Below, piece after piece: positions 1-64,000 of a stretch of DNA of 64,000 bases. A program made the translations under genes and the position numbers. A model generated the notes under the pieces. The model had not been told where the DNA came from, did not search any database, and saw nothing but the letters and a program-made list of their open reading frames with translations. The stretch is from Chthoniobacter flavus (GTDB taxonomy: Bacteria; Verrucomicrobiota; Verrucomicrobiia; Chthoniobacterales; Chthoniobacteraceae), in the NCBI GenBank assembly GCA_945861435.1, contig CAMAUX010000008.1, positions 62,001 to 126,000 on the forward strand. The letters run 5' to 3'. The first letter of the stretch is position 1. Each line of letters begins with the position of its first letter.

Positions 1-122
1 CCAATGACGGCGGCCACAGGCTTGTTGCGGCTGTAGAGAAGCTGGGGGGATTTGCCGCTGGCCTGCACAAGTTCGGAAAAGCGGGCCTTGGCTTCGGCAA
101 TTTTCCAGCCAGAGTTGGTCAT
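1..122 (-). CDS. Phd/YefM-family antitoxin, N-terminal part (partial)
   Basis: Read on the minus strand from the ATG at 122, this frame gives 40 codons before leaving the window. It begins MTNSGWKIAEAKARFSELV and continues with PQLLYSRNKPVAAVIG. That is the N-terminal DNA-binding half of Phd/YefM antitoxins: an initial beta strand, an AKARFSEL helix, then a strand-turn-strand ending in xPVAVI. In the family this domain binds the operon's own promoter, and the C-terminal tail neutralises a RelE/Doc/PIN-type toxin. The tail and any toxin lie outside the window. An inverted repeat overlaps the start codon, which fits autoregulation. The family assignment is firm; the toxin partner is unknown. 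Confidence 0.85.
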   Translation of the reverse strand, partial: MTNSGWKIAEAKARFSELVQASGKSPQLLYSRNKPVAAVI

Positions 123-142
123 ATTATATAGTCTTAATGACC
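117..142. promoter_or_regulatory. AT-rich inverted repeat over the antitoxin start codon
   Basis: GGTCAT and ATGACC form a 6-bp inverted repeat with a 14-bp AT-rich spacer, and one arm contains the antitoxin ATG. The spacer holds a TATAAT-like string. The layout suits an operator bound by the antitoxin itself. Six-base arms can arise by chance, so this is tentative. Confidence 0.35.
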
Positions 143-456
143 AGATTAAAAAGTCAAGAGTGGGGCGTGTAATTGGGTCGGCGAACTTGCCTGCAATGCG
201 GGGATCAAGTGGGGGGGCAGACTTGAGAATTCGGAAAAGTTCGGGGGCGACGATGGGGCCGTGCGGGCGGCGAATTTTTTTGGGCGGCTGGATGAGCGCT
301 GGTTTTGGGTGCGGGCTGTTCTTCAGCGGTGCACCGGAAAAGGGCGGAATGCGGACGTGTGGCGTGGAGTGGTTCCGGGGGCTTGCGGCCGTGCAATTCT
401 TCTGGGAAGGCTGTGAAGTAATGCGATCCCCTTTTTCGGCCCTGCCATGAATCCTC
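143..456. other. Intergenic, no gene seen
   Basis: This stretch of about 310 bases separates the divergent antitoxin and PilZ-like genes. Open frames cross it on both strands, but their products are Pro/Arg-rich or lack any recognisable pattern. I see no hairpin terminator or RNA gene. The start is AT-rich and probably belongs to the antitoxin promoter. Confidence 0.5.
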
Positions 457-783
457 ATGACTAATGCGGGGGATTGTGCGGATTCCGCAGATGGCGGTCA
501 GCCCGCCCTTTATTTGGAGTACGGTACGGATGCTTCGCGCTGCACGCGCTTTGAGCTTTCGGAAAACGGGATGTGCTTTGCGTCGCGGTGGGGGTTCGCG
601 CTCGGGATGCAACTAGGCGTGGTACTGGTGGCTGACGGAGCGGGCGCCCGCGCGGGAAGGGTGGCCGTGGAGGGGGTGGTGGTGGGGTGCGAGGAGGAGG
701 GGGCGGGCATCGAGCGCACCTACCGGACGACGCTTTTTTTTCCGGAATGTCCGGAGGCAGTGCGTGCGTTCCTGCCGCAGTGA
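457..783 (+). CDS. Small PilZ-like protein
   Basis: A 108-residue acidic protein. Its middle (about residues 30-95) reads as a PilZ-like beta barrel: a segment RFELSENGMCFASRWGF, which resembles the D-x-S-x-x-G strand of PilZ domains, then LGMQLGVVLV and a GRVAVEGVVVGC strand, ending in a Thr/Phe strand and a short helix. The Arg-rich RxxxR motif that binds cyclic di-GMP in classical PilZ proteins is not evident, so nucleotide binding cannot be claimed. A short frame opened by an ATG at 446 stops immediately, so the ATG at 457 is the likely start. It converges with the ATPase gene that ends at 880. It could also be an unrelated small conserved protein. Confidence 0.6.
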   Translation: MTNAGDCADSADGGQPALYLEYGTDASRCTRFELSENGMCFASRWGFALGMQLGVVLVADGAGARAGRVAVEGVVVGCEEEGAGIERTYRTTLFFPECPEAVRAFLPQ

Positions 784-879
784 GGGTGCAGGGAGGCTGG
801 GGGGAGCTGGATGCTGCGGGATCCTCAGGCGGCGATTTGCAACGGAATCGTTCCGGCTCAGGAGGCGTTGGTGCGTCGT

Positions 880-3800
880 TCAGGAGGGGGGCAGGAGCAG
901 GCGTGCGCGGAGGCGTGCGCCGATTTCTGCGAGCCATGCGGAGTCCGGGAGTGCGTAGGGGCGGAAGGTTTCGAGGGAGCCGAGTTGCTGGTTGGAGTAG
1001 AGGGCGCGGTGGAGGCCGAGGGAGGCGGCCTGCGGGGAGTCGACGAGGCTGGCGGAATCGTTGGCGCTCATTTGGAAGATAACGCGCATTTCGAATTCGG
1101 CGAGAGCCTTGCGGCTGAGGCAGCGCTGGACGGAGGCGAGGCTGTCGAGGGAGGCGATGAGGTGCATGCCGACGGCGCTGCCGTTGGTGATGAGCTCGTT
1201 GAGGAGGAGGCCGGGGTTGGGGGCGTCGTCGGAGCCGCTGAAGGCGAATGCCGCGTCTTCGTCGTAGCGCAGCTTGCGGTTGCGGTGCAGGCCCGGGGCG
1301 AAGAGGAAGAGGATGGGGCGTGAGGCGGCGGCGGTGTCGTCGGAGGTCCGGAGCTTGAGTTCCGCGCCGAGGCGTTCCATGACGGCGACGGCTTCGTTGC
1401 CGGCGGCGCAGGAGACGGGGTGGGGGATTTGAGCGAGGAGTTGTTCGAGGAAGAGGGCTTCGGTGGAGTCCGGCGAAGCGCAGTGGAGGAGGTGGAACTC
1501 TGCGGAGCCGATGGGGAATTGGGCTGCGAGAGCGAGGAGGGAGAAGGCGATGAGGGCGAGTGCGGCGTCCTCGCGCTGGCCTGCGATGAGGAGGTGTTGT
1601 CCGCTTTGGCGGGTGAAGCGGACTTCGGTGGGGCCTTTGATGGCGTTGGGGGTGCCGAGCCATGCGCGTGGCGCGGTGGCGGGAGCGGGGGCTGGGGCGG
1701 TCGGGGCAAGGAGGGAGTCGAATTCGGTGTTCTCGCGGATATCGGCTGGGGCGTTGCCTTCGAAGACGACGGGTGGGTGGAAGGGGGAGGGGAGTTGTTG
1801 GGAGAGGAGGGTGATTTGGCGGAGGTGGCGGTCGCGTTCTTCGTCGGAGAGCCAGACGACTTGGAAGGGGCTGTTGCCCTCGAGGGCGCCCGCGGCGTCG
1901 TTGTAGATGCCTTCGCCGGGGCGTGAGAGGAGGCGCGGGGCGGCGTTGTTCTCATCCATGATGAGGTAGGAATCGGCCTCGTTGCACTGGAGGGCGATGC
2001 GGACGACCATCTGGCCGATGGTGGCGCGCGCGAGGGAGTAGGCGCCGCCGAGGGTTTGGGAGCCGAGGAGGACGTGGATGCCGAAGGCGCGTCCCTGACG
2101 CACGATGCGGTCGAAGAGGAGGGATGCTTTTTGGGCGACGGCATCGTCTTCGACGAAGAACTCCTGGAATTCGTCGATGAGGAGGAGGGAGCGCGGGAGG
2201 GGATCCGGGGCGCTGGAGCGGCGGTAGCCTGCGAGGTCTTGAACGCCGAGTTTGCGGAAGATTTCGCCGCGGCGCTTGAGTTCCTCGTCGACGCGTTCGA
2301 GGACGGAGAGGGCGAATTCGCGATCGCTTTCGACGGCGATGACGCGGGCGTGCGGGAGGCGGTGGTCGGCGTAGCACTTGAACTCGACGCCTTTTTTGAA
2401 GTCGATGAGGTAGAACTCGATTTCGCGCGGGCTGCAGTGGAGGGCGAGGTTGGTGATGAGGACGTGGAGGAGGGTGGATTTGCCGGAGCCAGTTTTGCCC
2501 GCGAGGAGGGCGTGCTGGCGCGTGCCTTTTCCGAGGGCGAAGAACTGGTGTTTGGTGGCGCCGGTGCGGCCGACTGGGACGCGGAGTTCGTCGCTGGTGC
2601 TGGTGGTCCAGAGGGCGTCGGATGGAGGGGCGATTTGGGTGAAGGGGACTTGGACGCGGTTGGAGTCGACGCTTGCGCGGCCGATGCGGTGAAGGAGATC
2701 GCTGGCTGCTGCGGGGTCTGGCGGTGCGGTGGGCTGGAGGGAGCAGCCTGTGGGGAGGGGCTGTCCGGAGAAGGACCAGAGGCCGTTGGCGAGGTGGAGG
2801 CAGAGGCACTGGGAGCGGAGGTCTTCGGTGTTGAGGCCGTCCGGGAGCGGTTGGCGCGGATCCCAGTGGAGGAGGGTGAAGACGCCGCAGCGGGGTCCGC
2901 TGGCGAGGATGCTTTGGAGGCGTTTTGCGGCGGTGTCGCCGAGTTCGGTGGGGAAGTCTGCGAGGACGAGGAAGTGGTATTTTTCGGAGACGGACCCTGC
3001 TTGGGCGTTGTAGTCGGTGATGGTGGGGTACTCATCGCGGAGGTACATTTGGATGACCTTTTCGATGTGTTCGCTGAGTTCCTCGAGGCGGGCGTCGATC
3101 TGGTCGCGCTGGGTCCAGATGCGTCGGTTGATGAGGCTTTCCTCGTAATCGGCGAGGTGCATGAGGCCGGCGAAGCTCTGGCCGAGGCCGACGGGGTCGA
3201 AGAGGGTGCAGGTGAACTTGCCCGGTGGCAGGGTGCTGAGGAGGCGGAGGATGGCGTGGTTGAAAAGAGCGGCGACGGCGGGTGAGCCCGGTTCAGCGCA
3301 TTCGACGAGGAGAGAGCCGTGGGCTGGGAATTCGAGGGTGATGGGGAATTCGAGCTGTGCGGGATCCTGGAGCGCGAGGCGCGGGTCTGTGGGGCGGGGT
3401 TCGCCTGGCGGTGTGAGGTCGATGAGGAGGGAGCCGAGTGCGAGGCCCGTGGGGAATTGGGAGGCGGGTTGCCAGCGGGTCATTTCTGCGGGATCCCACG
3501 GCAGGAGGAGTGGGCGCAGGAGGTCGGCGTCGGCGACGAGCGCGCGGTGGCGGGATTGGAATTCTGTGGTCCAGCGGGTGGTGAGGTCTTCCCAGCGTTG
3601 GGCTTCCTCGGAGTTGAGGGTGGCGCGTTCGCGTTCGCGGTTTGCTTCGGTGAGGGTGCGGCGGCCCGCGGCTTGAGCTTGGACGGCATCGAGAGGGGAG
3701 CGGTTGTTGCTGGCAAAGGTTTCGCGGGCGCGCTCGGTGAGGAGGGCGTTGCGCGAGTGGGTGCGAGGGAGCTGGGTGTCGAGTTTTGCGCGCCCCTTTT

Positions 3801-4791
3801 CGATGAAGGCGGATTCGATCTCTTCGGCGCGTGCCCAGCGGGCATCGAGTTCTGCGGAGCGCTGGGCGAACTCGTCCTCGATGCGGGCGGTTTCGCGGGC
3901 GTGCCATGCTTCTGTGGTGAGAGCGCAGGCGTGGTGTGCGCTGCGTGCGGCGAGCAGGGCGTCTGCGAGTGCTGTGGCGGCGGGACGTGCGAGGGAGGTC
4001 GAGCGGATGCGCAGCGTGAAGATGGCGGCGAGGAGGAGGGTGAGAATGCCGCCGCAGAGCCCAAGCCCGAGAGGAGTGGGGCCGGTGGCAAGCAGGCCCG
4101 CGGAACTCAGGAGCGCAGCGAGCGGGATTTGGACAGGGACGGGAGCCGCGGCAAGGAAGCGCGGGAGTGCGAGTGCGCGGAATGCGTGGAGAGCGTCTTG
4201 GGAGGATTGGAGGGTGTCGGCGAGGTGCTGGTTCCACTGGGCGAGGTGGTCCGGGTCGCCGGCTTCCTGTGGGGCGGGGTGGGAGAGGAGGGGGAGAAAG
4301 CTTGGGCAACCCGAGAAGGCGCGCTGTGTGTGGGCGAGCAGTTGGGTGATTTGTTCGTGGGTTTCGGCGAGAGATTTTCTGGCGGAAGCGAGGGAGGTGT
4401 CGGTGGTGCGCAGTCGGCTGGTGTGGGCGCGGTCGGCGCGGAAGCGCTGGTGCTGGACTTCGCCGAGCCATTTCTCGCGGGCGAGTTGCGCGCGGCGCGG
4501 AAGGCTGCGGATTGCGGCCTGGTGGGCGAGGAGGATTTTTGTTTCGCGCGCTTGGTGGGAGGCAAGGATGGAGGCTTCGGCGTCCTGATGCGCTTGGGAG
4601 AAGGAGGAGGCGCGTTCATCGACCATCTGGGTGAGGCGGTCGAGTTCCTGGGTGAAGCGGTATTCGAGGCTGGATCGGCGCTGGCGGATGTCGCGGGTGA
4701 GGGAGTCCTCCTGCTTTGCGAAGTCGCGCAGGAGGGTTCTGAGTTCGGTGAGGAGCAGTCGTGCGCGGGTGGTGTGGGAGGGGTTATTCAC
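880..4791 (-). CDS. FtsK/SpoIIIE-type ATPase of a type VII (ESX)-like system
   Basis: A 1,303-residue membrane ATPase and the last gene of the WXG100 operon. Order of parts: a long alpha-helical N-terminus (about 1-210), a hydrophobic hairpin (about 212-262, two likely membrane spans), a second helical stretch (about 270-420), then three FtsK-like modules. Module 1 (about 485-690) has no Walker A but keeps a hydrophobic FLVLADF strand. Module 2 (about 735-985) is intact, with Walker A GKTGSGKS at 765-772 and Walker B LLLIDEF at about 869-875. Module 3 (about 1045-1290) has GQREDA in place of Walker A. Three tandem ATPase modules after membrane spans are the plan of EccC in actinobacterial ESX systems, where the protein powers WXG100 export. 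The start is GTG, and its eight bases GTGAATAA overlap the end of the preceding gene. A role in DNA translocation is possible, but the WXG-type neighbours argue for secretion. Confidence 0.85.
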   Translation of the reverse strand: MNNPSHTTRARLLLTELRTLLRDFAKQEDSLTRDIRQRRSSLEYRFTQELDRLTQMVDERASSFSQAHQDAEASILASHQARETKILLAHQAAIRSLPRRAQLAREKWLGEVQHQRFRADRAHTSRLRTTDTSLASARKSLAETHEQITQLLAHTQRAFSGCPSFLPLLSHPAPQEAGDPDHLAQWNQHLADTLQSSQDALHAFRALALPRFLAAAPVPVQIPLAALLSSAGLLATGPTPLGLGLCGGILTLLLAAIFTLRIRSTSLARPAATALADALLAARSAHHACALTTEAWHARETARIEDEFAQRSAELDARWARAEEIESAFIEKGRAKLDTQLPRTHSRNALLTERARETFASNNRSPLDAVQAQAAGRRTLTEANRERERATLNSEEAQRWEDLTTRWTTEFQSRHRALVADADLLRPLLLPWDPAEMTRWQPASQFPTGLALGSLLIDLTPPGEPRPTDPRLALQDPAQLEFPITLEFPAHGSLLVECAEPGSPAVAALFNHAILRLLSTLPPGKFTCTLFDPVGLGQSFAGLMHLADYEESLINRRIWTQRDQIDARLEELSEHIEKVIQMYLRDEYPTITDYNAQAGSVSEKYHFLVLADFPTELGDTAAKRLQSILASGPRCGVFTLLHWDPRQPLPDGLNTEDLRSQCLCLHLANGLWSFSGQPLPTGCSLQPTAPPDPAAASDLLHRIGRASVDSNRVQVPFTQIAPPSDALWTTSTSDELRVPVGRTGATKHQFFALGKGTRQHALLAGKTGSGKSTLLHVLITNLALHCSPREIEFYLIDFKKGVEFKCYADHRLPHARVIAVESDREFALSVLERVDEELKRRGEIFRKLGVQDLAGYRRSSAPDPLPRSLLLIDEFQEFFVEDDAVAQKASLLFDRIVRQGRAFGIHVLLGSQTLGGAYSLARATIGQMVVRIALQCNEADSYLIMDENNAAPRLLSRPGEGIYNDAAGALEGNSPFQVVWLSDEERDRHLRQITLLSQQLPSPFHPPVVFEGNAPADIRENTEFDSLLAPTAPAPAPATAPRAWLGTPNAIKGPTEVRFTRQSGQHLLIAGQREDAALALIAFSLLALAAQFPIGSAEFHLLHCASPDSTEALFLEQLLAQIPHPVSCAAGNEAVAVMERLGAELKLRTSDDTAAASRPILFLFAPGLHRNRKLRYDEDAAFAFSGSDDAPNPGLLLNELITNGSAVGMHLIASLDSLASVQRCLSRKALAEFEMRVIFQMSANDSASLVDSPQAASLGLHRALYSNQQLGSLETFRPYALPDSAWLAEIGARLRARLLLPPS

Positions 4792-4996
4792 AGGCTTCCT
4801 TGATCTGTCGCAGCAGGGAGTCGAGTTCCTCGATGGCAGCGACGGCGCGTGCAGCCTGGCCGGGGAGCGGGTCGAGGTAGCGGTCGGAGAATTCGCGGCT
4901 CTTTTGGTCGTTCCAAGAGAGCTGGGTTTGCTGCCATTGGAAGGTGAGGTCCTTGAGCGCCTGGGCGAGGTTGGATGCGCTGGTACGGATGCTCAT
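4784..4996 (-). CDS. Mini WXG-type helical protein
   Basis: A 70-residue, almost wholly helical protein. Around residue 28 it carries SWNDQKSREFSDRYL, which matches position for position the TWQDQEHTKFADEFL stretch of the WXG100 gene upstream: W-x-D-Q, four residues, F, then an acidic/aromatic Leu end. In WXG100 proteins the tight turn is W-x-G; here both copies have Asp. The start is fixed by an ATGA overlap with the stop of the coiled-coil gene, and its own stop overlaps the GTG start of the ATPase. Together with the larger WXG100 protein it could form an EsxA/EsxB-like heterodimer and be the exported or targeting unit. It is shorter than the roughly 100 residues usual for the family. Confidence 0.75.
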   Translation of the reverse strand: MSIRTSASNLAQALKDLTFQWQQTQLSWNDQKSREFSDRYLDPLPGQAARAVAAIEELDSLLRQIKEACE

Positions 4997-5553
4997 GGTT
5001 GTGGGGAGTCCGCTGGAGCTGCGGGGGCGGCGTCGGAAGTTGGAGCAGACGTGGGAGCGGAGGCGTTTTGCGGCGGGAGGGTGCCCATGGAGGCGTAGGC
5101 GTCGAGGGTTTGCTGCGCTTGGAGAAGGAATGCGATGCCTTTGGGGAGATCCATGTCGAGGCACTGGCGCAGGGCTTCCATGCGCTTGAGGAGCGGGTCC
5201 ACCTTGTGGTCGAAATCGCGGATCCAGAGGCGGATGGCGCGCAGTTTTTCCTCGGCTTCGGCGACGGCGCGGCGGGCTTTGAGGACGGCGTTTTTCTGCA
5301 GTGTGGCGGAATCGCGGAGGGTGGAGAGTTTGGCGGAGAGGAGTTCCTGTTCGGCTTGGTCGAGTTCGCGGCGGCGGCGTCGCAACTGGGCTTCCCAGTG
5401 GGTGCGTTGGTCGTGCTGGAGCCACTGGCGGGTGCGGCGGACGTCGTCGAGGGCGGAGTCGAGGGCGTTGTGGGCGCGGGTGCCGAAGACGATGAGGGAG
5501 GCTCGGAAGGATTCGAGGACGTCGAGTGAGGTGATCTTGGCCTGCTGGGTCAT
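4993..5553 (-). CDS. Coiled-coil protein of the ESX-like operon
   Basis: A 186-residue protein counted from the ATG at 5553 (MTQQAKITSLDVLESFRASL). Residues about 10-150 are heptad-rich, with a charged RRRRRELDQAEQELL segment and KARRAVAEAEEKLRAIR; the last 35 residues are a flexible Ala/Pro/Ser tail. There is no signal peptide and no membrane span. I do not recognise a named family. Its place between the two WXG-type genes, with four-base ATGA coupling to the second, suggests a structural or chaperone-like part of the same machine. A GTG at 5568 is an alternative start, but the ATG is favoured because a 9-codon leader frame ends on it. Confidence 0.75.
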   Translation of the reverse strand: MTQQAKITSLDVLESFRASLIVFGTRAHNALDSALDDVRRTRQWLQHDQRTHWEAQLRRRRRELDQAEQELLSAKLSTLRDSATLQKNAVLKARRAVAEAEEKLRAIRLWIRDFDHKVDPLLKRMEALRQCLDMDLPKGIAFLLQAQQTLDAYASMGTLPPQNASAPTSAPTSDAAPAAPADSPQP

Positions 5554-5579
5554 GGGAGCGTGGGGCACGCAGCCTGCAT
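5550..5579 (-). other. Nine-codon leader frame overlapping the coiled-coil gene start
   Basis: The last ATG of the 9-bp repeat array opens a frame reading MQAACPTLP and stops at a TGA that overlaps the ATG of the coiled-coil gene (ATGA). Ribosomes finishing it could re-initiate directly on that gene. Whether it is translated is unknown; there is no clear Shine-Dalgarno sequence. Confidence 0.35.
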
Positions 5580-5651
5580 GGACTACATGGACTACATGGA
5601 CGACATGGACGACATGGACGACATGGACTACATGGACTACATGGACGACGG
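5577..5651. repeat. 9-bp tandem repeat, about eight units
   Basis: Seven full units plus partial ends of GACTACATG or GACGACATG lie head to tail between the WXG100 gene and the coiled-coil gene. On the coding (minus) strand every unit carries ATG at the same phase, followed by TAG in four units and TCG in three, so the array is a ladder of in-frame start codons, several of them start-stop pairs. It lies outside all coding frames. The array could vary in copy number. Confidence 0.9.
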
Positions 5652-5656
5652 AGCGG

Positions 5657-5929
5657 TCAGCGCTGGCTGAGGTAGTCTTCGATGCGCTGGGCTTTGCGGA
5701 GGAGGAACGGGGTGTGTTGTTCGGCGACTTCCATGAATTTGCGCAGGGCCTTCATGGTGGAGAGGAATTCGTCGGCGAACTTGGTGTGTTCCTGATCTTG
5801 CCAGGTGCTGGAGAGGCTGCTGAAGCGGGCTTGGAGTGCGGAGGCTTTGGCCTGCATTTCCTCGTTGAAGCGCTTGAGTTCGGTGGCGAACCGGCGCACC
5901 TGCTCGGGATCCATGATTGCTTGCGCCAT
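5657..5929 (-). CDS. WXG100-family (ESAT-6-like) protein
   Basis: A 90-residue two-helix protein and the first gene of the operon. Helix 1 (about 6-43) is charged and ends in SSLSSTW; the turn at about residues 45-48 is W-Q-D-Q where the family has W-x-G; helix 2 (about 50-88) includes KFADEFLSTM. Length, hairpin layout and an FtsK/SpoIIIE ATPase in the same operon all fit the WXG100 family, whose members are secreted as helical-hairpin dimers by type VII systems. Residue 6 (ATG at 5914) is an alternative start. The C-terminus reads RKAQRIEDYLSQR; a YxxxD/E export signal is not obvious, which leaves the substrate role open. Confidence 0.8.
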   Translation of the reverse strand: MAQAIMDPEQVRRFATELKRFNEEMQAKASALQARFSSLSSTWQDQEHTKFADEFLSTMKALRKFMEVAEQHTPFLLRKAQRIEDYLSQR

Positions 5930-6048
5930 AGGAGGAGGGGGTGGGGTGATGGACGCGTGGATGCTAGCTGCACCCTTTCAGGAGAGCAATGTGCGATGCG
6001 ACTGGCGTGGAGCCGTCGGAGCCGCGCGGCTGGACTTGAGGGAGCAGG

Positions 6049-8601
6049 CTACGGCTGGAAGGCGCGGTGCTTCGCATCGCCGCCGCTGAGGACGTAGGCG
6101 AGGAGGTCGAGGATTTCTTCCTTCTTGAGCATGGAGAGGAGCATGGGGGGCATGGGGGAGACCTTGGAGGGTTCGATGGAGCGGATGTCGCTGCGCTTGA
6201 TGTTCACACGCTGGTTGGGGTCGGAGGGGTCGGTGTTGAGCGTGGTGGCTTCGCCATTCAGATTGACGACGGTGCCCATGACCTGTTCGCCGTTGGTCTT
6301 GGTGACGACGATGGGGACGAACTGTTCGTTGATCTCCTTGCTGGGGTTGAGGATCTGGTCGAGGAGGTCGTGCGGTGTGTAACGGCCGCCCGCGCCGGTG
6401 AGGTCGGGCCCGGTCATACCACCCTCATTGCCGAAGCGGTGGCAGGCGAAGCAGCCCGCGGCGCCGAACATTTTGCGGCCCTGGGCGAAGTCGCGCGCCT
6501 TCATGCCGTTGGTGGCGGCGGGCGAGAGTTCGTCGAGGGTCCAGTTGGAAGGGGTGCGTCCGGCGAAGATGGCGCCGAGGTTTTCGAGGGCGGATTTGCG
6601 CTCGGGTTTTTTGGCGAGGAGGGAGGCGAGTTCCTTTCTGTGTTCCTCAGAGAGAGAGGCGAGGGCGTCGGTGCGGATGAATTCGATGAATTTATCGAAG
6701 CTGGCGCCGCCGCGGTAATTGGCGGCCTTGAGGAACCATTCGAAGTAGGTGGCGCGAGCGGGGAGGGGCCAGCCGGCTTTGAGCATGCGCAGGGAGCGGG
6801 CGTATTCGATCTGTTCCTCCTGAGTGGGAGCGTTTTGGATGAGCGCGATGGCCTTGGTGGCAACGGTGGGGCTTTGGAGGAAGACGAGCGTTTCGCACAG
6901 GAGCCAGTTTTCCTCGGCGCTCTGGGAGGGGAAGAGGGAGTCGAGGCGGGAGGCGAGTTGCGCGGCGTCGTTTTCTTCGGGGCGTCCGAAGCGGTTGAGG
7001 GTGATCTCGATGGCGCGCAGCACGGAGAGGCGGGGGGCGCTCGGGAGTGTCTTCCAGTCGAGTTCGGTGAGCGCAGCGAGGATGCGTGCGCGCTGCCGCG
7101 GATCGGCGGGTGCGTCTGTGGATTTGCGATGGAGCGGGTCGATGCCGGTGACGCGGGCGAGAGCAAGGAGCGCTTCGGCGCGGGTGACGGGATTTTTTTC
7201 TTTGAACGCCCGGTCCTGCCACTGGGCGGCGGGTTGGTGTTCGAGGGCGGTGCGTGCGGCGGAGCGCAGGAAGCGGTCCGTGGAGGAGAGGTGGGGCCAT
7301 GCGGTGTCGACGGCTTTCTGCGCCATGGAGGGATCTTGCCGTGCGTGGAAGCGTTCGAGTTGATGGCGCAGTGCGCGGGCGTCGGCTTCGGTGGGGGTGG
7401 TGGTGTCGGCCGGGGCGGTGGGCTCGGAGCCGGTGTAGGTGACGCGGTAGAAGCCGCTCTGCACTTTGCGGCCGCCGGTGGTGAAGTACATGGCGCCGTC
7501 GGCTGGGTGGATGAGGGCGTCGGTGAGCGGCAGTGGTGCGCCGGAGACGAATTCCTCCTTGGAGGCCGTGTAGCTGGATCCCTGCGGAGTGAGATGGATG
7601 GCGTAGAGTTTGCCCCAGCTCCAGTCCAGGCAGTAGAGGGCGCGCTGGTACTTGGCCGGGAATTTTGCGCCGTAGCCGAAGGTCATGCCGGTGGGGGAGC
7701 CGGGGCCGATGTTGACGGCGGGGGGGAGGTTGTCCGGATACCACTCGGGGTATTTGCCTGCGCCGTTGCGCCAGCCCCATTCGCTGCCGGAGACGACGTG
7801 GCAGACGCGTGTGGGGCGGTACCATGAGGTGTTGAAGTCGTACTCCATGTCGGCGTCGTAGGTGAAGAGTTCGCCTTCGCGGTTGAGGGCGGCGTCGAAG
7901 ATGTTGCGGAAGCCGGAGGCGACGATCTCGCAGTTTTTGCCGTCTGGAGAGATGCGGTAGATGATGCCGCCCGGGGCGAGGGCGTCGCGCATGAATCCGC
8001 GGCCGTCGGGCATGCGTGGCAGGAGATGGTCCTCGCCCCAGTGGAGAGGGACGCGGGAGGAGGTGAAGTCGGTGGGTTTGGTGCCGTTGCCCGTGATGAG
8101 GAAGAAGTCGCGGCCGTCCGGGGTGGGGACGAGCGCGTGGACGCCGTGGTCGCCGCGTGCTTCGAAGGGGCGGAGGAGTTCGACCTTGTCGAGTTGGTCG
8201 TCGTTTTTGGAGGAGCTGATGCGGTAGAAGCCGCTGGGGATCTTGCGTTCGTAATCGTTGACGCCGACGTAGAGGGCGCCGAAGGCCCAGACCATGCCGT
8301 TGACGGCGCGGATTTCTGCGGGGATGCGTTCGATGGAGGCGGGCGCGAGAGGCTGGCCTTGGGCGGGCGCGTGGAAACGGTAGAGGCTGCCGTACTGGTC
8401 GCTGACGAGGAAGCGGCCCTTGTCATCGGTGCAGAGGTTGACCCAGGAGCCTTGGAGATCTGCGGGGATGGAGTAGAGGAGTTCCGCCTTGAATCCTTTG
8501 GCGAGCTTGAGGCGTTCGACCGGGGTGGCTTGGGCGGGCTCGGCCGCGTGAAGGGGGTGGAGGGCGAGGGTGAATAGGAGCGAAGCGAGGAGAGTTCTCA
8601 T
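6049..8601 (-). CDS. PVC-type secreted dehydrogenase-like protein with C-terminal cytochrome c
   Basis: An 850-residue exported protein. The ATG at 8601 begins a good signal peptide (MRTLLASLLFTLALHPLHAA). Residues about 30-400 form a beta-propeller of the soluble glucose/sorbosone dehydrogenase type seen in membrane-bound dehydrogenases of planctomycetes and verrucomicrobia. The middle (about 420-690) is helical, HEAT-like. The C-terminus is a cytochrome c domain with the haem site CFACH at about 717-721, followed by GPDLTGAGGRY and an SPMPPM stretch that could supply the axial Met. It probably oxidises a sugar or similar compound in the periplasm and passes electrons to the haem; the substrate cannot be read from sequence. 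It is a separate unit from the ESX-like operon 120 bases away. Confidence 0.85.
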   Translation of the reverse strand: MRTLLASLLFTLALHPLHAAEPAQATPVERLKLAKGFKAELLYSIPADLQGSWVNLCTDDKGRFLVSDQYGSLYRFHAPAQGQPLAPASIERIPAEIRAVNGMVWAFGALYVGVNDYERKIPSGFYRISSSKNDDQLDKVELLRPFEARGDHGVHALVPTPDGRDFFLITGNGTKPTDFTSSRVPLHWGEDHLLPRMPDGRGFMRDALAPGGIIYRISPDGKNCEIVASGFRNIFDAALNREGELFTYDADMEYDFNTSWYRPTRVCHVVSGSEWGWRNGAGKYPEWYPDNLPPAVNIGPGSPTGMTFGYGAKFPAKYQRALYCLDWSWGKLYAIHLTPQGSSYTASKEEFVSGAPLPLTDALIHPADGAMYFTTGGRKVQSGFYRVTYTGSEPTAPADTTTPTEADARALRHQLERFHARQDPSMAQKAVDTAWPHLSSTDRFLRSAARTALEHQPAAQWQDRAFKEKNPVTRAEALLALARVTGIDPLHRKSTDAPADPRQRARILAALTELDWKTLPSAPRLSVLRAIEITLNRFGRPEENDAAQLASRLDSLFPSQSAEENWLLCETLVFLQSPTVATKAIALIQNAPTQEEQIEYARSLRMLKAGWPLPARATYFEWFLKAANYRGGASFDKFIEFIRTDALASLSEEHRKELASLLAKKPERKSALENLGAIFAGRTPSNWTLDELSPAATNGMKARDFAQGRKMFGAAGCFACHRFGNEGGMTGPDLTGAGGRYTPHDLLDQILNPSKEINEQFVPIVVTKTNGEQVMGTVVNLNGEATTLNTDPSDPNQRVNIKRSDIRSIEPSKVSPMPPMLLSMLKKEEILDLLAYVLSGGDAKHRAFQP

Positions 8602-8804
8602 GTGCTGGGGGTGGGCGGTGAGTTTTCGGGAAAAGGGTGTGGGGAGCAAGCGTGGCCGCGGGGTGGACTTCGGTGGGTGGGGAGGGTGTTAGGAGGGATG
8701 GGAGCGGGTGGTGAATGAAATGGAGGGCTTTGGGAGCGTACTGTGCATTGCGCTGGTGGGATTTTCAGGTAATGTGCATCGTTTTTGCACTGAGAAATTT
8801 CCTT

Positions 8805-10808
8805 ATGGGCGAATCTGAAAATCGTAGTTCGAAGGGCGACCGTCCGCCTCCCTCACCGGAGTCGGGCTTCAACTGGCGCGGGGTGATTTTGTTTGTGATC
8901 GCGCTGGGGTTGATAGGAGCGGCGTTTGTCGTCAAGGGCCCGAGTGGGGTGAAAGACATTCCGTATCCGAAGCTGCTGGACGAGATCACCGCGGGGCATG
9001 TGGACAAGGAGAAGGTGGAGTTGGTGTCCGAGCAGTCGAACACGATGGTTTTCCTGCGTGGGGTGACGATCGGGACTCCGGAGGCGCCCGGGGGCGCGTT
9101 TCGGACGACGGTGAACCTGCAGTTTAACAGTAATCTGAAGGAGGAGCTTTCGGAGCTTGGAGTGCGTCCCAAGGAGGTGTCCGATGCGAACCAGCTGGCA
9201 TCCGTGCTCTTGAGCCTGCTGCCGTTTGTGGTGTTCGTACTGGTGCTGTACTTCTTCTTCCGCCAGCAGATCCGGATGGCTGGCAAGGGGGCGCTCAACT
9301 TTGGAAAGAGCAAGGCGCGGATGCTTTCCCGTGAGAAGAACCGGATCACGTTCAAGGACGTGGCCGGGGTGGAGGAAGCCAAGGAGGAGGTGGAGGAGAT
9401 CGTGGATTTCCTGCGCGATCCGAAGAAGTTTCAGAAGCTGGGCGGGCGCATTCCGAAAGGGGTGCTTTTGATCGGGCCTCCCGGGACGGGCAAGACGCTG
9501 CTGGCGCGTGCGATCGCGGGCGAGGCGGATGTGCCGTATTTCTCTATCAGCGGTTCGGACTTTGTGGAGATGTTCGTGGGTGTGGGCGCGAGCCGGGTGC
9601 GGGATATGTTCTTGGAAGGCAAGAAGTCTGCGCCGTGCATCATCTTCATCGACGAGATCGATGCGGTGGGTCGTCATCGCGGTCACGGGTTGGGTGGCGG
9701 GCACGACGAGCGGGAGCAGACGCTCAATGCGCTGCTGGTGGAGATGGACGGGTTCGACACGCAGGAGGGAGTCATCATCATCGCTGCGACGAACCGGCCC
9801 GATGTGCTGGATCCGGCGCTGCTGCGTCCCGGGCGTTTTGACCGACAGATCACGGTGAACCTGCCCGATGTGAAGGGGCGCGAGGAGATTTTGAAGGTGC
9901 ACGCCCGCCGGGTGAAGCTGGCGGAGGGGACGGATCTTGGGGTGGTGGCGCGTGGCACGCCTGGCTACAGTGGAGCGGAGCTTTCCAACGTGATCAACGA
10001 GGCGGCGCTGCTTGCGGCGCGCAAGGGGATGAAGTGGATTGGTCTGGCGGAGTTGGAGGAGGCGCGGGACAAGGTGCGCTGGGGGCGTGAGCGCCGGAGC
10101 TTGGCGATCAGCGAGAAGGAGAAGGAGAACACGGCGTATCACGAGGCCGGGCATGCGCTGCTGCTGGAGCTTTTGGAACACACGGAGCCTTTGCACCGGG
10201 TGACGATCATCCCTCGTGGACCTTCGCTGGGAGCGACCATGTGGCTGCCGCAGGAGGACAAGTACAACATGCGCCGTTTGGAGTTGGTGGACAGCCTCTG
10301 TGTCACCATGGGCGGCCGCGTGGCTGAGGAGATTGTGTTCGGGGACGTGACGAGCGGCGCTCGTGGAGACATCAAGCAGGCGACCGGGATGGCCCGGCGC
10401 ATGGTGTGCGAGTGGGGGATGAGCGAGAAGCTCGGGATGGTGGAGTACGGGGATCACGATGAGTACGTGTTCCTTGGCCGTGAAATGGGCCGTCAGCGCG
10501 ATTACAGCGAGGCGACGGCTCAGGAGATCGACCGTGAAGTGCGCAAGTTGTGTGATGATGCGTATGCGCGTGCGAAGGAGTTGCTCCTCAAGAACCGGGA
10601 CAAACTGGAGGTGATCGCGAAGGCGCTCCTGGAGTTCGAGACCCTCGATGGCTCACAGATTCGCGATATCATCGGGACCGGATCCATGAGCAATCCGCCT
10701 TCGTCGCCGCGTCCGCGCGGGACACCGCCTCCGTTGAAACCGATTGAGGAGTCTGGGAAGACCGTGGCGTCTGAGTTCCCGGGCGGACTCACCGAGGCGA
10801 CTGCGTAA
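8805..10808 (+). CDS. ftsH: ATP-dependent zinc metalloprotease FtsH
   Basis: A 667-residue membrane protease that degrades misfolded membrane proteins and short-lived regulators. Two membrane spans (about 26-44 and 133-153) flank a periplasmic loop. The AAA domain has Walker A GPPGTGKT at 224-231, Walker B IIFIDEID at 279-286 and the second region of homology from [10 protein letters not shown] to RPGRFDR. The protease domain has the zinc site HEAGH at 446-450. The C-terminus is a Pro-rich tail. The ATG at 8805 is chosen because it gives a normal short cytoplasmic N-terminus; longer in-frame starts upstream add an implausible extension. Divergent from the cytochrome gene and followed by a strong terminator. 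Confidence 0.97.
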
Positions 10809-10854
10809 ATTCAGAAGCAGAGAACCTGCACTGGCGGGTTTTCGAGATTGTTTG

Positions 10855-10888
10855 AAAAAGGCGCATCCTTTGGGTGCGCCTTTTTTCT
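10855..10888 (+). terminator. Rho-independent terminator after ftsH
   Basis: The arms AAAAAGGCGCA and TGCGCCTTTTT enclose a 9-base loop and are followed by a run of T, about 50 bases after the ftsH stop. Confidence 0.88.
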
Positions 10889-11127
10889 TTGGAGCGTTTG
10901 CTGGAGGGGCCGGTCTGTGATGGCCAGCCGACAGGGTGTGTCGATGGGGATCAGTGCGCGGTTTCTTGCTCGGTGTAAGCGGCACTGGTGGGATCCGTAG
11001 AAAACACGCTGCCAAAATGCAGGGAGTTCCACCGCCCTTGGGTGCACGGTTTTTTTGCGTTCCTGTGGGTGCTGGTGAGTTCCCGGATGTTCGCCTCAAG
11101 CCGGGGTAGTTTTGGGAATGCCGCGGT
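10889..11127. other. Intergenic, no gene seen
   Basis: About 240 bases between the ftsH terminator and the end of the convergent aldo/keto reductase gene. I see only short frames without family patterns and no further hairpin. Confidence 0.5.
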
Positions 11128-11997
11128 TCAGGGGGCGGTCGCAAGCTTTCCCAGCAGTTCCATGTTCGCGGGGGAAAGCGTGAGATGTGCGGCCGCCATG
11201 TTCTCCTCCAAATGGTGGAGTGAGGTCGTGCCGGGAATCGGCAGGATGTTGTCAGAACGCTGGAGCAGCCACGCGAGGGCCACCTGGCCGGGAGTGGTCC
11301 CCAGACTGTGAGCCACCTGCTCCAGCGGTCCGCCCGCCTCTGTGAGCGGTGCGCGGGGATCGAAGGGCTTGGCGGCGAGGGGACCCCACGGGAGGTAGGC
11401 GATTGCGTGCTGTGCGCAGTAATCCACCACGGCATCGTCCGAGCGCTCTGCGAGGTTGTAGCGGTTCTGCACGCTGGCGATTGGCACGATGAGGCGTGCT
11501 TCTTCCACCTGCGCGAGGGTCACATTCGAGAGCCCGACGTGTCGGATCTTTCCTTCCGCACGCAGCGAGGCAAGAGCGCCGACACTTTCTGCAAAAGGCA
11601 CGGCGGGATCGGGCCTGTGGAGTTGGTAGAGATCGATGCGCTCCACGCGCAACCGCTTCAGACTCGCCTCGCAGAAACGCCGGAGGCTCTCCGGGCTGCC
11701 ATCTGGGAAAACTTTGTCGGGAGCGGTTTTTTCGACGCCCCCCTTGGTGGTGACCACCAGCGGCGCCGCGTAGGGAGCAAGGGCTTCGGCGATCAACTCC
11801 TCGTTCGTTCCCGGGCCGTAGGGATGCGCGGTGTCCACCAATTCCACCCCGAGTTCCACCGCGCGCCGCAACAGGCGCACACCGCCTTCCCAGTCCGCGT
11901 AGCGTCCGAAGTTTCCTGGTTGGCCGCAGAGTCGCATGGCGCCGAAGCCGAGCCGGTAGACGGGCAGATCTCCGCCGAGTGCAAAGTGTGTGTTCAT
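11128..11997 (-). CDS. Aldo/keto reductase
   Basis: A 289-residue NAD(P)H-dependent reductase with a TIM-barrel fold. The catalytic tetrad is visible: Asp in VDTAHPYGPG, Tyr in the same stretch, Lys in VVTTKGG and His in YQLHRPD. Later segments GLSNVTLAQV and SVQNRYNLAER are typical of the family, and the nucleotide-binding end reads ILPIPGTTSLHHLEEN. The ATG at 11997 is chosen because it puts the first beta strand near residue 10. It is the last gene of a minus-strand run of sugar-metabolism genes, about 150 bases after the isomerase, so it may or may not share their transcript. The substrate is likely a sugar-derived aldehyde or ketone, by inference from context. Confidence 0.88.
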   Translation of the reverse strand: MNTHFALGGDLPVYRLGFGAMRLCGQPGNFGRYADWEGGVRLLRRAVELGVELVDTAHPYGPGTNEELIAEALAPYAAPLVVTTKGGVEKTAPDKVFPDGSPESLRRFCEASLKRLRVERIDLYQLHRPDPAVPFAESVGALASLRAEGKIRHVGLSNVTLAQVEEARLIVPIASVQNRYNLAERSDDAVVDYCAQHAIAYLPWGPLAAKPFDPRAPLTEAGGPLEQVAHSLGTTPGQVALAWLLQRSDNILPIPGTTSLHHLEENMAAAHLTLSPANMELLGKLATAP

Positions 11998-12154
11998 GGG
12001 TGCGTCTCGTGGAAAACCCGGAAGCGCGGGTGAACACAAGCCTTTCCCGCGTACGCCGGCGGATCTGACGACTGCGTGACGGTGTGCGGATGAGGGTGGA
12101 ACGCGGGGCGCTGATGATCCCGGAGAATCGGCGCGCGACCCTTGTCCCTGCCGA

Positions 12155-13036
12155 TTACCAGTACTGGGCTATCTTGGCTTTGAGGAAATCGGCGCTGCGC
12201 TGCAATTGCTCGATACCGTCCACGCCGTCCTCGATGCTGATCCAGCCGTTGAATCCGGCCACCTTGAGTTGGGTGAAGATGGCGTCGTAGTCGTTGAGTC
12301 CCTTGCCGATTTCGCCGTGACGCAATCGCGCGACGTAGCCGAGGGAACCGCCTTCTTCGCGGCGGAGGTCCTCCAAGGTGCCACTGAGCAGGTAGCGGTC
12401 GCTGGCGTGCATGGTGACGACGCGTCCGACCACCCGTCGTAGTAATTCGAGGGGGTCATCGCCGGCGATGTAGGCGTTGCTGGGGTCGTAGTTCACGCCG
12501 AAGAAGGGATGCTGCACGGCGTCCACGAGCGCACAGAAGACCTCGAGCTTTTGGGCGAACTCCGGGTACTCCCAGAAGTCGTCCTTGTAATGGTTCTCGA
12601 GGATGAGCGTGACGCCGCGCTCTTGGGCATGGGGGAGGCAGGCGTGGATGCTGTCGGCTGCGAGCTTCACGCCTTCGTCCATGGTGAGTTCGGGGCGGCG
12701 CTGGCCGCTGAGCACGCGGCAGTAGCTGCCGCCGAGCGCGTGGGTCATGTCGATCCAGCGCTTCTGTTTCGCCACCTCGCGGCTTCGGAATGCGGCGTCG
12801 GGATGGGTGAAATCCGGGGAGCAGCAGAGCATGGGGATGACCATTCCGAGGTCCGCCACCTGGCGTCGGAAAACAGGCCAGAGTGCGGAGTCCTCCATCT
12901 CGAGGAATCCAGCGTAGAATTCCAAGCCGTCGACGCCGAGGGTGCTGGCGAGCTTGAACCACTCTGCGAGTTTCATGCTGCCGTCCTTGCAGAGGGCTTG
13001 CATGTAGGCTTTGGGAAATGCTGCGAGCTTGGGCAT
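12155..13036 (-). CDS. Sugar phosphate isomerase/epimerase (xylose isomerase-like TIM barrel)
   Basis: A 293-residue AP2Ec-type TIM barrel without a signal peptide. Metal-binding residues of this family are present in order: Glu in LILENHYKDD (about 150), Asp in NYDPSNAYI (about 185), His in VVTMHASDRY (about 211) and Glu in WISIEDGVDG (about 268). Members isomerise or epimerise keto-sugars, as in L-xylulose-5-phosphate 3-epimerase, hydroxypyruvate isomerase and tagatose epimerase. Its neighbour of the HUMPS decarboxylase family makes a UlaE-like step conceivable, but no kinase or transporter is present to support a full ascorbate/gulonate route. Downstream of the SDR gene by 65 bases. Confidence 0.85.
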   Translation of the reverse strand: MPKLAAFPKAYMQALCKDGSMKLAEWFKLASTLGVDGLEFYAGFLEMEDSALWPVFRRQVADLGMVIPMLCCSPDFTHPDAAFRSREVAKQKRWIDMTHALGGSYCRVLSGQRRPELTMDEGVKLAADSIHACLPHAQERGVTLILENHYKDDFWEYPEFAQKLEVFCALVDAVQHPFFGVNYDPSNAYIAGDDPLELLRRVVGRVVTMHASDRYLLSGTLEDLRREEGGSLGYVARLRHGEIGKGLNDYDAIFTQLKVAGFNGWISIEDGVDGIEQLQRSADFLKAKIAQYW

Positions 13037-13101
13037 GGGTGTGCGGAGGAAGTTGTGGGAGTGCGGGGAAGGAGGGAGACGTGTGGGCGGGCGTGGAGGG
13101 C

Positions 13102-13893
13102 TCAGCGGCGGGGGATCTCTTGTTTAGGCGGGTTGCGGCCGATGAGTGGGTACTGTTCCAAGTCGACGACCTGCCCGCTCACCGGTCCGCTTTCGTCGCT
13201 GAGCCAGTAGACTGCGGCGGCCGCGATTTCTTCGGGAAGCAGCAACCGGCCAGCGGGTGCGGTGAGGCTGGGGAGGCGCTCCTGCCAGTCATCGCTGAAG
13301 CCCTGCGCCTTTTTGCGGAGGGACTCGTTTTCGGTGAGCACCCAGCCGGGGTTGATCTGGTTTACACGGACTCCGTGCTCGCGCATGAGCGAATCGCCGA
13401 GGTTGCGGGTGAGAGTGGTGAGGGCGCCTTTGGATACGCTGTAGGGGAGGAGGTTGGGTTCCCCGCACCATGCGTTGACGCTGCCGATATTGAGCACGCA
13501 TCCGTGGGCCTCCTGAAGGTGCGGAAGGGCTTCCTTGATGAGCAGGAACGGCGCGACGGTGTTGACCGCGAGCATGTGGTGGAAGGCTTCGGCATCCGTG
13601 GAATCGAGGTCGCCGGAAGCCACGAGCGCGGCGTTGTTCACGACCGCGTCCAAGCGACCGAAGGTTTCCACGGCAATATCCACGAGGCGGCGTGGGCATC
13701 CGGGGGCGGTGAGGTCCTCCACATGAGCGACTGCGTGCTGAGCGCCGATCTGCGTGACCAACGATTGGGCGAGTTCCGGTTCGAGTCCGTGAACGAGCAC
13801 TGAAGCGCCTTCCGCGGCACAGCGCAGAGCGATGGCGCGGCCGATGCCCGTGGCGCTGCCTGTTACCAAGACGACCTTGTTTGAGAGGCGCAT
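13102..13893 (-). CDS. Short-chain dehydrogenase/reductase
   Basis: A 263-residue classical SDR. The cofactor motif TGSATGIGRA is at about 11-20, NNAALV at about 86-91, the catalytic Ser in NIGSVNAW and the catalytic pair in YSVSKG (YxxxK) at about 150. The C-terminal part VSGQVVDLEQY follows the usual GQ-x-x-D/V-x-GG end but lacks the Gly pair. Only three bases separate its start from the end of the zinc dehydrogenase gene, so the two are surely co-transcribed. Having two dehydrogenases in tandem suggests consecutive oxidation and reduction of a polyol or sugar acid. Confidence 0.9.
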   Translation of the reverse strand: MRLSNKVVLVTGSATGIGRAIALRCAAEGASVLVHGLEPELAQSLVTQIGAQHAVAHVEDLTAPGCPRRLVDIAVETFGRLDAVVNNAALVASGDLDSTDAEAFHHMLAVNTVAPFLLIKEALPHLQEAHGCVLNIGSVNAWCGEPNLLPYSVSKGALTTLTRNLGDSLMREHGVRVNQINPGWVLTENESLRKKAQGFSDDWQERLPSLTAPAGRLLLPEEIAAAAVYWLSDESGPVSGQVVDLEQYPLIGRNPPKQEIPRR

Positions 13894-13896
13894 GGA

Positions 13897-14922
13897 TCAG
13901 AGGGGGCGGAGGACGGATTTGACGACCTCGCCGTGGTGCATTTTTTCGAAGGCCGTGTGCCAGTCGGTCACGGGCCAGACGCCGCCGATGACGGGGCGCA
14001 CGTCGAACTGGCCGCTGGCCATGAGGGCGATGACGCGTTCCCAGATGGGCCAGTAGTGGCTGAAGCTGCCTTGGAGCGTCACATTTTTCTGCACGAGTTT
14101 GTCGAGGTTGAACCCGAGGGGTTGCGGGCCCCAGCCGACCTTGCTGATCCAGCCCGCGGGGCGCACGAGTTCGAGGGCGATTTTGAGGGTGATGCTGGCG
14201 CCGGCTGCGTCGATGACGCCATCGCAGCCCATGGCGTCGCGCTGCATGGCCCATGCGGTGGCGTCGCCGATCACCACCTCGCAGCCGTACTGGCGTGCGA
14301 CCTCGAGCCGGCCTGCATCCTGGGGGAGTCCCACCACGGCCACCTGTGCGCCGCAGAGCCGCGCCATGGCTGCACAAAGGATGCCGATCGTGCCCGGGCC
14401 GAGAACGATGACGCGGTCGCCCGGTTCGATGCGGGCGTTGCGGACGACGGCGTTGTAGGCGACGCAGCAGGGTTCGGTGAGGCAGGCCTGCTCCATGGGG
14501 AGGGAGTCGGGCACGTGGTGGAGGATGCGGGCGGGCACGCGCACGAAGCGGGTCATGGCGCCATTCACTCCGTAGCCGAAGCCCTTGCGCGTGGGATCAA
14601 GGTTGTAGCGGCCCTGGCGGGTCATGGGGTTGTTCTGGTCGATCACGGCGGCGGTCTCGCTGACGACGCGCTCGCCTTCCTTCCAGCCCGATACGCGGCT
14701 GCCGACCTCCACGATGCGGCCTCCGAATTCGTGGCCGAGCACCACGGGGTAATTCACCGTCCAGGAATGATCCGCGGTCCACTGGTGCAGGTCGCTGCCG
14801 CAGACGCCTACGTTTTCGACTTCGAGAAGGACGTCCTCCTCGCCGATGACGGGACGTTCCAGTTCGCGGATTTCCACGGAGCCCTTTTCGGGCGCGAAGT
14901 TCACGACGGCGGGCGATTTCAT
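13897..14922 (-). CDS. Zinc-type alcohol/polyol dehydrogenase (MDR superfamily)
   Basis: A 341-residue medium-chain dehydrogenase. The catalytic-zinc region is present: GVCGSDLHQW at about 39-48 and GHEFGG at about 65-70. The nucleotide-binding motif is LGPGTIGIL. Substrate-side features include TEPCCVAYNAV. The loop that in sorbitol and threonine dehydrogenases holds four cysteines for a structural zinc reads AAVIDQNNPMTRQGRYNLDP and has none, so only the catalytic zinc site is expected. The start at 14922 gives a normal N-terminus (MKSPAVVNFAPEKG); longer in-frame starts add a Ser/Pro/Arg-rich stretch without family resemblance. It is the second gene of the cluster, 64 bases after the decarboxylase. 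Confidence 0.9.
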   Translation of the reverse strand: MKSPAVVNFAPEKGSVEIRELERPVIGEEDVLLEVENVGVCGSDLHQWTADHSWTVNYPVVLGHEFGGRIVEVGSRVSGWKEGERVVSETAAVIDQNNPMTRQGRYNLDPTRKGFGYGVNGAMTRFVRVPARILHHVPDSLPMEQACLTEPCCVAYNAVVRNARIEPGDRVIVLGPGTIGILCAAMARLCGAQVAVVGLPQDAGRLEVARQYGCEVVIGDATAWAMQRDAMGCDGVIDAAGASITLKIALELVRPAGWISKVGWGPQPLGFNLDKLVQKNVTLQGSFSHYWPIWERVIALMASGQFDVRPVIGGVWPVTDWHTAFEKMHHGEVVKSVLRPL

Positions 14923-14986
14923 GCGGTGTGTGGGTGGGTTGAGGGAGGATGGAGTTTGAGGAGGTGAGGGGAGGCTGATTGGTGGC

Positions 14987-15694
14987 TTACGCGCGGCCGA
15001 CGGGGACGTCTCCGTAGGCGTGGATCTTCTCGCAGATGAGGCGCAGCGAGCCTTCGAGGTCGCCCGAGGCGGTCTTGAATGCATCGGCGTCGATGGTCAG
15101 AGGCGCGCCGAGCACCACGAGGGGTGCGCCGAATTCCGGACAGCGGATGGCTTGTTCCAGAGTGAGTCCGCCGACGGCTTGGACGGGGATGTGGACGGCC
15201 TGGACCACCTCGCGCAGCTGGTCCAGAGGGCTGGGCATGCGGTGGCCGGCGGCGGCGATTCCGCGGCGTTCATCGTAGCCGATGTGATGGATGACGTAGT
15301 CGCAACCGAGGTCCTCGATCCACTTGGCACCTGCCACCATGTCCGGGCAGCCGAGGTTGTCGCCCATGACTTTGACCCCGTGATCCTGCCCGGCTTTCAC
15401 CACCACTTTGAGGGTTTCCTCATGAGCGCGAGCCATGACGACCACGTGGGTCGCACCGGCCTTGGCCATCATCTCTGCTTCGAGATATCCGCCGTCCATC
15501 GTCTTGAGGTCGGCCACGATGGGGACTCCCGGGAAGGCGCTGCGGAGGGCGCGCACGCCGTGGAGACCCTCAGCGAGGATGAGCGGGGTGCCGGCCTCCA
15601 GCCAGTCGGCGCCGGCGCGCATGGCGAGTGCGGCGGTTTCGAGTGCTTCGTCGATATTGGTGAGGTCGAGGGAGATTTGGACGATGGGTTTCAT
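14987..15694 (-). CDS. HUMPS-family decarboxylase/synthase (KGPDC or hexulose-phosphate synthase type)
   Basis: A 235-residue OMP-decarboxylase-like barrel. The family's key D-x-K-x-x-D motif is seen in VADLKTMDGG (about 62-71), with MARAHEET, the DNLGCPD loop and VQAVGGLT (the phosphate-binding Gly loop) following. The family includes 3-keto-L-gulonate-6-phosphate decarboxylase and 3-hexulose-6-phosphate synthase; sequence alone does not decide between them. The hexulose-phosphate isomerase that usually accompanies the formaldehyde pathway is absent, which favours sugar-acid catabolism. It is the first gene of the cluster and divergent from the PAS-AraC regulator. The ATG at 15694 is chosen because the barrel's first strand (PIVQISLDL) starts right after it. 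Confidence 0.85.
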   Translation of the reverse strand: MKPIVQISLDLTNIDEALETAALAMRAGADWLEAGTPLILAEGLHGVRALRSAFPGVPIVADLKTMDGGYLEAEMMAKAGATHVVVMARAHEETLKVVVKAGQDHGVKVMGDNLGCPDMVAGAKWIEDLGCDYVIHHIGYDERRGIAAAGHRMPSPLDQLREVVQAVHIPVQAVGGLTLEQAIRCPEFGAPLVVLGAPLTIDADAFKTASGDLEGSLRLICEKIHAYGDVPVGRA

Positions 15695-15840
15695 AGGGAA
15701 AGCGTTGGGTGTGAGAGGAGCGGGGAGGCGGCCTGCTGGAGATTCTTGGGAGGGGAGTTGAGAGCGTGGAGCTGGGTGGAGGCTGATTCCCATTGAAGGT
15801 GCTGGTGGGCGGGGCGTATGTAGGCAAAGAGCCAATTTTT

Positions 15841-16620
15841 ATGTTAAAAACGTCATCCCGAGTCCGGTGCGCCTCTGGTGCCGCGGCGAGGCAGGAGAGC
15901 TTCCTTGGGAGCGTGGTTCTCGATGCGTCCCTGCTCGGCCTCTTTGAGCACCTTCCGGAGGTGAACTGTTTTGTCAAAAACCGTGCGGGAGAGACGATGT
16001 TCGCCACCCGCAACTGGGCGGTGCGGCATGGTTTTCAGGAGGCGGTGGAGATGCTGCTGAAGACGGATGCGGAGATGACGCCTGGGCCTCTGGCAGCGGG
16101 ATATGCGGCGGCGGACGACGTGGTTTACCGGACGGGGCGGCCTCTGCTTGGGACGGTGGAGCTGTGCATCGACGAGGTGGGTTTGCCGGACTGGTACGTC
16201 ACGCACAAGTTTCCGTTGAGGGGCCGGGGCGGCCGGGTCATTGGGTTGGTGGGGGTGTCGCTGGCTTGTCACGAGAGCGATCCGCGCGGGGTGCCCAACA
16301 CGCGCATCACGCCTGCGACGCGTGCGCTGCAGCGGGAGTTGGTGGAGTTTCCGAAGCCCGCGCGACTTGGGAAACTTTGCGGGCTCTCGGTGCGGCAGCT
16401 TCAGCGCTGCTTTGAAGAATCCTTTGGGATTTCCCCGCGCACGTACTGGATGAAGTGCCGGATCCGCGCCGCTTGTGAGAGGCTGCGCTCGGCTTCCCAG
16501 CCCATCGCTGTGGTGGCGCAGGAGTTGGGTTTTTGTGACCAGAGCGGATTCACGGCGCATTTTCGCAAGCACACGGGACAGACTCCGCGCGGCTACCGTC
16601 TGAAGGCGGGGCTCAAGTAG
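15841..16620 (+). CDS. AraC-family regulator with N-terminal PAS-like domain
   Basis: About 259 residues. The N-terminal half reads as a PAS-type sensor: LFEHLPEVNCFVKNRAGE, then RTGRPLLGTVELCIDEVG, DWYVTHKFPL and GRVIGLVGVSL. The C-terminal 100 residues hold the two helix-turn-helix units of AraC proteins (LGKLCGLSVRQLQRCF and IAVVAQELGFCDQSGFTAHF, then the TGQTPRGYR signature). Divergent from the HUMPS-led cluster, it is the likely regulator of that cluster, perhaps responding to a pathway sugar or metabolite. The ATG at 15841 is preferred; a TTG at 15793 is in frame and would add 16 residues. Confidence 0.88.
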   Translation: MLKTSSRVRCASGAAARQESFLGSVVLDASLLGLFEHLPEVNCFVKNRAGETMFATRNWAVRHGFQEAVEMLLKTDAEMTPGPLAAGYAAADDVVYRTGRPLLGTVELCIDEVGLPDWYVTHKFPLRGRGGRVIGLVGVSLACHESDPRGVPNTRITPATRALQRELVEFPKPARLGKLCGLSVRQLQRCFEESFGISPRTYWMKCRIRAACERLRSASQPIAVVAQELGFCDQSGFTAHFRKHTGQTPRGYRLKAGLK

Positions 16621-16698
16621 GGAGGGATGGGGCGGAGTGCGGTGGCTGCAACGCCGGGGCGCTGATGGTCTTGGGCGGGGCGGCGTTGTTGTGGGGAT

Positions 16699-18828
16699 TT
16701 AGAATGCGAAGCCGAAGCTGAAGTGGACGGCGCCGATGTCCTCGCCGGTTTTGCGGCTTGGGTTGAGTGCGGCGTCGAGGCGGACGGGGCCGATGGGGAG
16801 TTGGTAGCGGAGGCCGCCGCCGATGCCGAGGCGGAGGGAATCGAGGCCGTAGGTTCCTGCGCTTTTGGTGAGGCTGCCTGCATCGATGAAGAGGGCGCCT
16901 TGGAGGGAGCGGTAGACGGGGAAGGTGAGTTCGGCGTTGAAGACGGTGAAGGCTTCGCCGCCGACGGGATAGCCATGGGAATCCTTGGGGCCGAGGTCGC
17001 GTTCGGCGAAGCTGCGCACGGTGCTGGCACCGCCGAGGAAGAAGCGTTCGTCGAGTGGGATGTCGGTGACGGGAACAAGGATTCCGGCGCGTGCGCCGAG
17101 GGCGAGATGAAGGGAGTGACTGAGGGAATGGTAGGAACTGAAGCGGGCGGTGGCCCGGTTGAAGGCGGGTTGGCCGCCGATGGAGTCGGTGTCGATGGTG
17201 GAGCTGAGGATCCAGCCGCGGGTGGGGTTCACGGGGCTGTCGCGGAAGTCGAGGCTTTGGGAGAGGCCGAGGGTGAAGATGGGGTAGGCAGTGGATCCCA
17301 CGAGTGCGGCGTCGATGACGGTGTTGGTGATCTCGACCAGTTCGGACTGGGCGAAGACGGAGGCTTCGAAGTGGGTGCCGAATTTGCGGGAGAGGTCGCC
17401 GCGCAGACCTGTCTCGAATTTTGAGTAGCCCGACTCCTCGCGCTGCTGGGCGTAGAGGCGGCCGCGGAAGGCGAATTTAGATTCGAACACCCACGGGTCG
17501 ACGAGGAGGAGTTCGCCGCGGATTGCGCGCTGGGAAACCTCAAGATCGAGGCTCAGTGGGCGTCCGCTTCCGAGAAGGTTGCGGTCGGCGAGGCGCACCC
17601 CGAAGGCGAAGCCCTCGTAAGTGCCGGCGCCGATGGAGAAGCCGATCTCGCGGGCGCGTGCTTCTTCGGCAGTGACGGAGAGTTGGACGGTGTTGTCTGG
17701 TTGGGGGAGGGATTCGACGCGGAGGCTGCGGAAGAGGCCTGTGCGCAGCAGTTCGCGGTATTTTTCATCGAGCTTTGAGGGGTCGTAAGTCTGGCCCTGA
17801 AGGCTGGCAAAACGTCTGGGGATGAAGCTTGCACGGAGGCGTTCGGTGCCGTGGACGGTGATGCCTTTGAAGGAGAAGACAGGGCCCGGGGCGAGGTGAA
17901 ATTCGACGGGTACGCGCTGGTTGGGCGCGTTGGTGGGGTCGGCGTCGGCGGAGACAGTGGCTTTGAGGTGGCCGCGGGTTTGGAGAAAGTGTTCGAGATT
18001 GTGCTGCATGGCGCCGAGGCGCGCAGCGGTGTAGGGCTGGCTGAGGTCCTGACCGAGTCCCTTGGTGAGAGCGTCGTTTGCGGGCAGTGGCGCGTTGCCT
18101 GAGAACCGCACGAAGCCGAAGTGGTAGCGCGGGCCCTCGTGGATGCGGAGGGTGATGTCGGCGGCTGCGCGGTCGGCGGAGATGTCGCTCTCCGGTTCGT
18201 CGATGATGGCGTCGAGGAAGCCCTCCGACTCGTAATGGCCGCGAATGCGTTCAACGCCGGCGAGCAGGTCGGCGAGGACGTAGGGGAAGTTTCCGGGATT
18301 CTGGCGGACGCGTTCGCGGCTGGCCCCGATGAGGTAGTCGAGGAGGATGCGGTCCGCTACTGCGCGATTGCCGGTGAAGCGGACATTGCGCAGGAGGGTG
18401 CGCGGGCCTTCGCGGATGTTGAGTTGGAGGGTGTTGCCGTGGATTTCGTATTCGACCTCGGCCTCCGCGAATCCGCGGCTGCGGTAGAAGCGTGCGAGGT
18501 AGTAGGCGGTGTCGTCGGCGCGAGGTTTGGTGAGGCCGCGTTCGCGGATTTCGCGCAAGGGTTCCTCGAGTCGGGTGTGGAGTTCTTCGGCGCGCAGGGA
18601 TTGGGCGCCGTTGAAGCGAACGGGGGTTGCGGCACTCGGGCTCTGGGGGGATGCGGCTGTCTTGCGGGGGAGGAAGCATTGAAGCCACTGGGCATGGGAG
18701 GGGGACGCGCAGAGGCAGAGGCAGATGCAGAGAAGAAGGGAGGGGGCGGTGGTGCAGCCGCGGTGGGATGATCGTGCGGGGCCTGATCCTGATGCGCGGG
18801 CGTGGATGGGGGCGTGCGTGGGGCGCAT
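16699..18828 (-). CDS. tamA: TamA/BamA-family outer-membrane barrel (Omp85)
   Basis: A 709-residue Omp85 protein. After a long basic N-terminus a hydrophobic segment (LLLCICLCLCASPSHA, about 31-46) acts as signal sequence. Residues about 65-390 contain POTRA-like repeats, for example NVRFTGNRAV, GFVRFSGNAPL and KGITVHGTERL. The C-terminal half is a 16-strand-type barrel with GGASTVRSF (the VRGF-like motif of loop 6) and a terminal Phe after HFSFGFAF, the outer-membrane insertion signature. Omp85 proteins fold or export outer-membrane proteins. The ATG overlaps the TAA of the TamB gene by one base (TAATG), so the two are translationally coupled, which favours TamA over BamA. Confidence 0.88.
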   Translation of the reverse strand: MRPTHAPIHARASGSGPARSSHRGCTTAPSLLLCICLCLCASPSHAQWLQCFLPRKTAASPQSPSAATPVRFNGAQSLRAEELHTRLEEPLREIRERGLTKPRADDTAYYLARFYRSRGFAEAEVEYEIHGNTLQLNIREGPRTLLRNVRFTGNRAVADRILLDYLIGASRERVRQNPGNFPYVLADLLAGVERIRGHYESEGFLDAIIDEPESDISADRAAADITLRIHEGPRYHFGFVRFSGNAPLPANDALTKGLGQDLSQPYTAARLGAMQHNLEHFLQTRGHLKATVSADADPTNAPNQRVPVEFHLAPGPVFSFKGITVHGTERLRASFIPRRFASLQGQTYDPSKLDEKYRELLRTGLFRSLRVESLPQPDNTVQLSVTAEEARAREIGFSIGAGTYEGFAFGVRLADRNLLGSGRPLSLDLEVSQRAIRGELLLVDPWVFESKFAFRGRLYAQQREESGYSKFETGLRGDLSRKFGTHFEASVFAQSELVEITNTVIDAALVGSTAYPIFTLGLSQSLDFRDSPVNPTRGWILSSTIDTDSIGGQPAFNRATARFSSYHSLSHSLHLALGARAGILVPVTDIPLDERFFLGGASTVRSFAERDLGPKDSHGYPVGGEAFTVFNAELTFPVYRSLQGALFIDAGSLTKSAGTYGLDSLRLGIGGGLRYQLPIGPVRLDAALNPSRKTGEDIGAVHFSFGFAF

Positions 18829-21800
18829 TATCGGAAGCGCAGGAGGTAGCGCAGGCGGCCGTTGAAGTTGCCGTCCACGTCGACGTCGCCCGTGAGGTAG
18901 AGCTGCTTGCCGAGCTTGAAGCGTGCGGAGAGTTCCTGTTTTCCGGTGTGCTGGTCGACGGCGCCCATGTTGAGTTCGAAGCGTTCGAGGAGGGGGATGA
19001 TTTCTGAGGGTTCGTGCTGTTTGAAGACCTTGCGGTAGAGCTGTTGAAATACCAGCACGGCGGCACGGCCTGCGAGCACGTCGCTGCGGCCGCTGAGTTC
19101 CGCGGTGGTGGTGCCGGTGGCGAGGAGCGAGGCGATGTCGGCCTGTGGCAGAGGGGGTTCGCTGCTGAGGCTCACGCGCGGGTCGCTGGCTCTGCCGTAG
19201 ATGTAGGCGAAGATGCGGTAGTCGCGCAGGGCCGACTCCGCTTGAAGGTCAAGGTAGGGATCGGTGCCGCTCTGGGCGTTGAAGTACAGGAAGCCCTGGG
19301 TGAGGTTGAGCCGGCTGAATGGGAGCGAGGCGACAAAGTTGTCCACGTGAACCGTGCCGGAGAGTTCAGGGTTTTCGCCGGTGCCGATGAGTCGGAGATC
19401 GAGCTGGGCGCCGCCGTTGGCGAGGTTGCCCCGGACGCGGAAGGGGTCCTGAGGGCGGGTCTTGATTGCGACATCAAACTTCCAGTTTTGGAGGGGTTCG
19501 GTGGTGAGGGAAAATGGGCGCTGGCGCGGTGCAGTGCGTGGCTTGGGTTTGGGACGGCCGGGGAGGCCGATGGGGAGGATCTCGATGTCCTTGAAAAAGC
19601 GGCTGTTGGTGAGCCAGACGGAGCCTTTGGTGAGGGCCGACTCCCACGGGCCGTCGAGTTGAAGATCGCTGTCGACGCGCACGGTGATGGAGTCGTCGCG
19701 CTGGACCAGCACGTCCTTGGCGCGAAGGCGCAGGGCGAAGTCCGGTCGGCGAGGGTTCTTGAGTCCGATGCGACCGCCGAGGTCGAAGGAGCCGCCTCCC
19801 AGCTCGCCTCGGAGGGTGGTGATTTCCAGTGCTTCCTTGCGGAAGAGGAGGCGTGCGCGCGCGTTTTCGATGAGGGGTGCGGCGTCGGCCTTGAGGCGTG
19901 CGGACTGCACATCGGCTTCGAGGCTGCCCTCGATGAGCGGCGCGGAGAAGGTGCCTCCGAGGTGGACGTTGAGGCCCGCCTGGCCATCGGCGCGGCGGAT
20001 GGCGGGGAAGAGTTTTGGGAGGACGGAGAGCGGGGAGCTGGGCAGCGAGAGGGAGAAGTCGAGGGGGAGTGAGGGATCGATTTGTTTTTCGCTGAGGTAA
20101 GATTGGAGGTTGAAGGGGGAACTGCCCGTGAGGGTGAGCGGGCGCAGCAGGGGATGTCGGAGGGTGGCTTTGAGATCGAGTTTGTTGTGGTCGTAATCGA
20201 GTTTGATGTCTGCCTCTGCGGGATCGAGCTTCGGGCCGTCAGTGGCGTTGAGCTTGCGTGCGGTGAGTTTGAGATGGCCCATCGGTTCCCCCAGTGTGCC
20301 TGCGACCACGACGTTGGCGGACAGGGTGCCGGAGAGCGGGGCCTGCCTGCCGAAGCTGGAGAGGAGCGGCTGGAGATCGAGGTCCGTGGCGTTGAGATTT
20401 GCCGCTAGGCGCTGGTCGAGAGGGAAGGGGCTGTGTTGCGTGGTCCATTCGAAGGGGAGCAGGAGGTAGCCAGTGAGTACCTTGAGGGCGCCCTGCTGGA
20501 GGGCGATGTCGCGGATGCGCAATCTTCCCTCGCGGAATTCGAGGGCTGCATCGAGCTGGGTCTTGCCGCTTTGAACGTGGAATTCCCTGGCTTCGGCGAA
20601 GTCGTTTCCGTAGACCGCCGAGAGTTTGAACAGGTCGATGGCGGTGCTGCCGATGGCGGCTTTGGTGAGGTTGAAGCTGAGGTCGCCGTTCTGGGTGATG
20701 GAGCCGGCGGGTTGCAGTTCGTGTTTGCCGTTCCAGTCGAACTCGAGTCTGCCGCGCAGACGTTCCTCCCGGCCGAAGTGGGCGAGCAGGGGATCAAGGA
20801 GGGAGAGGTCCGAGATGCTGGCGATGGCACCGCCTTCGAGTGGGAAGGGGGCTTTGAGGGCGGTTTTGCCCATGAGAGCGATGCGATCGCGCGGGTTGAA
20901 CTGGAGCACACACTGGTCGAGGAGCGCGAGGCCGTCGGCGAAGCGGGCCTTGAGCGCTGCCGCGGCGATCGGGACTCCTGCGACCTCGAGCAAAGTGCCG
21001 TCCATGGCGAGTTCGCCGCGCAGGATTGTGGCCTCCTGGGTGAGGTGAGCGTGCGCGCGCAGGGATCCGAGCACGGGTGCATCCTTCCATGCCAAGCCGG
21101 AACTCTCGATGGTGGGGGCTTCGAGGGAAAAATCGAGGGTGGCCGGGACGTCGCGCCATGTCTGGGAGTTTTCAGGCAGGGTGGCGCTGCCCTTTGCGGT
21201 GAGGCGGTTGCCGCCCGCGGCGAGCTCGAGTTTTCGGATGTCGAGGAGGCCGCCGCTTCTTTGGAGGTCGAGGCTTGCGTGTTCTGCGTGGAGTTGGTCG
21301 TGCCGGAGTTCGCTGACGGCTGCGCTCAACGAGAGTTCTGAGGAGGCGGGCCCGGGCGATGCGTCGCGTTTCAGAGTACGGTTGTAGGCCAGTTCCATGC
21401 TGCCTGAGGCAAAGTGAACTGAGCGGTTCTCGAAGCTTCCGATGCGCAGCGAGAGGGAGGTCTGCAGCCGCTGGTCTTTGAGTGTGAGTTGTCCGGTGCC
21501 GGTGGCTGTGCCGGTGGCTTGCGGATCGGCAGAGCGCAGCAGACGCGGGAAAAGGGCGCAGTCGGCCGTGAGCGACGAGGTGATTTCTGTGGATCGCATT
21601 TCCCGCACCGCAGCCGGCAGTGTGGCGGTGCCGGTCCAGGTGACTCGGTTTTCCGCGGGTTCCTGATTGGTCACTTGGAAGCGGGCCGCTCCATCGTGCC
21701 AGTCGAAGGCGCCCGCGAGGCGGTTGAACTGGAGCCATCCCGCGCGCCATGGGGCGAGTTCGGTGGTTCCCGATCCTCTCCATGTGTTGGGTTTCTCCGG

Positions 21801-22787
21801 GTCGCCAGAGCAGGAGGCGGTGAGGCGCTCAACGGAGCCGAAGGGGAGTGGAGGGAGGCCGAGGTAGGCGGTGGCGGCGTCCATGGAGACTTTGGTGGCT
21901 TCGATGTTCAGCACCGTGTCGTGGAGGGCAGAGTGGGTGGAGGAGCGGTGGCCGACGTTTTTTCCCTGAAGATTGAGGCGGACGGAGCCGCCAAAGGCGT
22001 TGAGGCGGAGGTGGACGGAGCCGAGGTGTGCGTTGCGTTCGGAGGCATCGATGCCGGCGTCTTCGAGGATGATGTCCGGCGCGAGCTCCATGCGTTCGAT
22101 GACGAGGTGACGGTCGCGGTAGGAGACGGGGGCGTGGAGGTTGGTCCATGCGGGTGTCCGCGGGAACTGGAGGGTTTTGAAGCGCAGTTCGCCGGGTGTC
22201 TGTGGGTCGAGGTGGAGGGAGGCGCCTTCGATGCGTGTCTGGCCCTCGAGGTGTTTGAAGAGGAGGTTGAAGTTGTCGATCTGGACGCGGTCGGCGTAGG
22301 CGCCGGGTCTTGCGAGGAAGCGGTCCACTTCCTGCGCGGTGGTGTATTTGCGCGGAGGCCTCTGTGTGGGGGGGATCGACTGGTAGGAGAGGTACGCGTC
22401 GCGGATGGTGATGCGCTCGAGGGCTTCGCCCGGACCTTTGCGCAGGAGTGCGCGGAGGTTCACGAGCAGGTCCACCCGTGCGATGTCCACCGACTCAAGG
22501 GCGGTGCGCGCGCCCGGCATTGGGCGGATGCGGAGGTTTTCGATGGAGCAGGCGCGCAGAGGGTCTCCGGAGAGGTCGGCTTCGAGGATGAGGTGCTGGC
22601 GTGCGGCGGCTGTTTTGAGGAGGAGGTGTGCGGTGGCGCGCAGGAGGGGTGCGTGGAAGACGCATGCGGCAGCGGCGAGGAAGGCGAGAATGCAAAGCGC
22701 GGTGAGCAGCGGTCGCCTTGAGCGGCGTGGTCTCCGGGGCGGCGTGCTCTCTGGGGTGGAGCGGCCGTATGGATTCGGGTGCGGCAT
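18828..22787 (-). CDS. tamB: TamB-domain (AsmA-like/DUF490) translocation protein
   Basis: A 1,319-residue periplasm-spanning protein anchored in the inner membrane by one N-terminal span (about 25-45, LLTALCILAFLAAAACVF) after a basic lead. The long middle consists of repeated beta segments of AsmA/TamB type (for example SIENLRIRPMPGA, VPIAAAALKARFADG and NLNATDLDLQPLLSSFG). The C-terminal 300 residues are the TamB domain, with NPELSGTVHVDN, a GRASDPRVSLSSEPPLPQ segment and LLRFR at the end. TamB proteins work with Omp85 partners in envelope assembly and may carry lipid between membranes. It is upstream of and coupled to the Omp85 gene. Confidence 0.88.
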   Translation of the reverse strand: MPHPNPYGRSTPESTPPRRPRRSRRPLLTALCILAFLAAAACVFHAPLLRATAHLLLKTAAARQHLILEADLSGDPLRACSIENLRIRPMPGARTALESVDIARVDLLVNLRALLRKGPGEALERITIRDAYLSYQSIPPTQRPPRKYTTAQEVDRFLARPGAYADRVQIDNFNLLFKHLEGQTRIEGASLHLDPQTPGELRFKTLQFPRTPAWTNLHAPVSYRDRHLVIERMELAPDIILEDAGIDASERNAHLGSVHLRLNAFGGSVRLNLQGKNVGHRSSTHSALHDTVLNIEATKVSMDAATAYLGLPPLPFGSVERLTASCSGDPEKPNTWRGSGTTELAPWRAGWLQFNRLAGAFDWHDGAARFQVTNQEPAENRVTWTGTATLPAAVREMRSTEITSSLTADCALFPRLLRSADPQATGTATGTGQLTLKDQRLQTSLSLRIGSFENRSVHFASGSMELAYNRTLKRDASPGPASSELSLSAAVSELRHDQLHAEHASLDLQRSGGLLDIRKLELAAGGNRLTAKGSATLPENSQTWRDVPATLDFSLEAPTIESSGLAWKDAPVLGSLRAHAHLTQEATILRGELAMDGTLLEVAGVPIAAAALKARFADGLALLDQCVLQFNPRDRIALMGKTALKAPFPLEGGAIASISDLSLLDPLLAHFGREERLRGRLEFDWNGKHELQPAGSITQNGDLSFNLTKAAIGSTAIDLFKLSAVYGNDFAEAREFHVQSGKTQLDAALEFREGRLRIRDIALQQGALKVLTGYLLLPFEWTTQHSPFPLDQRLAANLNATDLDLQPLLSSFGRQAPLSGTLSANVVVAGTLGEPMGHLKLTARKLNATDGPKLDPAEADIKLDYDHNKLDLKATLRHPLLRPLTLTGSSPFNLQSYLSEKQIDPSLPLDFSLSLPSSPLSVLPKLFPAIRRADGQAGLNVHLGGTFSAPLIEGSLEADVQSARLKADAAPLIENARARLLFRKEALEITTLRGELGGGSFDLGGRIGLKNPRRPDFALRLRAKDVLVQRDDSITVRVDSDLQLDGPWESALTKGSVWLTNSRFFKDIEILPIGLPGRPKPKPRTAPRQRPFSLTTEPLQNWKFDVAIKTRPQDPFRVRGNLANGGAQLDLRLIGTGENPELSGTVHVDNFVASLPFSRLNLTQGFLYFNAQSGTDPYLDLQAESALRDYRIFAYIYGRASDPRVSLSSEPPLPQADIASLLATGTTTAELSGRSDVLAGRAAVLVFQQLYRKVFKQHEPSEIIPLLERFELNMGAVDQHTGKQELSARFKLGKQLYLTGDVDVDGNFNGRLRYLLRFR

Positions 22788-22873
22788 TGCGGTGGCCTAC
22801 CCTAGCCGAGGTGGATCGCCCTGCAAGGCGCGGTGGGATTGGCAGAATCGAGCATTTTGATTAAAGAGTGGGG

Positions 22874-23863
22874 ATGAATTTACAAACGCGTGTTGCCGCA
22901 TGGATCGGGGGCCAGTTGCGTTTTGTGTGGGCATTGCTGGCGCGGGCGTGGGTCAAGTACGATGAAACCGATGGCGAGCAGCGCGCGGCGTCGTTTGCGT
23001 ACTACGCATTCTTCGCGTTGTTCCCCTTGTTGATCCTGATGATCAGCTTCGGGACGCTGCTTCTGGGGAGTCCGGAATTGGCACTGCATAGGGTCACCGA
23101 GCAGATGGCGCAGGTGCTGCCGAAGGACTCGGAGATGAGCGCGGTGTTGATTCGTGCGGCGGAGGGTGTGGTGGCGGCGCGGCGGCCGGCTGGGTTGATT
23201 GCGTTTGCCGTGCTTGCGTGGAGCGCGCTGAAGTTTTTTCAAAGCCTTGTGCATGGGGTCAACCGGGCGTGGGGCACGCGGGACTACCCATGGTGGCGGA
23301 TGCCGGGCAAGAACCTGTTCATGATGTTGATTCTCGCGAGCGCGCTGTTTTTTGGAGTGGTGGTCCCGGCGGTGCTATCTAAGTTTCAGCAGATTTATTC
23401 CACGTACTTGCGAGGGGACGGGGTTACTTGGATCAGCACACTTTTCAAAGCCATTGCAGGCCCGCAGTTGCCCGGGGGCGGGGTTGGTTTGGAGATGCTG
23501 GACTGGCTTGTGGGCGGCGTTTTCGGGCTGCTGCTCACGCTCGTGCCGCTGCTGGTGCTCAGCTACGGGCTGTGCATGTTTTACAAGTTTGCGCCCCAGC
23601 GCCGGCCGGACCTTGGCGGTGTGTGGAGGGAGGCGGTTGTGGTGGCGCTGGGACTGCAGGGGCTGAAATATCTTTTCGTGGTGTATACGCGCAGCGTGGC
23701 GGACTTCAACGCGCTCTACGGGGCGTTTGGCAGTGTGGTCGCCCTGCTCCTATGGATCTACCTCTCGGGTGCGGTGATCATCTTCGGCGGCTGCCTTTGC
23801 GCCGCGCGCGACGAGCTGGCCGGGGGGGTGGCGGATCGGGCGCTTTCCAACCGGGAGCCCTGA
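22874..23863 (+). CDS. YihY/BrkB-family membrane protein
   Basis: A 329-residue integral membrane protein with about six spans, including YYAFFALFPLLILMISFG, GLIAFAVLAWSALKFF, LFMMLILASALFFGVVVPAV and VVALLLWIYLSGAVIIFGG. The pattern AASFAYYAFFALFPL near the N-terminus and LYGAFGSVVALLLWIYLSG near the C-terminus define the YihY/BrkB (UPF0761) family, whose biochemical role is not established; it is not an RNase despite older names. The ATG at 22874 is preferred to a GTG six bases earlier. It starts about 90 bases from, and divergent to, the TamB gene. Confidence 0.9.
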   Translation: MNLQTRVAAWIGGQLRFVWALLARAWVKYDETDGEQRAASFAYYAFFALFPLLILMISFGTLLLGSPELALHRVTEQMAQVLPKDSEMSAVLIRAAEGVVAARRPAGLIAFAVLAWSALKFFQSLVHGVNRAWGTRDYPWWRMPGKNLFMMLILASALFFGVVVPAVLSKFQQIYSTYLRGDGVTWISTLFKAIAGPQLPGGGVGLEMLDWLVGGVFGLLLTLVPLLVLSYGLCMFYKFAPQRRPDLGGVWREAVVVALGLQGLKYLFVVYTRSVADFNALYGAFGSVVALLLWIYLSGAVIIFGGCLCAARDELAGGVADRALSNREP

Positions 23864-24081
23864 GAAGCAGCGGGCTTTGGAAGCCTTTCAATCGCTCAGT
23901 TGCAGATGTCCAGTGAGCGAATCTGACGTTCGTTTGCGGGATGGTGTGTGCTCGGGTGAAAAGAAGCTTGTCGCCGCCACGCACTTTGCGGCACAGCAGG
24001 GGACCCCTGCGCGGGAGATTCCCCTCTGGATTTCCCCGGAAACGCTCCTGCGCATTTTCCCAACTCCGCACCTCCGTCATT

Positions 24082-25116
24082 ATGAGCCAGAAAAACAGCC
24101 TCCCTAAACTTCACAACGCGATGTGGCCCGGCCTTGTAGGCAAGGGCACTGACGCCGGTCAGGAGCCGCCGATCTCGCTGGAGCGAATGCTCGAGCTCAC
24201 CGCCGCGGCGAACGTGAACGGGCAGAAGTTCGACGGTATCGATTACTTCCTCTTCCTTCCTCACACCAATCCAGAGGCGAGCGATTCGGAACTCCTTCAG
24301 ATCGCTGAATCCATCGCCAAGCACGGGTTCTCGGTCGGGTCGCTCGTGGCGCCGGTCTGGCCTGGCACGGTGGGCGACTCAGCGATGGGCGATGCCGCGG
24401 CGCGGGAGAAGTTTCTCTCGGCGGTGAAGATGGCCTGCCGGATTGCGAACGTTTTCGAGCGGCAGGGCGTGCGGAAGTACGGGGTGATCCGGATCGATTC
24501 GGCGGAGTTCGGCGTGGCCAAGTGGCGTGAGAATCCCAAGGCCAACACCGCGAAGATTGCGGAGACGTTCCGCGAGGCGGCGAAGATCGCCAAGGACCAT
24601 GGGCAGCGGTTGGCGGCCGAAGGGGAGATCTGCTGGGCTGGCATGCATTCCTGGAAGGACATGCTCGACCTGCTCGAGGAGGTCGGGATGCCGGAGTCGC
24701 TCGGCTTTCAAGCGGACCTCGCCCACACCTACCTCTATCTTCTCGGCTACAACGCACCGGAGCACGCCCTTGTGAAGACGGGCTACACTGATGCCGAGTT
24801 CTGGCCCGCGTACGAGGGGATGGTGGAGAAACTGCGGCCGTGGACGATCGACTTCCACGTTGCCCAGAACGACGGGCAAGTGCACGGGGCTGGTTCGCAC
24901 GACAAGACGGGCAAGCACTGCCCGGCAGACGATGCCAACGGCAAGCTCGACATCGTGAAGTGCTCGGGGCTCTGGCTCAAGGGGGCCGCGGAGCGCGGCA
25001 TCCAGCACATCTGCTGGGATGGCTGCATGTTCCCCAACGCCATGCTCGAGAAGCAGCAGACTTGGAACACGATCCTCGACACCATGATCAAGGTGCGCGA
25101 CGCGCACGGTTGGTAA
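24082..25116 (+). CDS. Sugar phosphate isomerase/epimerase (TIM barrel)
   Basis: A 344-residue AP2Ec-type barrel without a signal peptide. Recognisable parts are [16 protein letters not shown] near the N-terminus, [16 protein letters not shown] with the first metal-binding Glu, [15 protein letters not shown] with Asp and His, and [13 protein letters not shown] with another His. It is followed after 34 bases by a Gfo/Idh/MocA oxidoreductase, a pairing common in verrucomicrobial and planctomycete polyol or inositol-like catabolism. The substrate is not known. It differs clearly in sequence from the isomerase at 12155-13036. Confidence 0.85.
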
Positions 25117-25150
25117 GCCCCCGTTCCTTCAACCCCGCCAAAAATTCCTT

Positions 25151-26374
25151 ATGAAAAAGAAACCCCTCAATATCGGCATCATCGGCTACGGCTTCATGGG
25201 TCGCACCCACGCCAACGCCTTCCGCAAGGTGAGCAACTTCTTCGAGTCCGGCCATGTGCCCGTGCTCAAGGCCGCCTGCGGACGTGACCAAGGCAAGCTC
25301 AAGGCGTACGCGGAAAAGTGGGGGTGGGAGAGTGTGGAGACGGACTGGCGCGCGATCATCAACCGCAGCGACATCGACGTCGTCGACATCTGCACGCCGA
25401 ACGATTCGCATGCCGAGATCGCGATTGCGGCCGCCAAGGCCGGCAAGATGGTGATGTGCGAGAAGCCCCTCTCCCTCGACGGCCCTCAGGGCGAGGAGAT
25501 GGTGCGCGAGATCGAGAAGGCCGGCGTGGCCAACATGGTGTGGTACAATTACCGCCGCGTCCCGGCCGTGACCCTCGCCAAGCAGATCATCGAGTCCGGG
25601 AAGCTGGGCCGTATCTTTCATTACCGCGCCAAGTTCCTCCAGGACTGGACCATCAACGCCGACCTGCCGCAGGGCGGCGCGGGGCTGTGGCGTCTGGACG
25701 CAGCGGCGGCGGGCAGCGGCGTGACGGGCGATCTGCTCGCGCATTGCATCGACACCGCGCTGTGGCTCAACGGGAGCATCGACACGGTGGGTGCGATGAC
25801 TGAGACGTTCGTGAAGGCTCGCAAGCACAACCTCACCGGCAAGGTGGAGAAGGTGAAGATCGACGATGCGTGCGCCTTCCTCGCCCGGTTCAAGAACGGG
25901 TCGCTGGCCACCTTCGAATCCACGCGGTATGCGCGCGGGCACAAGGCGCTCTACACCTTCGAGATCAACGGGGAGAACGCGTCCATCGCATGGGATCTCC
26001 ATGACCTCCACCGCCTGCAGTATTTTGACTACAGCGACGAGGGCCGGGTGCGCGGATGGCGCTCGATCCATGTGACTGACAGCGACCATCCCTACATGGG
26101 CAACTGGTGGGTGCCGGGTCTCCAGATTGGTTACGAGCACAGCTTTGTGCATCAGGTGGCCGACTTCCTCCAAGGGCTCGACACCGGCACTTTTGCTGCG
26201 CCGACCTTCCGTGATGCTCTGGAGACGCAGTATGTCTGCGACGCTGTGCTGGCTTCCGCGAAGGAGGGCCTCTGGAAGAAGGTCCCGACGCTCAAGGCGG
26301 CCAAGGCTGGCAAGGCTGGCAAGGCTGCGAAAGTGGCTAAGCAGCCCGCGGCCGCTAAGGCGAAGAAGCGTTAG
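25151..26374 (+). CDS. Gfo/Idh/MocA-family oxidoreductase with Lys/Ala-rich tail
   Basis: A 407-residue NAD(P)-dependent dehydrogenase. The Rossmann motif [17 protein letters not shown] is at about 8-24, [14 protein letters not shown] at about 78-91 and the active-site [10 protein letters not shown] (EKP) at about 101-110. The alpha/beta substrate domain contains [17 protein letters not shown] with the catalytic Asp/His pair. The last 30 residues are an unusual run of Lys, Ala and Gly ([18 protein letters not shown] and on), outside the enzyme fold and histone-H1-like in composition. It likely acts with the upstream isomerase. A bidirectional terminator lies 45 bases after the stop. Confidence 0.92.
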
Positions 26375-26418
26375 GCTTCCGAGTCCGCCCCTTCTGATCT
26401 GGGGCGAATCTTAAAATC

Positions 26419-26450
26419 AAAAGGCCGCTCCTGTGAGGGAGCGGCCTTTT
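26419..26450. terminator. Bidirectional rho-independent terminator
   Basis: The arms AAAAGGCCGCTCC and GGAGCGGCCTTTT are perfect complements around a 6-base loop. T runs lie on both exits, so it can serve the oxidoreductase gene on the plus strand and the Cys-rich mini-protein gene on the minus strand. Confidence 0.92.
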
Positions 26451-26498
26451 GAATATGGGGACTGTTTGAATTGGCGGAGGAGAACTTGCGGTCCGAAG

Positions 26499-26678
26499 TT
26501 ATTTCTTCGGATTGCACTTCTCGCACACCTTGCCGTCTTTGACGGCCTTCACGCAGCAGGGATGCGCGCACTCTTTGCCGGCAGCCTTGGCTTTTTCGCA
26601 GCAGGTCTCTGCGAATGCCGGGTTTGCGAGGAGCGCGAACGCAAAAGCGGCCGCGGAGATGAGCTTGGCTAACTTCAT
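26499..26678 (-). CDS. Secreted Cys-rich mini-protein
   Basis: A 59-residue protein with a clear signal peptide (MKLAKLISAAAFAFALLANP, cleavage likely after AFA). The mature part of about 36 residues has seven Cys: ETCCEKAKAAGKECAHPCC, then GKVCEKCNPKK. The pairs CC, C, CC, C-x-x-C plus one His suggest metal binding or disulfides in the periplasm, but I know no function. Its ATG is only 23 bases from the divergent PQQ-like gene, so the promoters must overlap coding sequence. The terminator at 26419-26450 follows its stop, which supports it as a real transcript. Confidence 0.8.
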   Translation of the reverse strand: MKLAKLISAAAFAFALLANPAFAETCCEKAKAAGKECAHPCCVKAVKDGKVCEKCNPKK

Positions 26679-26701
26679 ATGGTGATGTAGTGTACAGTGT
26701 T

Positions 26702-27958
26702 ATGCGCGTTCTGCCAGCCCTGCTTTCCACCGTGCTTTTTCCCGTGCTTTTTCCCGTGCTCACCGTTTGCGCGGGCGATCTCTGGCCGCATTTCCGGGGC
26801 CCTGGCGCTCAGGGGCATACGGACGCCGTGGAGGTCCCCTTGCGTTGGTCCGAACAGGAGCACGTGGTTTGGAAGACGGAGTTGCCGGGGGAGGGATGGT
26901 CGTCGCCCGTGGTTGCCGGCGGACGCGCGTGGATGACCACCGCGCTTGAGGAGGGCAAGCGCTTGCATGCGCTCTGTGTCGATATTCAGACCGGGAAACT
27001 TCTGCACGACGTGGAGGTGTTTACCAACGATGTGGTTGCGCCCAAGCACCGCCGCAATTCCCATGCATCGCCGAGTCCGGTGCTGGAGGGGGGGCTCGTC
27101 TACGTGCATTTCGGCGCGATGGGGACGGCCTGCCTCGATGCCCAGAGTGGCCGCAAACTTTGGGAAAGGCGCGACCTCGTGGTGGACTTCCAGAACGGGG
27201 CGGGTGGTTCCCCGGCGCTGACGCAATCCGCCCTGCTGCTCACGTGCGACGGGATGGACCAGCAGTACGAGGTGGGGCTCGACAAAGCCACGGGCAAGAC
27301 CCTTTGGAAGACTTCGCGTTCGGCTGTGGAGAAGCTTGCAGCAAAGAGCGCCGACCGTCGCAAGGCGTATGGAACTCCGGTGCTGATGACCATCGGTGGC
27401 CGGATGCAGACGGTTTCCACGGCTTCCGAGCGCCTTTACGGGGTGGATCCGGCGACGGGCAGGGAGTTGTGGCATGTGGATTACCCGGGGTTTTCCAATG
27501 TGCCGCTGCCAGTGAGCGACGGCGAGATGCTGTATGTGGCGACGGGCTTCATGAAACCGGAGGTGTGGGGGATCAAGCTTGCCGGTCTTTCTGGTGAATC
27601 GAATGCGAATGTGGTGTGGAAGCAGATCGCCGGTGCGCCCGCGCAAGCCTCGCCGCTTCTTGTCAAAGACCGTCTCTATATTGTGAGCGATGGAGGGATC
27701 GCCTCCTGCCTGAATGCGAAGAGCGGGGAGATCGTTTGGAAGGAGCGGATCGGGAAGGATTTCGCTGCGTCGCCGTTGTTTGCCGCGGGCCGGATCTACT
27801 TCTTTGACTGCGATGGAAACACGGTGGTGGTGGAGCCAGGCGACCAGTTCAAGGAGATTGCGCGCAACAAGTTGGAATCGGGTTTCATGGCGAGTCCGGC
27901 AGTGGTTGGGAAGGCTCTGATCCTGCGTACGAAGACGCACCTCTACCGGATCGAGTAG
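26702..27958 (+). CDS. Secreted PQQ-like beta-propeller protein
   Basis: A 418-residue exported propeller. The signal sequence includes a repeated LFPV (VLFPVLFPVL), produced by a 12-bp tandem repeat at 26730-26760. The mature start DLWPHFRGPGAQGH is the WPxFRGP opening typical of planctomycete and verrucomicrobial PQQ-like proteins. Blades show the A-x-D/W motifs, for example CLDAQSGRKLWERRD, VDPATGRELWHVDY and CLNAKSGEIVWKERIG. These proteins mostly lack bound PQQ and may act as scaffolds or dehydrogenases; function is unknown here. The ATG at 26702 starts the signal sequence; a GTG at 26690 is possible. Confidence 0.88.
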   Translation: MRVLPALLSTVLFPVLFPVLTVCAGDLWPHFRGPGAQGHTDAVEVPLRWSEQEHVVWKTELPGEGWSSPVVAGGRAWMTTALEEGKRLHALCVDIQTGKLLHDVEVFTNDVVAPKHRRNSHASPSPVLEGGLVYVHFGAMGTACLDAQSGRKLWERRDLVVDFQNGAGGSPALTQSALLLTCDGMDQQYEVGLDKATGKTLWKTSRSAVEKLAAKSADRRKAYGTPVLMTIGGRMQTVSTASERLYGVDPATGRELWHVDYPGFSNVPLPVSDGEMLYVATGFMKPEVWGIKLAGLSGESNANVVWKQIAGAPAQASPLLVKDRLYIVSDGGIASCLNAKSGEIVWKERIGKDFAASPLFAAGRIYFFDCDGNTVVVEPGDQFKEIARNKLESGFMASPAVVGKALILRTKTHLYRIE

Positions 27959-27978
27959 TCGGCGTCCGGCTTTGCCCC

Positions 27979-28305
27979 ATGGAGGATCCGAGCGAGTCGA
28001 TTGCCAGGCAGATGGCTGCGGACCTCGCCGAAATCGAGCGGGTGTTCATGCCCTTCGGCAAGTTTGGGCCGGAGCACTTTCCGCCAGCCGGTGTGCCGAT
28101 TTTCGATCTGCCGGTGGAATATCTGGCGTGGTTCGCGGCGAAGGGTGCCTTTCCCAAGGGACGCTTGGGGGAGTTGCTCCGGATGGTGCACCAGATGAAG
28201 GTGGATGGAGCGGACTTCGCATTCGATGCGATGCGGCAGCGGCGCGGGGGGCGGACCCGGTTGCGGCCTGAGCGTGAGCGGTTGCATTTCCGCTTCGACT
28301 CCTGA
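27979..28305 (+). CDS. DUF3820-family small protein
   Basis: A 108-residue cytoplasmic protein. It contains the family's pattern: VFMPFGKFGPEHF, a short loop, PIFDLPVEYLAWFAAKGAFP and GRLGELLRMVHQMKVDG. Relatives elsewhere are annotated as quorum-regulated virulence factors or nuclease-associated domains without firm evidence. It begins 20 bases after the propeller gene and may share its transcript. Confidence 0.82.
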   Translation: MEDPSESIARQMAADLAEIERVFMPFGKFGPEHFPPAGVPIFDLPVEYLAWFAAKGAFPKGRLGELLRMVHQMKVDGADFAFDAMRQRRGGRTRLRPERERLHFRFDS

Positions 28306-28412
28306 GTGGGGGGTGCTGCGGTGAGGGGTGAGGACGCTGAGGGAAGCCCTTCAGCGCGTGTTTCCGGCCGCGCATCCCCCCATGAGTTCCCGCGTGGCTG
28401 GGGGTGGAAAAG

Positions 28413-28451
28413 GCGAAGGCCAGGCTGCAATAAATGCGGCCTGGCCTTCGC
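28413..28451 (-). terminator. Rho-independent terminator for the small lipoprotein gene
   Basis: A 13-bp perfect stem GCGAAGGCCAGGC/GCCTGGCCTTCGC around a 13-base loop. On the minus strand it is followed by CTTTTCC, about 30 bases after the stop of the small lipoprotein gene. Confidence 0.8.
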
Positions 28452-28482
28452 AATAGTTGCTCCCGCAAAGGGGAGCGGTCGG

Positions 28483-28593
28483 TTACTTCTTGTAGCCGGT
28501 CGCTGCCTTGGACGGAGCCGGGGTGGGCTGGGACTTGGCGCAAGCGCTGACGAAGAGCGCGGCGATAGCCAGCGCGATGATGGAGTATTTCAT
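28483..28593 (-). CDS. Very small lipoprotein
   Basis: A 36-residue frame reading MKYSIIALAIAALFVSACAK and then SQPTPAPSKAATGYKK. The h-region followed by VSAC is a lipobox, so a mature lipoprotein of about 19 residues starting at Cys is predicted, with a Pro/Lys-rich tail. It resembles entericidin-like mini-lipoproteins in size only. A strong terminator follows on the same strand. No function is known. Confidence 0.7.
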   Translation of the reverse strand: MKYSIIALAIAALFVSACAKSQPTPAPSKAATGYKK

Positions 28594-28664
28594 GGGGGCA
28601 AGGTTGTGCCGGAAGCATCTCCGGGACACAACGCTTTTTTGCGGATCAAACTGTGTTGAGCAGT

Positions 28665-29111
28665 TTATGTGAGTATCTCGACAGGGCAGCCGGGTGACAC
28701 GCGTTCAAACAGATCAATCACATCACTGTTGCCCATGCGGATGCATCCCATGCTCGCCGGGGTTCCCAAGGCGCCCTCGGCGTTGGTCCCGTGGATGTAG
28801 ATGTAGCGTTCCCGGGTGTTGGCATTTTCTCCTTCAAGCCCCTCCAACCACAGGATCCGGGTTTGCACATGGTCGTGGAGATCAGCCTCGGTGCCGCAGC
28901 GTCCCGTGGGCTGGCGGCTGATGAAGATTTCGCCGGCGGGGGCGCCATCGCCGATCATCTCAGCGATGCAGAAGCGGCCGGTGGGTGTCTTGTTGCTACC
29001 TGGTTCAAAGCCGAGACCGAAGCGCGAGGTGGACACGACGTAGCGGCGCATGAGCGTCTCGTCCTCGAGGAGGTCGAGGGTTTGGGAGGGGACGTGGATG
29101 CGGATTTGCAT
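28665..29111 (-). CDS. L,D-transpeptidase (YkuD domain), no signal peptide
   Basis: A 148-residue YkuD-domain protein. The catalytic signature is complete: HGTN at 107-110 and TPASMGCIRMGNSDV with the nucleophile Cys at 123. The family crosslinks peptidoglycan or attaches lipoproteins to it from the periplasm. The predicted start (MQIRIHVPSQTLDLL) goes straight into the domain's first strand and has no signal peptide or membrane span, so export would need another route or an upstream start; I see no suitable upstream signal sequence within the 35 bases before asd. Confidence 0.88.
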   Translation of the reverse strand: MQIRIHVPSQTLDLLEDETLMRRYVVSTSRFGLGFEPGSNKTPTGRFCIAEMIGDGAPAGEIFISRQPTGRCGTEADLHDHVQTRILWLEGLEGENANTRERYIYIHGTNAEGALGTPASMGCIRMGNSDVIDLFERVSPGCPVEILT

Positions 29112-29125
29112 TAGGAAAGGACTCT

Positions 29126-29131
29126 TATAAA
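29126..29131 (+). promoter_or_regulatory. Possible -10 box of asd
   Basis: TATAAA lies 15 bases before the asd ATG inside a 35-base divergent gap, so the transcript would have almost no leader. No good -35 box is seen at the usual spacing. Weak. Confidence 0.3.
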
Positions 29132-29146
29132 GTTCGCCCCCTTTTT

Positions 29147-30145
29147 ATGAGCAGAAACTTGCATGTTGCCATTGTCGGAGCCACGGGGGCGGTGGGTGTG
29201 GAGATGATCAAGACCTTGGAGAAGCGGAAGTTTCCCGTGGGTCGACTCACGCTGCTGGCCTCTGCGAAGTCAGCGGGCAGGAGGCTTACTTTTGCCGGTG
29301 GGGAGGTGGAGATTCAGGAGTTGCGGGAGGATTCTTTTGCCGGGGTGGACGTGGCGCTTTTCAGCGCGGGAGGCGGGATTTCCAAGAAGTTTGCCCCGTT
29401 CGCTGTGCAAGCGGGGGCGGTGGTGATTGATAATTCGAGTGCGTTCCGCATGGACGAGCAGGTGCCGTTGGTGGTGCCGGAGGTCAACGCGGGCGACGTG
29501 CGGCGCGGGGCCGGGATCATCGCGAATCCGAACTGCACGACAGCGATCACGCTCATGGCGCTGTATCCGTTGCATCAGGCGTTTGGAGTGAAGCGTGTGT
29601 TTGCCTCGAGTTACCAGGCCGTGAGTGGCACGGGGGCTCAAGCTATCGAAGAATTGCGTGCACAGGTGGCGGCAATTGCGGCGGGTCAACCCGTGCAGAA
29701 AACGGTGTACCCGCACCAGATCGCCTTCAACGTGCTGCCCCACGTCGACACGTTTTTGGAGAGCGGTTACACGCGCGAGGAGATGAAGATGCAGAACGAG
29801 GGGCGGCGCATCATGCACCATCCTAGTTTCAAAGCCTCGGTGACTTGCGTGCGCGTGCCGGTGTACCGCGCGCACAGCGTTGCGGTGAGTGCCGAGTTCG
29901 AGCGCCCCGTGTGCCTCCAGACAGCGCGTGAAGTGCTTTCCAAGGCTCCCGGATTGGACGTGGTCGACGATCCTGCGAACTGCCGTTACCCGCTCCCTCT
30001 GGATTGCGCGGAGAAGGACAACTGCCAGGTCGGGCGTCTGCGTCTGGATTGCGCGCTCGACAACGGGTTGTCCTTTTGGGTGGCGGGCGACCAGTTGCTC
30101 AAAGGGGCGGCACTCAACGCGGTGCAGATCGCTGAGTTGCTCTGA
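29147..30145 (+). CDS. asd: Aspartate-semialdehyde dehydrogenase
   Basis: A 332-residue enzyme that reduces aspartyl phosphate to aspartate semialdehyde, the branch point to lysine/diaminopimelate, threonine and methionine. The NADP-binding motif is VAIVGATGAVGVEM at about 7-20, the catalytic Cys is at about 130 in NPNCTTAI, and the later motifs SSYQAVSGTGAQA and RVPVYRAHS supply the Gln and His. Length is normal for the family. It supplies precursor for the cell wall; the adjacent divergent gene is a peptidoglycan transpeptidase. Confidence 0.96.
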   Translation: MSRNLHVAIVGATGAVGVEMIKTLEKRKFPVGRLTLLASAKSAGRRLTFAGGEVEIQELREDSFAGVDVALFSAGGGISKKFAPFAVQAGAVVIDNSSAFRMDEQVPLVVPEVNAGDVRRGAGIIANPNCTTAITLMALYPLHQAFGVKRVFASSYQAVSGTGAQAIEELRAQVAAIAAGQPVQKTVYPHQIAFNVLPHVDTFLESGYTREEMKMQNEGRRIMHHPSFKASVTCVRVPVYRAHSVAVSAEFERPVCLQTAREVLSKAPGLDVVDDPANCRYPLPLDCAEKDNCQVGRLRLDCALDNGLSFWVAGDQLLKGAALNAVQIAELL

Positions 30146-30211
30146 GACTCGGGTTCGCTGGAACGGCTGTTGGTCCTGTAGTCCTGCAACCCGGCAAAGC
30201 CCGGGAACCCT

Positions 30212-30877
30212 TCAGTCGAGGCCGCTGACGAGGAACACGATCTCCCCTTTGACCGTCCGTGCGCTGTAGTGCGCGAGGAGTTCGGCGGCGGTGCCGCGGC
30301 GGTATTCTTCGAACGCCTTGGTGAGTTCGCGCGCGACGCAGAGCGGGCGTTCGGGAAGATGGATCGCGCAACATTCCAGAGTCTTCACCAAGCGATAGGG
30401 GGATTCGAAGTAGATGGAGGTTTCCTCGCGATCTCGCGCGGCGAGCATTTCGCGTTCGCGTTGTCCGCTCTTGGTGGGGAGGAAGCCTCCGAAACGGAAG
30501 CGGTCGGCGGGAAAGCCGGATCCGATGAGGGCGGTGAGGACTGCCGAGGGGCCGGGGAGGATGGTGTAGGGGATGCCGCGCTGCTGGCAGGCCCTAAGGA
30601 GGCGGTGTCCGGGGTCGGAGATGCCGGGCATGCCGGCATCGGTGACGATGGCGATTTTGTGGCCCGCCTCCAGACGTGCGAGGAGCTCCTCGGTGCGGCG
30701 CGCTTCGTTGTGCTCGTGGTAGCTGATCAGCGGACGGTGGATTCCGTGGTGCTGGAGGAGGTGACCCGAGTGGCGTGTGTCTTCGGCGGCGATCAGATCC
30801 GCCTCGCGCAGGACTTCCATGGCGCGCAGGGTGAAGTCTGCGCGGTTGCCGATGGGCGTGGGGACGAGGAAGAGCAC
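30212..30877 (-). CDS. rsmI: 16S rRNA (cytidine(1402)-2'-O)-methyltransferase RsmI
   Basis: A 221-residue SAM-dependent enzyme. The family markers are VPTPIGNRADFTLRA at the N-terminus, AAEDTRHSGHLL, VTDAGMPGISDPG (the DAGMPxISDPG signature) and YFESPYRLVKTL. It methylates the ribose of C1402 in the decoding centre with RsmH. The protein ends at EIVFLVSGLD, so it lacks the roughly 50-residue C-terminal extension of the E. coli enzyme while keeping the whole catalytic domain. Confidence 0.94.
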   Translation of the reverse strand: MLFLVPTPIGNRADFTLRAMEVLREADLIAAEDTRHSGHLLQHHGIHRPLISYHEHNEARRTEELLARLEAGHKIAIVTDAGMPGISDPGHRLLRACQQRGIPYTILPGPSAVLTALIGSGFPADRFRFGGFLPTKSGQREREMLAARDREETSIYFESPYRLVKTLECCAIHLPERPLCVARELTKAFEEYRRGTAAELLAHYSARTVKGEIVFLVSGLD

Positions 30878-30928
30878 GCGGTCTGGTGAGGCGCTGCGGG
30901 GGACGGGTGAAGGGTTCGAGGGCGGGGA

Positions 30929-31462
30929 TTACCAGCCTTCGGTGAGCAGGCTCACCCCGCGTCCGGCGACATCTTCCACTGCGGTGGGGATGGTCTGGCG
31001 CTCGGTGTTGTTCACATCAGTGGCGATGATGCTGCGCCCGTCGGTGGCGAAGAAATTGGTGCTGCCGTAGATGGTCTGCAGCACGAGTGGACGGCCTGTG
31101 CGGCGGTTGTAGAGTTGGAGGCGGACTTCCATGTGCAGCACATACTCGCGCGCCTGAAGGACGTTGCCACGCACGGAGCGCGCCGGTTCGCGAGTGATCC
31201 GCATCAGGGTTCCCTCAAGGATAGCGTCCGCGTGGGATTCATCCGTGATCTTGTAGGTGCCATCGCGCTGCAACTGCCGGATGAAGCTGTTGGCGAGCAG
31301 GGTCTCGACGCGCGGTTCAAGCGTGTCGTTCTTGAAGTTCTGCACGCAGATCGTGTGCACGTCTGCGAGTGCAGCGGGCTTCACCGGTCCAATATGATAA
31401 CCCGCGCAGCCGAGGCAGAGGGCGGAGAGAGCAGCAACGAGCAGCAGGCGAAGGAGGCGCAT
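30929..31462 (-). CDS. lptE: LPS-assembly lipoprotein LptE-like
   Basis: A 177-residue outer-membrane lipoprotein. The signal MRLLRLLLVAALSALCLGC ends in the lipobox LCLGC, followed by AGYHIGPVKP. The body, with VHTICVQNFKNDTLEPRVET and HADAILEGTLMRI, is the LptE layout: a strand-helix start with FxN-T, then a GxVxxI strand. LptE plugs the LptD barrel for lipopolysaccharide delivery. It is 12 bases downstream of the TPR gene, so the pair is an envelope-assembly operon. LptD is not in the window. Confidence 0.78.
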   Translation of the reverse strand: MRLLRLLLVAALSALCLGCAGYHIGPVKPAALADVHTICVQNFKNDTLEPRVETLLANSFIRQLQRDGTYKITDESHADAILEGTLMRITREPARSVRGNVLQAREYVLHMEVRLQLYNRRTGRPLVLQTIYGSTNFFATDGRSIIATDVNNTERQTIPTAVEDVAGRGVSLLTEGW

Positions 31463-31474
31463 CGATTCGGGAAT

Positions 31475-32689
31475 CTATTCGGGCGGTTTCGGGAGGGCGG
31501 GGTCCGGAGCGAGCGCCTCAGGCAGTGAGGGTTCGGTCACTGGTCCCATCTTCTGTGGGGAGTTGCGCAGGGCGGGACGGTTGGATGGGGCCGTCTCAGT
31601 GTCGATGGCGGTGGCGTTGGGCCCGACGTAGTCCGGGCGCGAGGCGGTGTTGACGCGTGCCTGCATCTTGCGGCGGGTTTCGGCGCGGGCGCCGGTTTCG
31701 GTGCGTTCAGGGCCCGGTTGGAGGGCGTCGGCTCCGAATCTGGCTTTGAGTTCGTCGATGCGAGCCTTGGCGAAGGTGGTTTCCGGGCCGGAAGGCTGAA
31801 TTTTGATGACCTCGTTGTAGTAGATGACGGCAGCCTTGTAGCTCTTGGTTTTGTCGTAGAACTTCGCCACATCCAAGGTGCGCCGCACGTCTCCACCGCT
31901 GAGGGTTTGGATGTTTTGGCGGGCCTGCGCGACCTTCTCGCTCTGCGGGTAGCGGTTGACGAACTCCTCGAAGGCGTCCCTTGCCTTGAGGGCCGAAGCG
32001 CGGTCATAGGAGCCCTTCTGGTGCTCAAGGAGGCGCACGTAGCCAATTTGGTAAAGGGCGCTTGCTGCCGCAGGATCGCTCGGATACCGCGAGACGACCG
32101 CTTGGTAGGCGACGAGGGCCTCGGGGTTTTTGCCTTGTTTTTCGAAGGCCTGCCCGCGGTTGAACTGGGCCTGGGGGGCGAGCCTGCTGAAGGGGGCGTT
32201 TTTGACGATGCCCCCGAGCATCTGCTCCGCTCGCTCCATGGAGGCGGAGATGGGTACGCCGAACAATTTGCGCTTCTGCCCTTCAAAAAACAGCATGGCG
32301 ATTTTGTACATGGGCTCGACGGCCGCCTCGAAGTCCTCCCCGCGGGGGTACTTGCTCAGGTAGGTGCTGAAGGCTTCATAGGCCTTTTCGTATTCACCCA
32401 TTTGATCCATCAGCAGGCCCGTCTTCAACTGGGCCTTCGGGGCCACCGCACTGGTGGGATAGCGCTTGAGCAGTGAACGGTACGCCGTCACCGCGGCGCC
32501 GGGGTTCTTCGCCGCTTCCAGCCCCTCCGCCTTTGCCATCAGTTCCGCCGCCGCTTTCTCGGACGGGTTGTTTGGGTCGCCTTCCGCGGTCCAGCCTTCG
32601 CTGGAGCGGTAGACCACTTCCGCATGGCCGACGAGTGGCGCGGCGAAACCGAGCAACCCCATAGTCGAAATCAGGGCGAGCTTCCTCAT
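31475..32689 (-). CDS. BamD-like tetratricopeptide protein
   Basis: A 404-residue periplasmic TPR protein. The signal sequence MRKLALISTMGLLGFAAPLV is followed by repeats of about 34-38 residues, such as AVTAYRSLLKRYPTSAVAPK, KAYEAFSTYLSKYPRGEDF, ALVAYQAVVSRYPSDPAAAS and ARDAFEEFVNRYPQSEKVAQ. The RYP-S-x-x-A helix ends are the pattern of BamD/YbgF/CpoB repeats. BamD proper has about 240 residues and a lipobox; this one has no lipobox and a long disordered Pro/Arg tail. It is therefore called BamD-like rather than bamD. It lies in an operon with the LptE-like gene. Confidence 0.82.
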   Translation of the reverse strand: MRKLALISTMGLLGFAAPLVGHAEVVYRSSEGWTAEGDPNNPSEKAAAELMAKAEGLEAAKNPGAAVTAYRSLLKRYPTSAVAPKAQLKTGLLMDQMGEYEKAYEAFSTYLSKYPRGEDFEAAVEPMYKIAMLFFEGQKRKLFGVPISASMERAEQMLGGIVKNAPFSRLAPQAQFNRGQAFEKQGKNPEALVAYQAVVSRYPSDPAAASALYQIGYVRLLEHQKGSYDRASALKARDAFEEFVNRYPQSEKVAQARQNIQTLSGGDVRRTLDVAKFYDKTKSYKAAVIYYNEVIKIQPSGPETTFAKARIDELKARFGADALQPGPERTETGARAETRRKMQARVNTASRPDYVGPNATAIDTETAPSNRPALRNSPQKMGPVTEPSLPEALAPDPALPKPPE

Positions 32690-32818
32690 GAGTGGCGAGA
32701 CGCTAGCGGTGGGGCATCAGAGCGTCAAGCGAGGTGGGTGGGTTCCCGGGTTGCTCGATCGGGGGGGGCGGCGAGCGTTGCCTCGCTTTCTGGGGACGTT
32801 GTGTGCAGGGTGGGGGGG

Positions 32819-33697
32819 ATGACGAGTTCGCCTGCACACGGTGGCGCCGCCCTGCATCTGGGAACGTGCGCGTGGAGCTTTGAGGACTGGCGCGGCAGCT
32901 TTTACCCTGCGCACCTCGGGCACGGGCGCTGGCTGGAGTTCTACAGCGAGTGTTTCGGGAGCGTCGAAGTCGACTCCACATTCTACGCCGTACCATCGCG
33001 GCACACCACGGAGCACTGGAGGGAAGTGACTCCGCCGGATTTTCTCTTCTCGGTGAAGATGCCGAGGGAGATCACTCACGATCACAAATTGCACGATGCG
33101 CAGACGCTGCTCGCAGGCTTCCTCAAAAGCCTCGAGCCGCTGGGGGAAAAACTGGCCTGCGTCCTCGTGCAACTGCCCCCTTACTTCACCCTCCGGCACG
33201 ATGAACAAATCTTCCGTAATTTTGTGCGTTCACTGCCATCGCATCCCCGCTTCGCCATCGAGTTCCGGGATCCGGCATGGCACCAATCCCGTATCGTGCA
33301 TCTGCTTGAGAAGCACCGGGTCTGCTGGGCATGGCACGATATGAGCGCCCTGAGCCGAGCCACGGAGGGGCCTTTGGACGCCATGCCTCTGACCACGGAT
33401 TTCGTGTATCTGCGCCTGCTCGGGGACATCAAAACCAAGTACGACCAACGCGGCGAGCGGCTCCATCGCTATGCCGGGCTGCAGTGGGACAGGGCGGAGG
33501 GGTTGGATCTTTGGGCGCTGTGCATCGAGCAACGCATGGGGACCGTGGGACGCGTGCTGGCTTACGCAAACAATCATTTCGAGGGGTTCGCTCCGGAGAC
33601 GCTGCGGCGTCTTGGCGAGAGGCTCGGGGTGCCGGTGCGCCTGCCGGAGGGGAGGGCGGATGGGCTTGGGGGAGGGCAGCTGGAATTCTTCCGCTAA
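32819..33697 (+). CDS. DUF72-family protein
   Basis: A 292-residue cytoplasmic TIM-barrel protein of the DUF72 (YecE-like) family. Marks are LHLGTCAWSFEDWRGSFYP at the start, EVDSTFYAVPS, FSVKMPREITHD, LVQLPPYFT, FAIEFRDPAWH and a C-terminal LAYANNHFEGFAP. The function of the family is unknown, although a metal-dependent role has been proposed from the fold. The ATG at 32819 gives the usual N-terminus; upstream in-frame codons run through the oppositely directed TPR gene region. Confidence 0.9.
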   Translation: MTSSPAHGGAALHLGTCAWSFEDWRGSFYPAHLGHGRWLEFYSECFGSVEVDSTFYAVPSRHTTEHWREVTPPDFLFSVKMPREITHDHKLHDAQTLLAGFLKSLEPLGEKLACVLVQLPPYFTLRHDEQIFRNFVRSLPSHPRFAIEFRDPAWHQSRIVHLLEKHRVCWAWHDMSALSRATEGPLDAMPLTTDFVYLRLLGDIKTKYDQRGERLHRYAGLQWDRAEGLDLWALCIEQRMGTVGRVLAYANNHFEGFAPETLRRLGERLGVPVRLPEGRADGLGGGQLEFFR

Positions 33698-33700
33698 AAG

Positions 33701-33713
33701 ATTACAATGTAAT
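33701..33713. promoter_or_regulatory. Palindrome ATTACAATGTAAT upstream of the pseudopilin cassette
   Basis: A perfect 13-bp palindrome (ATTACA, A, TGTAAT) in an AT-rich island, directly before a promoter-like pair. It lies after the DUF72 stop with no T run, so it reads better as an operator than a terminator. Confidence 0.4.
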
Positions 33714-33741
33714 TGCAAAGTAATGTCCGGTTCGTTAGCCT
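33713..33741 (+). promoter_or_regulatory. Possible promoter of the Verru_Chthon cassette
   Basis: TTGCAA and TAGCCT are separated by exactly 17 bases, and transcription would start about 40 bases before the cassette B start. The -10 match is moderate. Confidence 0.4.
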
Positions 33742-33789
33742 GACTTCTGTGTTCCACACTCAGTTTCCATCGTGAACACGCCCGGTCCC

Positions 33790-34470
33790 ATGTCCCACGC
33801 CATGCTTCCCCTCCCTGCCGTGCCCATCGCGGGCTCCCGCTCCCCCAAGTCGCGCTTCGCCCAGTCGGGCTTCAGCCTCGTCGAGGTGACATTGGCGATT
33901 GGGATTGTCGCCTTTGCGTTTGTGGCCCTCTTTGCCCTGCTGCCGCAGGGGATGAGCCAGTTCCGGCGCACCATGGAGACCACGCTCAGCACGCAGATCG
34001 CCCAGCGGGTGATCACCGATGCGCAGCAGACGGAGTTCGCGAAGCTTATTGACGAGTCGACTGGTGGCGCGAAGGACGTGAAAGACGCGTTTACTTTCCG
34101 GGGGCCCGCGCGCGCCGACCAGCGGCTGCGGTTTTTTGACGAGGACGGCAACGAGGTGCAGGTGCAGGAGGCGCAGGCGCGCGATCCAAGCGCCTTGGAT
34201 GCGGGGCAGCGCCAGAGGATCACGTATTGGGTGAACACCCGCATCATGCCGAAGGCCCCGATGCCTGCGGGCAAAGAGGGGACGGAGGTTCGCTTTTCCA
34301 ATGATCTCGCGCTGGTGACTGTTCAGGTCGCGGTGAATCCCTCCGGCAACCCGATTCCGTTTTCCACGGAGGAGGTCTCCGATGACAAGCAACCCGGGCG
34401 CAATTTGTTCAAGGCGCCCTCATGGATCTCCGTCTCGACCTATTCCTGCCTGATCGCACGCGGCCTATGA
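33790..34470 (+). CDS. Verru_Chthon cassette protein B (type IV pilin-like)
   Basis: About 226 residues. A basic leader ends in RFAQSG, then the prepilin signature FSLVEVTLAIGIVAFAFVA begins: cleavage after Gly, N-methylated Phe, Glu at position 5. This is the pseudopilin N-terminus, and the gene order with the next two genes is that of the Verru_Chthon cassette described from Verrucomicrobium and Chthoniobacter genomes. The soluble part contains long charged stretches. Such cassettes are thought to build a surface or secretion structure; their function is not established. Start candidates are GTG 33772, ATG 33790 and ATG 33802; none has a clear ribosome site. It overlaps the next gene by ATGA. 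Confidence 0.88.
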   Translation: MSHAMLPLPAVPIAGSRSPKSRFAQSGFSLVEVTLAIGIVAFAFVALFALLPQGMSQFRRTMETTLSTQIAQRVITDAQQTEFAKLIDESTGGAKDVKDAFTFRGPARADQRLRFFDEDGNEVQVQEAQARDPSALDAGQRQRITYWVNTRIMPKAPMPAGKEGTEVRFSNDLALVTVQVAVNPSGNPIPFSTEEVSDDKQPGRNLFKAPSWISVSTYSCLIARGL

Positions 34471-35531
34471 AAAAGTTTCCCCTGATGCGGAGGACTGCGG
34501 GTTTCACGTTGGTGGAGTTGCTGGTCTCCACGTCGATCGTCTTGCTGCTGATGCTGATGCTGGTTTCGATGACCGACAGCACCTCCAGGACCTGGCGTTA
34601 CGCCACTCAGAAAATCGAGCAGTTTCAAGGCGCTCGGGTGGGCTTCGAGTCGATGACGCGCCGGCTCAGCCAGGCGACCCTCAACACCTATTGGGCGGTG
34701 GATTCGCGTCTGGTGGCGAAGAATCAGGTGCCGGACCGTTATGTGCGCTGCTCGGAACTGCGCTTCGTCTTGGGGCCGATGGAAAAGGTGCTGGCCGGCT
34801 CCCCTTTGCAGGGCGGCAGTTACCGCACGCACGGGGTGTTCTTTCAGGCACCCATGGGGTTTGTGGATGACAAGGTGAACTACGGCGGCCTCAACAACCT
34901 CGTGAACGCTTGGGGTTACTTTTTGGAAGTCGGTCAGGATGGGAATCCGGTGCCCCCTTTTCTCGAGGGCACGGTGAAGAAGCGCTGGCGCTCGAGGCTC
35001 AAGGAGTTCATGCAGCCCAGTGAGAAGATGGCGGTGTACAAGTATCAGGATAACGGGAAGTGGTACACGGAGCCGCTCTCGGAAAAGGCGCCTCCCGTGC
35101 GCACGCTCGCCGAGAATATCGTGGCCCTCGTGCTGGTTCCGAAGCTCGCCCCGGACGATGCTGCAGCGCGTGCCGGCAAGGTCCTTACCAAGGACTTCTA
35201 CTACAACACCCTGCTGGAGGCGGAGGACGAGGAGATCGACTCGCGCCACCAACTGCCTCCCCTCGTGCAGGTGACGATGGTCGCCATCGATGAGGCTTCC
35301 GCGCGCTCCCTCGAAGAGCGCTTCGCTCAGCGTCCGAATCTGGGAGTCGATGTGGACGGCCTTTTCAAGGAGGTGGCCAAGCTGCAGCGCTCAACGGACG
35401 GGGTGCCGGGCGATATCGATGAACTCGAACGCAGACTCGCTGCGCTGAAGGTCAGCTACCGCGTCTTCTCCTCCAACGTCATCATCCGCGCGGCCAAGTG
35501 GGGGAGCGAGGCTCAGGACGCCACCCCCTAG
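34467..35531 (+). CDS. Verru_Chthon cassette protein C (type IV pilin-like)
   Basis: A 354-residue protein. The leader MKKFPLMRRTAG is followed by FTLVELLVSTSIVLLLMLML, a canonical prepilin signature with Glu5. The remainder includes RTWRYATQKIEQFQGARVG and a tail ending in VFSSNVIIRAAKWG, resembling PulJ/GspJ-type minor pseudopilins. The start is fixed by the ATGA overlap with the stop of gene B, so the pair is translationally coupled. Confidence 0.9.
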   Translation: MKKFPLMRRTAGFTLVELLVSTSIVLLLMLMLVSMTDSTSRTWRYATQKIEQFQGARVGFESMTRRLSQATLNTYWAVDSRLVAKNQVPDRYVRCSELRFVLGPMEKVLAGSPLQGGSYRTHGVFFQAPMGFVDDKVNYGGLNNLVNAWGYFLEVGQDGNPVPPFLEGTVKKRWRSRLKEFMQPSEKMAVYKYQDNGKWYTEPLSEKAPPVRTLAENIVALVLVPKLAPDDAAARAGKVLTKDFYYNTLLEAEDEEIDSRHQLPPLVQVTMVAIDEASARSLEERFAQRPNLGVDVDGLFKEVAKLQRSTDGVPGDIDELERRLAALKVSYRVFSSNVIIRAAKWGSEAQDATP

Positions 35532-35609
35532 AGCTGAGAGTCCTCTGTCGCAGCACCTCCCCTCGTTTCTCTTTCCACCCATCCCCCTCGAACCCTTCGG
35601 AGCATCCCC

Positions 35610-38600
35610 ATGAAAAACATCGTCCCTCGCCGCGGCGTGGCCTTGGTCATCGTGCTAGCGTTCCTCGTGCTGTTGTCAGCGCTGGTGATTGCCTTCTTTT
35701 CCAGCGTCAGCACCGAGTTCAGTGCGAGCAAGAGTTTCGCCGACGGGGTGACGACACGGCAGCTGGCGGATTCGGCTGTGAACCTAGTGATGGGCCAGAT
35801 TCAGGAGGCGGCCACCCGTGAGGACGCTGCATGGGCCTCGCAGCCCGGTCTCGTGCGGGTCTACGACAACACGGGGCAGGCCGACAGCTTCTTTAAGCTG
35901 TATTCCTCCGACCAGATGGTGCTCGACCGGCAGCAGATCCGGGACAGCGGTTATGACCCCTCCAAGGACGTGCCCATCCAGTGGTGGCAGAAGCCCGGGC
36001 TCTGCGTAGACCTCAATCAGCCGGTGAAGTCTGTCAACCCAGACCCGACCTCCAGCGAAAAGTGGGTCTACCGTTATCCGGTGCTGGATCCTGGCTTTGC
36101 GGAGTCCTTTCTGAAGAAAAAAGGGGCTGCGATGGCGGATCTGGTGGAGGGGTTCACGATCGACACCCAAGAGGCCATCGCGAGCGGGGCGACGACCGCA
36201 GCCCGGCTCTCCTCCATGGAGGCCGAGGAGGTCTACGGGCAGATGCCCGTGCGCTGGCTTTATGTGCTCAAGGACGGCACAATCACCGCCCCCAACGGGG
36301 ATGCGAGCGGGACTTCCGTCAATTGGAAACCCTCCACGCCCAAGGCCCTGTTGCCCAGCAGGGAGAACCCGATCGTGGGCCGCATCGCCTTCTGGGCCGA
36401 TGACGAGTGTTCGAAGGTCAACATCAACACCGCGGGTGGCTTTTCGATGAAGGACGTCAAGTACAAGTCCATGGACTATGCCGGCTCCTATTGGGACACG
36501 CCACGCATGTACAGTCAGTTTGACCGCGGCAACATCGAGACCGATGGCGAAAAGCCCAACCCGGGCTGGGTCAAGTCCTGGGGGACATCCGGGGCGACTG
36601 GCTTCTCCGCGCTGGGGGCGGGACTCGCCATCTCCCAACCGCTGAACGGCGAGTTCCAGCGCTATGCCGGGCATCCTGCCACCACCTCCCTCGGGGTGAT
36701 CTTCAAAAACTTCCTCACCTCCGACCAACTCTACTCGTTGAGCCCCCGTCTGCTGGGCGAGGTGGTGGACAGCACCAAGCCCGCCGGTTCCATCGACACC
36801 TCTCCTCTCACCTCCAAGGGGGGCACGGCGCGGCACCTGCCCTCCGGGACTGCGGGGATCGCAGCAGAACTCACGGCGGAGCCTGTGGTGCGCAAAGCGG
36901 GACGCCTCTACGGATCGGTGGACGAGTTGCTCTTTGCCGAATGCAAGTACCTCACGGAAACCGACCCCACCACCGGTGCGCTTCGGTACAAGTTCAAGTT
37001 GAACGACACCGGTTCCGTCATGGAGGCGATCAAGGATGACACCACCTTTCTCGAGGACGGCCAGCGCAATGCCAGCGATGCACTCATTGGTGCGACCAAG
37101 GTGGTCACCCCGGATCTGCTGGAGAAAACGCGCTTCTTCCTCACCGCAAACAACCGTTCGCCCGACCTCAACCTGTACGGCCGTCCCCGCATCTCCCTCT
37201 GGCCTCAGAACTTCGACGCCCAGTGGCGCACCCCCAGCGATCGGCTCCTGGCCTTCTGCTCCACCGTGGGCAAGGGCACGGATGCCAAGGAGTTCTATTT
37301 CCAGCGCTCCAACCCCTATTCGACAAAATTCGACTACAGCGGCATCGGGCGCAACACGGACTTGTTCAAGTATCTTCAGGACACCACCTCCAAGGCTATC
37401 CCGGGCTTCGGGAATTCCTTCGCAATCAAGTACGCAGCCAGCGAGCGCGACCAGATCCTCACGGAGATGGTCGATTACCTGCGCACCGTCAACCTGCGCG
37501 ATTCCACTCAGGACCGCCGCATGGACAAGGAGGATCCCACCAACAAGAACAAGTACAAGTATGCGCCCGCGGGTCTCGTGGTGCCCCTTCAAGTCAAGAG
37601 CACCAGCGGGGGCGGTGCCGCCCGGGTCGTCGGCGGTTTCGGCCGTTTCCCGGTCATCTCTGAAGCGGCTTTGGTGCTCTACCATGCGGGCTACAAAGGC
37701 GCCTACAAGATCCCTCCGGGCAACCCGGGCGCCGGCACCGTGGTGAAAGACCAACTCTACAAGACCCTCGATGGGTTGGACCGGGATTTTCTCAACGACG
37801 CATTCTGGGCAACCGGCCCCGGCATCTGGCCTCCGGTGCCCCGCACAGGGCGTCCGATCCCCGTGCAGTTCATCGGCCCCGGGCCCGATGCCAAGGCTGG
37901 CACGCCAGACGATGTGTACGCTCCGGTGACTGTCACCCACAATCTGGTGCGTGCGTTTTTGGTTTTTGAATTTTTCAACCCCATGCAGGGCTACGCGCCC
38001 GTGGGCATGAGCAATCAGGTCATCGATTCCTCCAGCAGTAAAAGGGACTGCATCCAGATCGCGGTCAGAGGCATGGATGGCTTCGCTTACAGTGGCAAGA
38101 GCCTTGGATTTCCGGCGAGCGGCACGGAAAGCATGTATATCACCTCGGGTGGCACCTGGAGCGGTCGTAACTCCGGAGGGGCGGAGGGGTTCACCCATCT
38201 CTTTCTCGCCAAGACTCCCAGCATCGTCGCCAAGAGTGGAGAGATGCCAGGTGGGGCGACGCCTGTGACCTATCAGTTTCAGAGCGCTGATCTTCAAACC
38301 AACGCCGTGGCCGTCCCCATCCCACCTTACTCAGATCGATTCAACCCGACGACCGGTGAACTCGATTACGGCAAGGCGGCGCTCCAAGGAGCGAAGCTGA
38401 CAGTCGACGTCCAGATCAAGGCGCTCGGTGCCAAGAGCGGCACCACCATTCGCACCTACAACCTCGCCTTCCCAGACGACCCCCTCTGCCCGGTGCCCAC
38501 GGACGAAGTTTGGTTGAGCGGTTCCTCCCACGGCACCTGGCTCGCCAACGCATCAGGTACGAAATTAGCGCCGGACCCGGGTGGCCTGAAGTATTACCGC

Positions 38601-40364
38601 CCGCCGCTCGCCGAACCTTCGATCAAACCCGGCGACACCACTCCTGCGACTTGGGCCTGCGAGAGGATGAAGGCCGGCGGGGCTGCTGCGGCTTCAGACT
38701 TCCTCGATCCTTCAGCGGTGAAGAGTCTGGCTGGGCGCATCGGTTGGTTGATGGCAAGCGGCCAGTATTCGGCGGATTCGATGGATGGGAACTTCAGGAG
38801 CGGCGGCAGATCGCGTTCCATCCTTCAGCCGGGCGACACGGTGCGCAGTTTGGTCTACGGCGGCACGCCCCTGACCAGCGGCGATTTCCGTCAGGTGGCC
38901 CTCGGCGACGATACCGGCTACACCAAGGCGCCCGGCTACGGCACCGCGGCTGTGCGTCAGGCGCAGACCCTGCGCAGGGCGGATGGCAGCGTCTACTTCG
39001 ACGGTTACTGCTCCCCGCCTTTCGGCAAAAAGGATGGGCGAGGCTGGGACGCCGCTTCCGTCAATACCTCGCCTGAGTTCAAGGTACGCAAGGTGACCAC
39101 CAGTTTTGGCAACCTCGCTTCCGGATTGGGAGGCGGCGTCTTCTATCCTAGCGACAAGGCCGCCGACATCCCCTACCTGAACAAGCCCGACGGCCGTCGC
39201 AACATCGATGGCCCTGCGGACTTCGATACGGGGCTCGGCATCCTCCCCGACGGCGCCTACACCGGCAAGGCGGACGAGGGCAATCAGGCCCTGCGCTGGT
39301 GGGATAGCTGGAATAAAAAGTGGGTGTACGTCTATCCGTACTTCGACTGGAGCTACGCGGAGGGTTTCGAGACCTTCTTCTCCCCAAACAGACAGGTTCC
39401 TTCCGCGGTCGCTTTCGGTTCCCTTTCCGCGGGGCATCAGGACTGGCGCACCCTCTGTTTCTCGCCTAATCCCGCCGCCGATGCGCGCCATAGCGGCAAT
39501 TCCGTGGAACCCAAGGACCACCTGCTTCTGGACCTTTTCAACATGCCCATCGTGGAGCCGTACGCGATCAGCGAGCCCTTCTCCACCGCGGGCCGGGTGA
39601 ACATCAACTACCCCATCGCACCCTTCGGTTGGATCAAGCGCAGCACAGCCATGTGCGCCGCTCTCCAGGCCGTGCGCGTCCCCGCCCTTCCCATCAAGCG
39701 CTCGACCACTGGCACGAAATACGAGACGAGCATCTACAAGACCGGCGAGAACGGTGCCCCCACCCCCTACAACTATCGGCGCACCTGCAACCGCGAGGAG
39801 ACCATCAACAGCATGGACAAGTTCTTCGGGGAGTACTCCGCACAGAGTCCGGAGAAGGGCTTCTTCCGCTCGGCCTCGCAGATCTGCGAGCAGTACCTCT
39901 ATCCCGACGCCCTCAGCGGAGAGAAGCAGGTGATGGCCAGCCCTGCCGCCAAAACCCGACTCGCCGCCGATGCCGCCGTGAGGAAGTTCTGGCAGACCCA
40001 GCAGCTCACCGGGGACAACCTCCGCGAGAAACCCTACGCCGACCTTTACCCAAGGCTCACCACCAAATCGAACACGTTCACGGTTCACATGTGCGTGCAG
40101 ACCCTTCGCAAACGCCCGCTCGTGGGCAACAACTCGGAACTCCATCACCAGCGCTGGGAGGAGGGCAAGGATCTCGTCACCGCTGAATTCCGCGGCTCCG
40201 CGGTCATCGAGCGCTACCTCAATCCTCAGGACCGGCGCTTCAGCAAGACCGACAAGGTCACCGTGGAGCGCAACGATTACATCGATCCCACCGCCACTAC
40301 GGGGCCCTCGCTCGAAAACGCCTACCGCTTCCGCGTCATCAGCACCAAGCGCTTCCTGCCCTGA
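35610..40364 (+). CDS. Verru_Chthon cassette protein A (large GspK-like protein)
   Basis: A 1,584-residue protein with one N-terminal membrane segment (about 9-31, RGVALVIVLAFLVLLSALVI) followed by STEFSASKSFADGVTTRQLA. This start resembles GspK/PilX-type components that lack a typical prepilin Glu5. The long outer part is rich in Gly, Thr, Ser and Pro, contains WADDECSKVNINTAGGFSM (a stretch typical of cassette protein A) and a matching GRVNINYPIAPFG late in the sequence, and has no second membrane span. It would cap or decorate a pseudopilus. It lies 78 bases after gene C in the same transcript. No cassette protein D was found in the window. Confidence 0.9.
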   Translation: MKNIVPRRGVALVIVLAFLVLLSALVIAFFSSVSTEFSASKSFADGVTTRQLADSAVNLVMGQIQEAATREDAAWASQPGLVRVYDNTGQADSFFKLYSSDQMVLDRQQIRDSGYDPSKDVPIQWWQKPGLCVDLNQPVKSVNPDPTSSEKWVYRYPVLDPGFAESFLKKKGAAMADLVEGFTIDTQEAIASGATTAARLSSMEAEEVYGQMPVRWLYVLKDGTITAPNGDASGTSVNWKPSTPKALLPSRENPIVGRIAFWADDECSKVNINTAGGFSMKDVKYKSMDYAGSYWDTPRMYSQFDRGNIETDGEKPNPGWVKSWGTSGATGFSALGAGLAISQPLNGEFQRYAGHPATTSLGVIFKNFLTSDQLYSLSPRLLGEVVDSTKPAGSIDTSPLTSKGGTARHLPSGTAGIAAELTAEPVVRKAGRLYGSVDELLFAECKYLTETDPTTGALRYKFKLNDTGSVMEAIKDDTTFLEDGQRNASDALIGATKVVTPDLLEKTRFFLTANNRSPDLNLYGRPRISLWPQNFDAQWRTPSDRLLAFCSTVGKGTDAKEFYFQRSNPYSTKFDYSGIGRNTDLFKYLQDTTSKAIPGFGNSFAIKYAASERDQILTEMVDYLRTVNLRDSTQDRRMDKEDPTNKNKYKYAPAGLVVPLQVKSTSGGGAARVVGGFGRFPVISEAALVLYHAGYKGAYKIPPGNPGAGTVVKDQLYKTLDGLDRDFLNDAFWATGPGIWPPVPRTGRPIPVQFIGPGPDAKAGTPDDVYAPVTVTHNLVRAFLVFEFFNPMQGYAPVGMSNQVIDSSSSKRDCIQIAVRGMDGFAYSGKSLGFPASGTESMYITSGGTWSGRNSGGAEGFTHLFLAKTPSIVAKSGEMPGGATPVTYQFQSADLQTNAVAVPIPPYSDRFNPTTGELDYGKAALQGAKLTVDVQIKALGAKSGTTIRTYNLAFPDDPLCPVPTDEVWLSGSSHGTWLANASGTKLAPDPGGLKYYRPPLAEPSIKPGDTTPATWACERMKAGGAAAASDFLDPSAVKSLAGRIGWLMASGQYSADSMDGNFRSGGRSRSILQPGDTVRSLVYGGTPLTSGDFRQVALGDDTGYTKAPGYGTAAVRQAQTLRRADGSVYFDGYCSPPFGKKDGRGWDAASVNTSPEFKVRKVTTSFGNLASGLGGGVFYPSDKAADIPYLNKPDGRRNIDGPADFDTGLGILPDGAYTGKADEGNQALRWWDSWNKKWVYVYPYFDWSYAEGFETFFSPNRQVPSAVAFGSLSAGHQDWRTLCFSPNPAADARHSGNSVEPKDHLLLDLFNMPIVEPYAISEPFSTAGRVNINYPIAPFGWIKRSTAMCAALQAVRVPALPIKRSTTGTKYETSIYKTGENGAPTPYNYRRTCNREETINSMDKFFGEYSAQSPEKGFFRSASQICEQYLYPDALSGEKQVMASPAAKTRLAADAAVRKFWQTQQLTGDNLREKPYADLYPRLTTKSNTFTVHMCVQTLRKRPLVGNNSELHHQRWEEGKDLVTAEFRGSAVIERYLNPQDRRFSKTDKVTVERNDYIDPTATTGPSLENAYRFRVISTKRFLP

Positions 40365-40524
40365 GTTTGGACAGACGCGATTCCATGCCCCTCGCACATT
40401 CTGCAATGGCGGGCCGCGGTCATGAGCTCGCGAGGCGGGAGCGAGCAGGGGAGGTGCCGTGCACTTCAGGGATGACCTCTGCGCGCAGGCCGTGCATGCT
40501 GGCCACGGGCGCACGCGCGCTCCC

Positions 40525-41082
40525 ATGATGCTGCCTCGGGAAGAAATCAACTCCACCCTCCTCCTCGCGCGCCTCCGCCTTCTTGCCTACCTGCGCGTGA
40601 TCACCGGCAGTGGCCCTCTCAGCGAGGAACTCTTCCATGCCGTCTGTGGCGACGCCTTCCAGGATACCGGCGGATTCGACTCCCCCGAGCACCTCCTGAA
40701 CTGGGCGCGTCTCGCAGCGCTCAACAGGGGAATGGAGGCCGTGCGCCAACGCGATGGCTCTTACCGCGGCTTGAGCCTTGAGGTCCTCTCCGCGCTCGGG
40801 AGCGAGTGGATGGAGAGTGCCTCATGGACCGGTGCCGAGGGGCTCGAGGCGCTCACCCGCTGTCACGGCGCCCTGGCTCCCGGTCACCGGGATGCCTTGC
40901 GCAGGCTCCACGGCGAGCAAACGCAGCCCGCCCCACAGGACGCGATCGACGCCAACGGCATGCAGTCCGTCCCGCGCGCTCCAGCCGTGATTCCTTCAAG
41001 GCCCGCCCCCTGGGGCCCCGTTCTGGTGCGCGTTCATCTGAGCCTCATCCGCTGCGTGCAACGCAAACTCGAGGAGGCGTGA
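40525..41082 (+). CDS. ECF-like sigma factor, Rhodopirellula/Verrucomicrobium type, degenerate
   Basis: About 185 residues. Region 2-like sequence is present: ELFHAVCGDAFQDTGGFDSP and LNWARLAALNRGMEAVRQRD, which follows the helix where group members recognise -10 DNA. The second half keeps a region 4 shape (LEALTRCHGALAPGHRDALR, ending HLSLIRCVQRKL), but its helix-turn-helix section is Pro-rich and eroded (SVPRAPAVIPSRPAPWG), so -35 recognition is doubtful. A FecR/LamG gene follows two bases after the stop, the usual partner arrangement in this phylum. An ATG at 40528 or a GTG at 40459 are other possible starts. Placed right after the cassette, it may control it. Confidence 0.7.
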   Translation: MMLPREEINSTLLLARLRLLAYLRVITGSGPLSEELFHAVCGDAFQDTGGFDSPEHLLNWARLAALNRGMEAVRQRDGSYRGLSLEVLSALGSEWMESASWTGAEGLEALTRCHGALAPGHRDALRRLHGEQTQPAPQDAIDANGMQSVPRAPAVIPSRPAPWGPVLVRVHLSLIRCVQRKLEEA

Positions 41083-41084
41083 TC

Positions 41085-42674
41085 ATGAACGTGGATTCCC
41101 TGGGCGATGCAGATCCGCAGAGCGTCGAGTTCCTCGTGAAGATGGGGGCCGCTCTCCGGGGCGAGTTGGGTGAGGAACAGATGCAGGCCCTCGAACGCGA
41201 ACTCCTCGCATCACCGCAGCGCAGGAAGCTTTTCACCGAAGTGCAGGTAATGGGCCAGTGCCTCACGGAGGTGCTCCGGCGGCAGGCTTTCCGTGGCCAG
41301 ATGCTGGGTGCGCCCGCAGCCCCTCCAATCCACGAGGAAGAGGAGAGCGCCCCTCATATCATCGAGCTGCCTCCGCCCGTCCTCGGGAAACCTGCGCCCG
41401 CCCCGCGATCCCGTCTGGCGCTGGTGGGAGTGGCTCTGGTGCTCGGATGCGCGCTTGCTCTTGGATTCTGGTGGACGCGCCCGGCGGCCGGGAGCGCGGC
41501 GGCGGCTTCCGTGCTCAGCAGCGGGTCGGCGCCAAAAGGGGGCATCCTCTCCACCGATCAGACGTTGGGTCTCGAGTCCGGGGTGGCTCGCGTGGAGTTT
41601 GTGGGCGGCGCCCGTGTGTGGGTGAAGGCGCCGGTCCAGTTGGTTGCGCGCGGTCCCGCCTCGGGAGCGTGCAGTGAAGGGACTTTGCGCGTGGAAACAC
41701 CCGCCTCGGCAGGCTCCTTTGAACTCTCGCTGCCCCAGGGCCGGCTTTTGTTAAATGGCGGTGTCGCCGCCGTGGACGCGGGTGAGCGCCAGAGTCGCGT
41801 TCAGCTTCTGGAAGGAACGGCGCAGTGGCTGCAGGAGGGACAACCCGGGATGGTGTTGGAGCCGGGCAACGCCGTTTCGTTGACGCGCGAGGCTCCGCGC
41901 CGCTTCGAGGGTGCCGTGTCGGGCCCTTCTCCGCACGAAGTCGACTCCGCGTTGGAGGCACGCGCGCGCGCCCGTTACGAGGTGTGGCGGGCCGGTTCCT
42001 TTCTCCGGGACGAGGACCCGGCACTGGCTCTCCATCTGGATTTCGAGGCGTGGCCGGGCGCGCTCCTGCAGCATCCTATTGCCCTTCCGCAGGGGGCTCC
42101 CGCGCTGCGTCTGCGCGAGTTGCAAGTGCAGGGTTGCATTCGCACCCAGGGCCGCTGGCTCGCGAAGGGCGCGCTCGAATTCACGCGCCCCGTCGACCGA
42201 CTCCGTCTCGTGATGGAGGGCGGATGCGCCTCGCTCACCCTTTCCGCATGGGTGCGTTTCGCCGCTCCAGGGGCATGGGCCCAGCCCCTTCTTGTCTCGC
42301 AGGCACAGGATGCAGGTTCGCTGCAGTGGACACTCACCCGGTCCGGAACACTCTGCCTTGAGGCCGAGGGGCTGGGAACTTTTGAAAGTGCGGCCTGCGT
42401 GACTCCCGCAGACACCGGCCGCTGGATGCATGTGGCCGTCACACTCGACGCTGCAGAGCGCCGGGTGCGTCATTTCCTGGACGGCCGCGAAGTGGGGCGC
42501 AGCGTGATGTACCGCACCGCGCTTCTGCAACCCGGTGTCGCCCATGTCGGCAACACCATGCGCCCCGAATCCGCAACGCGCCCTTTCTCAGGCGCGATGG
42601 ACGAATTCCTTTTCCACACCCGCGCCCTCAATCCCACCGAGGTGAGGGAGCTCTTCTCCGTCGGAGAACCCTGA
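41085..42674 (+). CDS. FecR-like membrane protein with C-terminal LamG domain
   Basis: A 529-residue protein. The cytoplasmic N-terminus (about 1-100) has the short helical pattern LLASPQRRKLFTEVQ of anti-sigma-like regions. One membrane span lies at about 107-128 (LALVGVALVLGCALALGFWW). Outside, a FecR-like segment (about 150-270, with SGVARVEFVGGARVWVKAP and VQLLEGTAQWLQEG) precedes a LamG/concanavalin-type domain (about 375-525, with LTLSAWVRFAAPG, MHVAVTLDAAERRVRHFLDG and FSGAMDEFLFHTRALN). A GGAGG ribosome site sits just before the ATG. The usual reading is that it senses an outer ligand and controls the sigma factor encoded two bases upstream. Confidence 0.82.
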   Translation: MNVDSLGDADPQSVEFLVKMGAALRGELGEEQMQALERELLASPQRRKLFTEVQVMGQCLTEVLRRQAFRGQMLGAPAAPPIHEEEESAPHIIELPPPVLGKPAPAPRSRLALVGVALVLGCALALGFWWTRPAAGSAAAASVLSSGSAPKGGILSTDQTLGLESGVARVEFVGGARVWVKAPVQLVARGPASGACSEGTLRVETPASAGSFELSLPQGRLLLNGGVAAVDAGERQSRVQLLEGTAQWLQEGQPGMVLEPGNAVSLTREAPRRFEGAVSGPSPHEVDSALEARARARYEVWRAGSFLRDEDPALALHLDFEAWPGALLQHPIALPQGAPALRLRELQVQGCIRTQGRWLAKGALEFTRPVDRLRLVMEGGCASLTLSAWVRFAAPGAWAQPLLVSQAQDAGSLQWTLTRSGTLCLEAEGLGTFESAACVTPADTGRWMHVAVTLDAAERRVRHFLDGREVGRSVMYRTALLQPGVAHVGNTMRPESATRPFSGAMDEFLFHTRALNPTEVRELFSVGEP

Positions 42675-42763
42675 AGAGCTCCCGCCACGGCGTCTGGATC
42701 GCCGATGGGACAGGCCGTCCCGCTTTCGCGACGGGCCCCTCCAATGACGGCTCCATGAGCCGC

Positions 42764-43657
42764 CTACTTCTTGCCGGGCTTCGGATCCAGATTCGCCGTG
42801 AGATCCGACTCGGAGGGGGTGGATGCCACGCCGTCCGCCGGGACCTGCGCCTTGGCGCTCCAGAGGATGGCGTTGAGCACGAGCCGGCGCTGGTCGTTGT
42901 TGGCCCAGCCCGCATGGAAATGGCCGCCCGTGAACCCAAAGCCGCGTCCGCCGTCGGGGCGCTCGACGGCCCATGCGACATGCTGCGGCGTCTTCGCTGC
43001 AACTTCGGCACGCACCGTGGGATTGCCGGAATGGGGGCCGTCGCCACGGCTCATGGTGGAGTCGGGCGCGATGGCGCTGAGCACCGGGCTCACTCCGGCG
43101 AGGTCCTTCTTGAAGCGCATGTGGAAGTACCACTCGTCGTTGGTGGAGAAAGGCTTCACCCCGCTGCTGATGGGGTGCTGGGGAAGTGCGCGGAAGTCAG
43201 CCGTCCAGTGCGGGTTCACCGACCAGTCCGTCTCAAAGTAGCCGCCCAGCCAGTCGAGGAATTCCGGGCCGCCGGTGTCCTTCGGCACTTCCACGGCGTA
43301 GTGCAGGCAGACCAAACCGCAGCCGCGTTTCATCTGCGCGCCGAGCTGCGCGAGGTGGTCCGCAGCGAGCGCCGGATGCCCCTTGCCCCCGTCGGAGTAG
43401 ATCACGATGGCGTCGGCCTTGGAGAGTTCCTCTGCGGACGGCCAGTCTGCGTTAAGATGCACTTTGGCATCGACCGCGTCTGCGGCCCCCTGACCAAGGC
43501 ACTTGGCGAGCAACTGGATGCCGGCGTTGTGCTCGTGCTGGCCCGGACCGTGGCTGGGCTTGCCGGCGATCATCACCACGGATTTTTTCTCCGCGCCGAA
43601 AGCCGGCAGGCAGAGCGCGATGGAGAGGGAGAGGCTGGGGAGGAGGATGGATTTCAT
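42764..43657 (-). CDS. Secreted ThuA-like protein
   Basis: A 297-residue protein with signal sequence MKSILLPSLSLSIALCLPAF. The body is a ThuA-like (class I glutamine-amidotransferase-like) fold: SVVMIAGKPSHGPGQHEHNA, DAIVIYSDGGKGHPAL, RGCGLVCLHYAVEVPKDT, NDEWYFHMRF and RGFGFTGGHFHAGWAND. ThuA proteins are linked to trehalose or keto-sugar use; exported versions abound in planctomycetes and verrucomicrobia with unknown substrates. Convergent with the FecR/LamG gene, with 90 bases between. Confidence 0.87.
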   Translation of the reverse strand: MKSILLPSLSLSIALCLPAFGAEKKSVVMIAGKPSHGPGQHEHNAGIQLLAKCLGQGAADAVDAKVHLNADWPSAEELSKADAIVIYSDGGKGHPALAADHLAQLGAQMKRGCGLVCLHYAVEVPKDTGGPEFLDWLGGYFETDWSVNPHWTADFRALPQHPISSGVKPFSTNDEWYFHMRFKKDLAGVSPVLSAIAPDSTMSRGDGPHSGNPTVRAEVAAKTPQHVAWAVERPDGGRGFGFTGGHFHAGWANNDQRRLVLNAILWSAKAQVPADGVASTPSESDLTANLDPKPGKK

Positions 43658-43765
43658 GGGGAATGGAGACGAGTAACGTATCGGGCCGGGGACGGGCGCT
43701 GGAAGGAAAAAGCCCCTCCGACGCGCGGCCGGGTTGGGATCTCTGCAAGCCCGCCTGCGCTGCTC

Positions 43766-43820
43766 AACGACCCGGCATTGAACGACCCGGCCTTGAACGA
43801 CCCGGCATTGAAGACCCGGC
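43766..43820. repeat. 15-bp tandem repeat, about 3.7 units
   Basis: Three full copies of AACGACCCGGCATTG (one with CCTTG) and a shortened fourth lie between the ThuA start and the end of the ABC transporter gene. The array is outside coding sequence and ends 18 bases short of the transporter stop. Confidence 0.85.
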
Positions 43821-43837
43821 GCCGGTGCTCGCTCGGT

Positions 43838-46800
43838 TCAGCGGCTGCGGGGCCGCAACTGGTGGCGCAGGATGAGATAGAGCGCGCACAGGTAGCCGAA
43901 GCTCGAGAGGAGGAGGACCGCACTGTTGAAAATGAAAACGCTCGTGGTCTGTCCCAGCCAGTGTTTCACCGGGCCGAAGAAGACGTTGACCTTGTGCTGG
44001 CGCCGGTAGTCGCTCTGCTCCGTCTCCGCCTTGGACACGAGATCGGTGATCTTCTGGTTGATGAAAAGCTGCTCCACGTTCACCCCCGCTCCCGAGCTCC
44101 GTAGCTTCCTGATCCCCGGCTTGCCCCGGATGATCTTGTCCGCCTCCTTCAACCGGGAATCGAGATCCGCGGGGGATCTGCCCTCCACACCGCTGAGCAC
44201 CGCGAGCGTGTCCTTGAGTTCCTCCAGTCGCGCGAGCTCCACTTCGCCCTCGGGTTTGCGCTCCACGATCTGGTCGATCTGCGCCTGAAGACGATCCTGC
44301 CGGATGCTCAGCGGGTTGAGCTTGGCTTGCGCGACGATGAGCGCTTCGTAGCTGTAATGGGTGGCCACAAGACGGCTGATCCATGGGATGGAAAGGTCCG
44401 TCCCCTGGCCCTCCTGCGCCGGAGCTTCGGGATGATTGCTCATCCACTTCTTGAACGCGTACTGCAGGTCGAGGTCGCGGTTCATCTCCTCGTACTTGAT
44501 GAGCGCGCCTCCAAAGATGAGCTGGGGAATGAGCACCAGCGGGACAAAGTTGGCCGCCGCCTTCGAGTCGGGCACGAGCGCGCTGATGAGCAGCCCCAGC
44601 GTCGTCCCGCTCACCGCCGTCAGCAGCATGAACCAGAAGTACGGCCAGAACATGCCGCGGATCTCCAAGATCGAGTTGCCCACCAGCACGAACACCATGC
44701 ACTGGATGGCCGAGAAGAGCGTCAGCGTCCCAAACTTCGCGAGCAGGTAGTACGGAAGCCGCACGTCCAGATTGCGCTCCCGGTTGAGCAGACTGCGGTC
44801 GCGCACGATGTCGTCCACGCTGTTCATGAGCGCAAGAAACAGCGCCACCAGCAGCGCGATGAAGCAGTAGGTCGGGATGTGAAAGGCGCTCGCAAAGTCG
44901 TACTTGCCCGATGCGGTGAAATAGAGCGCCCCGCCCACCAGCAGCGCCAGTCCCGGGGGCACCAGCGCGGTCAGGATCAGGTTCGCGCGATTGCGCAACT
45001 TGGAGAGGAAGGCGCGCTTCAGGAGCGTGCGCAGCTGGTTCCATTCATCGCGCCAGCGGATCGTGCTGGTGGTGGGGTGGGGGGCCGGCGTCGGCAGCGT
45101 CGGCGGAGGCTGCGCCACACTCATCTGGCGCATCTCCTGCAGCAGACGGAAGCTCTCGTAGCGGTCGCGCCAGTAGTCCGGTGGAAAGCGGCGCGCGGGG
45201 ACGAGCTGACCGCGCGTGTTCTCCTCAAAGATCACCTCGCCGTTGAAGTCGCGCAGCGGCGTCTCCAACACGTCGAAGATGAACTCCGGACGCGTGGTGC
45301 CGCAGGCCGGGCATCCACCCAGCTCCGCGCCGAAGTGCTCCTCATGTTCGGCTTCCGCGAAGTAACTGAGCATCTCGCTCGGCGTGCCGTAGAAGACGAG
45401 CTTGCCGCCCTTGTCCAGAAGCAGCGCCTTCGAGAACATCTGGAAGAGCTTCGAGTTGGGCTGGTGGATGGTCACCAGCACGATCTTGTTGTGCGCCATC
45501 GAGCGGATGATCTCGATCACGTGCTCGCTGTCCTTCGAACTCAGCCCGCTCGTGGGCTCGTCAAAAAGGAACACGTCCGCCGAGCTGATCATGTCCAAGC
45601 CAATGTTGAGCCGCTTGCGTTCCCCGCCCGATAGCTGCTTCTTCACCGGGTCCCCCACCACGGATCCGCGCCGCTCCCCAAGCCCGAGTTCCTCCAGCTT
45701 GCCCTCAATGCGCCGCGCGCGATCCCTGCCCGAAAGGTGCGGAGCGCGAATCGTCGCCGCGAACTGCAGGTTCTCCTCAATGGTGAGGTACTCGTCGAAC
45801 GCGTCGTCCTGCGGGATGTAGGAGATGAAACGCCGGAAGGAGTCGAGGTTCGCGTAAAGCGGCTGCCCGTTGAGAAGCACCTCTCCCTCGCTGGGCTGCA
45901 ACTGCCCGGAGATCGTGCGCAGCAGCGTCGATTTTCCCGAACCACTCGCCCCCATCACGCAGATCATCTCCCCGCGGTTCACGGAGAAGGACACCCCCTC
46001 AAGGCTCGGCGACACGCGCCGATAGCGATGCCCCACGTCCCGCAGCTCAAGGCTCGAGACGATGTTGCGCTCCTCGTCGATCACCCGCTCCGAAAAACTG
46101 CACCGCAGGAACTGCCCCGCATCAATGCGGATCTCGTCCCCGTCCTTGAGCGGATGCTCGTTGCGGACCACCTCGCCACCGACCTGAATGGGGCGGTCGC
46201 ACTGCAGCACCTCCAAGCGCCCGGTCTTGGTCTCGTAGTTGCAGTAGATCTTCAGCAGGATCTCCCCACTGGTGCCCGGGGAAAGCAGGATGTCGTCCGC
46301 GTCCAGCAGCGCCGGGCTGTTGGAGACAAGGTAGCTGGGCTTGTAGGCCTTGAGCAGGAACCGCCCCCCCAGCGCACCCGCCGGCCGGCGCAGATCCTCA
46401 AGCGCCAGCTCCGCTTCGTTGTGAAACAGCAGCCTGTCCTCCTCCGCCGCCTCCACCACCGTGCCCGCCCGCAGCTCCACCCCGTTGAGCGTCGCGTCCA
46501 CGTCCCGCAACGCACGCACCCGCACCTTCAACCCGTACTTGATCTCCAGCACCGACTCCCGCGTGCGCGCCTTGTGCAGATGCGCCTCGCTGCCCCGCTC
46601 AAGGCTCAGATAAATCGGGGCGTCCGGCGATTTCTTGGCTTGGAAAAAACGCTCCAGATCCAGAAAGGTCAGCCGCTGCTCGCTCAGCACGATCCACTGC
46701 CCGCTGCCGAGCTGGCAGAACGTGCCCGCGGGGAGCGAGCGCCCGCCCACCATCAACTTCGCGCAGCTCTCGTTCTTGAGCAGGATCAGCGAGTGCTTCT

Positions 46801-47467
46801 GCGCCTCCCCAGCCACCGCCCATGAATGGCGGAACGCCACCAGGCGCTCCTCCGGCCCCAACCCCTTGAGCAGCACGTCGCAGTCGCTCCCCGCCCCGAA
46901 ACTCAGACTCTCCAGCGGCCGCTTGTGCTCGTGCCCCGCGGACCCAGACTCCTCCCGCCGCTGCGTGATCTGCCGCACGATCTCCGCCCCCTCGTCCGGC
47001 ACCCCCAGCGCCGTCATGAAATCAAAGAAGTCCGCCACGTGCTTCTGCCACAGCCCGCTTTGTGAGGTGAGGCTGTAGAGCTGCACACCCAGCATGATCT
47101 TCCTGTCCTGCGGCATCTTCGAAAGCATCGCCGCCGTCGCCTTCAAATCGTGCTGCTCCTGAAGCGCCTGACGGAAAAGTTTGCGCAGCTCCGAGTACAC
47201 CGCCCGCGGAAACACATCGCGCAGAAACGCCAGCGCCGCATCGATCTCCTCCGAATCCAGTTCCCCCTTCTCCGTCTTCGAAAACGCCGCCAGCACCTTG
47301 ATCACCACCGGAAGAAGATTCGGCGCCTCCGTCATCCGCCGCGGCCGCCTCAGAATCCGTCGCCAGAAAAACTCCGCCATCCCCCGTGCCCGATGGAAAA
47401 GCGGCCGGTTGAGCAGCTTGCTCAGAACGCTTGTGGGCGGGGTAGGGGGGCGCTGCGGTTGGCTCAT
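43838..47467 (-). CDS. ABCG-type ABC transporter fused to TerB-like and FHA-like regions
   Basis: About 1,209 residues from the ATG at 47467. N-terminal region about 50-145 (LLPVVIKVLAAFSKTEKGEL, then a helix bundle with DVFPRAVYSELRKLF) resembles TerB/DjlA-like domains. Residues about 185-465 look like two FHA-type beta folds; the second has RPIQVGGEVVRNEHPLKDGD. The ATPase follows: Walker A GASGSGKST at about 506, signature LSGGERKR at about 612, Walker B VFLFDEP at about 632. Then comes an ABC2-type membrane domain with about six spans and a long coiled insert before the last span, ending CALYLILRHQLRPRSR. This is a reverse-order (ATPase-first) half transporter, thus a dimer; export of a lipid or a peptide is likely. 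Cys in AELGGCPACGTT may bind zinc. A start at 47536 is possible. Confidence 0.88.
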   Translation of the reverse strand: MSQPQRPPTPPTSVLSKLLNRPLFHRARGMAEFFWRRILRRPRRMTEAPNLLPVVIKVLAAFSKTEKGELDSEEIDAALAFLRDVFPRAVYSELRKLFRQALQEQHDLKATAAMLSKMPQDRKIMLGVQLYSLTSQSGLWQKHVADFFDFMTALGVPDEGAEIVRQITQRREESGSAGHEHKRPLESLSFGAGSDCDVLLKGLGPEERLVAFRHSWAVAGEAQKHSLILLKNESCAKLMVGGRSLPAGTFCQLGSGQWIVLSEQRLTFLDLERFFQAKKSPDAPIYLSLERGSEAHLHKARTRESVLEIKYGLKVRVRALRDVDATLNGVELRAGTVVEAAEEDRLLFHNEAELALEDLRRPAGALGGRFLLKAYKPSYLVSNSPALLDADDILLSPGTSGEILLKIYCNYETKTGRLEVLQCDRPIQVGGEVVRNEHPLKDGDEIRIDAGQFLRCSFSERVIDEERNIVSSLELRDVGHRYRRVSPSLEGVSFSVNRGEMICVMGASGSGKSTLLRTISGQLQPSEGEVLLNGQPLYANLDSFRRFISYIPQDDAFDEYLTIEENLQFAATIRAPHLSGRDRARRIEGKLEELGLGERRGSVVGDPVKKQLSGGERKRLNIGLDMISSADVFLFDEPTSGLSSKDSEHVIEIIRSMAHNKIVLVTIHQPNSKLFQMFSKALLLDKGGKLVFYGTPSEMLSYFAEAEHEEHFGAELGGCPACGTTRPEFIFDVLETPLRDFNGEVIFEENTRGQLVPARRFPPDYWRDRYESFRLLQEMRQMSVAQPPPTLPTPAPHPTTSTIRWRDEWNQLRTLLKRAFLSKLRNRANLILTALVPPGLALLVGGALYFTASGKYDFASAFHIPTYCFIALLVALFLALMNSVDDIVRDRSLLNRERNLDVRLPYYLLAKFGTLTLFSAIQCMVFVLVGNSILEIRGMFWPYFWFMLLTAVSGTTLGLLISALVPDSKAAANFVPLVLIPQLIFGGALIKYEEMNRDLDLQYAFKKWMSNHPEAPAQEGQGTDLSIPWISRLVATHYSYEALIVAQAKLNPLSIRQDRLQAQIDQIVERKPEGEVELARLEELKDTLAVLSGVEGRSPADLDSRLKEADKIIRGKPGIRKLRSSGAGVNVEQLFINQKITDLVSKAETEQSDYRRQHKVNVFFGPVKHWLGQTTSVFIFNSAVLLLSSFGYLCALYLILRHQLRPRSR

Positions 47468-47709
47468 CGGGGTGGGACCGGCGCCGCACCCTACCGGCGA
47501 ACCCGGGTGCTGACAAGGGGCTCCGCTCTCGCCCATGCGGCGGCGTGGAATGCGCGAAAAGGGCGAGTTCCGGGCGGGGGGCGCGTCTGGAGGAAAAAGA
47601 GGGTTCAGTGCCCCCGGGAGCTATAGGGCGGGATGGGGCAGGGCGGGGTGGGTTTTTAGAATGTCCAGAAGGGGGCGGGTGAGAGGCGGTGAAGGGGGGT
47701 GAAGTGTAG

Positions 47710-47719
47710 CTATATATAG
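47710..47719. promoter_or_regulatory. Palindrome CTATATATAG
   Basis: A perfect 10-bp AT palindrome inside the AT-rich core of the divergent region. It could act as a -10 element or as a melting or binding site; alone it is weak. Confidence 0.3.
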
Positions 47720-47746
47720 GTGCATGTATATTCATCAAAAGCCTCT

Positions 47747-47773
47747 CATTAACAGGCACTTGTGCTGTTAATG
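47747..47773. promoter_or_regulatory. Operator-like inverted repeat
   Basis: CATTAACAG and CTGTTAATG are exact complements separated by 9 bases. The inner bases continue the symmetry (GCAC, TT, GTG) with one extra G, giving near-complete dyad symmetry over 27 bp. The symmetry leaves too small a loop for a good hairpin and no T run follows, so a dimeric repressor site is the better reading. Confidence 0.55.
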
Positions 47774-47840
47774 AAAGAGTGCATCGGAGGGTCTTTCGGC
47801 GCCCCTTTCACCCCTCGCTTCACCTCCGATTCTCCACCCA

Positions 47841-47876
47841 TCAAACGCCCCCTCAAACGCCCCCTCAAACGCCCCA
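47841..47876. repeat. 12-bp tandem triplicate
   Basis: Three copies of TCAAACGCCCCC, the last ending in A, directly upstream of the autotransporter start region. Confidence 0.8.
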
Positions 47877-47930
47877 AAAATTCCACCGCCGCTGCGCTTC
47901 TTCCGCATCCGGCGGCGCCGCCGTCTTTGT

Positions 47931-50900
47931 ATGGAAAAAAAATCTTCCCGTATCCCCCGGATGGACCGCTCCTCCGGACTTCTGCGAGCCCCCTTCCGGT
48001 TGCCACGCAGGAAAGCTTCCCTGTCCCGGTCTCGCTCGATCTTCAGCCCGCTGGGGGTCTCGCTTTCGAGTTGCGCTTCGGCACTCGCGCTCTGCGGCGC
48101 ATTGGTCTCAGGCACAGGCGCAGCCAAGGCCGCGACGCTTTACTGGGATTCGGATCTCTTTGGGCTCAACAACACCCTCACGGGCAGCGGTCTTGGCGCC
48201 GTCGGCACCTGGGGCACCTCGGCGAACCAGTGGTGGAACGGTGGCACGAGCCTCTCCGATCAGGCGTGGAATAATTCCAACAACGACACCGCACTGTTCT
48301 GGGGCACGGCGGGCACGGTCACCCTTGGCACCGGCATCACCGTGGGTGGGCTGCAGTTCAACATCACCAGCTACACGGTCACGACGGGCGCGAATACGCT
48401 GAGCTTCGCCGCTGGAACCAACAACGTCATCCTCAACTCGCTTGCCAATGCCAACGCCACGTCGACGGTCGGCGCCACGATCACAGGGGCTGTGAGTGGT
48501 TCGGGTTCCCTCAATCTGAGCGGCGGGCTCGCGGCGGGTCTTGTGGCAAACACCCTCACGCTCAACGGCACCTCGACCACCGGTTGGTCCGGGGCGACGA
48601 CCGTCGGTGTGAGCCAGACCATGGCGCTTGCGGCCAACAGCCAGGCACTGGTGAGCACCAGCGGGATCACGCTCAATGGCGGTGGCATCACGCTCACGAA
48701 CACGACCTCCGCGGAAGGCGCCCTCGACCGTGTCGGCAATTCGGCGGCGATCACCTCCAACGGCGGCACCCTCACCTACGCGAACACCACCGGCAACACC
48801 TACACCGAGACCCTCGGCTCCATCGCGCTCACCAGCGGCGCGCTCAACGTTTTGGAAAACACCACCATGGCGACCGGGACGCAGACCCTCACCCTGAGTG
48901 GTCTCACCCGCGCCGGCGCCACCAACACGTCCACCGTCGCTTTCCTTGCTGCAACGACAGGTCCGAGCACCGCCTCCAATATCATCGTGAACAGCGCCGC
49001 GGGCGGCGCGACGGCCGCGGGCTCGGTGATCGGGGCATGGGCCACGACCGGCACGGCGGTCGGCGCACAGACGGACTTCGCCGTTTACAATGCGAGCAAT
49101 CAGATCGTCCCGGCGGGCACCTTGACGACGCTCCCCACCACCGGTGCGTCTTCCAGCACCGCCTATCAAATGGCGGCCAGCGTCACACTGACGGCTTCCC
49201 AGAACGTCCTCGCCCTGAAGAACACCACCGCCGCAAACACGCTGACACTTGCCGGTTTTAATTTTGGCACCACCGGCATCCTCAATACTTTTGGAGGTAC
49301 TTTGTCGGTGACTGGAACCGGGAGTCTGACGCTGCCCTCCGCGACTTCGGGGCCGCTTTTTCTGAATCCAGGAAACAGTGGTGGCATCACGATCAATTCA
49401 GCCATCGCCGACAATGGAGCCGGTGTGCTGACCTTGGTGATCACCGGGGGGAATAATGTCACCCTCAGTGGAACCAATACTTTCACGGGTGGTGTGGTCC
49501 TCAATTCCGCCAACCTGAATTACTCGGCTGCCACGCCGGCAAACCTAGGGGACGCCGCCGGATTCATCACCTTCAATGGGTCCGCGAGTCTCATCAGTAC
49601 AGGAGCCGGAACGGTTGCCCGCGCGATCAACCTGAACAACGGCGCCATCGCCACCTTCTCCAACACCACCAATGCGGTGACCTATTCCGGTAACATCACG
49701 GGAACCGGTGGCATCCTGGTCAACAACACCAGCGGCACGGCCACCACCTTCAGCGGAACCAACAGCACTTTCACCGGACCGGTTCAAATCAGCGGCGGCA
49801 CGCTGACGGCCAACTCTGCACTCGGGAATCAGGCCAATCCGGTCAACCTCGCCAACACCGCGGGCGCCGCTCTCTCCCTCGGTGCCAGTCTCACCGTGGG
49901 TTCCATTTCCGGCGGCGGCACCACGGGTGGAAACATCACGCTTGGCACCAACACCCTCACCGTCGGCGGCAACAACGAAAGCACGACCTTCGCGGGCGTC
50001 ATCGGCACCGGCAGCACAGCCGGCGTCCTCGCCAAGACCGGCACCGGCGTCCTCACCCTCACCGGCACGAATCTCTACACCGGCGGCACGAACATCACCG
50101 GCGGCCTGATCAACATCACCGCCCTCGCCAACCTCGGCACAGCCGGTGTCACCTTCAACGGCGGCGGCGTCCAGTTTGCCTCGCCGGGGGTGGATCTCTC
50201 CGCGCGCACACTCACCTTCACGGGTGCCGCGCTCATCGATACCAACGGCAGCCAGATCCTCTTTGCCAACCCCGTCGGCAACACCGGCGCGGGTGGCATC
50301 ACCAAAAACGGCGCCGGCACCCTCGTCCTTCAAGGAGCCAACACCAACACCGGTGGCGCCATCGTCAACACCGGCGTGCTCAACCTGCAGAACGCCCAGG
50401 CCCTCGGCACCGGGAGCAGCGGCACGGTCGTCGTCAACTCCGGCGCCACACTCGCTCTCCAATCCTCGAGCGGCACACCGAGTTTCGGCTCCAAGGCGCT
50501 CTCCCTCAGTGGCACAGGCTCCGTTGCGGGCCAGTCCGGCGCGCTCGTCAACGTCTACGGTGCCAACACCTACGCGGGCGCACTCGCTCTCGCCGCCAAC
50601 GCCACCATCTCCTCCGACGCAGGTTCGCTCGCCCTCAGCGACACCAACGCCATCACCGGTTCCGGATTCACCCTCACCCTTGCTGGCTCCGGCAGCGGCA
50701 GCCTCGCGGGCTCGCTCCAGACCGGGGCAGGGGGGCTCGTGAAAACCGGTTCCGGCACGTGGACCCTTTCCTCCACCACGGCCAACTTCAGCGGCCCCAC
50801 CAGCATCGCCGGTGGCGCACTCAGCATCAGCGGCGGCGCGCTCGGGTCCACCTCCGGCACCACCCTTGGAGGCGGCACGCTCAACCTCACCAGCGGCAGT

Positions 50901-53900
50901 CAGAACGCGGGTGCGCTCACCCTCGCGGCTGGCACTTCCAACACGATCATCGTCGGCTCCGGTGCAGCACTCACCACGGGCGCATTCTCCCGCAGCACCG
51001 GCGGCCTCGTCGCCTTCGACATCTCCGCGGGCGGCTCCCTTCCGACTTCCGCCACCGGCTCCGGCACCAACAACCTGCTCGGTTACGCCGCGATCACCGA
51101 TTCCACCGGCACCGGCATCGCCCGTGTGAGCGGCGGCAGCATCGTGCGCTTTGTTTCCTCCTCCTCGGCCTCCGTGCTGGCGGACAACAGCAACAGCGCC
51201 ACCACCGACTTCACCACCGCCGGCATCGCCGCAAACCCGCTTGCATGGGGCAACGGCATCACCACGCGCTCCGTCAATTCGCTCACCTTCGACACCACCT
51301 CCGGCGCGCAGACCGTGAATCTTGGGGCTTCCGGCAACGTGCTCACGCTCGCCAGCGGCGCCCTGCAGCTCATCGGTTCGGCGAATGGCACCCTCACCGG
51401 CGGCCAGATCGGCGCGACTGGATCCGAGGTCTTCGTTCACCAGAACGGCACCGGGACACTCTTTGTGCAAAGCCCCGTGAGCGGCGGCGCAGGCTCGCTG
51501 ACAAAGCTCGGAGCCGGCACCCTGCAGCTCTCCGGTGCCAGCACTTACACGGGCACCACCACCATCAACGGCGGCACTCTCAAGGCCGGGATCGCCTCCA
51601 CGCTGACGCTCGGGACAACCACAAACAACGTCACCGCTCCACCCACCGTCACGGGTGCTTTCGGCGCGGGTTCCGCGGTGACCTTGGTGTCCGGTGCAAC
51701 GCTGGACCTCAACGGCTACGACACCGTGATCGGAACGCTCACCGGCGCGGGCAGCGTGGTCCTCGGCAGTGGCGCCACCCTCACCGTGGGCGGCATCAAC
51801 TACCCGACCAACCTCAGCGGCATCGACAACCGCACCACCTTCAGCGGCGTGCTCAGCGGCTCGGGCAACCTCACCCTCACCGGAGGCGGGACTCTGTATC
51901 TCACCAACGCCTCCAACTCCTTCACCGGCCAGGTCAACATCCACGCTGGCAACCTTGTGATCAGCAACTCCGGCCAGCTCGGCGCCGGGACTTCGCCCAT
52001 CGTGGTTCAGGGCATCAACGGCAACAGCCAGCTCCCGGGCGGCACCCTCGTCGTGCAGGGCGGCAGCTCCGGCGTCATCCTCAACCGCGGCGTGGACGTC
52101 TCCGGCCGTGGCGGCCCGAATGTTCTGGGCAATGCGCTGGTCAGCATCGGCGGCAACATCTTCAACGGAGTCCTCACCACGCCCAACATTGAGACCCGTC
52201 TGTCTTTTGTCTCAGGCAACACCGTCTTCGGCCCAGGCGGTACGCTGAACGTCGGCACAAGCGACTCCTCATTTTTCACTCTCGGCAGCGGCAACCTCTT
52301 CCTCAACAGCATGATCACCGGCGGCGCCACCGGGAAGTACGGCGTCTACAGAAGCAACCAGCAGACCCAGTCCGGCACCACCGTGCTCTCCAATTGGAAC
52401 AACAACTACGTGGGGAACTTCCGGTTGGACAACGGCTTCGTGCGCGTCTCCCACGGCGGCGAACTCGGTATGGACACCTCCGCCACCGTCATCCGCGGCA
52501 ACGGCGGCACATGGGAAATCCGCACCGATGTCCCAAGCTCGTTCTCGACCCGCAATGTCAGCACGAACGATGGAGCCGTCAGTATGCTTGTGGATCGCGC
52601 CGTGGGCGGTGCTGGCATCGGCTCTGTCTCGTTCTCCGCCGCGGGCCTGCCCACCTACGGATCCACCGGCAACGTGACCTTTGGCAACTTCGCGAAGACC
52701 GTCAACGCCACCCCGATCCTCTCCGGGCGCAACGGCTTCGGCGTCGTCTTCAACTCAGCGGGCGGAACCTTTGGCGGTGCGGGCTCCAACTCGAACACCT
52801 ACACCAACAACTCCAACGGCCTCTTCACCCTCAACGGCTCGATGGGCAATGGCGATGGCACCAGCCGATCGCTGACCGTCAACGGCAACGCCGAAACCCT
52901 CTGGAACGGCTTCGTCATCAATGCGGGTGCCGGTGTCCACACCCTCTACAAACTGGGGCAGGGGACTCTGGTGATGAACGGCTCCAACACCGCCGGCGCC
53001 ACCACCAGCAACAATCTCGGCGGCATCGGCGTCCAAGCCGGCACGCTCCTCATCACCCAGGCGGGATCCGGCACGGCCACCATCGCCAATGTCATCGGCT
53101 CGGGAGCCGGCGCCTCCCTGCAACTGGGCAACAGCACCACCGCCATCGGTGCACTCGATTACCGCGGCCCTGGCGAGTCGGTTTCCAAGATCCTCATCCA
53201 ACCCGGCACCACGGGCAGTTCCATCGTGCTCGCCAACCAGAGCAGCGGGAGCCTCGTGTTCACCAGTCCCGTGGGCGCGGCCAACGCCGGTGCAAAAACC
53301 CTCTACCTCGGAGGCTCCAGCACCGCCGCGAATGAATTCGCCGCCGTGATCAACGGCAACGGCAACATCGCCAAGACCGGCCCGGGCACATGGCTCTACG
53401 ACCCCGCCTCCTCCAGTTATGCCACGGGGGGAGCCACCACCGTCGCGTCCGGCGGTGCGCAGAACACCAACACGTTTGTCGTGGCCAGCGCCACTGGCGT
53501 CGCGGTCGGCCAGAGTGTCACAGGCACCAGCCTCACAGGCGCCGTCGTCACCGCAGTCAGCGGCTCCACCATCACCATCAGCAACAGCATCGGCACCGCT
53601 CTGGTGGCCAGTGCCGCCGTGACTTTCGGCTCCAATGCCAACTTCACAGGCAACCTCGACATCTCCGGCGGCACCCTCCAGCTGCGCCCCACCGCCGCCT
53701 CGGGCAGCGGTTCCGACATCATCAACAACACCAGCCCCGTGCGCTTCGTCAGCGACGCACTCACCAACAACGGCTCCGCCGGCGGCGTCCTCGAATTCCA
53801 AGGATCGAGCACCGCGGGCACACTCACCGAAACCGCCGGAGCCCTCACCGCCTCCGCGGGCCTCGGCACAGTGAAGATGACGCTCAACAGCGGCACCCCC

Positions 53901-56900
53901 ACCCTCAACTTCGCCTCGCTCACCTCCGCCAACCACCCGGTGGGAGCCACCCTCCGCTTCGAGACCGCCACCGCAGGCGGCATCCAGTTTGCCGCCGTGC
54001 CGACCGCCGTTCTCAACGGGGCGCTTTCCAACGCCTATCTGGTCAATCCCTCGACCGGCACCATCGACTTCGTCGCCACGCCAACGGTCAACACCAACAT
54101 CGCTGCACTCGCCGCCGCCACCGCACTGCCAGCCACCGGGGGCACCGCCACCGTCAACTACGCCGTCACCGCCCCGCTCACCACATCCGGCGCGCTCGTC
54201 GCCAACACCATCCGCATCGCCGGTGGAAACAGCATCACCCTCGGCGCGGGCCTGACCATCAGTTCGACAGCAGCCGGCACTTCGGGCGGCATCCTGCATG
54301 ACAACGCAGGCGGTGCATCGACCATCAGCGGCAACTTCGGCATCGGCGTGTCGGTCGCCAACCAAGAGCTGGTCATCATCACCGGCGGCACCACCAACTC
54401 CAACGCCCTCACCATCTCCTCGAACCTCGTCAACGGAACGGGCGCGGTGACCAAGGCCGGCACGGGCACCCTCGTTCTCAGCGGCCAGAACACCTTCACG
54501 GGTGCTCTGAATATCATTGAAGGAACCGTGCGCGCCTCGGGCACCAACACGCAGACCCTCGGCGCACCTGCCGCCGCCACCCTCGGCACCCTGCGCCAGA
54601 ACACCACCCTCGATGTCTTCGGAGCCGGTGCCAGCGTGGCCCCGTTCACCGGTGCCACCGCGCTGCCAACCCTCATCTCCGCTCCCCTCATCGGCGCGGG
54701 TTCCATCACCACCACCGCCGCCGGTTCCCAAGCGATCCAGCTCGGCACCTCGGCCAGCACCGCCACCACGGGCGTCTTTTCCGGTGTCATTGCGGATGGC
54801 TCGGGCACCCTGACGGTGATCCGCAATGGCACGGCCACCAGCGTGCAGGCTCTCACCGGCCTGAACACCTACACCGGGCCCACCATCCTCACCGGCGGCA
54901 TCCTGCAGGCCAACGTCCTTGCCAGTGGCGGCACCGCCTCCTCCCTCGGCCAGTCCACCAGTGCCGCGGGCAACCTCGTCTTCAACGGCGGCATCCTGCT
55001 CTACCAAGGCGCGAACACCACGGTATATCAGACCACTCAGACGCCCTCGGTCTCCATCGACCGCCTCTTCACCGTCGCCAGCACCGGCGTCATCGATTCC
55101 TCCGGCACCTACGGCAACAACATCTTCGGCACGGGCACGGCCAACAGTGCCACGCTCGTTTTCAACGGCACCAGCGGCTCCGGCGGCGTCACCGGCACCG
55201 ACGCCGTCGCCCTCGCGGGTGCGGTGGGTGCAAAGACCCTGACCCTTCAGGGCAGTTCCACGGGCGACAACGCCATCAACCTCAAGCTGACCGACAGCGG
55301 CAGCAGCACTCTGGCCATCACCAAGACGGGCGCAGGTCGCTGGCTCCTTGGCAACGTCGCCAACACCTACTCCGGCACCACCACCATCACCACGGGCCAG
55401 TTGGTTGCCCAGAATGCGAACTCCACCGCCACCAGCGCCACCACCCTCGCCCCGGCCTCCTCCAGCACCGACCTGTGGGTCAACAATTCCTCCGGCCTTG
55501 TCATCGGCCAGAGCGTCTCCGGCACCGGCCTCACAGGCTCCCCCACCATCGCCGCCATCCTCGATCCGACCCACATCCGCCTCAGCTCCACACAGAGCGT
55601 CGCGACTGGCACGACACTCACCTTCGGCTCCATCGCCAGCCTCTCCGCCAACAGCAACCTCCTCTTCAACCAATCCACAGGCGGCACCGAGGCGGTTCTG
55701 GAAAGCGCAGGCACCTTCTCCCGCGCCGTTGGCACGGGCGCCGCTCAGGTCCAGTGGGCCGCTAATGCCAGCGGCGGTTTTGCCGCCAGTTCCTCCCCGC
55801 TCATCGTCACCCTCGGCGGCAGCGCCAGCTTTGGCACCGGCGGCATCGGCAACGGCACCGGTCAGCTTTACCTCAACTCCACCACCGCCCTCTCCGACGT
55901 CACGGTCTCGGGCAACCTCAACCTCAACGGCGCGGTCCGCACGGTGAACGTGTTCGACAACACCACCACCACCACCGACTTCGCCACCCTCTCCGGTGTC
56001 ATCAGCGGCGGCACCGGCAGCGGCCTCATTAAGACAGGCGCCGGCACCCTCTACATCACCGGCGCCAACACGTACTCGGGCAACACGACGCTCTCGCAGA
56101 ACTCGACCTTCGTGAACAGCATCGGCGGCGGATCGAGGACTGCGAGCGCCTTCGGTGACGGCTCCGGCATCCTGCTTTTGGGCAACGGCACCACCACAGG
56201 CGCAAACTTGATCTACATTGGTCCCGGCGAGACCGCCTCGCGTCAGATCAATCTCAACACCACGACCGCGGGCCTCACCATCGAGCACGATGGCAGCGGC
56301 GCGCTGGTGCTCACCAACGTGGTCAACGCCGTCGGCGGCGCAAAGACCCTCACGCTGCGCGGCACCAGCAACGACGCCAACGTCATCAGCTCCAACCTCA
56401 CCGACAACGGCGGCATCCTCACGGTCAACAAGAACGATGCCGGCACCTGGTTGCTCACCGGCAACAACACCTTCACCGGCACTATGGCGGTCACCGGTTG
56501 GATGGGCGTCACTGCATCCAGCACCGGCTCCGGCTCCTCCAGCCAGCTCGGCTTCGGCCAGCTCCAGCTCAACAACGGCGGCGTCTTCAGCACCAACAGC
56601 GCCGGCCTCACCATCAACAACGCGGTGCAGTTCAACGCCAACGCCACCGCAATGTTCGGGGGGCTGTATCCCATCACCCTTGCCGGTGCGATCACCCTCC
56701 AAGCCGGCAACATCCTCAACACAGCCAACACGGTTTCTGCGGCCGGCGGGGTGACGTTCTCCGGCGCGATCACCGGCGTCAACGAAACCACGAGCCGTAT
56801 ATGGAACCTCTACGGGCCGGGTAATTACACCTTCAACACGCCCTTCATCACCACCAACCCCAGCACGGGCCTCGTTCAGGCCGTCATCAACACCACGGGC

Positions 56901-59900
56901 TCCGTCACCTTCAACCAGTCCGCCGTGGTCAACACCACCGGCATCCTGATCAACGAAGGCACGGTCATCATCAACGCCGCCCATCCCTTCACCGCTGCCG
57001 GTCAGACGGGCGGCGCCGTCAGCATCGCTGCCGGCACACTGCAGTCCAACAGCGCCACCTTCACCACCGGCGCCAGCGCCCTCCAGACACCGCTCGTGGT
57101 CAGTAATGTCTATGGCGTCATCGCCGGCTCCAACTCCATCGAGTTCACCGGCAATGCAATCGCGGGGTACAGCTTCCAAAACAGCGGCGGCAACCGTCTC
57201 CTGACGAACAACCTCGCCTCCGGTGCCGTGCTCACCTTCAGCACCAATAACTTCCAACTCTCAGAAACCACCGGCACCGGCCGCACAGCCACCCTGAGCG
57301 GAACGGGTGCAACGATCATCGGCGTCCCCATCGTCAACACAGCCGGCACAGCGACGCAGACTTCCAACCTCACTTTCTCCCCCACCAGTTCCTCCGCCAC
57401 GCTGGGCATTACCGGCGTCAGCACGAACGTTCTCGCAAGCGGTTGGACAGGCGCAGCCACACTCAATGGCGGGACGACCACCATCAGTGGAGCGGGCACC
57501 TTTGGCGGATCCACCGGGCTCGGTTTGGTCACCGTCAATAACTCGGCCGTCCTCACGCTCGACAACAGCACCACAAACACCACCACCCGCCTGGGCAATC
57601 GCCCCCTCGCCTTCAACGGCGCCACCTTCAACCTCACGGGCAACTCCGGAGGCACCACCGAAGGCACCGCCGCCAACACCACCAGCATCCTCACCATCGG
57701 TGGCGGCCAGTCCGTCATCAACATCACCAACAACGGCGGCACCACCCAACTCAACCTCGCCTCCCTCACCGTCAACACCGGCGGCTTCCTCAACTTCACC
57801 TCCAACACCACGCTGGGCACCGCCTCCAATCGCGTCCTCTTCAACACCGCCCCCACGCTCACTCCCGCGTCCACCGGCATCCTCGCACGCAGCACGGTGA
57901 ACGGCACCGACTTCGCCACCTACGCCGCATCCAACGGCATCGCCGCATTCGCCAACTACAACGCCGGCGGCGCCTATACCGACATCAACACCGCAGCCGC
58001 CACGGACACGGTGAAGATCGGCACGGGCTTCGTCATCACCGACGACATCGCCCTCGCCTCCAAGACCCTCAACGCCCTCCATATCGCTGAGGCTGGCAGG
58101 ACCGTCGGGTTCTCCGGCGACGGCACACTCACACTCACCACGGGCGGCGTGATGGCCGCCTATTCCGGCACCAGCACCCTTTCTATTCCCCGCGTTGCAC
58201 TCGCGGCCGAGGGCGCGATCCACGTCGGTTCCGGCGCCACCCTTGTCATGTCCGGTGTGTTCACTGGCAGCTCCGGCCTCAACAAGAACCTTCCGGGTGC
58301 CCTCACCTTCAACGCCCAGCAGTACTACTCCTCGCAGACCACCCTCAACGCCGGCACCACCACCCTCAACGCGGGTTCCAACACCCTCTTCCCCGGCCAG
58401 GCCCTCGTCGTCAACAACGGCGCCACCCTCGACCTCAACGGCACCGCCCAGCATGTCGGTGTCTTCAGCAGCACCAACTCCGCAGTCCCCGGTGCCGGTG
58501 GCTCCGTCGTCAACACCGCCTCCAGTGCCGCCACCCTTGTCCTCACCGCCACCAGCGGCGTCTGGGCCGGCTCCATCAGTGGCGCCATCGATTTCGGCCG
58601 CACCGGCGCCAACACCATCAGCCTTCTGAACGCCAACCCGTTCACCGGCCGCACCGTTGTCCTCGGCGGCGGACTCACCCTGCGCGACTTCGCCACCCTT
58701 TCCGGAACCTCCTCCGTCACGGTCAACAACTCCATTCTGATCCTCGACAACAACGCCGGCCTCTACATCGACAACACCAACCGCATCAACGACGCGGCCA
58801 CGGTGTCCCTGAGCGGCGGCAGCCTCACCTTCACCGGCCATGCCAACGGTGCCAGCAGCGAGGCCCTCGGCGCACTCACCTCCGCCAACGGTGCCAACGT
58901 CATCACCTCCAGCGTCCAATCGGTCGGCAGCTTCGCCTCCGCAGACCTCACCTTCGCCAGCCTCACCCGCAACACCGGCACCACGATCAACTTCACCTCG
59001 GGCAACGGCACGCTCGGCGCCGTCGGTGTCAACCCGCGCATCCTCTTCACCAGCCCGCTCACGAACAACTCCTCCACCAACGCGCTGGGCGGATGGGCCA
59101 TCGCCAACAGCTCCGACTTCGCCGCCTACAACGCCTCCCAAGGCGTCGGCGCCGTCGGCTCCATCGGCTACGTCGGCTACACCGGCGGCTACGGCTCCGG
59201 TGCGTCTCTCGCAGGCTTCTCGTCCGGTGCCATCACCAATGTCCTCGCGGGGGCCGCTCTCACCACCACGCTGCCTTCCGGCGGCGCCACCACCGGCATG
59301 CTGCGCCTTGCGGGCGCCTTCACCAACAGCATCGCCTTCACCAGCGGCAGCGATGTCCTTCGCATCGAGCAGGGAGGCCTCCTGCGCTCCAACAACGCCA
59401 ACACCACCGACATCGGCACCACAAGCATCCGCGGCGTGCTCACCGCCGGCACCGGCGCCGGTGGCACCACGGAACTCGTCGTCTTCAACAACGCCAACAC
59501 CACCGGCGCCAACGCGATGACGATCAACTCCGTCATCGCCGACAACACCACCGGCAGCGGCAACGCCGTGCGCCTCGTCAAATCCGGCGGCAACGCAGGC
59601 AGCGCCGGCGTCCTCGCCCTCACCGCCAACAACACCTACACCGGCGGCACCTACGTCCAGCAGGGCATCCTCGAACTGCGCGGCTCCGGCGTCGTCATCC
59701 CCAATGGCGGCCTCGTCATCAACGGCGGCACCAACTACGTCATCACCACCGTGCAGGAGTTCGCCAGCGCCGGCCAGATCGGCACCGGCAACGATGTCAC
59801 CATCAACGGGCGCGCCGCACTCACCCTCTTTGGCAGCACGACCCTCAGCAGCCTCACCCTCAACAACAACGGCGGCGAAACCGGCCCCGTCATCACCCCC

Positions 59901-62900
59901 GTCGGCGTCCTCACCCTCACCAGCAACTCCCCGGTCACCGCCGCCTCCGCGGAAGCCGGCGTCGCCGCGCGCATCACCGGCGCCACCCTCGCACTCGCTG
60001 CTGGCGCCAACACCTTTGCCGTCGACGGCATCAAGCTCCCGGGCAGCTCCGCGATCTACAACGCGATCGCCCCGACGCTCACCATCACCTCCATCTTGCA
60101 GAACGCCACCACCGCCGCCTCCATCACCAAGAGCGGCACCGGTCTGCTCCAACTCTCCGGCGCCAGCACGTTCACCGGCGGCCTCACCACCACAGGTTCC
60201 TCCGGCGGCATCATCCTCGGCGCCGACACGAACATCACCACGCTGGTCTCCGCAGGGCTCGGCGCCAACACCACCGCCTTCGCCTCCGGCCCCGTCGGCA
60301 CAGGCACGCTCACCCTCGCCTCCGGGAACTCCCTTTTCACCGCCGACGCCGCGCGCACCATCGTCAACAGCGTGGTGTTCCAAGGCAACCCCACCTTCGA
60401 CAACACCTCCACCGGCACCACCCGTGTCATCACTCTCGCGGGTTCGGTCACCACACCCAGCGGTGCGCTCACCTTCAGCATCCCCAACCCCAACGTCAGC
60501 GCCTCCATCACCGGGCCCGTGACCAACATGGGTTCCGTCACCTCCATCACAAAGAACGGCCTCGGTAACCTCTCCCTCAACATCACCGGCATCGGTTCCA
60601 CCGTCCCGATCACCATCAACAGCGGCGGCTCCCTCGGTCTGCTCACCGACGGCACAGGCTCCGGCTCACCGGACACCATCACCCTCGGGGCCGTGAGCTA
60701 CGATGCCTCGCTGCCGGTCATCACCATCGGGCGCGCAGGTCAGACCCTTCTTTGGAACCAGGCCGCCAACAAGACCATCGCTCCGTCCAGCTTCACCGGG
60801 CATCTCGAGAACGGCCTCACCCTCACCAACAACAACCAGTACGGCCTCCTGCTCTCGGGCAACGTCGCGCTCAATGCCGCAATCGGTTCCACCGGCCCCA
60901 CCTTCAGTGTTTCCGCCGCCAGCACCTCCAACATCGTCGACGGACTCACCCTCTCCGGCGTGCTGAGTGGCGGCGCCACGGGCTCCACCGCGGTCGTCCT
61001 CACCAAGTCCGGTGTCGGCACCCTCGCTCTCTCCAACGCCTCCAACACCTTCGGCGGCTCCGCCTCCATCATCGACATCACCGGAGGTATCCTCAGCGTC
61101 TCCGCCAATTCCGCCCTCGGTAATTCGGCCAACGTCGTCCGCCTCTCCGCCAACTCCGCGACCCAGGGTCTGCGCCTCACTGGCGGCACCAGCTACACCC
61201 TCACCGGCCGCACCATCAACATCAACGCCGCCACCGTCGGCATCGATGTCAGCGGCGGCACCGTCGCCACCCTCGACACCGCCTTCACCTACAGCGCCGC
61301 CTCCAACGCGCTCCAGAAAAACGACAACGGCATCCTCGCCTTCAGCTCCACCGTCAACAACGCCAACCTCACCGCCGCATGGACCGTCAATGCAGGCGGC
61401 CTGCGCATCGCCAACAATTCCAACCTCAATTCCAACGCCACCGCCGTCACGGTTTCCAACAACACCGGCGCCGCGCTTCAACTCGATGGCTCGGCCGGTG
61501 CGATCACTCTCTCCCGCGCGATCAACATCAGTAACTCCGGCATCAACACCGGCGGCGCACTCCAGAACCTGAGTGGCAGCAACACGGTCTCCGGCACCAT
61601 CACCTTCGCGAACGCCGTCACCATCGGCGCCGACAGCGGTTCCACTCTCAACCTCACCGCCGCCTCGCCCTTCTCCGGCAACCAAGCCCTCACCCTCAAC
61701 GCCGCCGGCACCATCAACATCTCCGGCGCACTCGCCGCCTCCAACCCGGGCGCGATCACCAAGATCGGCGCGGGCAATCTCGCGCTCACGGGCGACAGCA
61801 CAGCGAGCGCCTACGTGGCCACGATCGGCGTGAACGCCGGCACACTCACCCTCAGCGGCTCCGGCAAACTCGGCGGCACCGGCGCCATCACCGTGAGCCC
61901 GGGCGCAGCGATCACCATCGACAACTCCACCAACGTCGCCAGCCGTCTTGGTGCCCGCCCGCTCACCTTTGCCGGCGCCACATTCAATTACAGCGTCAAC
62001 GCCGCGGCCTCCTCCACCGAGACCATGGGCGTCCTCACCATGAGTTCCGGCGGAAGCGCGATTGCGGTCGCCAACTCCGGCTCACAAGCCTCCACGCTCA
62101 CTTTCACGAGCCTTACCGCCAGCGCCGCTGGCAACTCGCTCGACGTCTCGGGCGCCGTGGGCACCTCCACTAACAAGGTCCTCTTCACCACCGCACCCAC
62201 GCTGGTTCCTGCAACCACGGGCATCTTCGCGAGGATGACCACCAACGGAAACGAGTTCGCCACCTACAACGGCACCACCGGCGTCACCCCGTTCACCGGC
62301 TATTCCTCCGCCACCAACATCCTCATCGCCGGCACCACGCAGACCTTCAAGGCGCTCTCCACCACCTCCAACTCGCTCACCGTCAGCCAGACCATCAACG
62401 GCCTCACCCTCACCAGTGGCGGCGGCTCCGTGAACGTCGGCGGCCTCTCCGGCGTCACCGCCACCACGCTCACCCTCACCAGCGGCGGCATCCTCGCCAA
62501 CGGCACCGGCAGCGGATCCACCCTCTCCGTCCCCGTGGTCGCGGTCGGTGCGGTGGAGGCCATGGTGCATGTCGCAAGCGGCCAGGCCCTCGATGCCTCC
62601 AGCGCCTTCACCGGCACCGCCGGCTTCACCAAGACGCTGCCCGGCACGCTCAACCTCAACTCCGCGCAGTTCGTGAGCGGCACCACGACCATCAACGCCG
62701 GCACCGTGAAACTCGTCAGCGGCGCCACCAACACGCTCCTCTTCAACAACGCCCTCACCGTCAACACCGGCGCCACACTCGATCTGAATGGCGGGATCCA
62801 GTACGTCGGCACGCTCTCCAGCCAGGGAGCCTCCATCGGTGCGGGCGCCACCGGCGGCACCATCACGTCCTCCACGGGCCTCGGCATGCTGGTCATCAAC

Positions 62901-64000
62901 AGCGCCGCCTCCAACTTCTCCGGTTCCCTCTCCGGAACGAGCGGCAGCACCGGCGTCGGCTTCGTGCGTTCGGGCGCCTCCGGCAGCTTCAACGTCCTCA
63001 ACCCACTCACCTACAGCGGACCCACCCTCATCAACGGCGGCGGCCTGACCACCGGCACAAGCGGCGCCCCCACGCTCATCGGGCTCACCCTCTCTGACAG
63101 CGGCAGCCTCCCCAACACCTCCTCCCTCACCGTCAACTTCTCCTCGATCAACCTGAACAATTACAACGGGATGATCAATGCGACGGATCGCCTCAACGAT
63201 TCCGCGCCCGTCACCCTCAACGGCGGTAGCATCAACATCTTCGGTCGTCTCAACGCCTCCAGCAGCGAGTCCATCGGCGCGGTCTCCTTCAACCAAGGCG
63301 TCTCGGTTCTCTCAGCGGCGGAAAGCGTTCAAAACGGCATCGCCCCCAATACAGCAAGGCTCACGATCGCAAGCGTCTCGCGCAATGCGGCTGCCGGTGC
63401 CACCGCCTTCTTCGCCCAGAACTATCAGGGCGGCAGCAGCGCACTCCTTGGGCAGTTGGGGGCCAGCAACACCTTCAACGCCAAAAACATCATCATCACC
63501 TCCGCTCCGTCGCTCACCAACCAGCTCATGGGCGGCTGGGCGTTCGCGGGTACGGGCTTCTTCAACACCGGCGTCATCGAATTCGCCAGCTACATCCCGA
63601 CCCTCGGCGTCGGCGCACTCAACACCGCGGGCTTCCCCGGCTACGACGGCATTTCTCTCGCCGGCGCCACGGCCACCCAAAACATCCGCGTCAGTGCGAG
63701 CACCGCCGCCCCCTCCGGCACCACCACCCTCAACTCCCTCAACTTCCTCAATACCGCCGCGAGCACCAACAACGTGCTCACCTTCACCGCCGCAACCGAC
63801 AAGCTCGTGTTCACGAGCGGCGGCCTCCTCGTGCAGAACGTCAACACCACCTCCGGCACCGCCTCCCTCGGCGCCTCCGCCAACTCCGGTCGCCTGACTT
63901 CCGCCTTCTCCAACGGGGCCGGCTCCAACGATCTCTTCCTCTTCTACCAGAACAGCACCGCTGCCAACGTCCTCACCGTCAACTCCGTGATCGAGGACAA
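47931..64000 (+). CDS. Giant autotransporter-associated beta-strand repeat protein (3' end outside window)
   Basis: A single frame open from 47931 to the window edge, 5,356 codons without a stop. Two ATGs (47931 and 47961) precede a long basic signal sequence, hydrophobic core SSCASALALCGALV, cleavage likely after TGAAKA, then ATLYWDSD, the usual mature start of this class. The rest is a low-complexity Gly/Ser/Thr/Asn/Ala passenger with many PATR-type repeats: GAGTLVLQGANTNTGG near 50.31 kb, GAGTLQLSGASTYTGTTTI near 51.51 kb, GTGTLVLSGQNTFTGALNI near 54.46 kb, GAGTLYITGANTYSGNTTL near 56.04 kb, GTGLLQLSGASTFTGGLTT near 60.14 kb. I noticed no Cys beyond the signal sequence. A beta-helix stalk secreted through a C-terminal barrel is expected, but that barrel lies beyond the window. 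TamA/TamB encoded nearby could assist its assembly. Confidence 0.92.
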   Translation, partial: MEKKSSRIPRMDRSSGLLRAPFRLPRRKASLSRSRSIFSPLGVSLSSCASALALCGALVSGTGAAKAATLYWDSDLFGLNNTLTGSGLGAVGTWGTSANQWWNGGTSLSDQAWNNSNNDTALFWGTAGTVTLGTGITVGGLQFNITSYTVTTGANTLSFAAGTNNVILNSLANANATSTVGATITGAVSGSGSLNLSGGLAAGLVANTLTLNGTSTTGWSGATTVGVSQTMALAANSQALVSTSGITLNGGGITLTNTTSAEGALDRVGNSAAITSNGGTLTYANTTGNTYTETLGSIALTSGALNVLENTTMATGTQTLTLSGLTRAGATNTSTVAFLAATTGPSTASNIIVNSAAGGATAAGSVIGAWATTGTAVGAQTDFAVYNASNQIVPAGTLTTLPTTGASSSTAYQMAASVTLTASQNVLALKNTTAANTLTLAGFNFGTTGILNTFGGTLSVTGTGSLTLPSATSGPLFLNPGNSGGITINSAIADNGAGVLTLVITGGNNVTLSGTNTFTGGVVLNSANLNYSAATPANLGDAAGFITFNGSASLISTGAGTVARAINLNNGAIATFSNTTNAVTYSGNITGTGGILVNNTSGTATTFSGTNSTFTGPVQISGGTLTANSALGNQANPVNLANTAGAALSLGASLTVGSISGGGTTGGNITLGTNTLTVGGNNESTTFAGVIGTGSTAGVLAKTGTGVLTLTGTNLYTGGTNITGGLINITALANLGTAGVTFNGGGVQFASPGVDLSARTLTFTGAALIDTNGSQILFANPVGNTGAGGITKNGAGTLVLQGANTNTGGAIVNTGVLNLQNAQALGTGSSGTVVVNSGATLALQSSSGTPSFGSKALSLSGTGSVAGQSGALVNVYGANTYAGALALAANATISSDAGSLALSDTNAITGSGFTLTLAGSGSGSLAGSLQTGAGGLVKTGSGTWTLSSTTANFSGPTSIAGGALSISGGALGSTSGTTLGGGTLNLTSGSQNAGALTLAAGTSNTIIVGSGAALTTGAFSRSTGGLVAFDISAGGSLPTSATGSGTNNLLGYAAITDSTGTGIARVSGGSIVRFVSSSSASVLADNSNSATTDFTTAGIAANPLAWGNGITTRSVNSLTFDTTSGAQTVNLGASGNVLTLASGALQLIGSANGTLTGGQIGATGSEVFVHQNGTGTLFVQSPVSGGAGSLTKLGAGTLQLSGASTYTGTTTINGGTLKAGIASTLTLGTTTNNVTAPPTVTGAFGAGSAVTLVSGATLDLNGYDTVIGTLTGAGSVVLGSGATLTVGGINYPTNLSGIDNRTTFSGVLSGSGNLTLTGGGTLYLTNASNSFTGQVNIHAGNLVISNSGQLGAGTSPIVVQGINGNSQLPGGTLVVQGGSSGVILNRGVDVSGRGGPNVLGNALVSIGGNIFNGVLTTPNIETRLSFVSGNTVFGPGGTLNVGTSDSSFFTLGSGNLFLNSMITGGATGKYGVYRSNQQTQSGTTVLSNWNNNYVGNFRLDNGFVRVSHGGELGMDTSATVIRGNGGTWEIRTDVPSSFSTRNVSTNDGAVSMLVDRAVGGAGIGSVSFSAAGLPTYGSTGNVTFGNFAKTVNATPILSGRNGFGVVFNSAGGTFGGAGSNSNTYTNNSNGLFTLNGSMGNGDGTSRSLTVNGNAETLWNGFVINAGAGVHTLYKLGQGTLVMNGSNTAGATTSNNLGGIGVQAGTLLITQAGSGTATIANVIGSGAGASLQLGNSTTAIGALDYRGPGESVSKILIQPGTTGSSIVLANQSSGSLVFTSPVGAANAGAKTLYLGGSSTAANEFAAVINGNGNIAKTGPGTWLYDPASSSYATGGATTVASGGAQNTNTFVVASATGVAVGQSVTGTSLTGAVVTAVSGSTITISNSIGTALVASAAVTFGSNANFTGNLDISGGTLQLRPTAASGSGSDIINNTSPVRFVSDALTNNGSAGGVLEFQGSSTAGTLTETAGALTASAGLGTVKMTLNSGTPTLNFASLTSANHPVGATLRFETATAGGIQFAAVPTAVLNGALSNAYLVNPSTGTIDFVATPTVNTNIAALAAATALPATGGTATVNYAVTAPLTTSGALVANTIRIAGGNSITLGAGLTISSTAAGTSGGILHDNAGGASTISGNFGIGVSVANQELVIITGGTTNSNALTISSNLVNGTGAVTKAGTGTLVLSGQNTFTGALNIIEGTVRASGTNTQTLGAPAAATLGTLRQNTTLDVFGAGASVAPFTGATALPTLISAPLIGAGSITTTAAGSQAIQLGTSASTATTGVFSGVIADGSGTLTVIRNGTATSVQALTGLNTYTGPTILTGGILQANVLASGGTASSLGQSTSAAGNLVFNGGILLYQGANTTVYQTTQTPSVSIDRLFTVASTGVIDSSGTYGNNIFGTGTANSATLVFNGTSGSGGVTGTDAVALAGAVGAKTLTLQGSSTGDNAINLKLTDSGSSTLAITKTGAGRWLLGNVANTYSGTTTITTGQLVAQNANSTATSATTLAPASSSTDLWVNNSSGLVIGQSVSGTGLTGSPTIAAILDPTHIRLSSTQSVATGTTLTFGSIASLSANSNLLFNQSTGGTEAVLESAGTFSRAVGTGAAQVQWAANASGGFAASSSPLIVTLGGSASFGTGGIGNGTGQLYLNSTTALSDVTVSGNLNLNGAVRTVNVFDNTTTTTDFATLSGVISGGTGSGLIKTGAGTLYITGANTYSGNTTLSQNSTFVNSIGGGSRTASAFGDGSGILLLGNGTTTGANLIYIGPGETASRQINLNTTTAGLTIEHDGSGALVLTNVVNAVGGAKTLTLRGTSNDANVISSNLTDNGGILTVNKNDAGTWLLTGNNTFTGTMAVTGWMGVTASSTGSGSSSQLGFGQLQLNNGGVFSTNSAGLTINNAVQFNANATAMFGGLYPITLAGAITLQAGNILNTANTVSAAGGVTFSGAITGVNETTSRIWNLYGPGNYTFNTPFITTNPSTGLVQAVINTTGSVTFNQSAVVNTTGILINEGTVIINAAHPFTAAGQTGGAVSIAAGTLQSNSATFTTGASALQTPLVVSNVYGVIAGSNSIEFTGNAIAGYSFQNSGGNRLLTNNLASGAVLTFSTNNFQLSETTGTGRTATLSGTGATIIGVPIVNTAGTATQTSNLTFSPTSSSATLGITGVSTNVLASGWTGAATLNGGTTTISGAGTFGGSTGLGLVTVNNSAVLTLDNSTTNTTTRLGNRPLAFNGATFNLTGNSGGTTEGTAANTTSILTIGGGQSVINITNNGGTTQLNLASLTVNTGGFLNFTSNTTLGTASNRVLFNTAPTLTPASTGILARSTVNGTDFATYAASNGIAAFANYNAGGAYTDINTAAATDTVKIGTGFVITDDIALASKTLNALHIAEAGRTVGFSGDGTLTLTTGGVMAAYSGTSTLSIPRVALAAEGAIHVGSGATLVMSGVFTGSSGLNKNLPGALTFNAQQYYSSQTTLNAGTTTLNAGSNTLFPGQALVVNNGATLDLNGTAQHVGVFSSTNSAVPGAGGSVVNTASSAATLVLTATSGVWAGSISGAIDFGRTGANTISLLNANPFTGRTVVLGGGLTLRDFATLSGTSSVTVNNSILILDNNAGLYIDNTNRINDAATVSLSGGSLTFTGHANGASSEALGALTSANGANVITSSVQSVGSFASADLTFASLTRNTGTTINFTSGNGTLGAVGVNPRILFTSPLTNNSSTNALGGWAIANSSDFAAYNASQGVGAVGSIGYVGYTGGYGSGASLAGFSSGAITNVLAGAALTTTLPSGGATTGMLRLAGAFTNSIAFTSGSDVLRIEQGGLLRSNNANTTDIGTTSIRGVLTAGTGAGGTTELVVFNNANTTGANAMTINSVIADNTTGSGNAVRLVKSGGNAGSAGVLALTANNTYTGGTYVQQGILELRGSGVVIPNGGLVINGGTNYVITTVQEFASAGQIGTGNDVTINGRAALTLFGSTTLSSLTLNNNGGETGPVITPVGVLTLTSNSPVTAASAEAGVAARITGATLALAAGANTFAVDGIKLPGSSAIYNAIAPTLTITSILQNATTAASITKSGTGLLQLSGASTFTGGLTTTGSSGGIILGADTNITTLVSAGLGANTTAFASGPVGTGTLTLASGNSLFTADAARTIVNSVVFQGNPTFDNTSTGTTRVITLAGSVTTPSGALTFSIPNPNVSASITGPVTNMGSVTSITKNGLGNLSLNITGIGSTVPITINSGGSLGLLTDGTGSGSPDTITLGAVSYDASLPVITIGRAGQTLLWNQAANKTIAPSSFTGHLENGLTLTNNNQYGLLLSGNVALNAAIGSTGPTFSVSAASTSNIVDGLTLSGVLSGGATGSTAVVLTKSGVGTLALSNASNTFGGSASIIDITGGILSVSANSALGNSANVVRLSANSATQGLRLTGGTSYTLTGRTININAATVGIDVSGGTVATLDTAFTYSAASNALQKNDNGILAFSSTVNNANLTAAWTVNAGGLRIANNSNLNSNATAVTVSNNTGAALQLDGSAGAITLSRAINISNSGINTGGALQNLSGSNTVSGTITFANAVTIGADSGSTLNLTAASPFSGNQALTLNAAGTINISGALAASNPGAITKIGAGNLALTGDSTASAYVATIGVNAGTLTLSGSGKLGGTGAITVSPGAAITIDNSTNVASRLGARPLTFAGATFNYSVNAAASSTETMGVLTMSSGGSAIAVANSGSQASTLTFTSLTASAAGNSLDVSGAVGTSTNKVLFTTAPTLVPATTGIFARMTTNGNEFATYNGTTGVTPFTGYSSATNILIAGTTQTFKALSTTSNSLTVSQTINGLTLTSGGGSVNVGGLSGVTATTLTLTSGGILANGTGSGSTLSVPVVAVGAVEAMVHVASGQALDASSAFTGTAGFTKTLPGTLNLNSAQFVSGTTTINAGTVKLVSGATNTLLFNNALTVNTGATLDLNGGIQYVGTLSSQGASIGAGATGGTITSSTGLGMLVINSAASNFSGSLSGTSGSTGVGFVRSGASGSFNVLNPLTYSGPTLINGGGLTTGTSGAPTLIGLTLSDSGSLPNTSSLTVNFSSINLNNYNGMINATDRLNDSAPVTLNGGSINIFGRLNASSSESIGAVSFNQGVSVLSAAESVQNGIAPNTARLTIASVSRNAAAGATAFFAQNYQGGSSALLGQLGASNTFNAKNIIITSAPSLTNQLMGGWAFAGTGFFNTGVIEFASYIPTLGVGALNTAGFPGYDGISLAGATATQNIRVSASTAAPSGTTTLNSLNFLNTAASTNNVLTFTAATDKLVFTSGGLLVQNVNTTSGTASLGASANSGRLTSAFSNGAGSNDLFLFYQNSTAANVLTVNSVIED
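53477..53630 (+). repeat. Internal protein repeat, VGQSVTGTSLTG module, copy 1
   Basis: About 50 residues reading FVVASATGVAVGQSVTGTSL, then TAVSGSTITISNSIGT and VTFGS. It is not of the PATR type and resembles a short beta-sandwich insert. The second copy starts at about 55465. Confidence 0.7.
55465..55632 (+). repeat. Internal protein repeat, VGQSVSGTGLTG module, copy 2
   Basis: Reads WVNNSSGLVIGQSVSGTGL, then TIAAILDPTHIRLSSTQSV and LTFGS. It aligns with the copy near 53.5 kb along its whole length at about half identity by eye. Confidence 0.7.
57558..59190 (+). repeat. Long-period passenger repeat, copy 1
   Basis: A block of about 540 residues running from LDNSTTNTTTRLGNRPL through RVLFNTAPTLTPASTGILAR, NGTDFATYAASNGI, FNAQQYYSSQTTLNAG and RILFTSPLTNN to GGWAIANSSDFAAYNAS. 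The same order of phrases recurs about 4.4 kb later. Confidence 0.75.
61917..63650 (+). repeat. Long-period passenger repeat, copy 2
   Basis: Repeats the order of copy 1: IDNSTNVASRLGARPL, KVLFTTAPTLVPATTGIFAR, NGNEFATYNGTTGV, NLNSAQFVSGTTTINAG, NIIITSAPSLTNQ and MGGWAFAGTGFF. Spacing to copy 1 drifts from about 4.36 to 4.46 kb, so the copies have gained or lost residues. The order is conserved, but residues are only moderately conserved. Confidence 0.75.

Follow-up and report, generated by a model that had tools for sequence, protein, structure and literature searches.

Work on type VII secretion has been confined almost entirely to mycobacteria and Gram-positive bacteria. Solo WXG domains associated with a distinct YueA-like ATPase, in which just the middle one of three HerA/FtsK domains is active, have been described, and verrucomicrobia are named in that description (PMC3482391, Table 1 footnote 6). 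In Helicobacter pylori, a WxG protein and an FtsK protein have been treated as a minimal type VII set (PMC4978471), and the H. pylori protein HP0062 carries the motif WRD (PMC3397514). For the EssC-like/WXG100 module of extended CoCoNuTs, secretion was argued from the presence of the WXG100 proteins (PMC11090510); Gram-negative WXG100 loci are as yet unconfirmed as secretion systems (PMC10765036). The pairing of a WXG100 protein with an FtsK-like ATPase in Verrucomicrobia and other diderms is therefore not new, having already appeared in print (PMC3482391, PMC4978471, PMC11090510 and PMC10765036).

The window analyzed here, a stretch of 64,000 nucleotides from Chthoniobacter flavus (contig CAMAUX010000008.1, positions 62,001 to 126,000), contains at 880-5929 four minus-strand genes with overlapping junctions, which encode, in order, a WXG100 protein, a long helical hairpin, a mini-WXG-like protein and an EccC-like ATPase (Table 1). 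Inspection of the reading frames and translations confirmed the four coupled genes, and the overlaps that had been cited for their tight coupling (ATGA and GTGAATAA) were found in the sequence and recur in relatives, often identically, with a gap of -4 between genes 2 and 3 and of -8 between genes 3 and 4. The ATG start of gene 2 at 5553 is backed by relatives, and a GTG at 5568 is also possible. Elsewhere in the window, at 50020-59198, lies a cluster of short tandem repeats (9, 18, 21, 24 and 27 bp) of the sort seen in repetitive surface-protein genes. We propose, with a probability of roughly one half, that the cassette represents a Verrucomicrobiota branch of minimal type VII-like modules, in which a membrane-tethered motor would pass the helical proteins of the operon over the inner membrane.

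Table 1. Positions of the cassette genes, ATPase parts and internal repeat in the window
Feature	Position	Strand	Basis or remark
WXG100-family protein (gene 1), 90 aa	5657..5929	minus	Pfam WXG100; W-x-D in hairpin turn
9-bp tandem repeat CATGGACTA x 7.8	5577..5646		between genes 1 and 2, inside operon; Tandem Repeats Finder score 119, 96% matches
Helical-hairpin (coiled-coil) protein (gene 2), 186 aa	4993..5553	minus	AlphaFold2 model and conserved family
Mini-WXG-like protein (gene 3), 70 aa	4784..4996	minus	W-x-D-x5-F motif; TIGR03930 E 0.0075
EccC-like FtsK/SpoIIIE-family ATPase (gene 4), 1303 aa, GTG start	880..4791	minus	profiles, PDB match, tree
Predicted two-helix membrane hairpin of ATPase, residues ~212-259	4015..4158	minus	hydropathy peaks at 212 and 241
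ATPase module 1, residues 425-709	2665..3519	minus	no P-loop/Walker A; resembles EccC DUF domain
ATPase module 2, residues ~730-1000	1792..2604	minus	sole intact Walker A and B; D1-like, matches EccC/YukB D1
Walker A AGKTGSGKST, residues 764-773	2473..2502	minus	sequence and conservation
ATPase module 3, residues ~1040-1303	883..1674	minus	degenerate, GQRED replaces P-loop; model aligns with EccC/EssC ATPase modules

A scan of bacterial genomes with the ATPase recovered at least 386 relatives, and the best 80 of these were nearly all from Verrucomicrobiota, where they are spread over several orders. The complete cassette was present in the same gene order at 64 of 79 Verrucomicrobiota loci; among the other 15, ten are cut by a contig end and five lack gene 1 despite the presence of upstream DNA (L008, L050, L055, L060 and L066), with gene 2 also missing from four of these five. 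Of 388 genomes of the phylum examined by two independent searches, 21 proved to carry gene 1 and 23 the ATPase, and every genome with gene 1 also had the ATPase (Fisher 1e-32). The cassette is patchy in Verrucomicrobiota, being carried by about 6% of the sampled species and by none of ten other listed genomes of the window's own order, yet its parts travel together; because it recurs across the phylum, the arrangement is not due to chance. The genome of the named strain Verrucomicrobium sp. BvORR106 contains a copy, a locus labelled Bacteroidetes (L019) probably derives from a mislabelled Verrucomicrobiota bin, and no relative was found in viral contigs.

Clustering of all neighbouring reading frames at the cassette loci revealed no fifth conserved gene. 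Conserved neighbours were considered as missing partners and rejected: the commonest shared families were seen at 9 and 7 of 81 loci, with neither a constant distance nor a constant strand. As no conserved neighbour accompanies it, the unit looks complete. At six loci from several lineages (L029, L046, L062, L054, L076 and L079), genes resembling those for pilins or for type II secretion are found approximately 2-9 kb from the cassette, which may be coincidence. In the window's genome, YukD/EccD-type (PF08817) and EssB/YukC-type (PF10140) proteins gave no match in searches whose Bacillus subtilis control was positive, and EccB likewise gave no match, in a search without a positive control match. 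The view that this diderm has a compact, ESX-like unit of four genes, devoid of the usual partners, is therefore supported by the missing fifth gene and by the negative searches for YukD/EccD and EssB/YukC. The cassette itself encodes no pore or outer-membrane component, and none of the results hints at a path through the outer membrane.

The product of gene 1 scores above the curated cut-off of PF06013 (E 1.6e-9; 38.3 bits against 27.3), and at the level of sequence its homology to the WXG100 family is established. Its nearest solved structure is HP0062 of H. pylori (profile match 3fx7/2gts, E 6e-10), followed by EsxB and EsxA. The mean column identity of the family is 78% across 33 relatives, all of which carry W-x-D in place of W-x-G. 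Gene 3 shows the motif W-x-D-x5-F in 33/33 relatives, with the same spacing as in gene 1, and its assignment as WXG-like draws mainly on this motif; its match to TIGR03930 is weak and below the cut-off, and an hhalign comparison with the gene 1 family gave E 0.0086 at a probability of 5%. Of the two WXG-type proteins that had been claimed, gene 1 thus passes the Pfam cut-off and gene 3 is a weak match, and both are W-x-D rather than W-x-G proteins. A relationship of gene 3 to the 76-82 aa proteins of mobile loci was also sought, and none was detected.

Gene 2 has no good family match among Pfam and NCBIfam profiles. Its AlphaFold2 model (mean pLDDT 89) consists of two helices of approximately 75 residues each, at 5-76 and 80-157, and a disordered Pro/Ala-rich tail. 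A specific fold could not be assigned, since the matches are to generic coiled coils only (Foldseek best E 0.07; VIA Z below 12); they include YscO, Smc, HlyD and PspA/Vipp1, with Z values in the range expected for long helices. A nuclease domain was not detected in this protein by profiles, family alignment or model. All three small families lack a strong signal-peptide-like or membrane segment (top 18-residue hydropathy 0.7, 1.5 and 1.0 for genes 1 to 3).

The ATPase matches the Pfam profile FtsK_SpoIIIE (E 2.5e-27), and among NCBIfam profiles EccCa ranks first with 118 bits (E 3.7e-34), FtsK reaching 37 bits. The closest PDB chain is 4nh0 (EccC), and the best Foldseek matches of the model are EccC and EssC of type VII systems. 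The model, which covers residues 425-1303 and was built with 61 sequences (mean pLDDT 82.7), contains three RecA-like modules. Module 1 aligns to residues 129-416 of EccC5 (7np7; Z 14.7, rmsd 5.7, 237 aligned) and to the ESX-3 translocon chain 6umm_E (Z 13.8), and the Walker A and Walker B (IDEF) motifs are invariant in module 2 in 74/74 sequences and absent from modules 1 and 3. Given the match of module 1 to the EccC DUF domain and the place of the Walker motifs in the middle module, the modelled layout resembles that of EccC, with one module fewer at the C-terminus and with the motor where EccC has D1. A one-motor architecture is established by the sequence and the model together. The earlier description of a triple-module EccC-like FtsK/SpoIIIE ATPase holds as regards the three modules and the best profile, EccCa, but needs correction in that the Walker motifs are confined to the middle module.

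In a tree of motor domains, the WXG-linked ATPases form one 31-row clade (100/98), which takes in proteins from Verrucomicrobiota, Caballeronia, Helicobacter, Rhodococcus and Deinococcus, that is, all WXG-linked ATPases examined. This clade is separate from EccC/EssC D1 (97/83) and from EccC D2 (100/98), and judged from these sequences the ATPase of the window is a separate lineage beside the EccC/EssC D1 clade, not inside it; the branching order within the WXG-linked clade is unsure owing to several long end branches. DNA translocases (FtsK, TcpA and others, including the FtsK of the window's own genome) split off at 99/91. The ATPase might be conceived of as an FtsK/HerA/TcpA-like DNA or envelope translocase that the WXG genes adjoin by chance, and FtsK motor domains do align well with it (VIA Z 25.7, tied with EccC chains), a tie that reflects the motor fold common to one superfamily. 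The separation in the tree, the lead of 81 bits of EccCa over FtsK, the co-conservation of the WXG100 gene with the ATPase and the presence of a separate FtsK in the genome all speak against such a translocase, which we reject on tree and profiles and regard as very improbable overall. The earlier note had staked its reading on the four genes staying together in relatives and on the ATPase falling outside the DNA translocases; the genes are indeed kept together in Verrucomicrobiota, and the ATPase groups with EccC/EssC-type motors, apart from those translocases, so a type VII-like reading is favoured.

More distant relatives, identified by tblastn, reside on plasmids. A Helicobacter plasmid from a cat (L090, 7728-12130) encodes, in this order, a WXG100 protein, a coiled-coil WHH/colicin-type DNase, a SUKH immunity protein, a small protein and the ATPase, a gene set that links the family to toxin handling. 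The loci of Caballeronia and of a Verrucomicrobiota second copy (L122) combine a vWA protein, a WXG100 protein, a coiled coil with a conserved REase-like C-terminus, small proteins and the ATPase with CARF/Card1-like, vWA, PP2C, kinase and helicase genes, matching the EssC-like extension described for CoCoNuTs (PMC11090510). The second copy, at 4666-18740 of its locus, is a complete CoCoNuT-type extension, and the four-gene cassette is present in its genome (G212) as well. A shorter relative of the ATPase is found in a further genome of the same class (G051; L124, 8734-14800), beside two 97-aa W-x-D WXG-like proteins, a 316-aa protein and a repeat-rich protein. PADLOC gave matches at the superfamily level only (SspH, mad8 and HerA). 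The WXG proteins of the mobile loci are clear homologues of gene 1; for genes 2 and 3 there are positional counterparts, with no homology detected. We considered whether gene 2 might be related to the N-terminal coiled coil of the nuclease proteins of Helicobacter and Caballeronia, as a homologue without the toxin part, but hmmsearch and hhalign were negative (probability 0.4-3%), and their shared operon position is best described as a positional analogy.

These mobile loci bear on the idea that the cassette exports toxins or other effectors whose genes lie at different sites of the genome, in the manner of polymorphic toxin systems. The nuclease and immunity genes on the Helicobacter plasmid, and the REase-like coiled coils between WXG100 protein and ATPase in Caballeronia and the second copy, speak for such an engine. 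Unlinked substrates were sought in the window's genome with WXG100, LXG and gene 2 profiles: a single WXG100 protein and a single copy of the gene 2 family were above threshold, and LXG toxins were not found, the B. subtilis control being positive. Additionally, gene 2 is free of a toxin domain in all 33 aligned relatives, and no toxin gene is encoded near the cassette. We consider the export of such effectors improbable; with no toxin encoded nearby, the proteins of the operon itself are the probable cargo.

The first 424 residues of the ATPase look like a coiled coil, in which the predicted membrane hairpin is flanked by two coiled-coil stretches. Two hydropathy peaks are present in 60/74 ATPase relatives; L077 and one clade of eight loci (support 1.0) are without the hairpin, corresponding to two changes on the tree, and most of these loci still keep the cassette. 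In three of four more divergent Verrucomicrobiota copies there are two hydrophobic segments, and in the fourth a single borderline peak; for this reason the absences look like losses, of which there were at least two. The Caballeronia, Helicobacter, L122 and Akkermansia-like copies of the ATPase have no predicted anchor in the N-terminal part. Anchor loss is the observation that speaks most strongly against the ATPase forming an obligatory channel in the membrane. Its occurrence in two lineages gives weight to an intracellular machine, in which an EccC-like ring would remodel or position the long hairpin and the W-x-D bundle as part of a stress response or of defence, with no export at all. 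The retention of most cassettes after the anchor was lost, the lack of membrane helices in the closest mobile relatives and the vWA, PP2C, kinase, CARF/Card1-like and helicase genes that adjoin those relatives, a CoCoNuT-linked defence context (PMC11090510), are in line with such a role. Conversely, the hairpin is carried by the majority of the ATPases and by three of the four divergent copies, no conserved defence or signalling gene stands beside the four-gene cassette, and PMC11090510 itself favours secretion. On balance, we rate the intracellular machine as somewhat unlikely, though a serious competitor.

The most likely function, in our view, is that the cassette exports its own helical products at the inner membrane. 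The ATPase would probably form a hexameric EccC-type motor, tethered to the inner membrane by the short hairpin predicted in its coiled-coil stalk, with a single working motor domain that is preceded by an EccC DUF-like module and followed by a degenerate one at the C-terminus. The W-x-D proteins encoded by genes 1 and 3 may form four-helix bundles like HP0062 and EsxA/B and may act as cargo or signal, and the long hairpin of gene 2 could be cargo as well, or a partner delivered together with them; the motor would hand or thread these helical proteins through the inner membrane. Certain observations count against export, namely the near absence of the C-terminal YxxxD/E export motif (0/33, 1/33 and 0/33 relatives for genes 1 to 3), the double loss of the membrane hairpin, the several mobile relatives that lack it, the lack of an encoded pore or outer-membrane part, and the failure to detect homology between genes 2 and 3 and their counterparts in the mobile loci. 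We can speculate further that one ATPase and three small helical proteins constitute a self-sufficient inner-membrane export machine, distributed across Verrucomicrobiota without toxins or known type VII partners, whose long hairpin is secreted or builds the envelope and whose motor has become soluble in two lineages; this fuller picture is doubtful. As the unit is small, sharply defined and widespread, it offers a simple test of the role of a minimal engine in the WXG-linked ATPase family, and the repeated anchor loss has left soluble forms of the ATPase, among them those of a Prosthecobacter clade, which can be compared as natural variants with the anchored ones.

The cassette shares with T7SSa (ESX) and T7SSb (Ess/Yuk) a WXG100 protein and an EccC/EssC-type ATPase with DUF-like and D1-like modules. 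The ATPase of those systems consists of DUF, D1, D2 and D3, whereas that of the window has a DUF-like, an active D1-like and one degenerate module, that is, one module fewer, with Walker motifs only in the D1-like module and no FHA domains. Unlike T7SSa and T7SSb, the cassette has no detected YukD/EccD-type protein or EssB and no YxxxD/E motif, and both of its small proteins carry W-x-D, while the WXG proteins of Gram-positive bacteria carry W-x-G. With the HP0062/HP0066 "WXG100 secretion system" of H. pylori, it has in common a W-x-D WXG100 protein and an FtsK/SpoIIIE protein in a diderm; the H. pylori cluster contains an HNH/Endo VII superfamily nuclease, and the window cassette has none. 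The system of solo WXG domains and YueA-like ATPase (PMC3482391) shows the same pairing and the same single active middle module, but it was described as mobile, whereas the cassette described here is a unit of four genes on the chromosome, which includes one gene for the long hairpin and one for the mini-WXG protein, and its ATPase usually has a membrane hairpin. The EssC-like/WXG100 module of extended Type III-A CoCoNuTs (PMC11090510) is similar in its three-module ATPase, of which only the central domain is active, in the N-terminal coiled coil of that ATPase and in having two WXG100-like proteins and a coiled-coil protein. That module differs in the nuclease fused to the coiled coil, the DNA-mimic-like protein and the vWA/TerY-P genes, none of which occurs in the window cassette, and it lacks membrane helices, in contrast to the predicted hairpin of the window ATPase. 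The defined four-gene unit, its co-conservation, the absence of effectors, the membrane hairpin with its repeated loss and the double W-x-D are additions that we did not encounter in the literature searched, the coverage of which was partial. Taken together, these comparisons show that the cassette is a Verrucomicrobiota variant of a published kind of module: chromosomal, without nuclease or toxin, mostly membrane-anchored, and with W-x-D in both small proteins.
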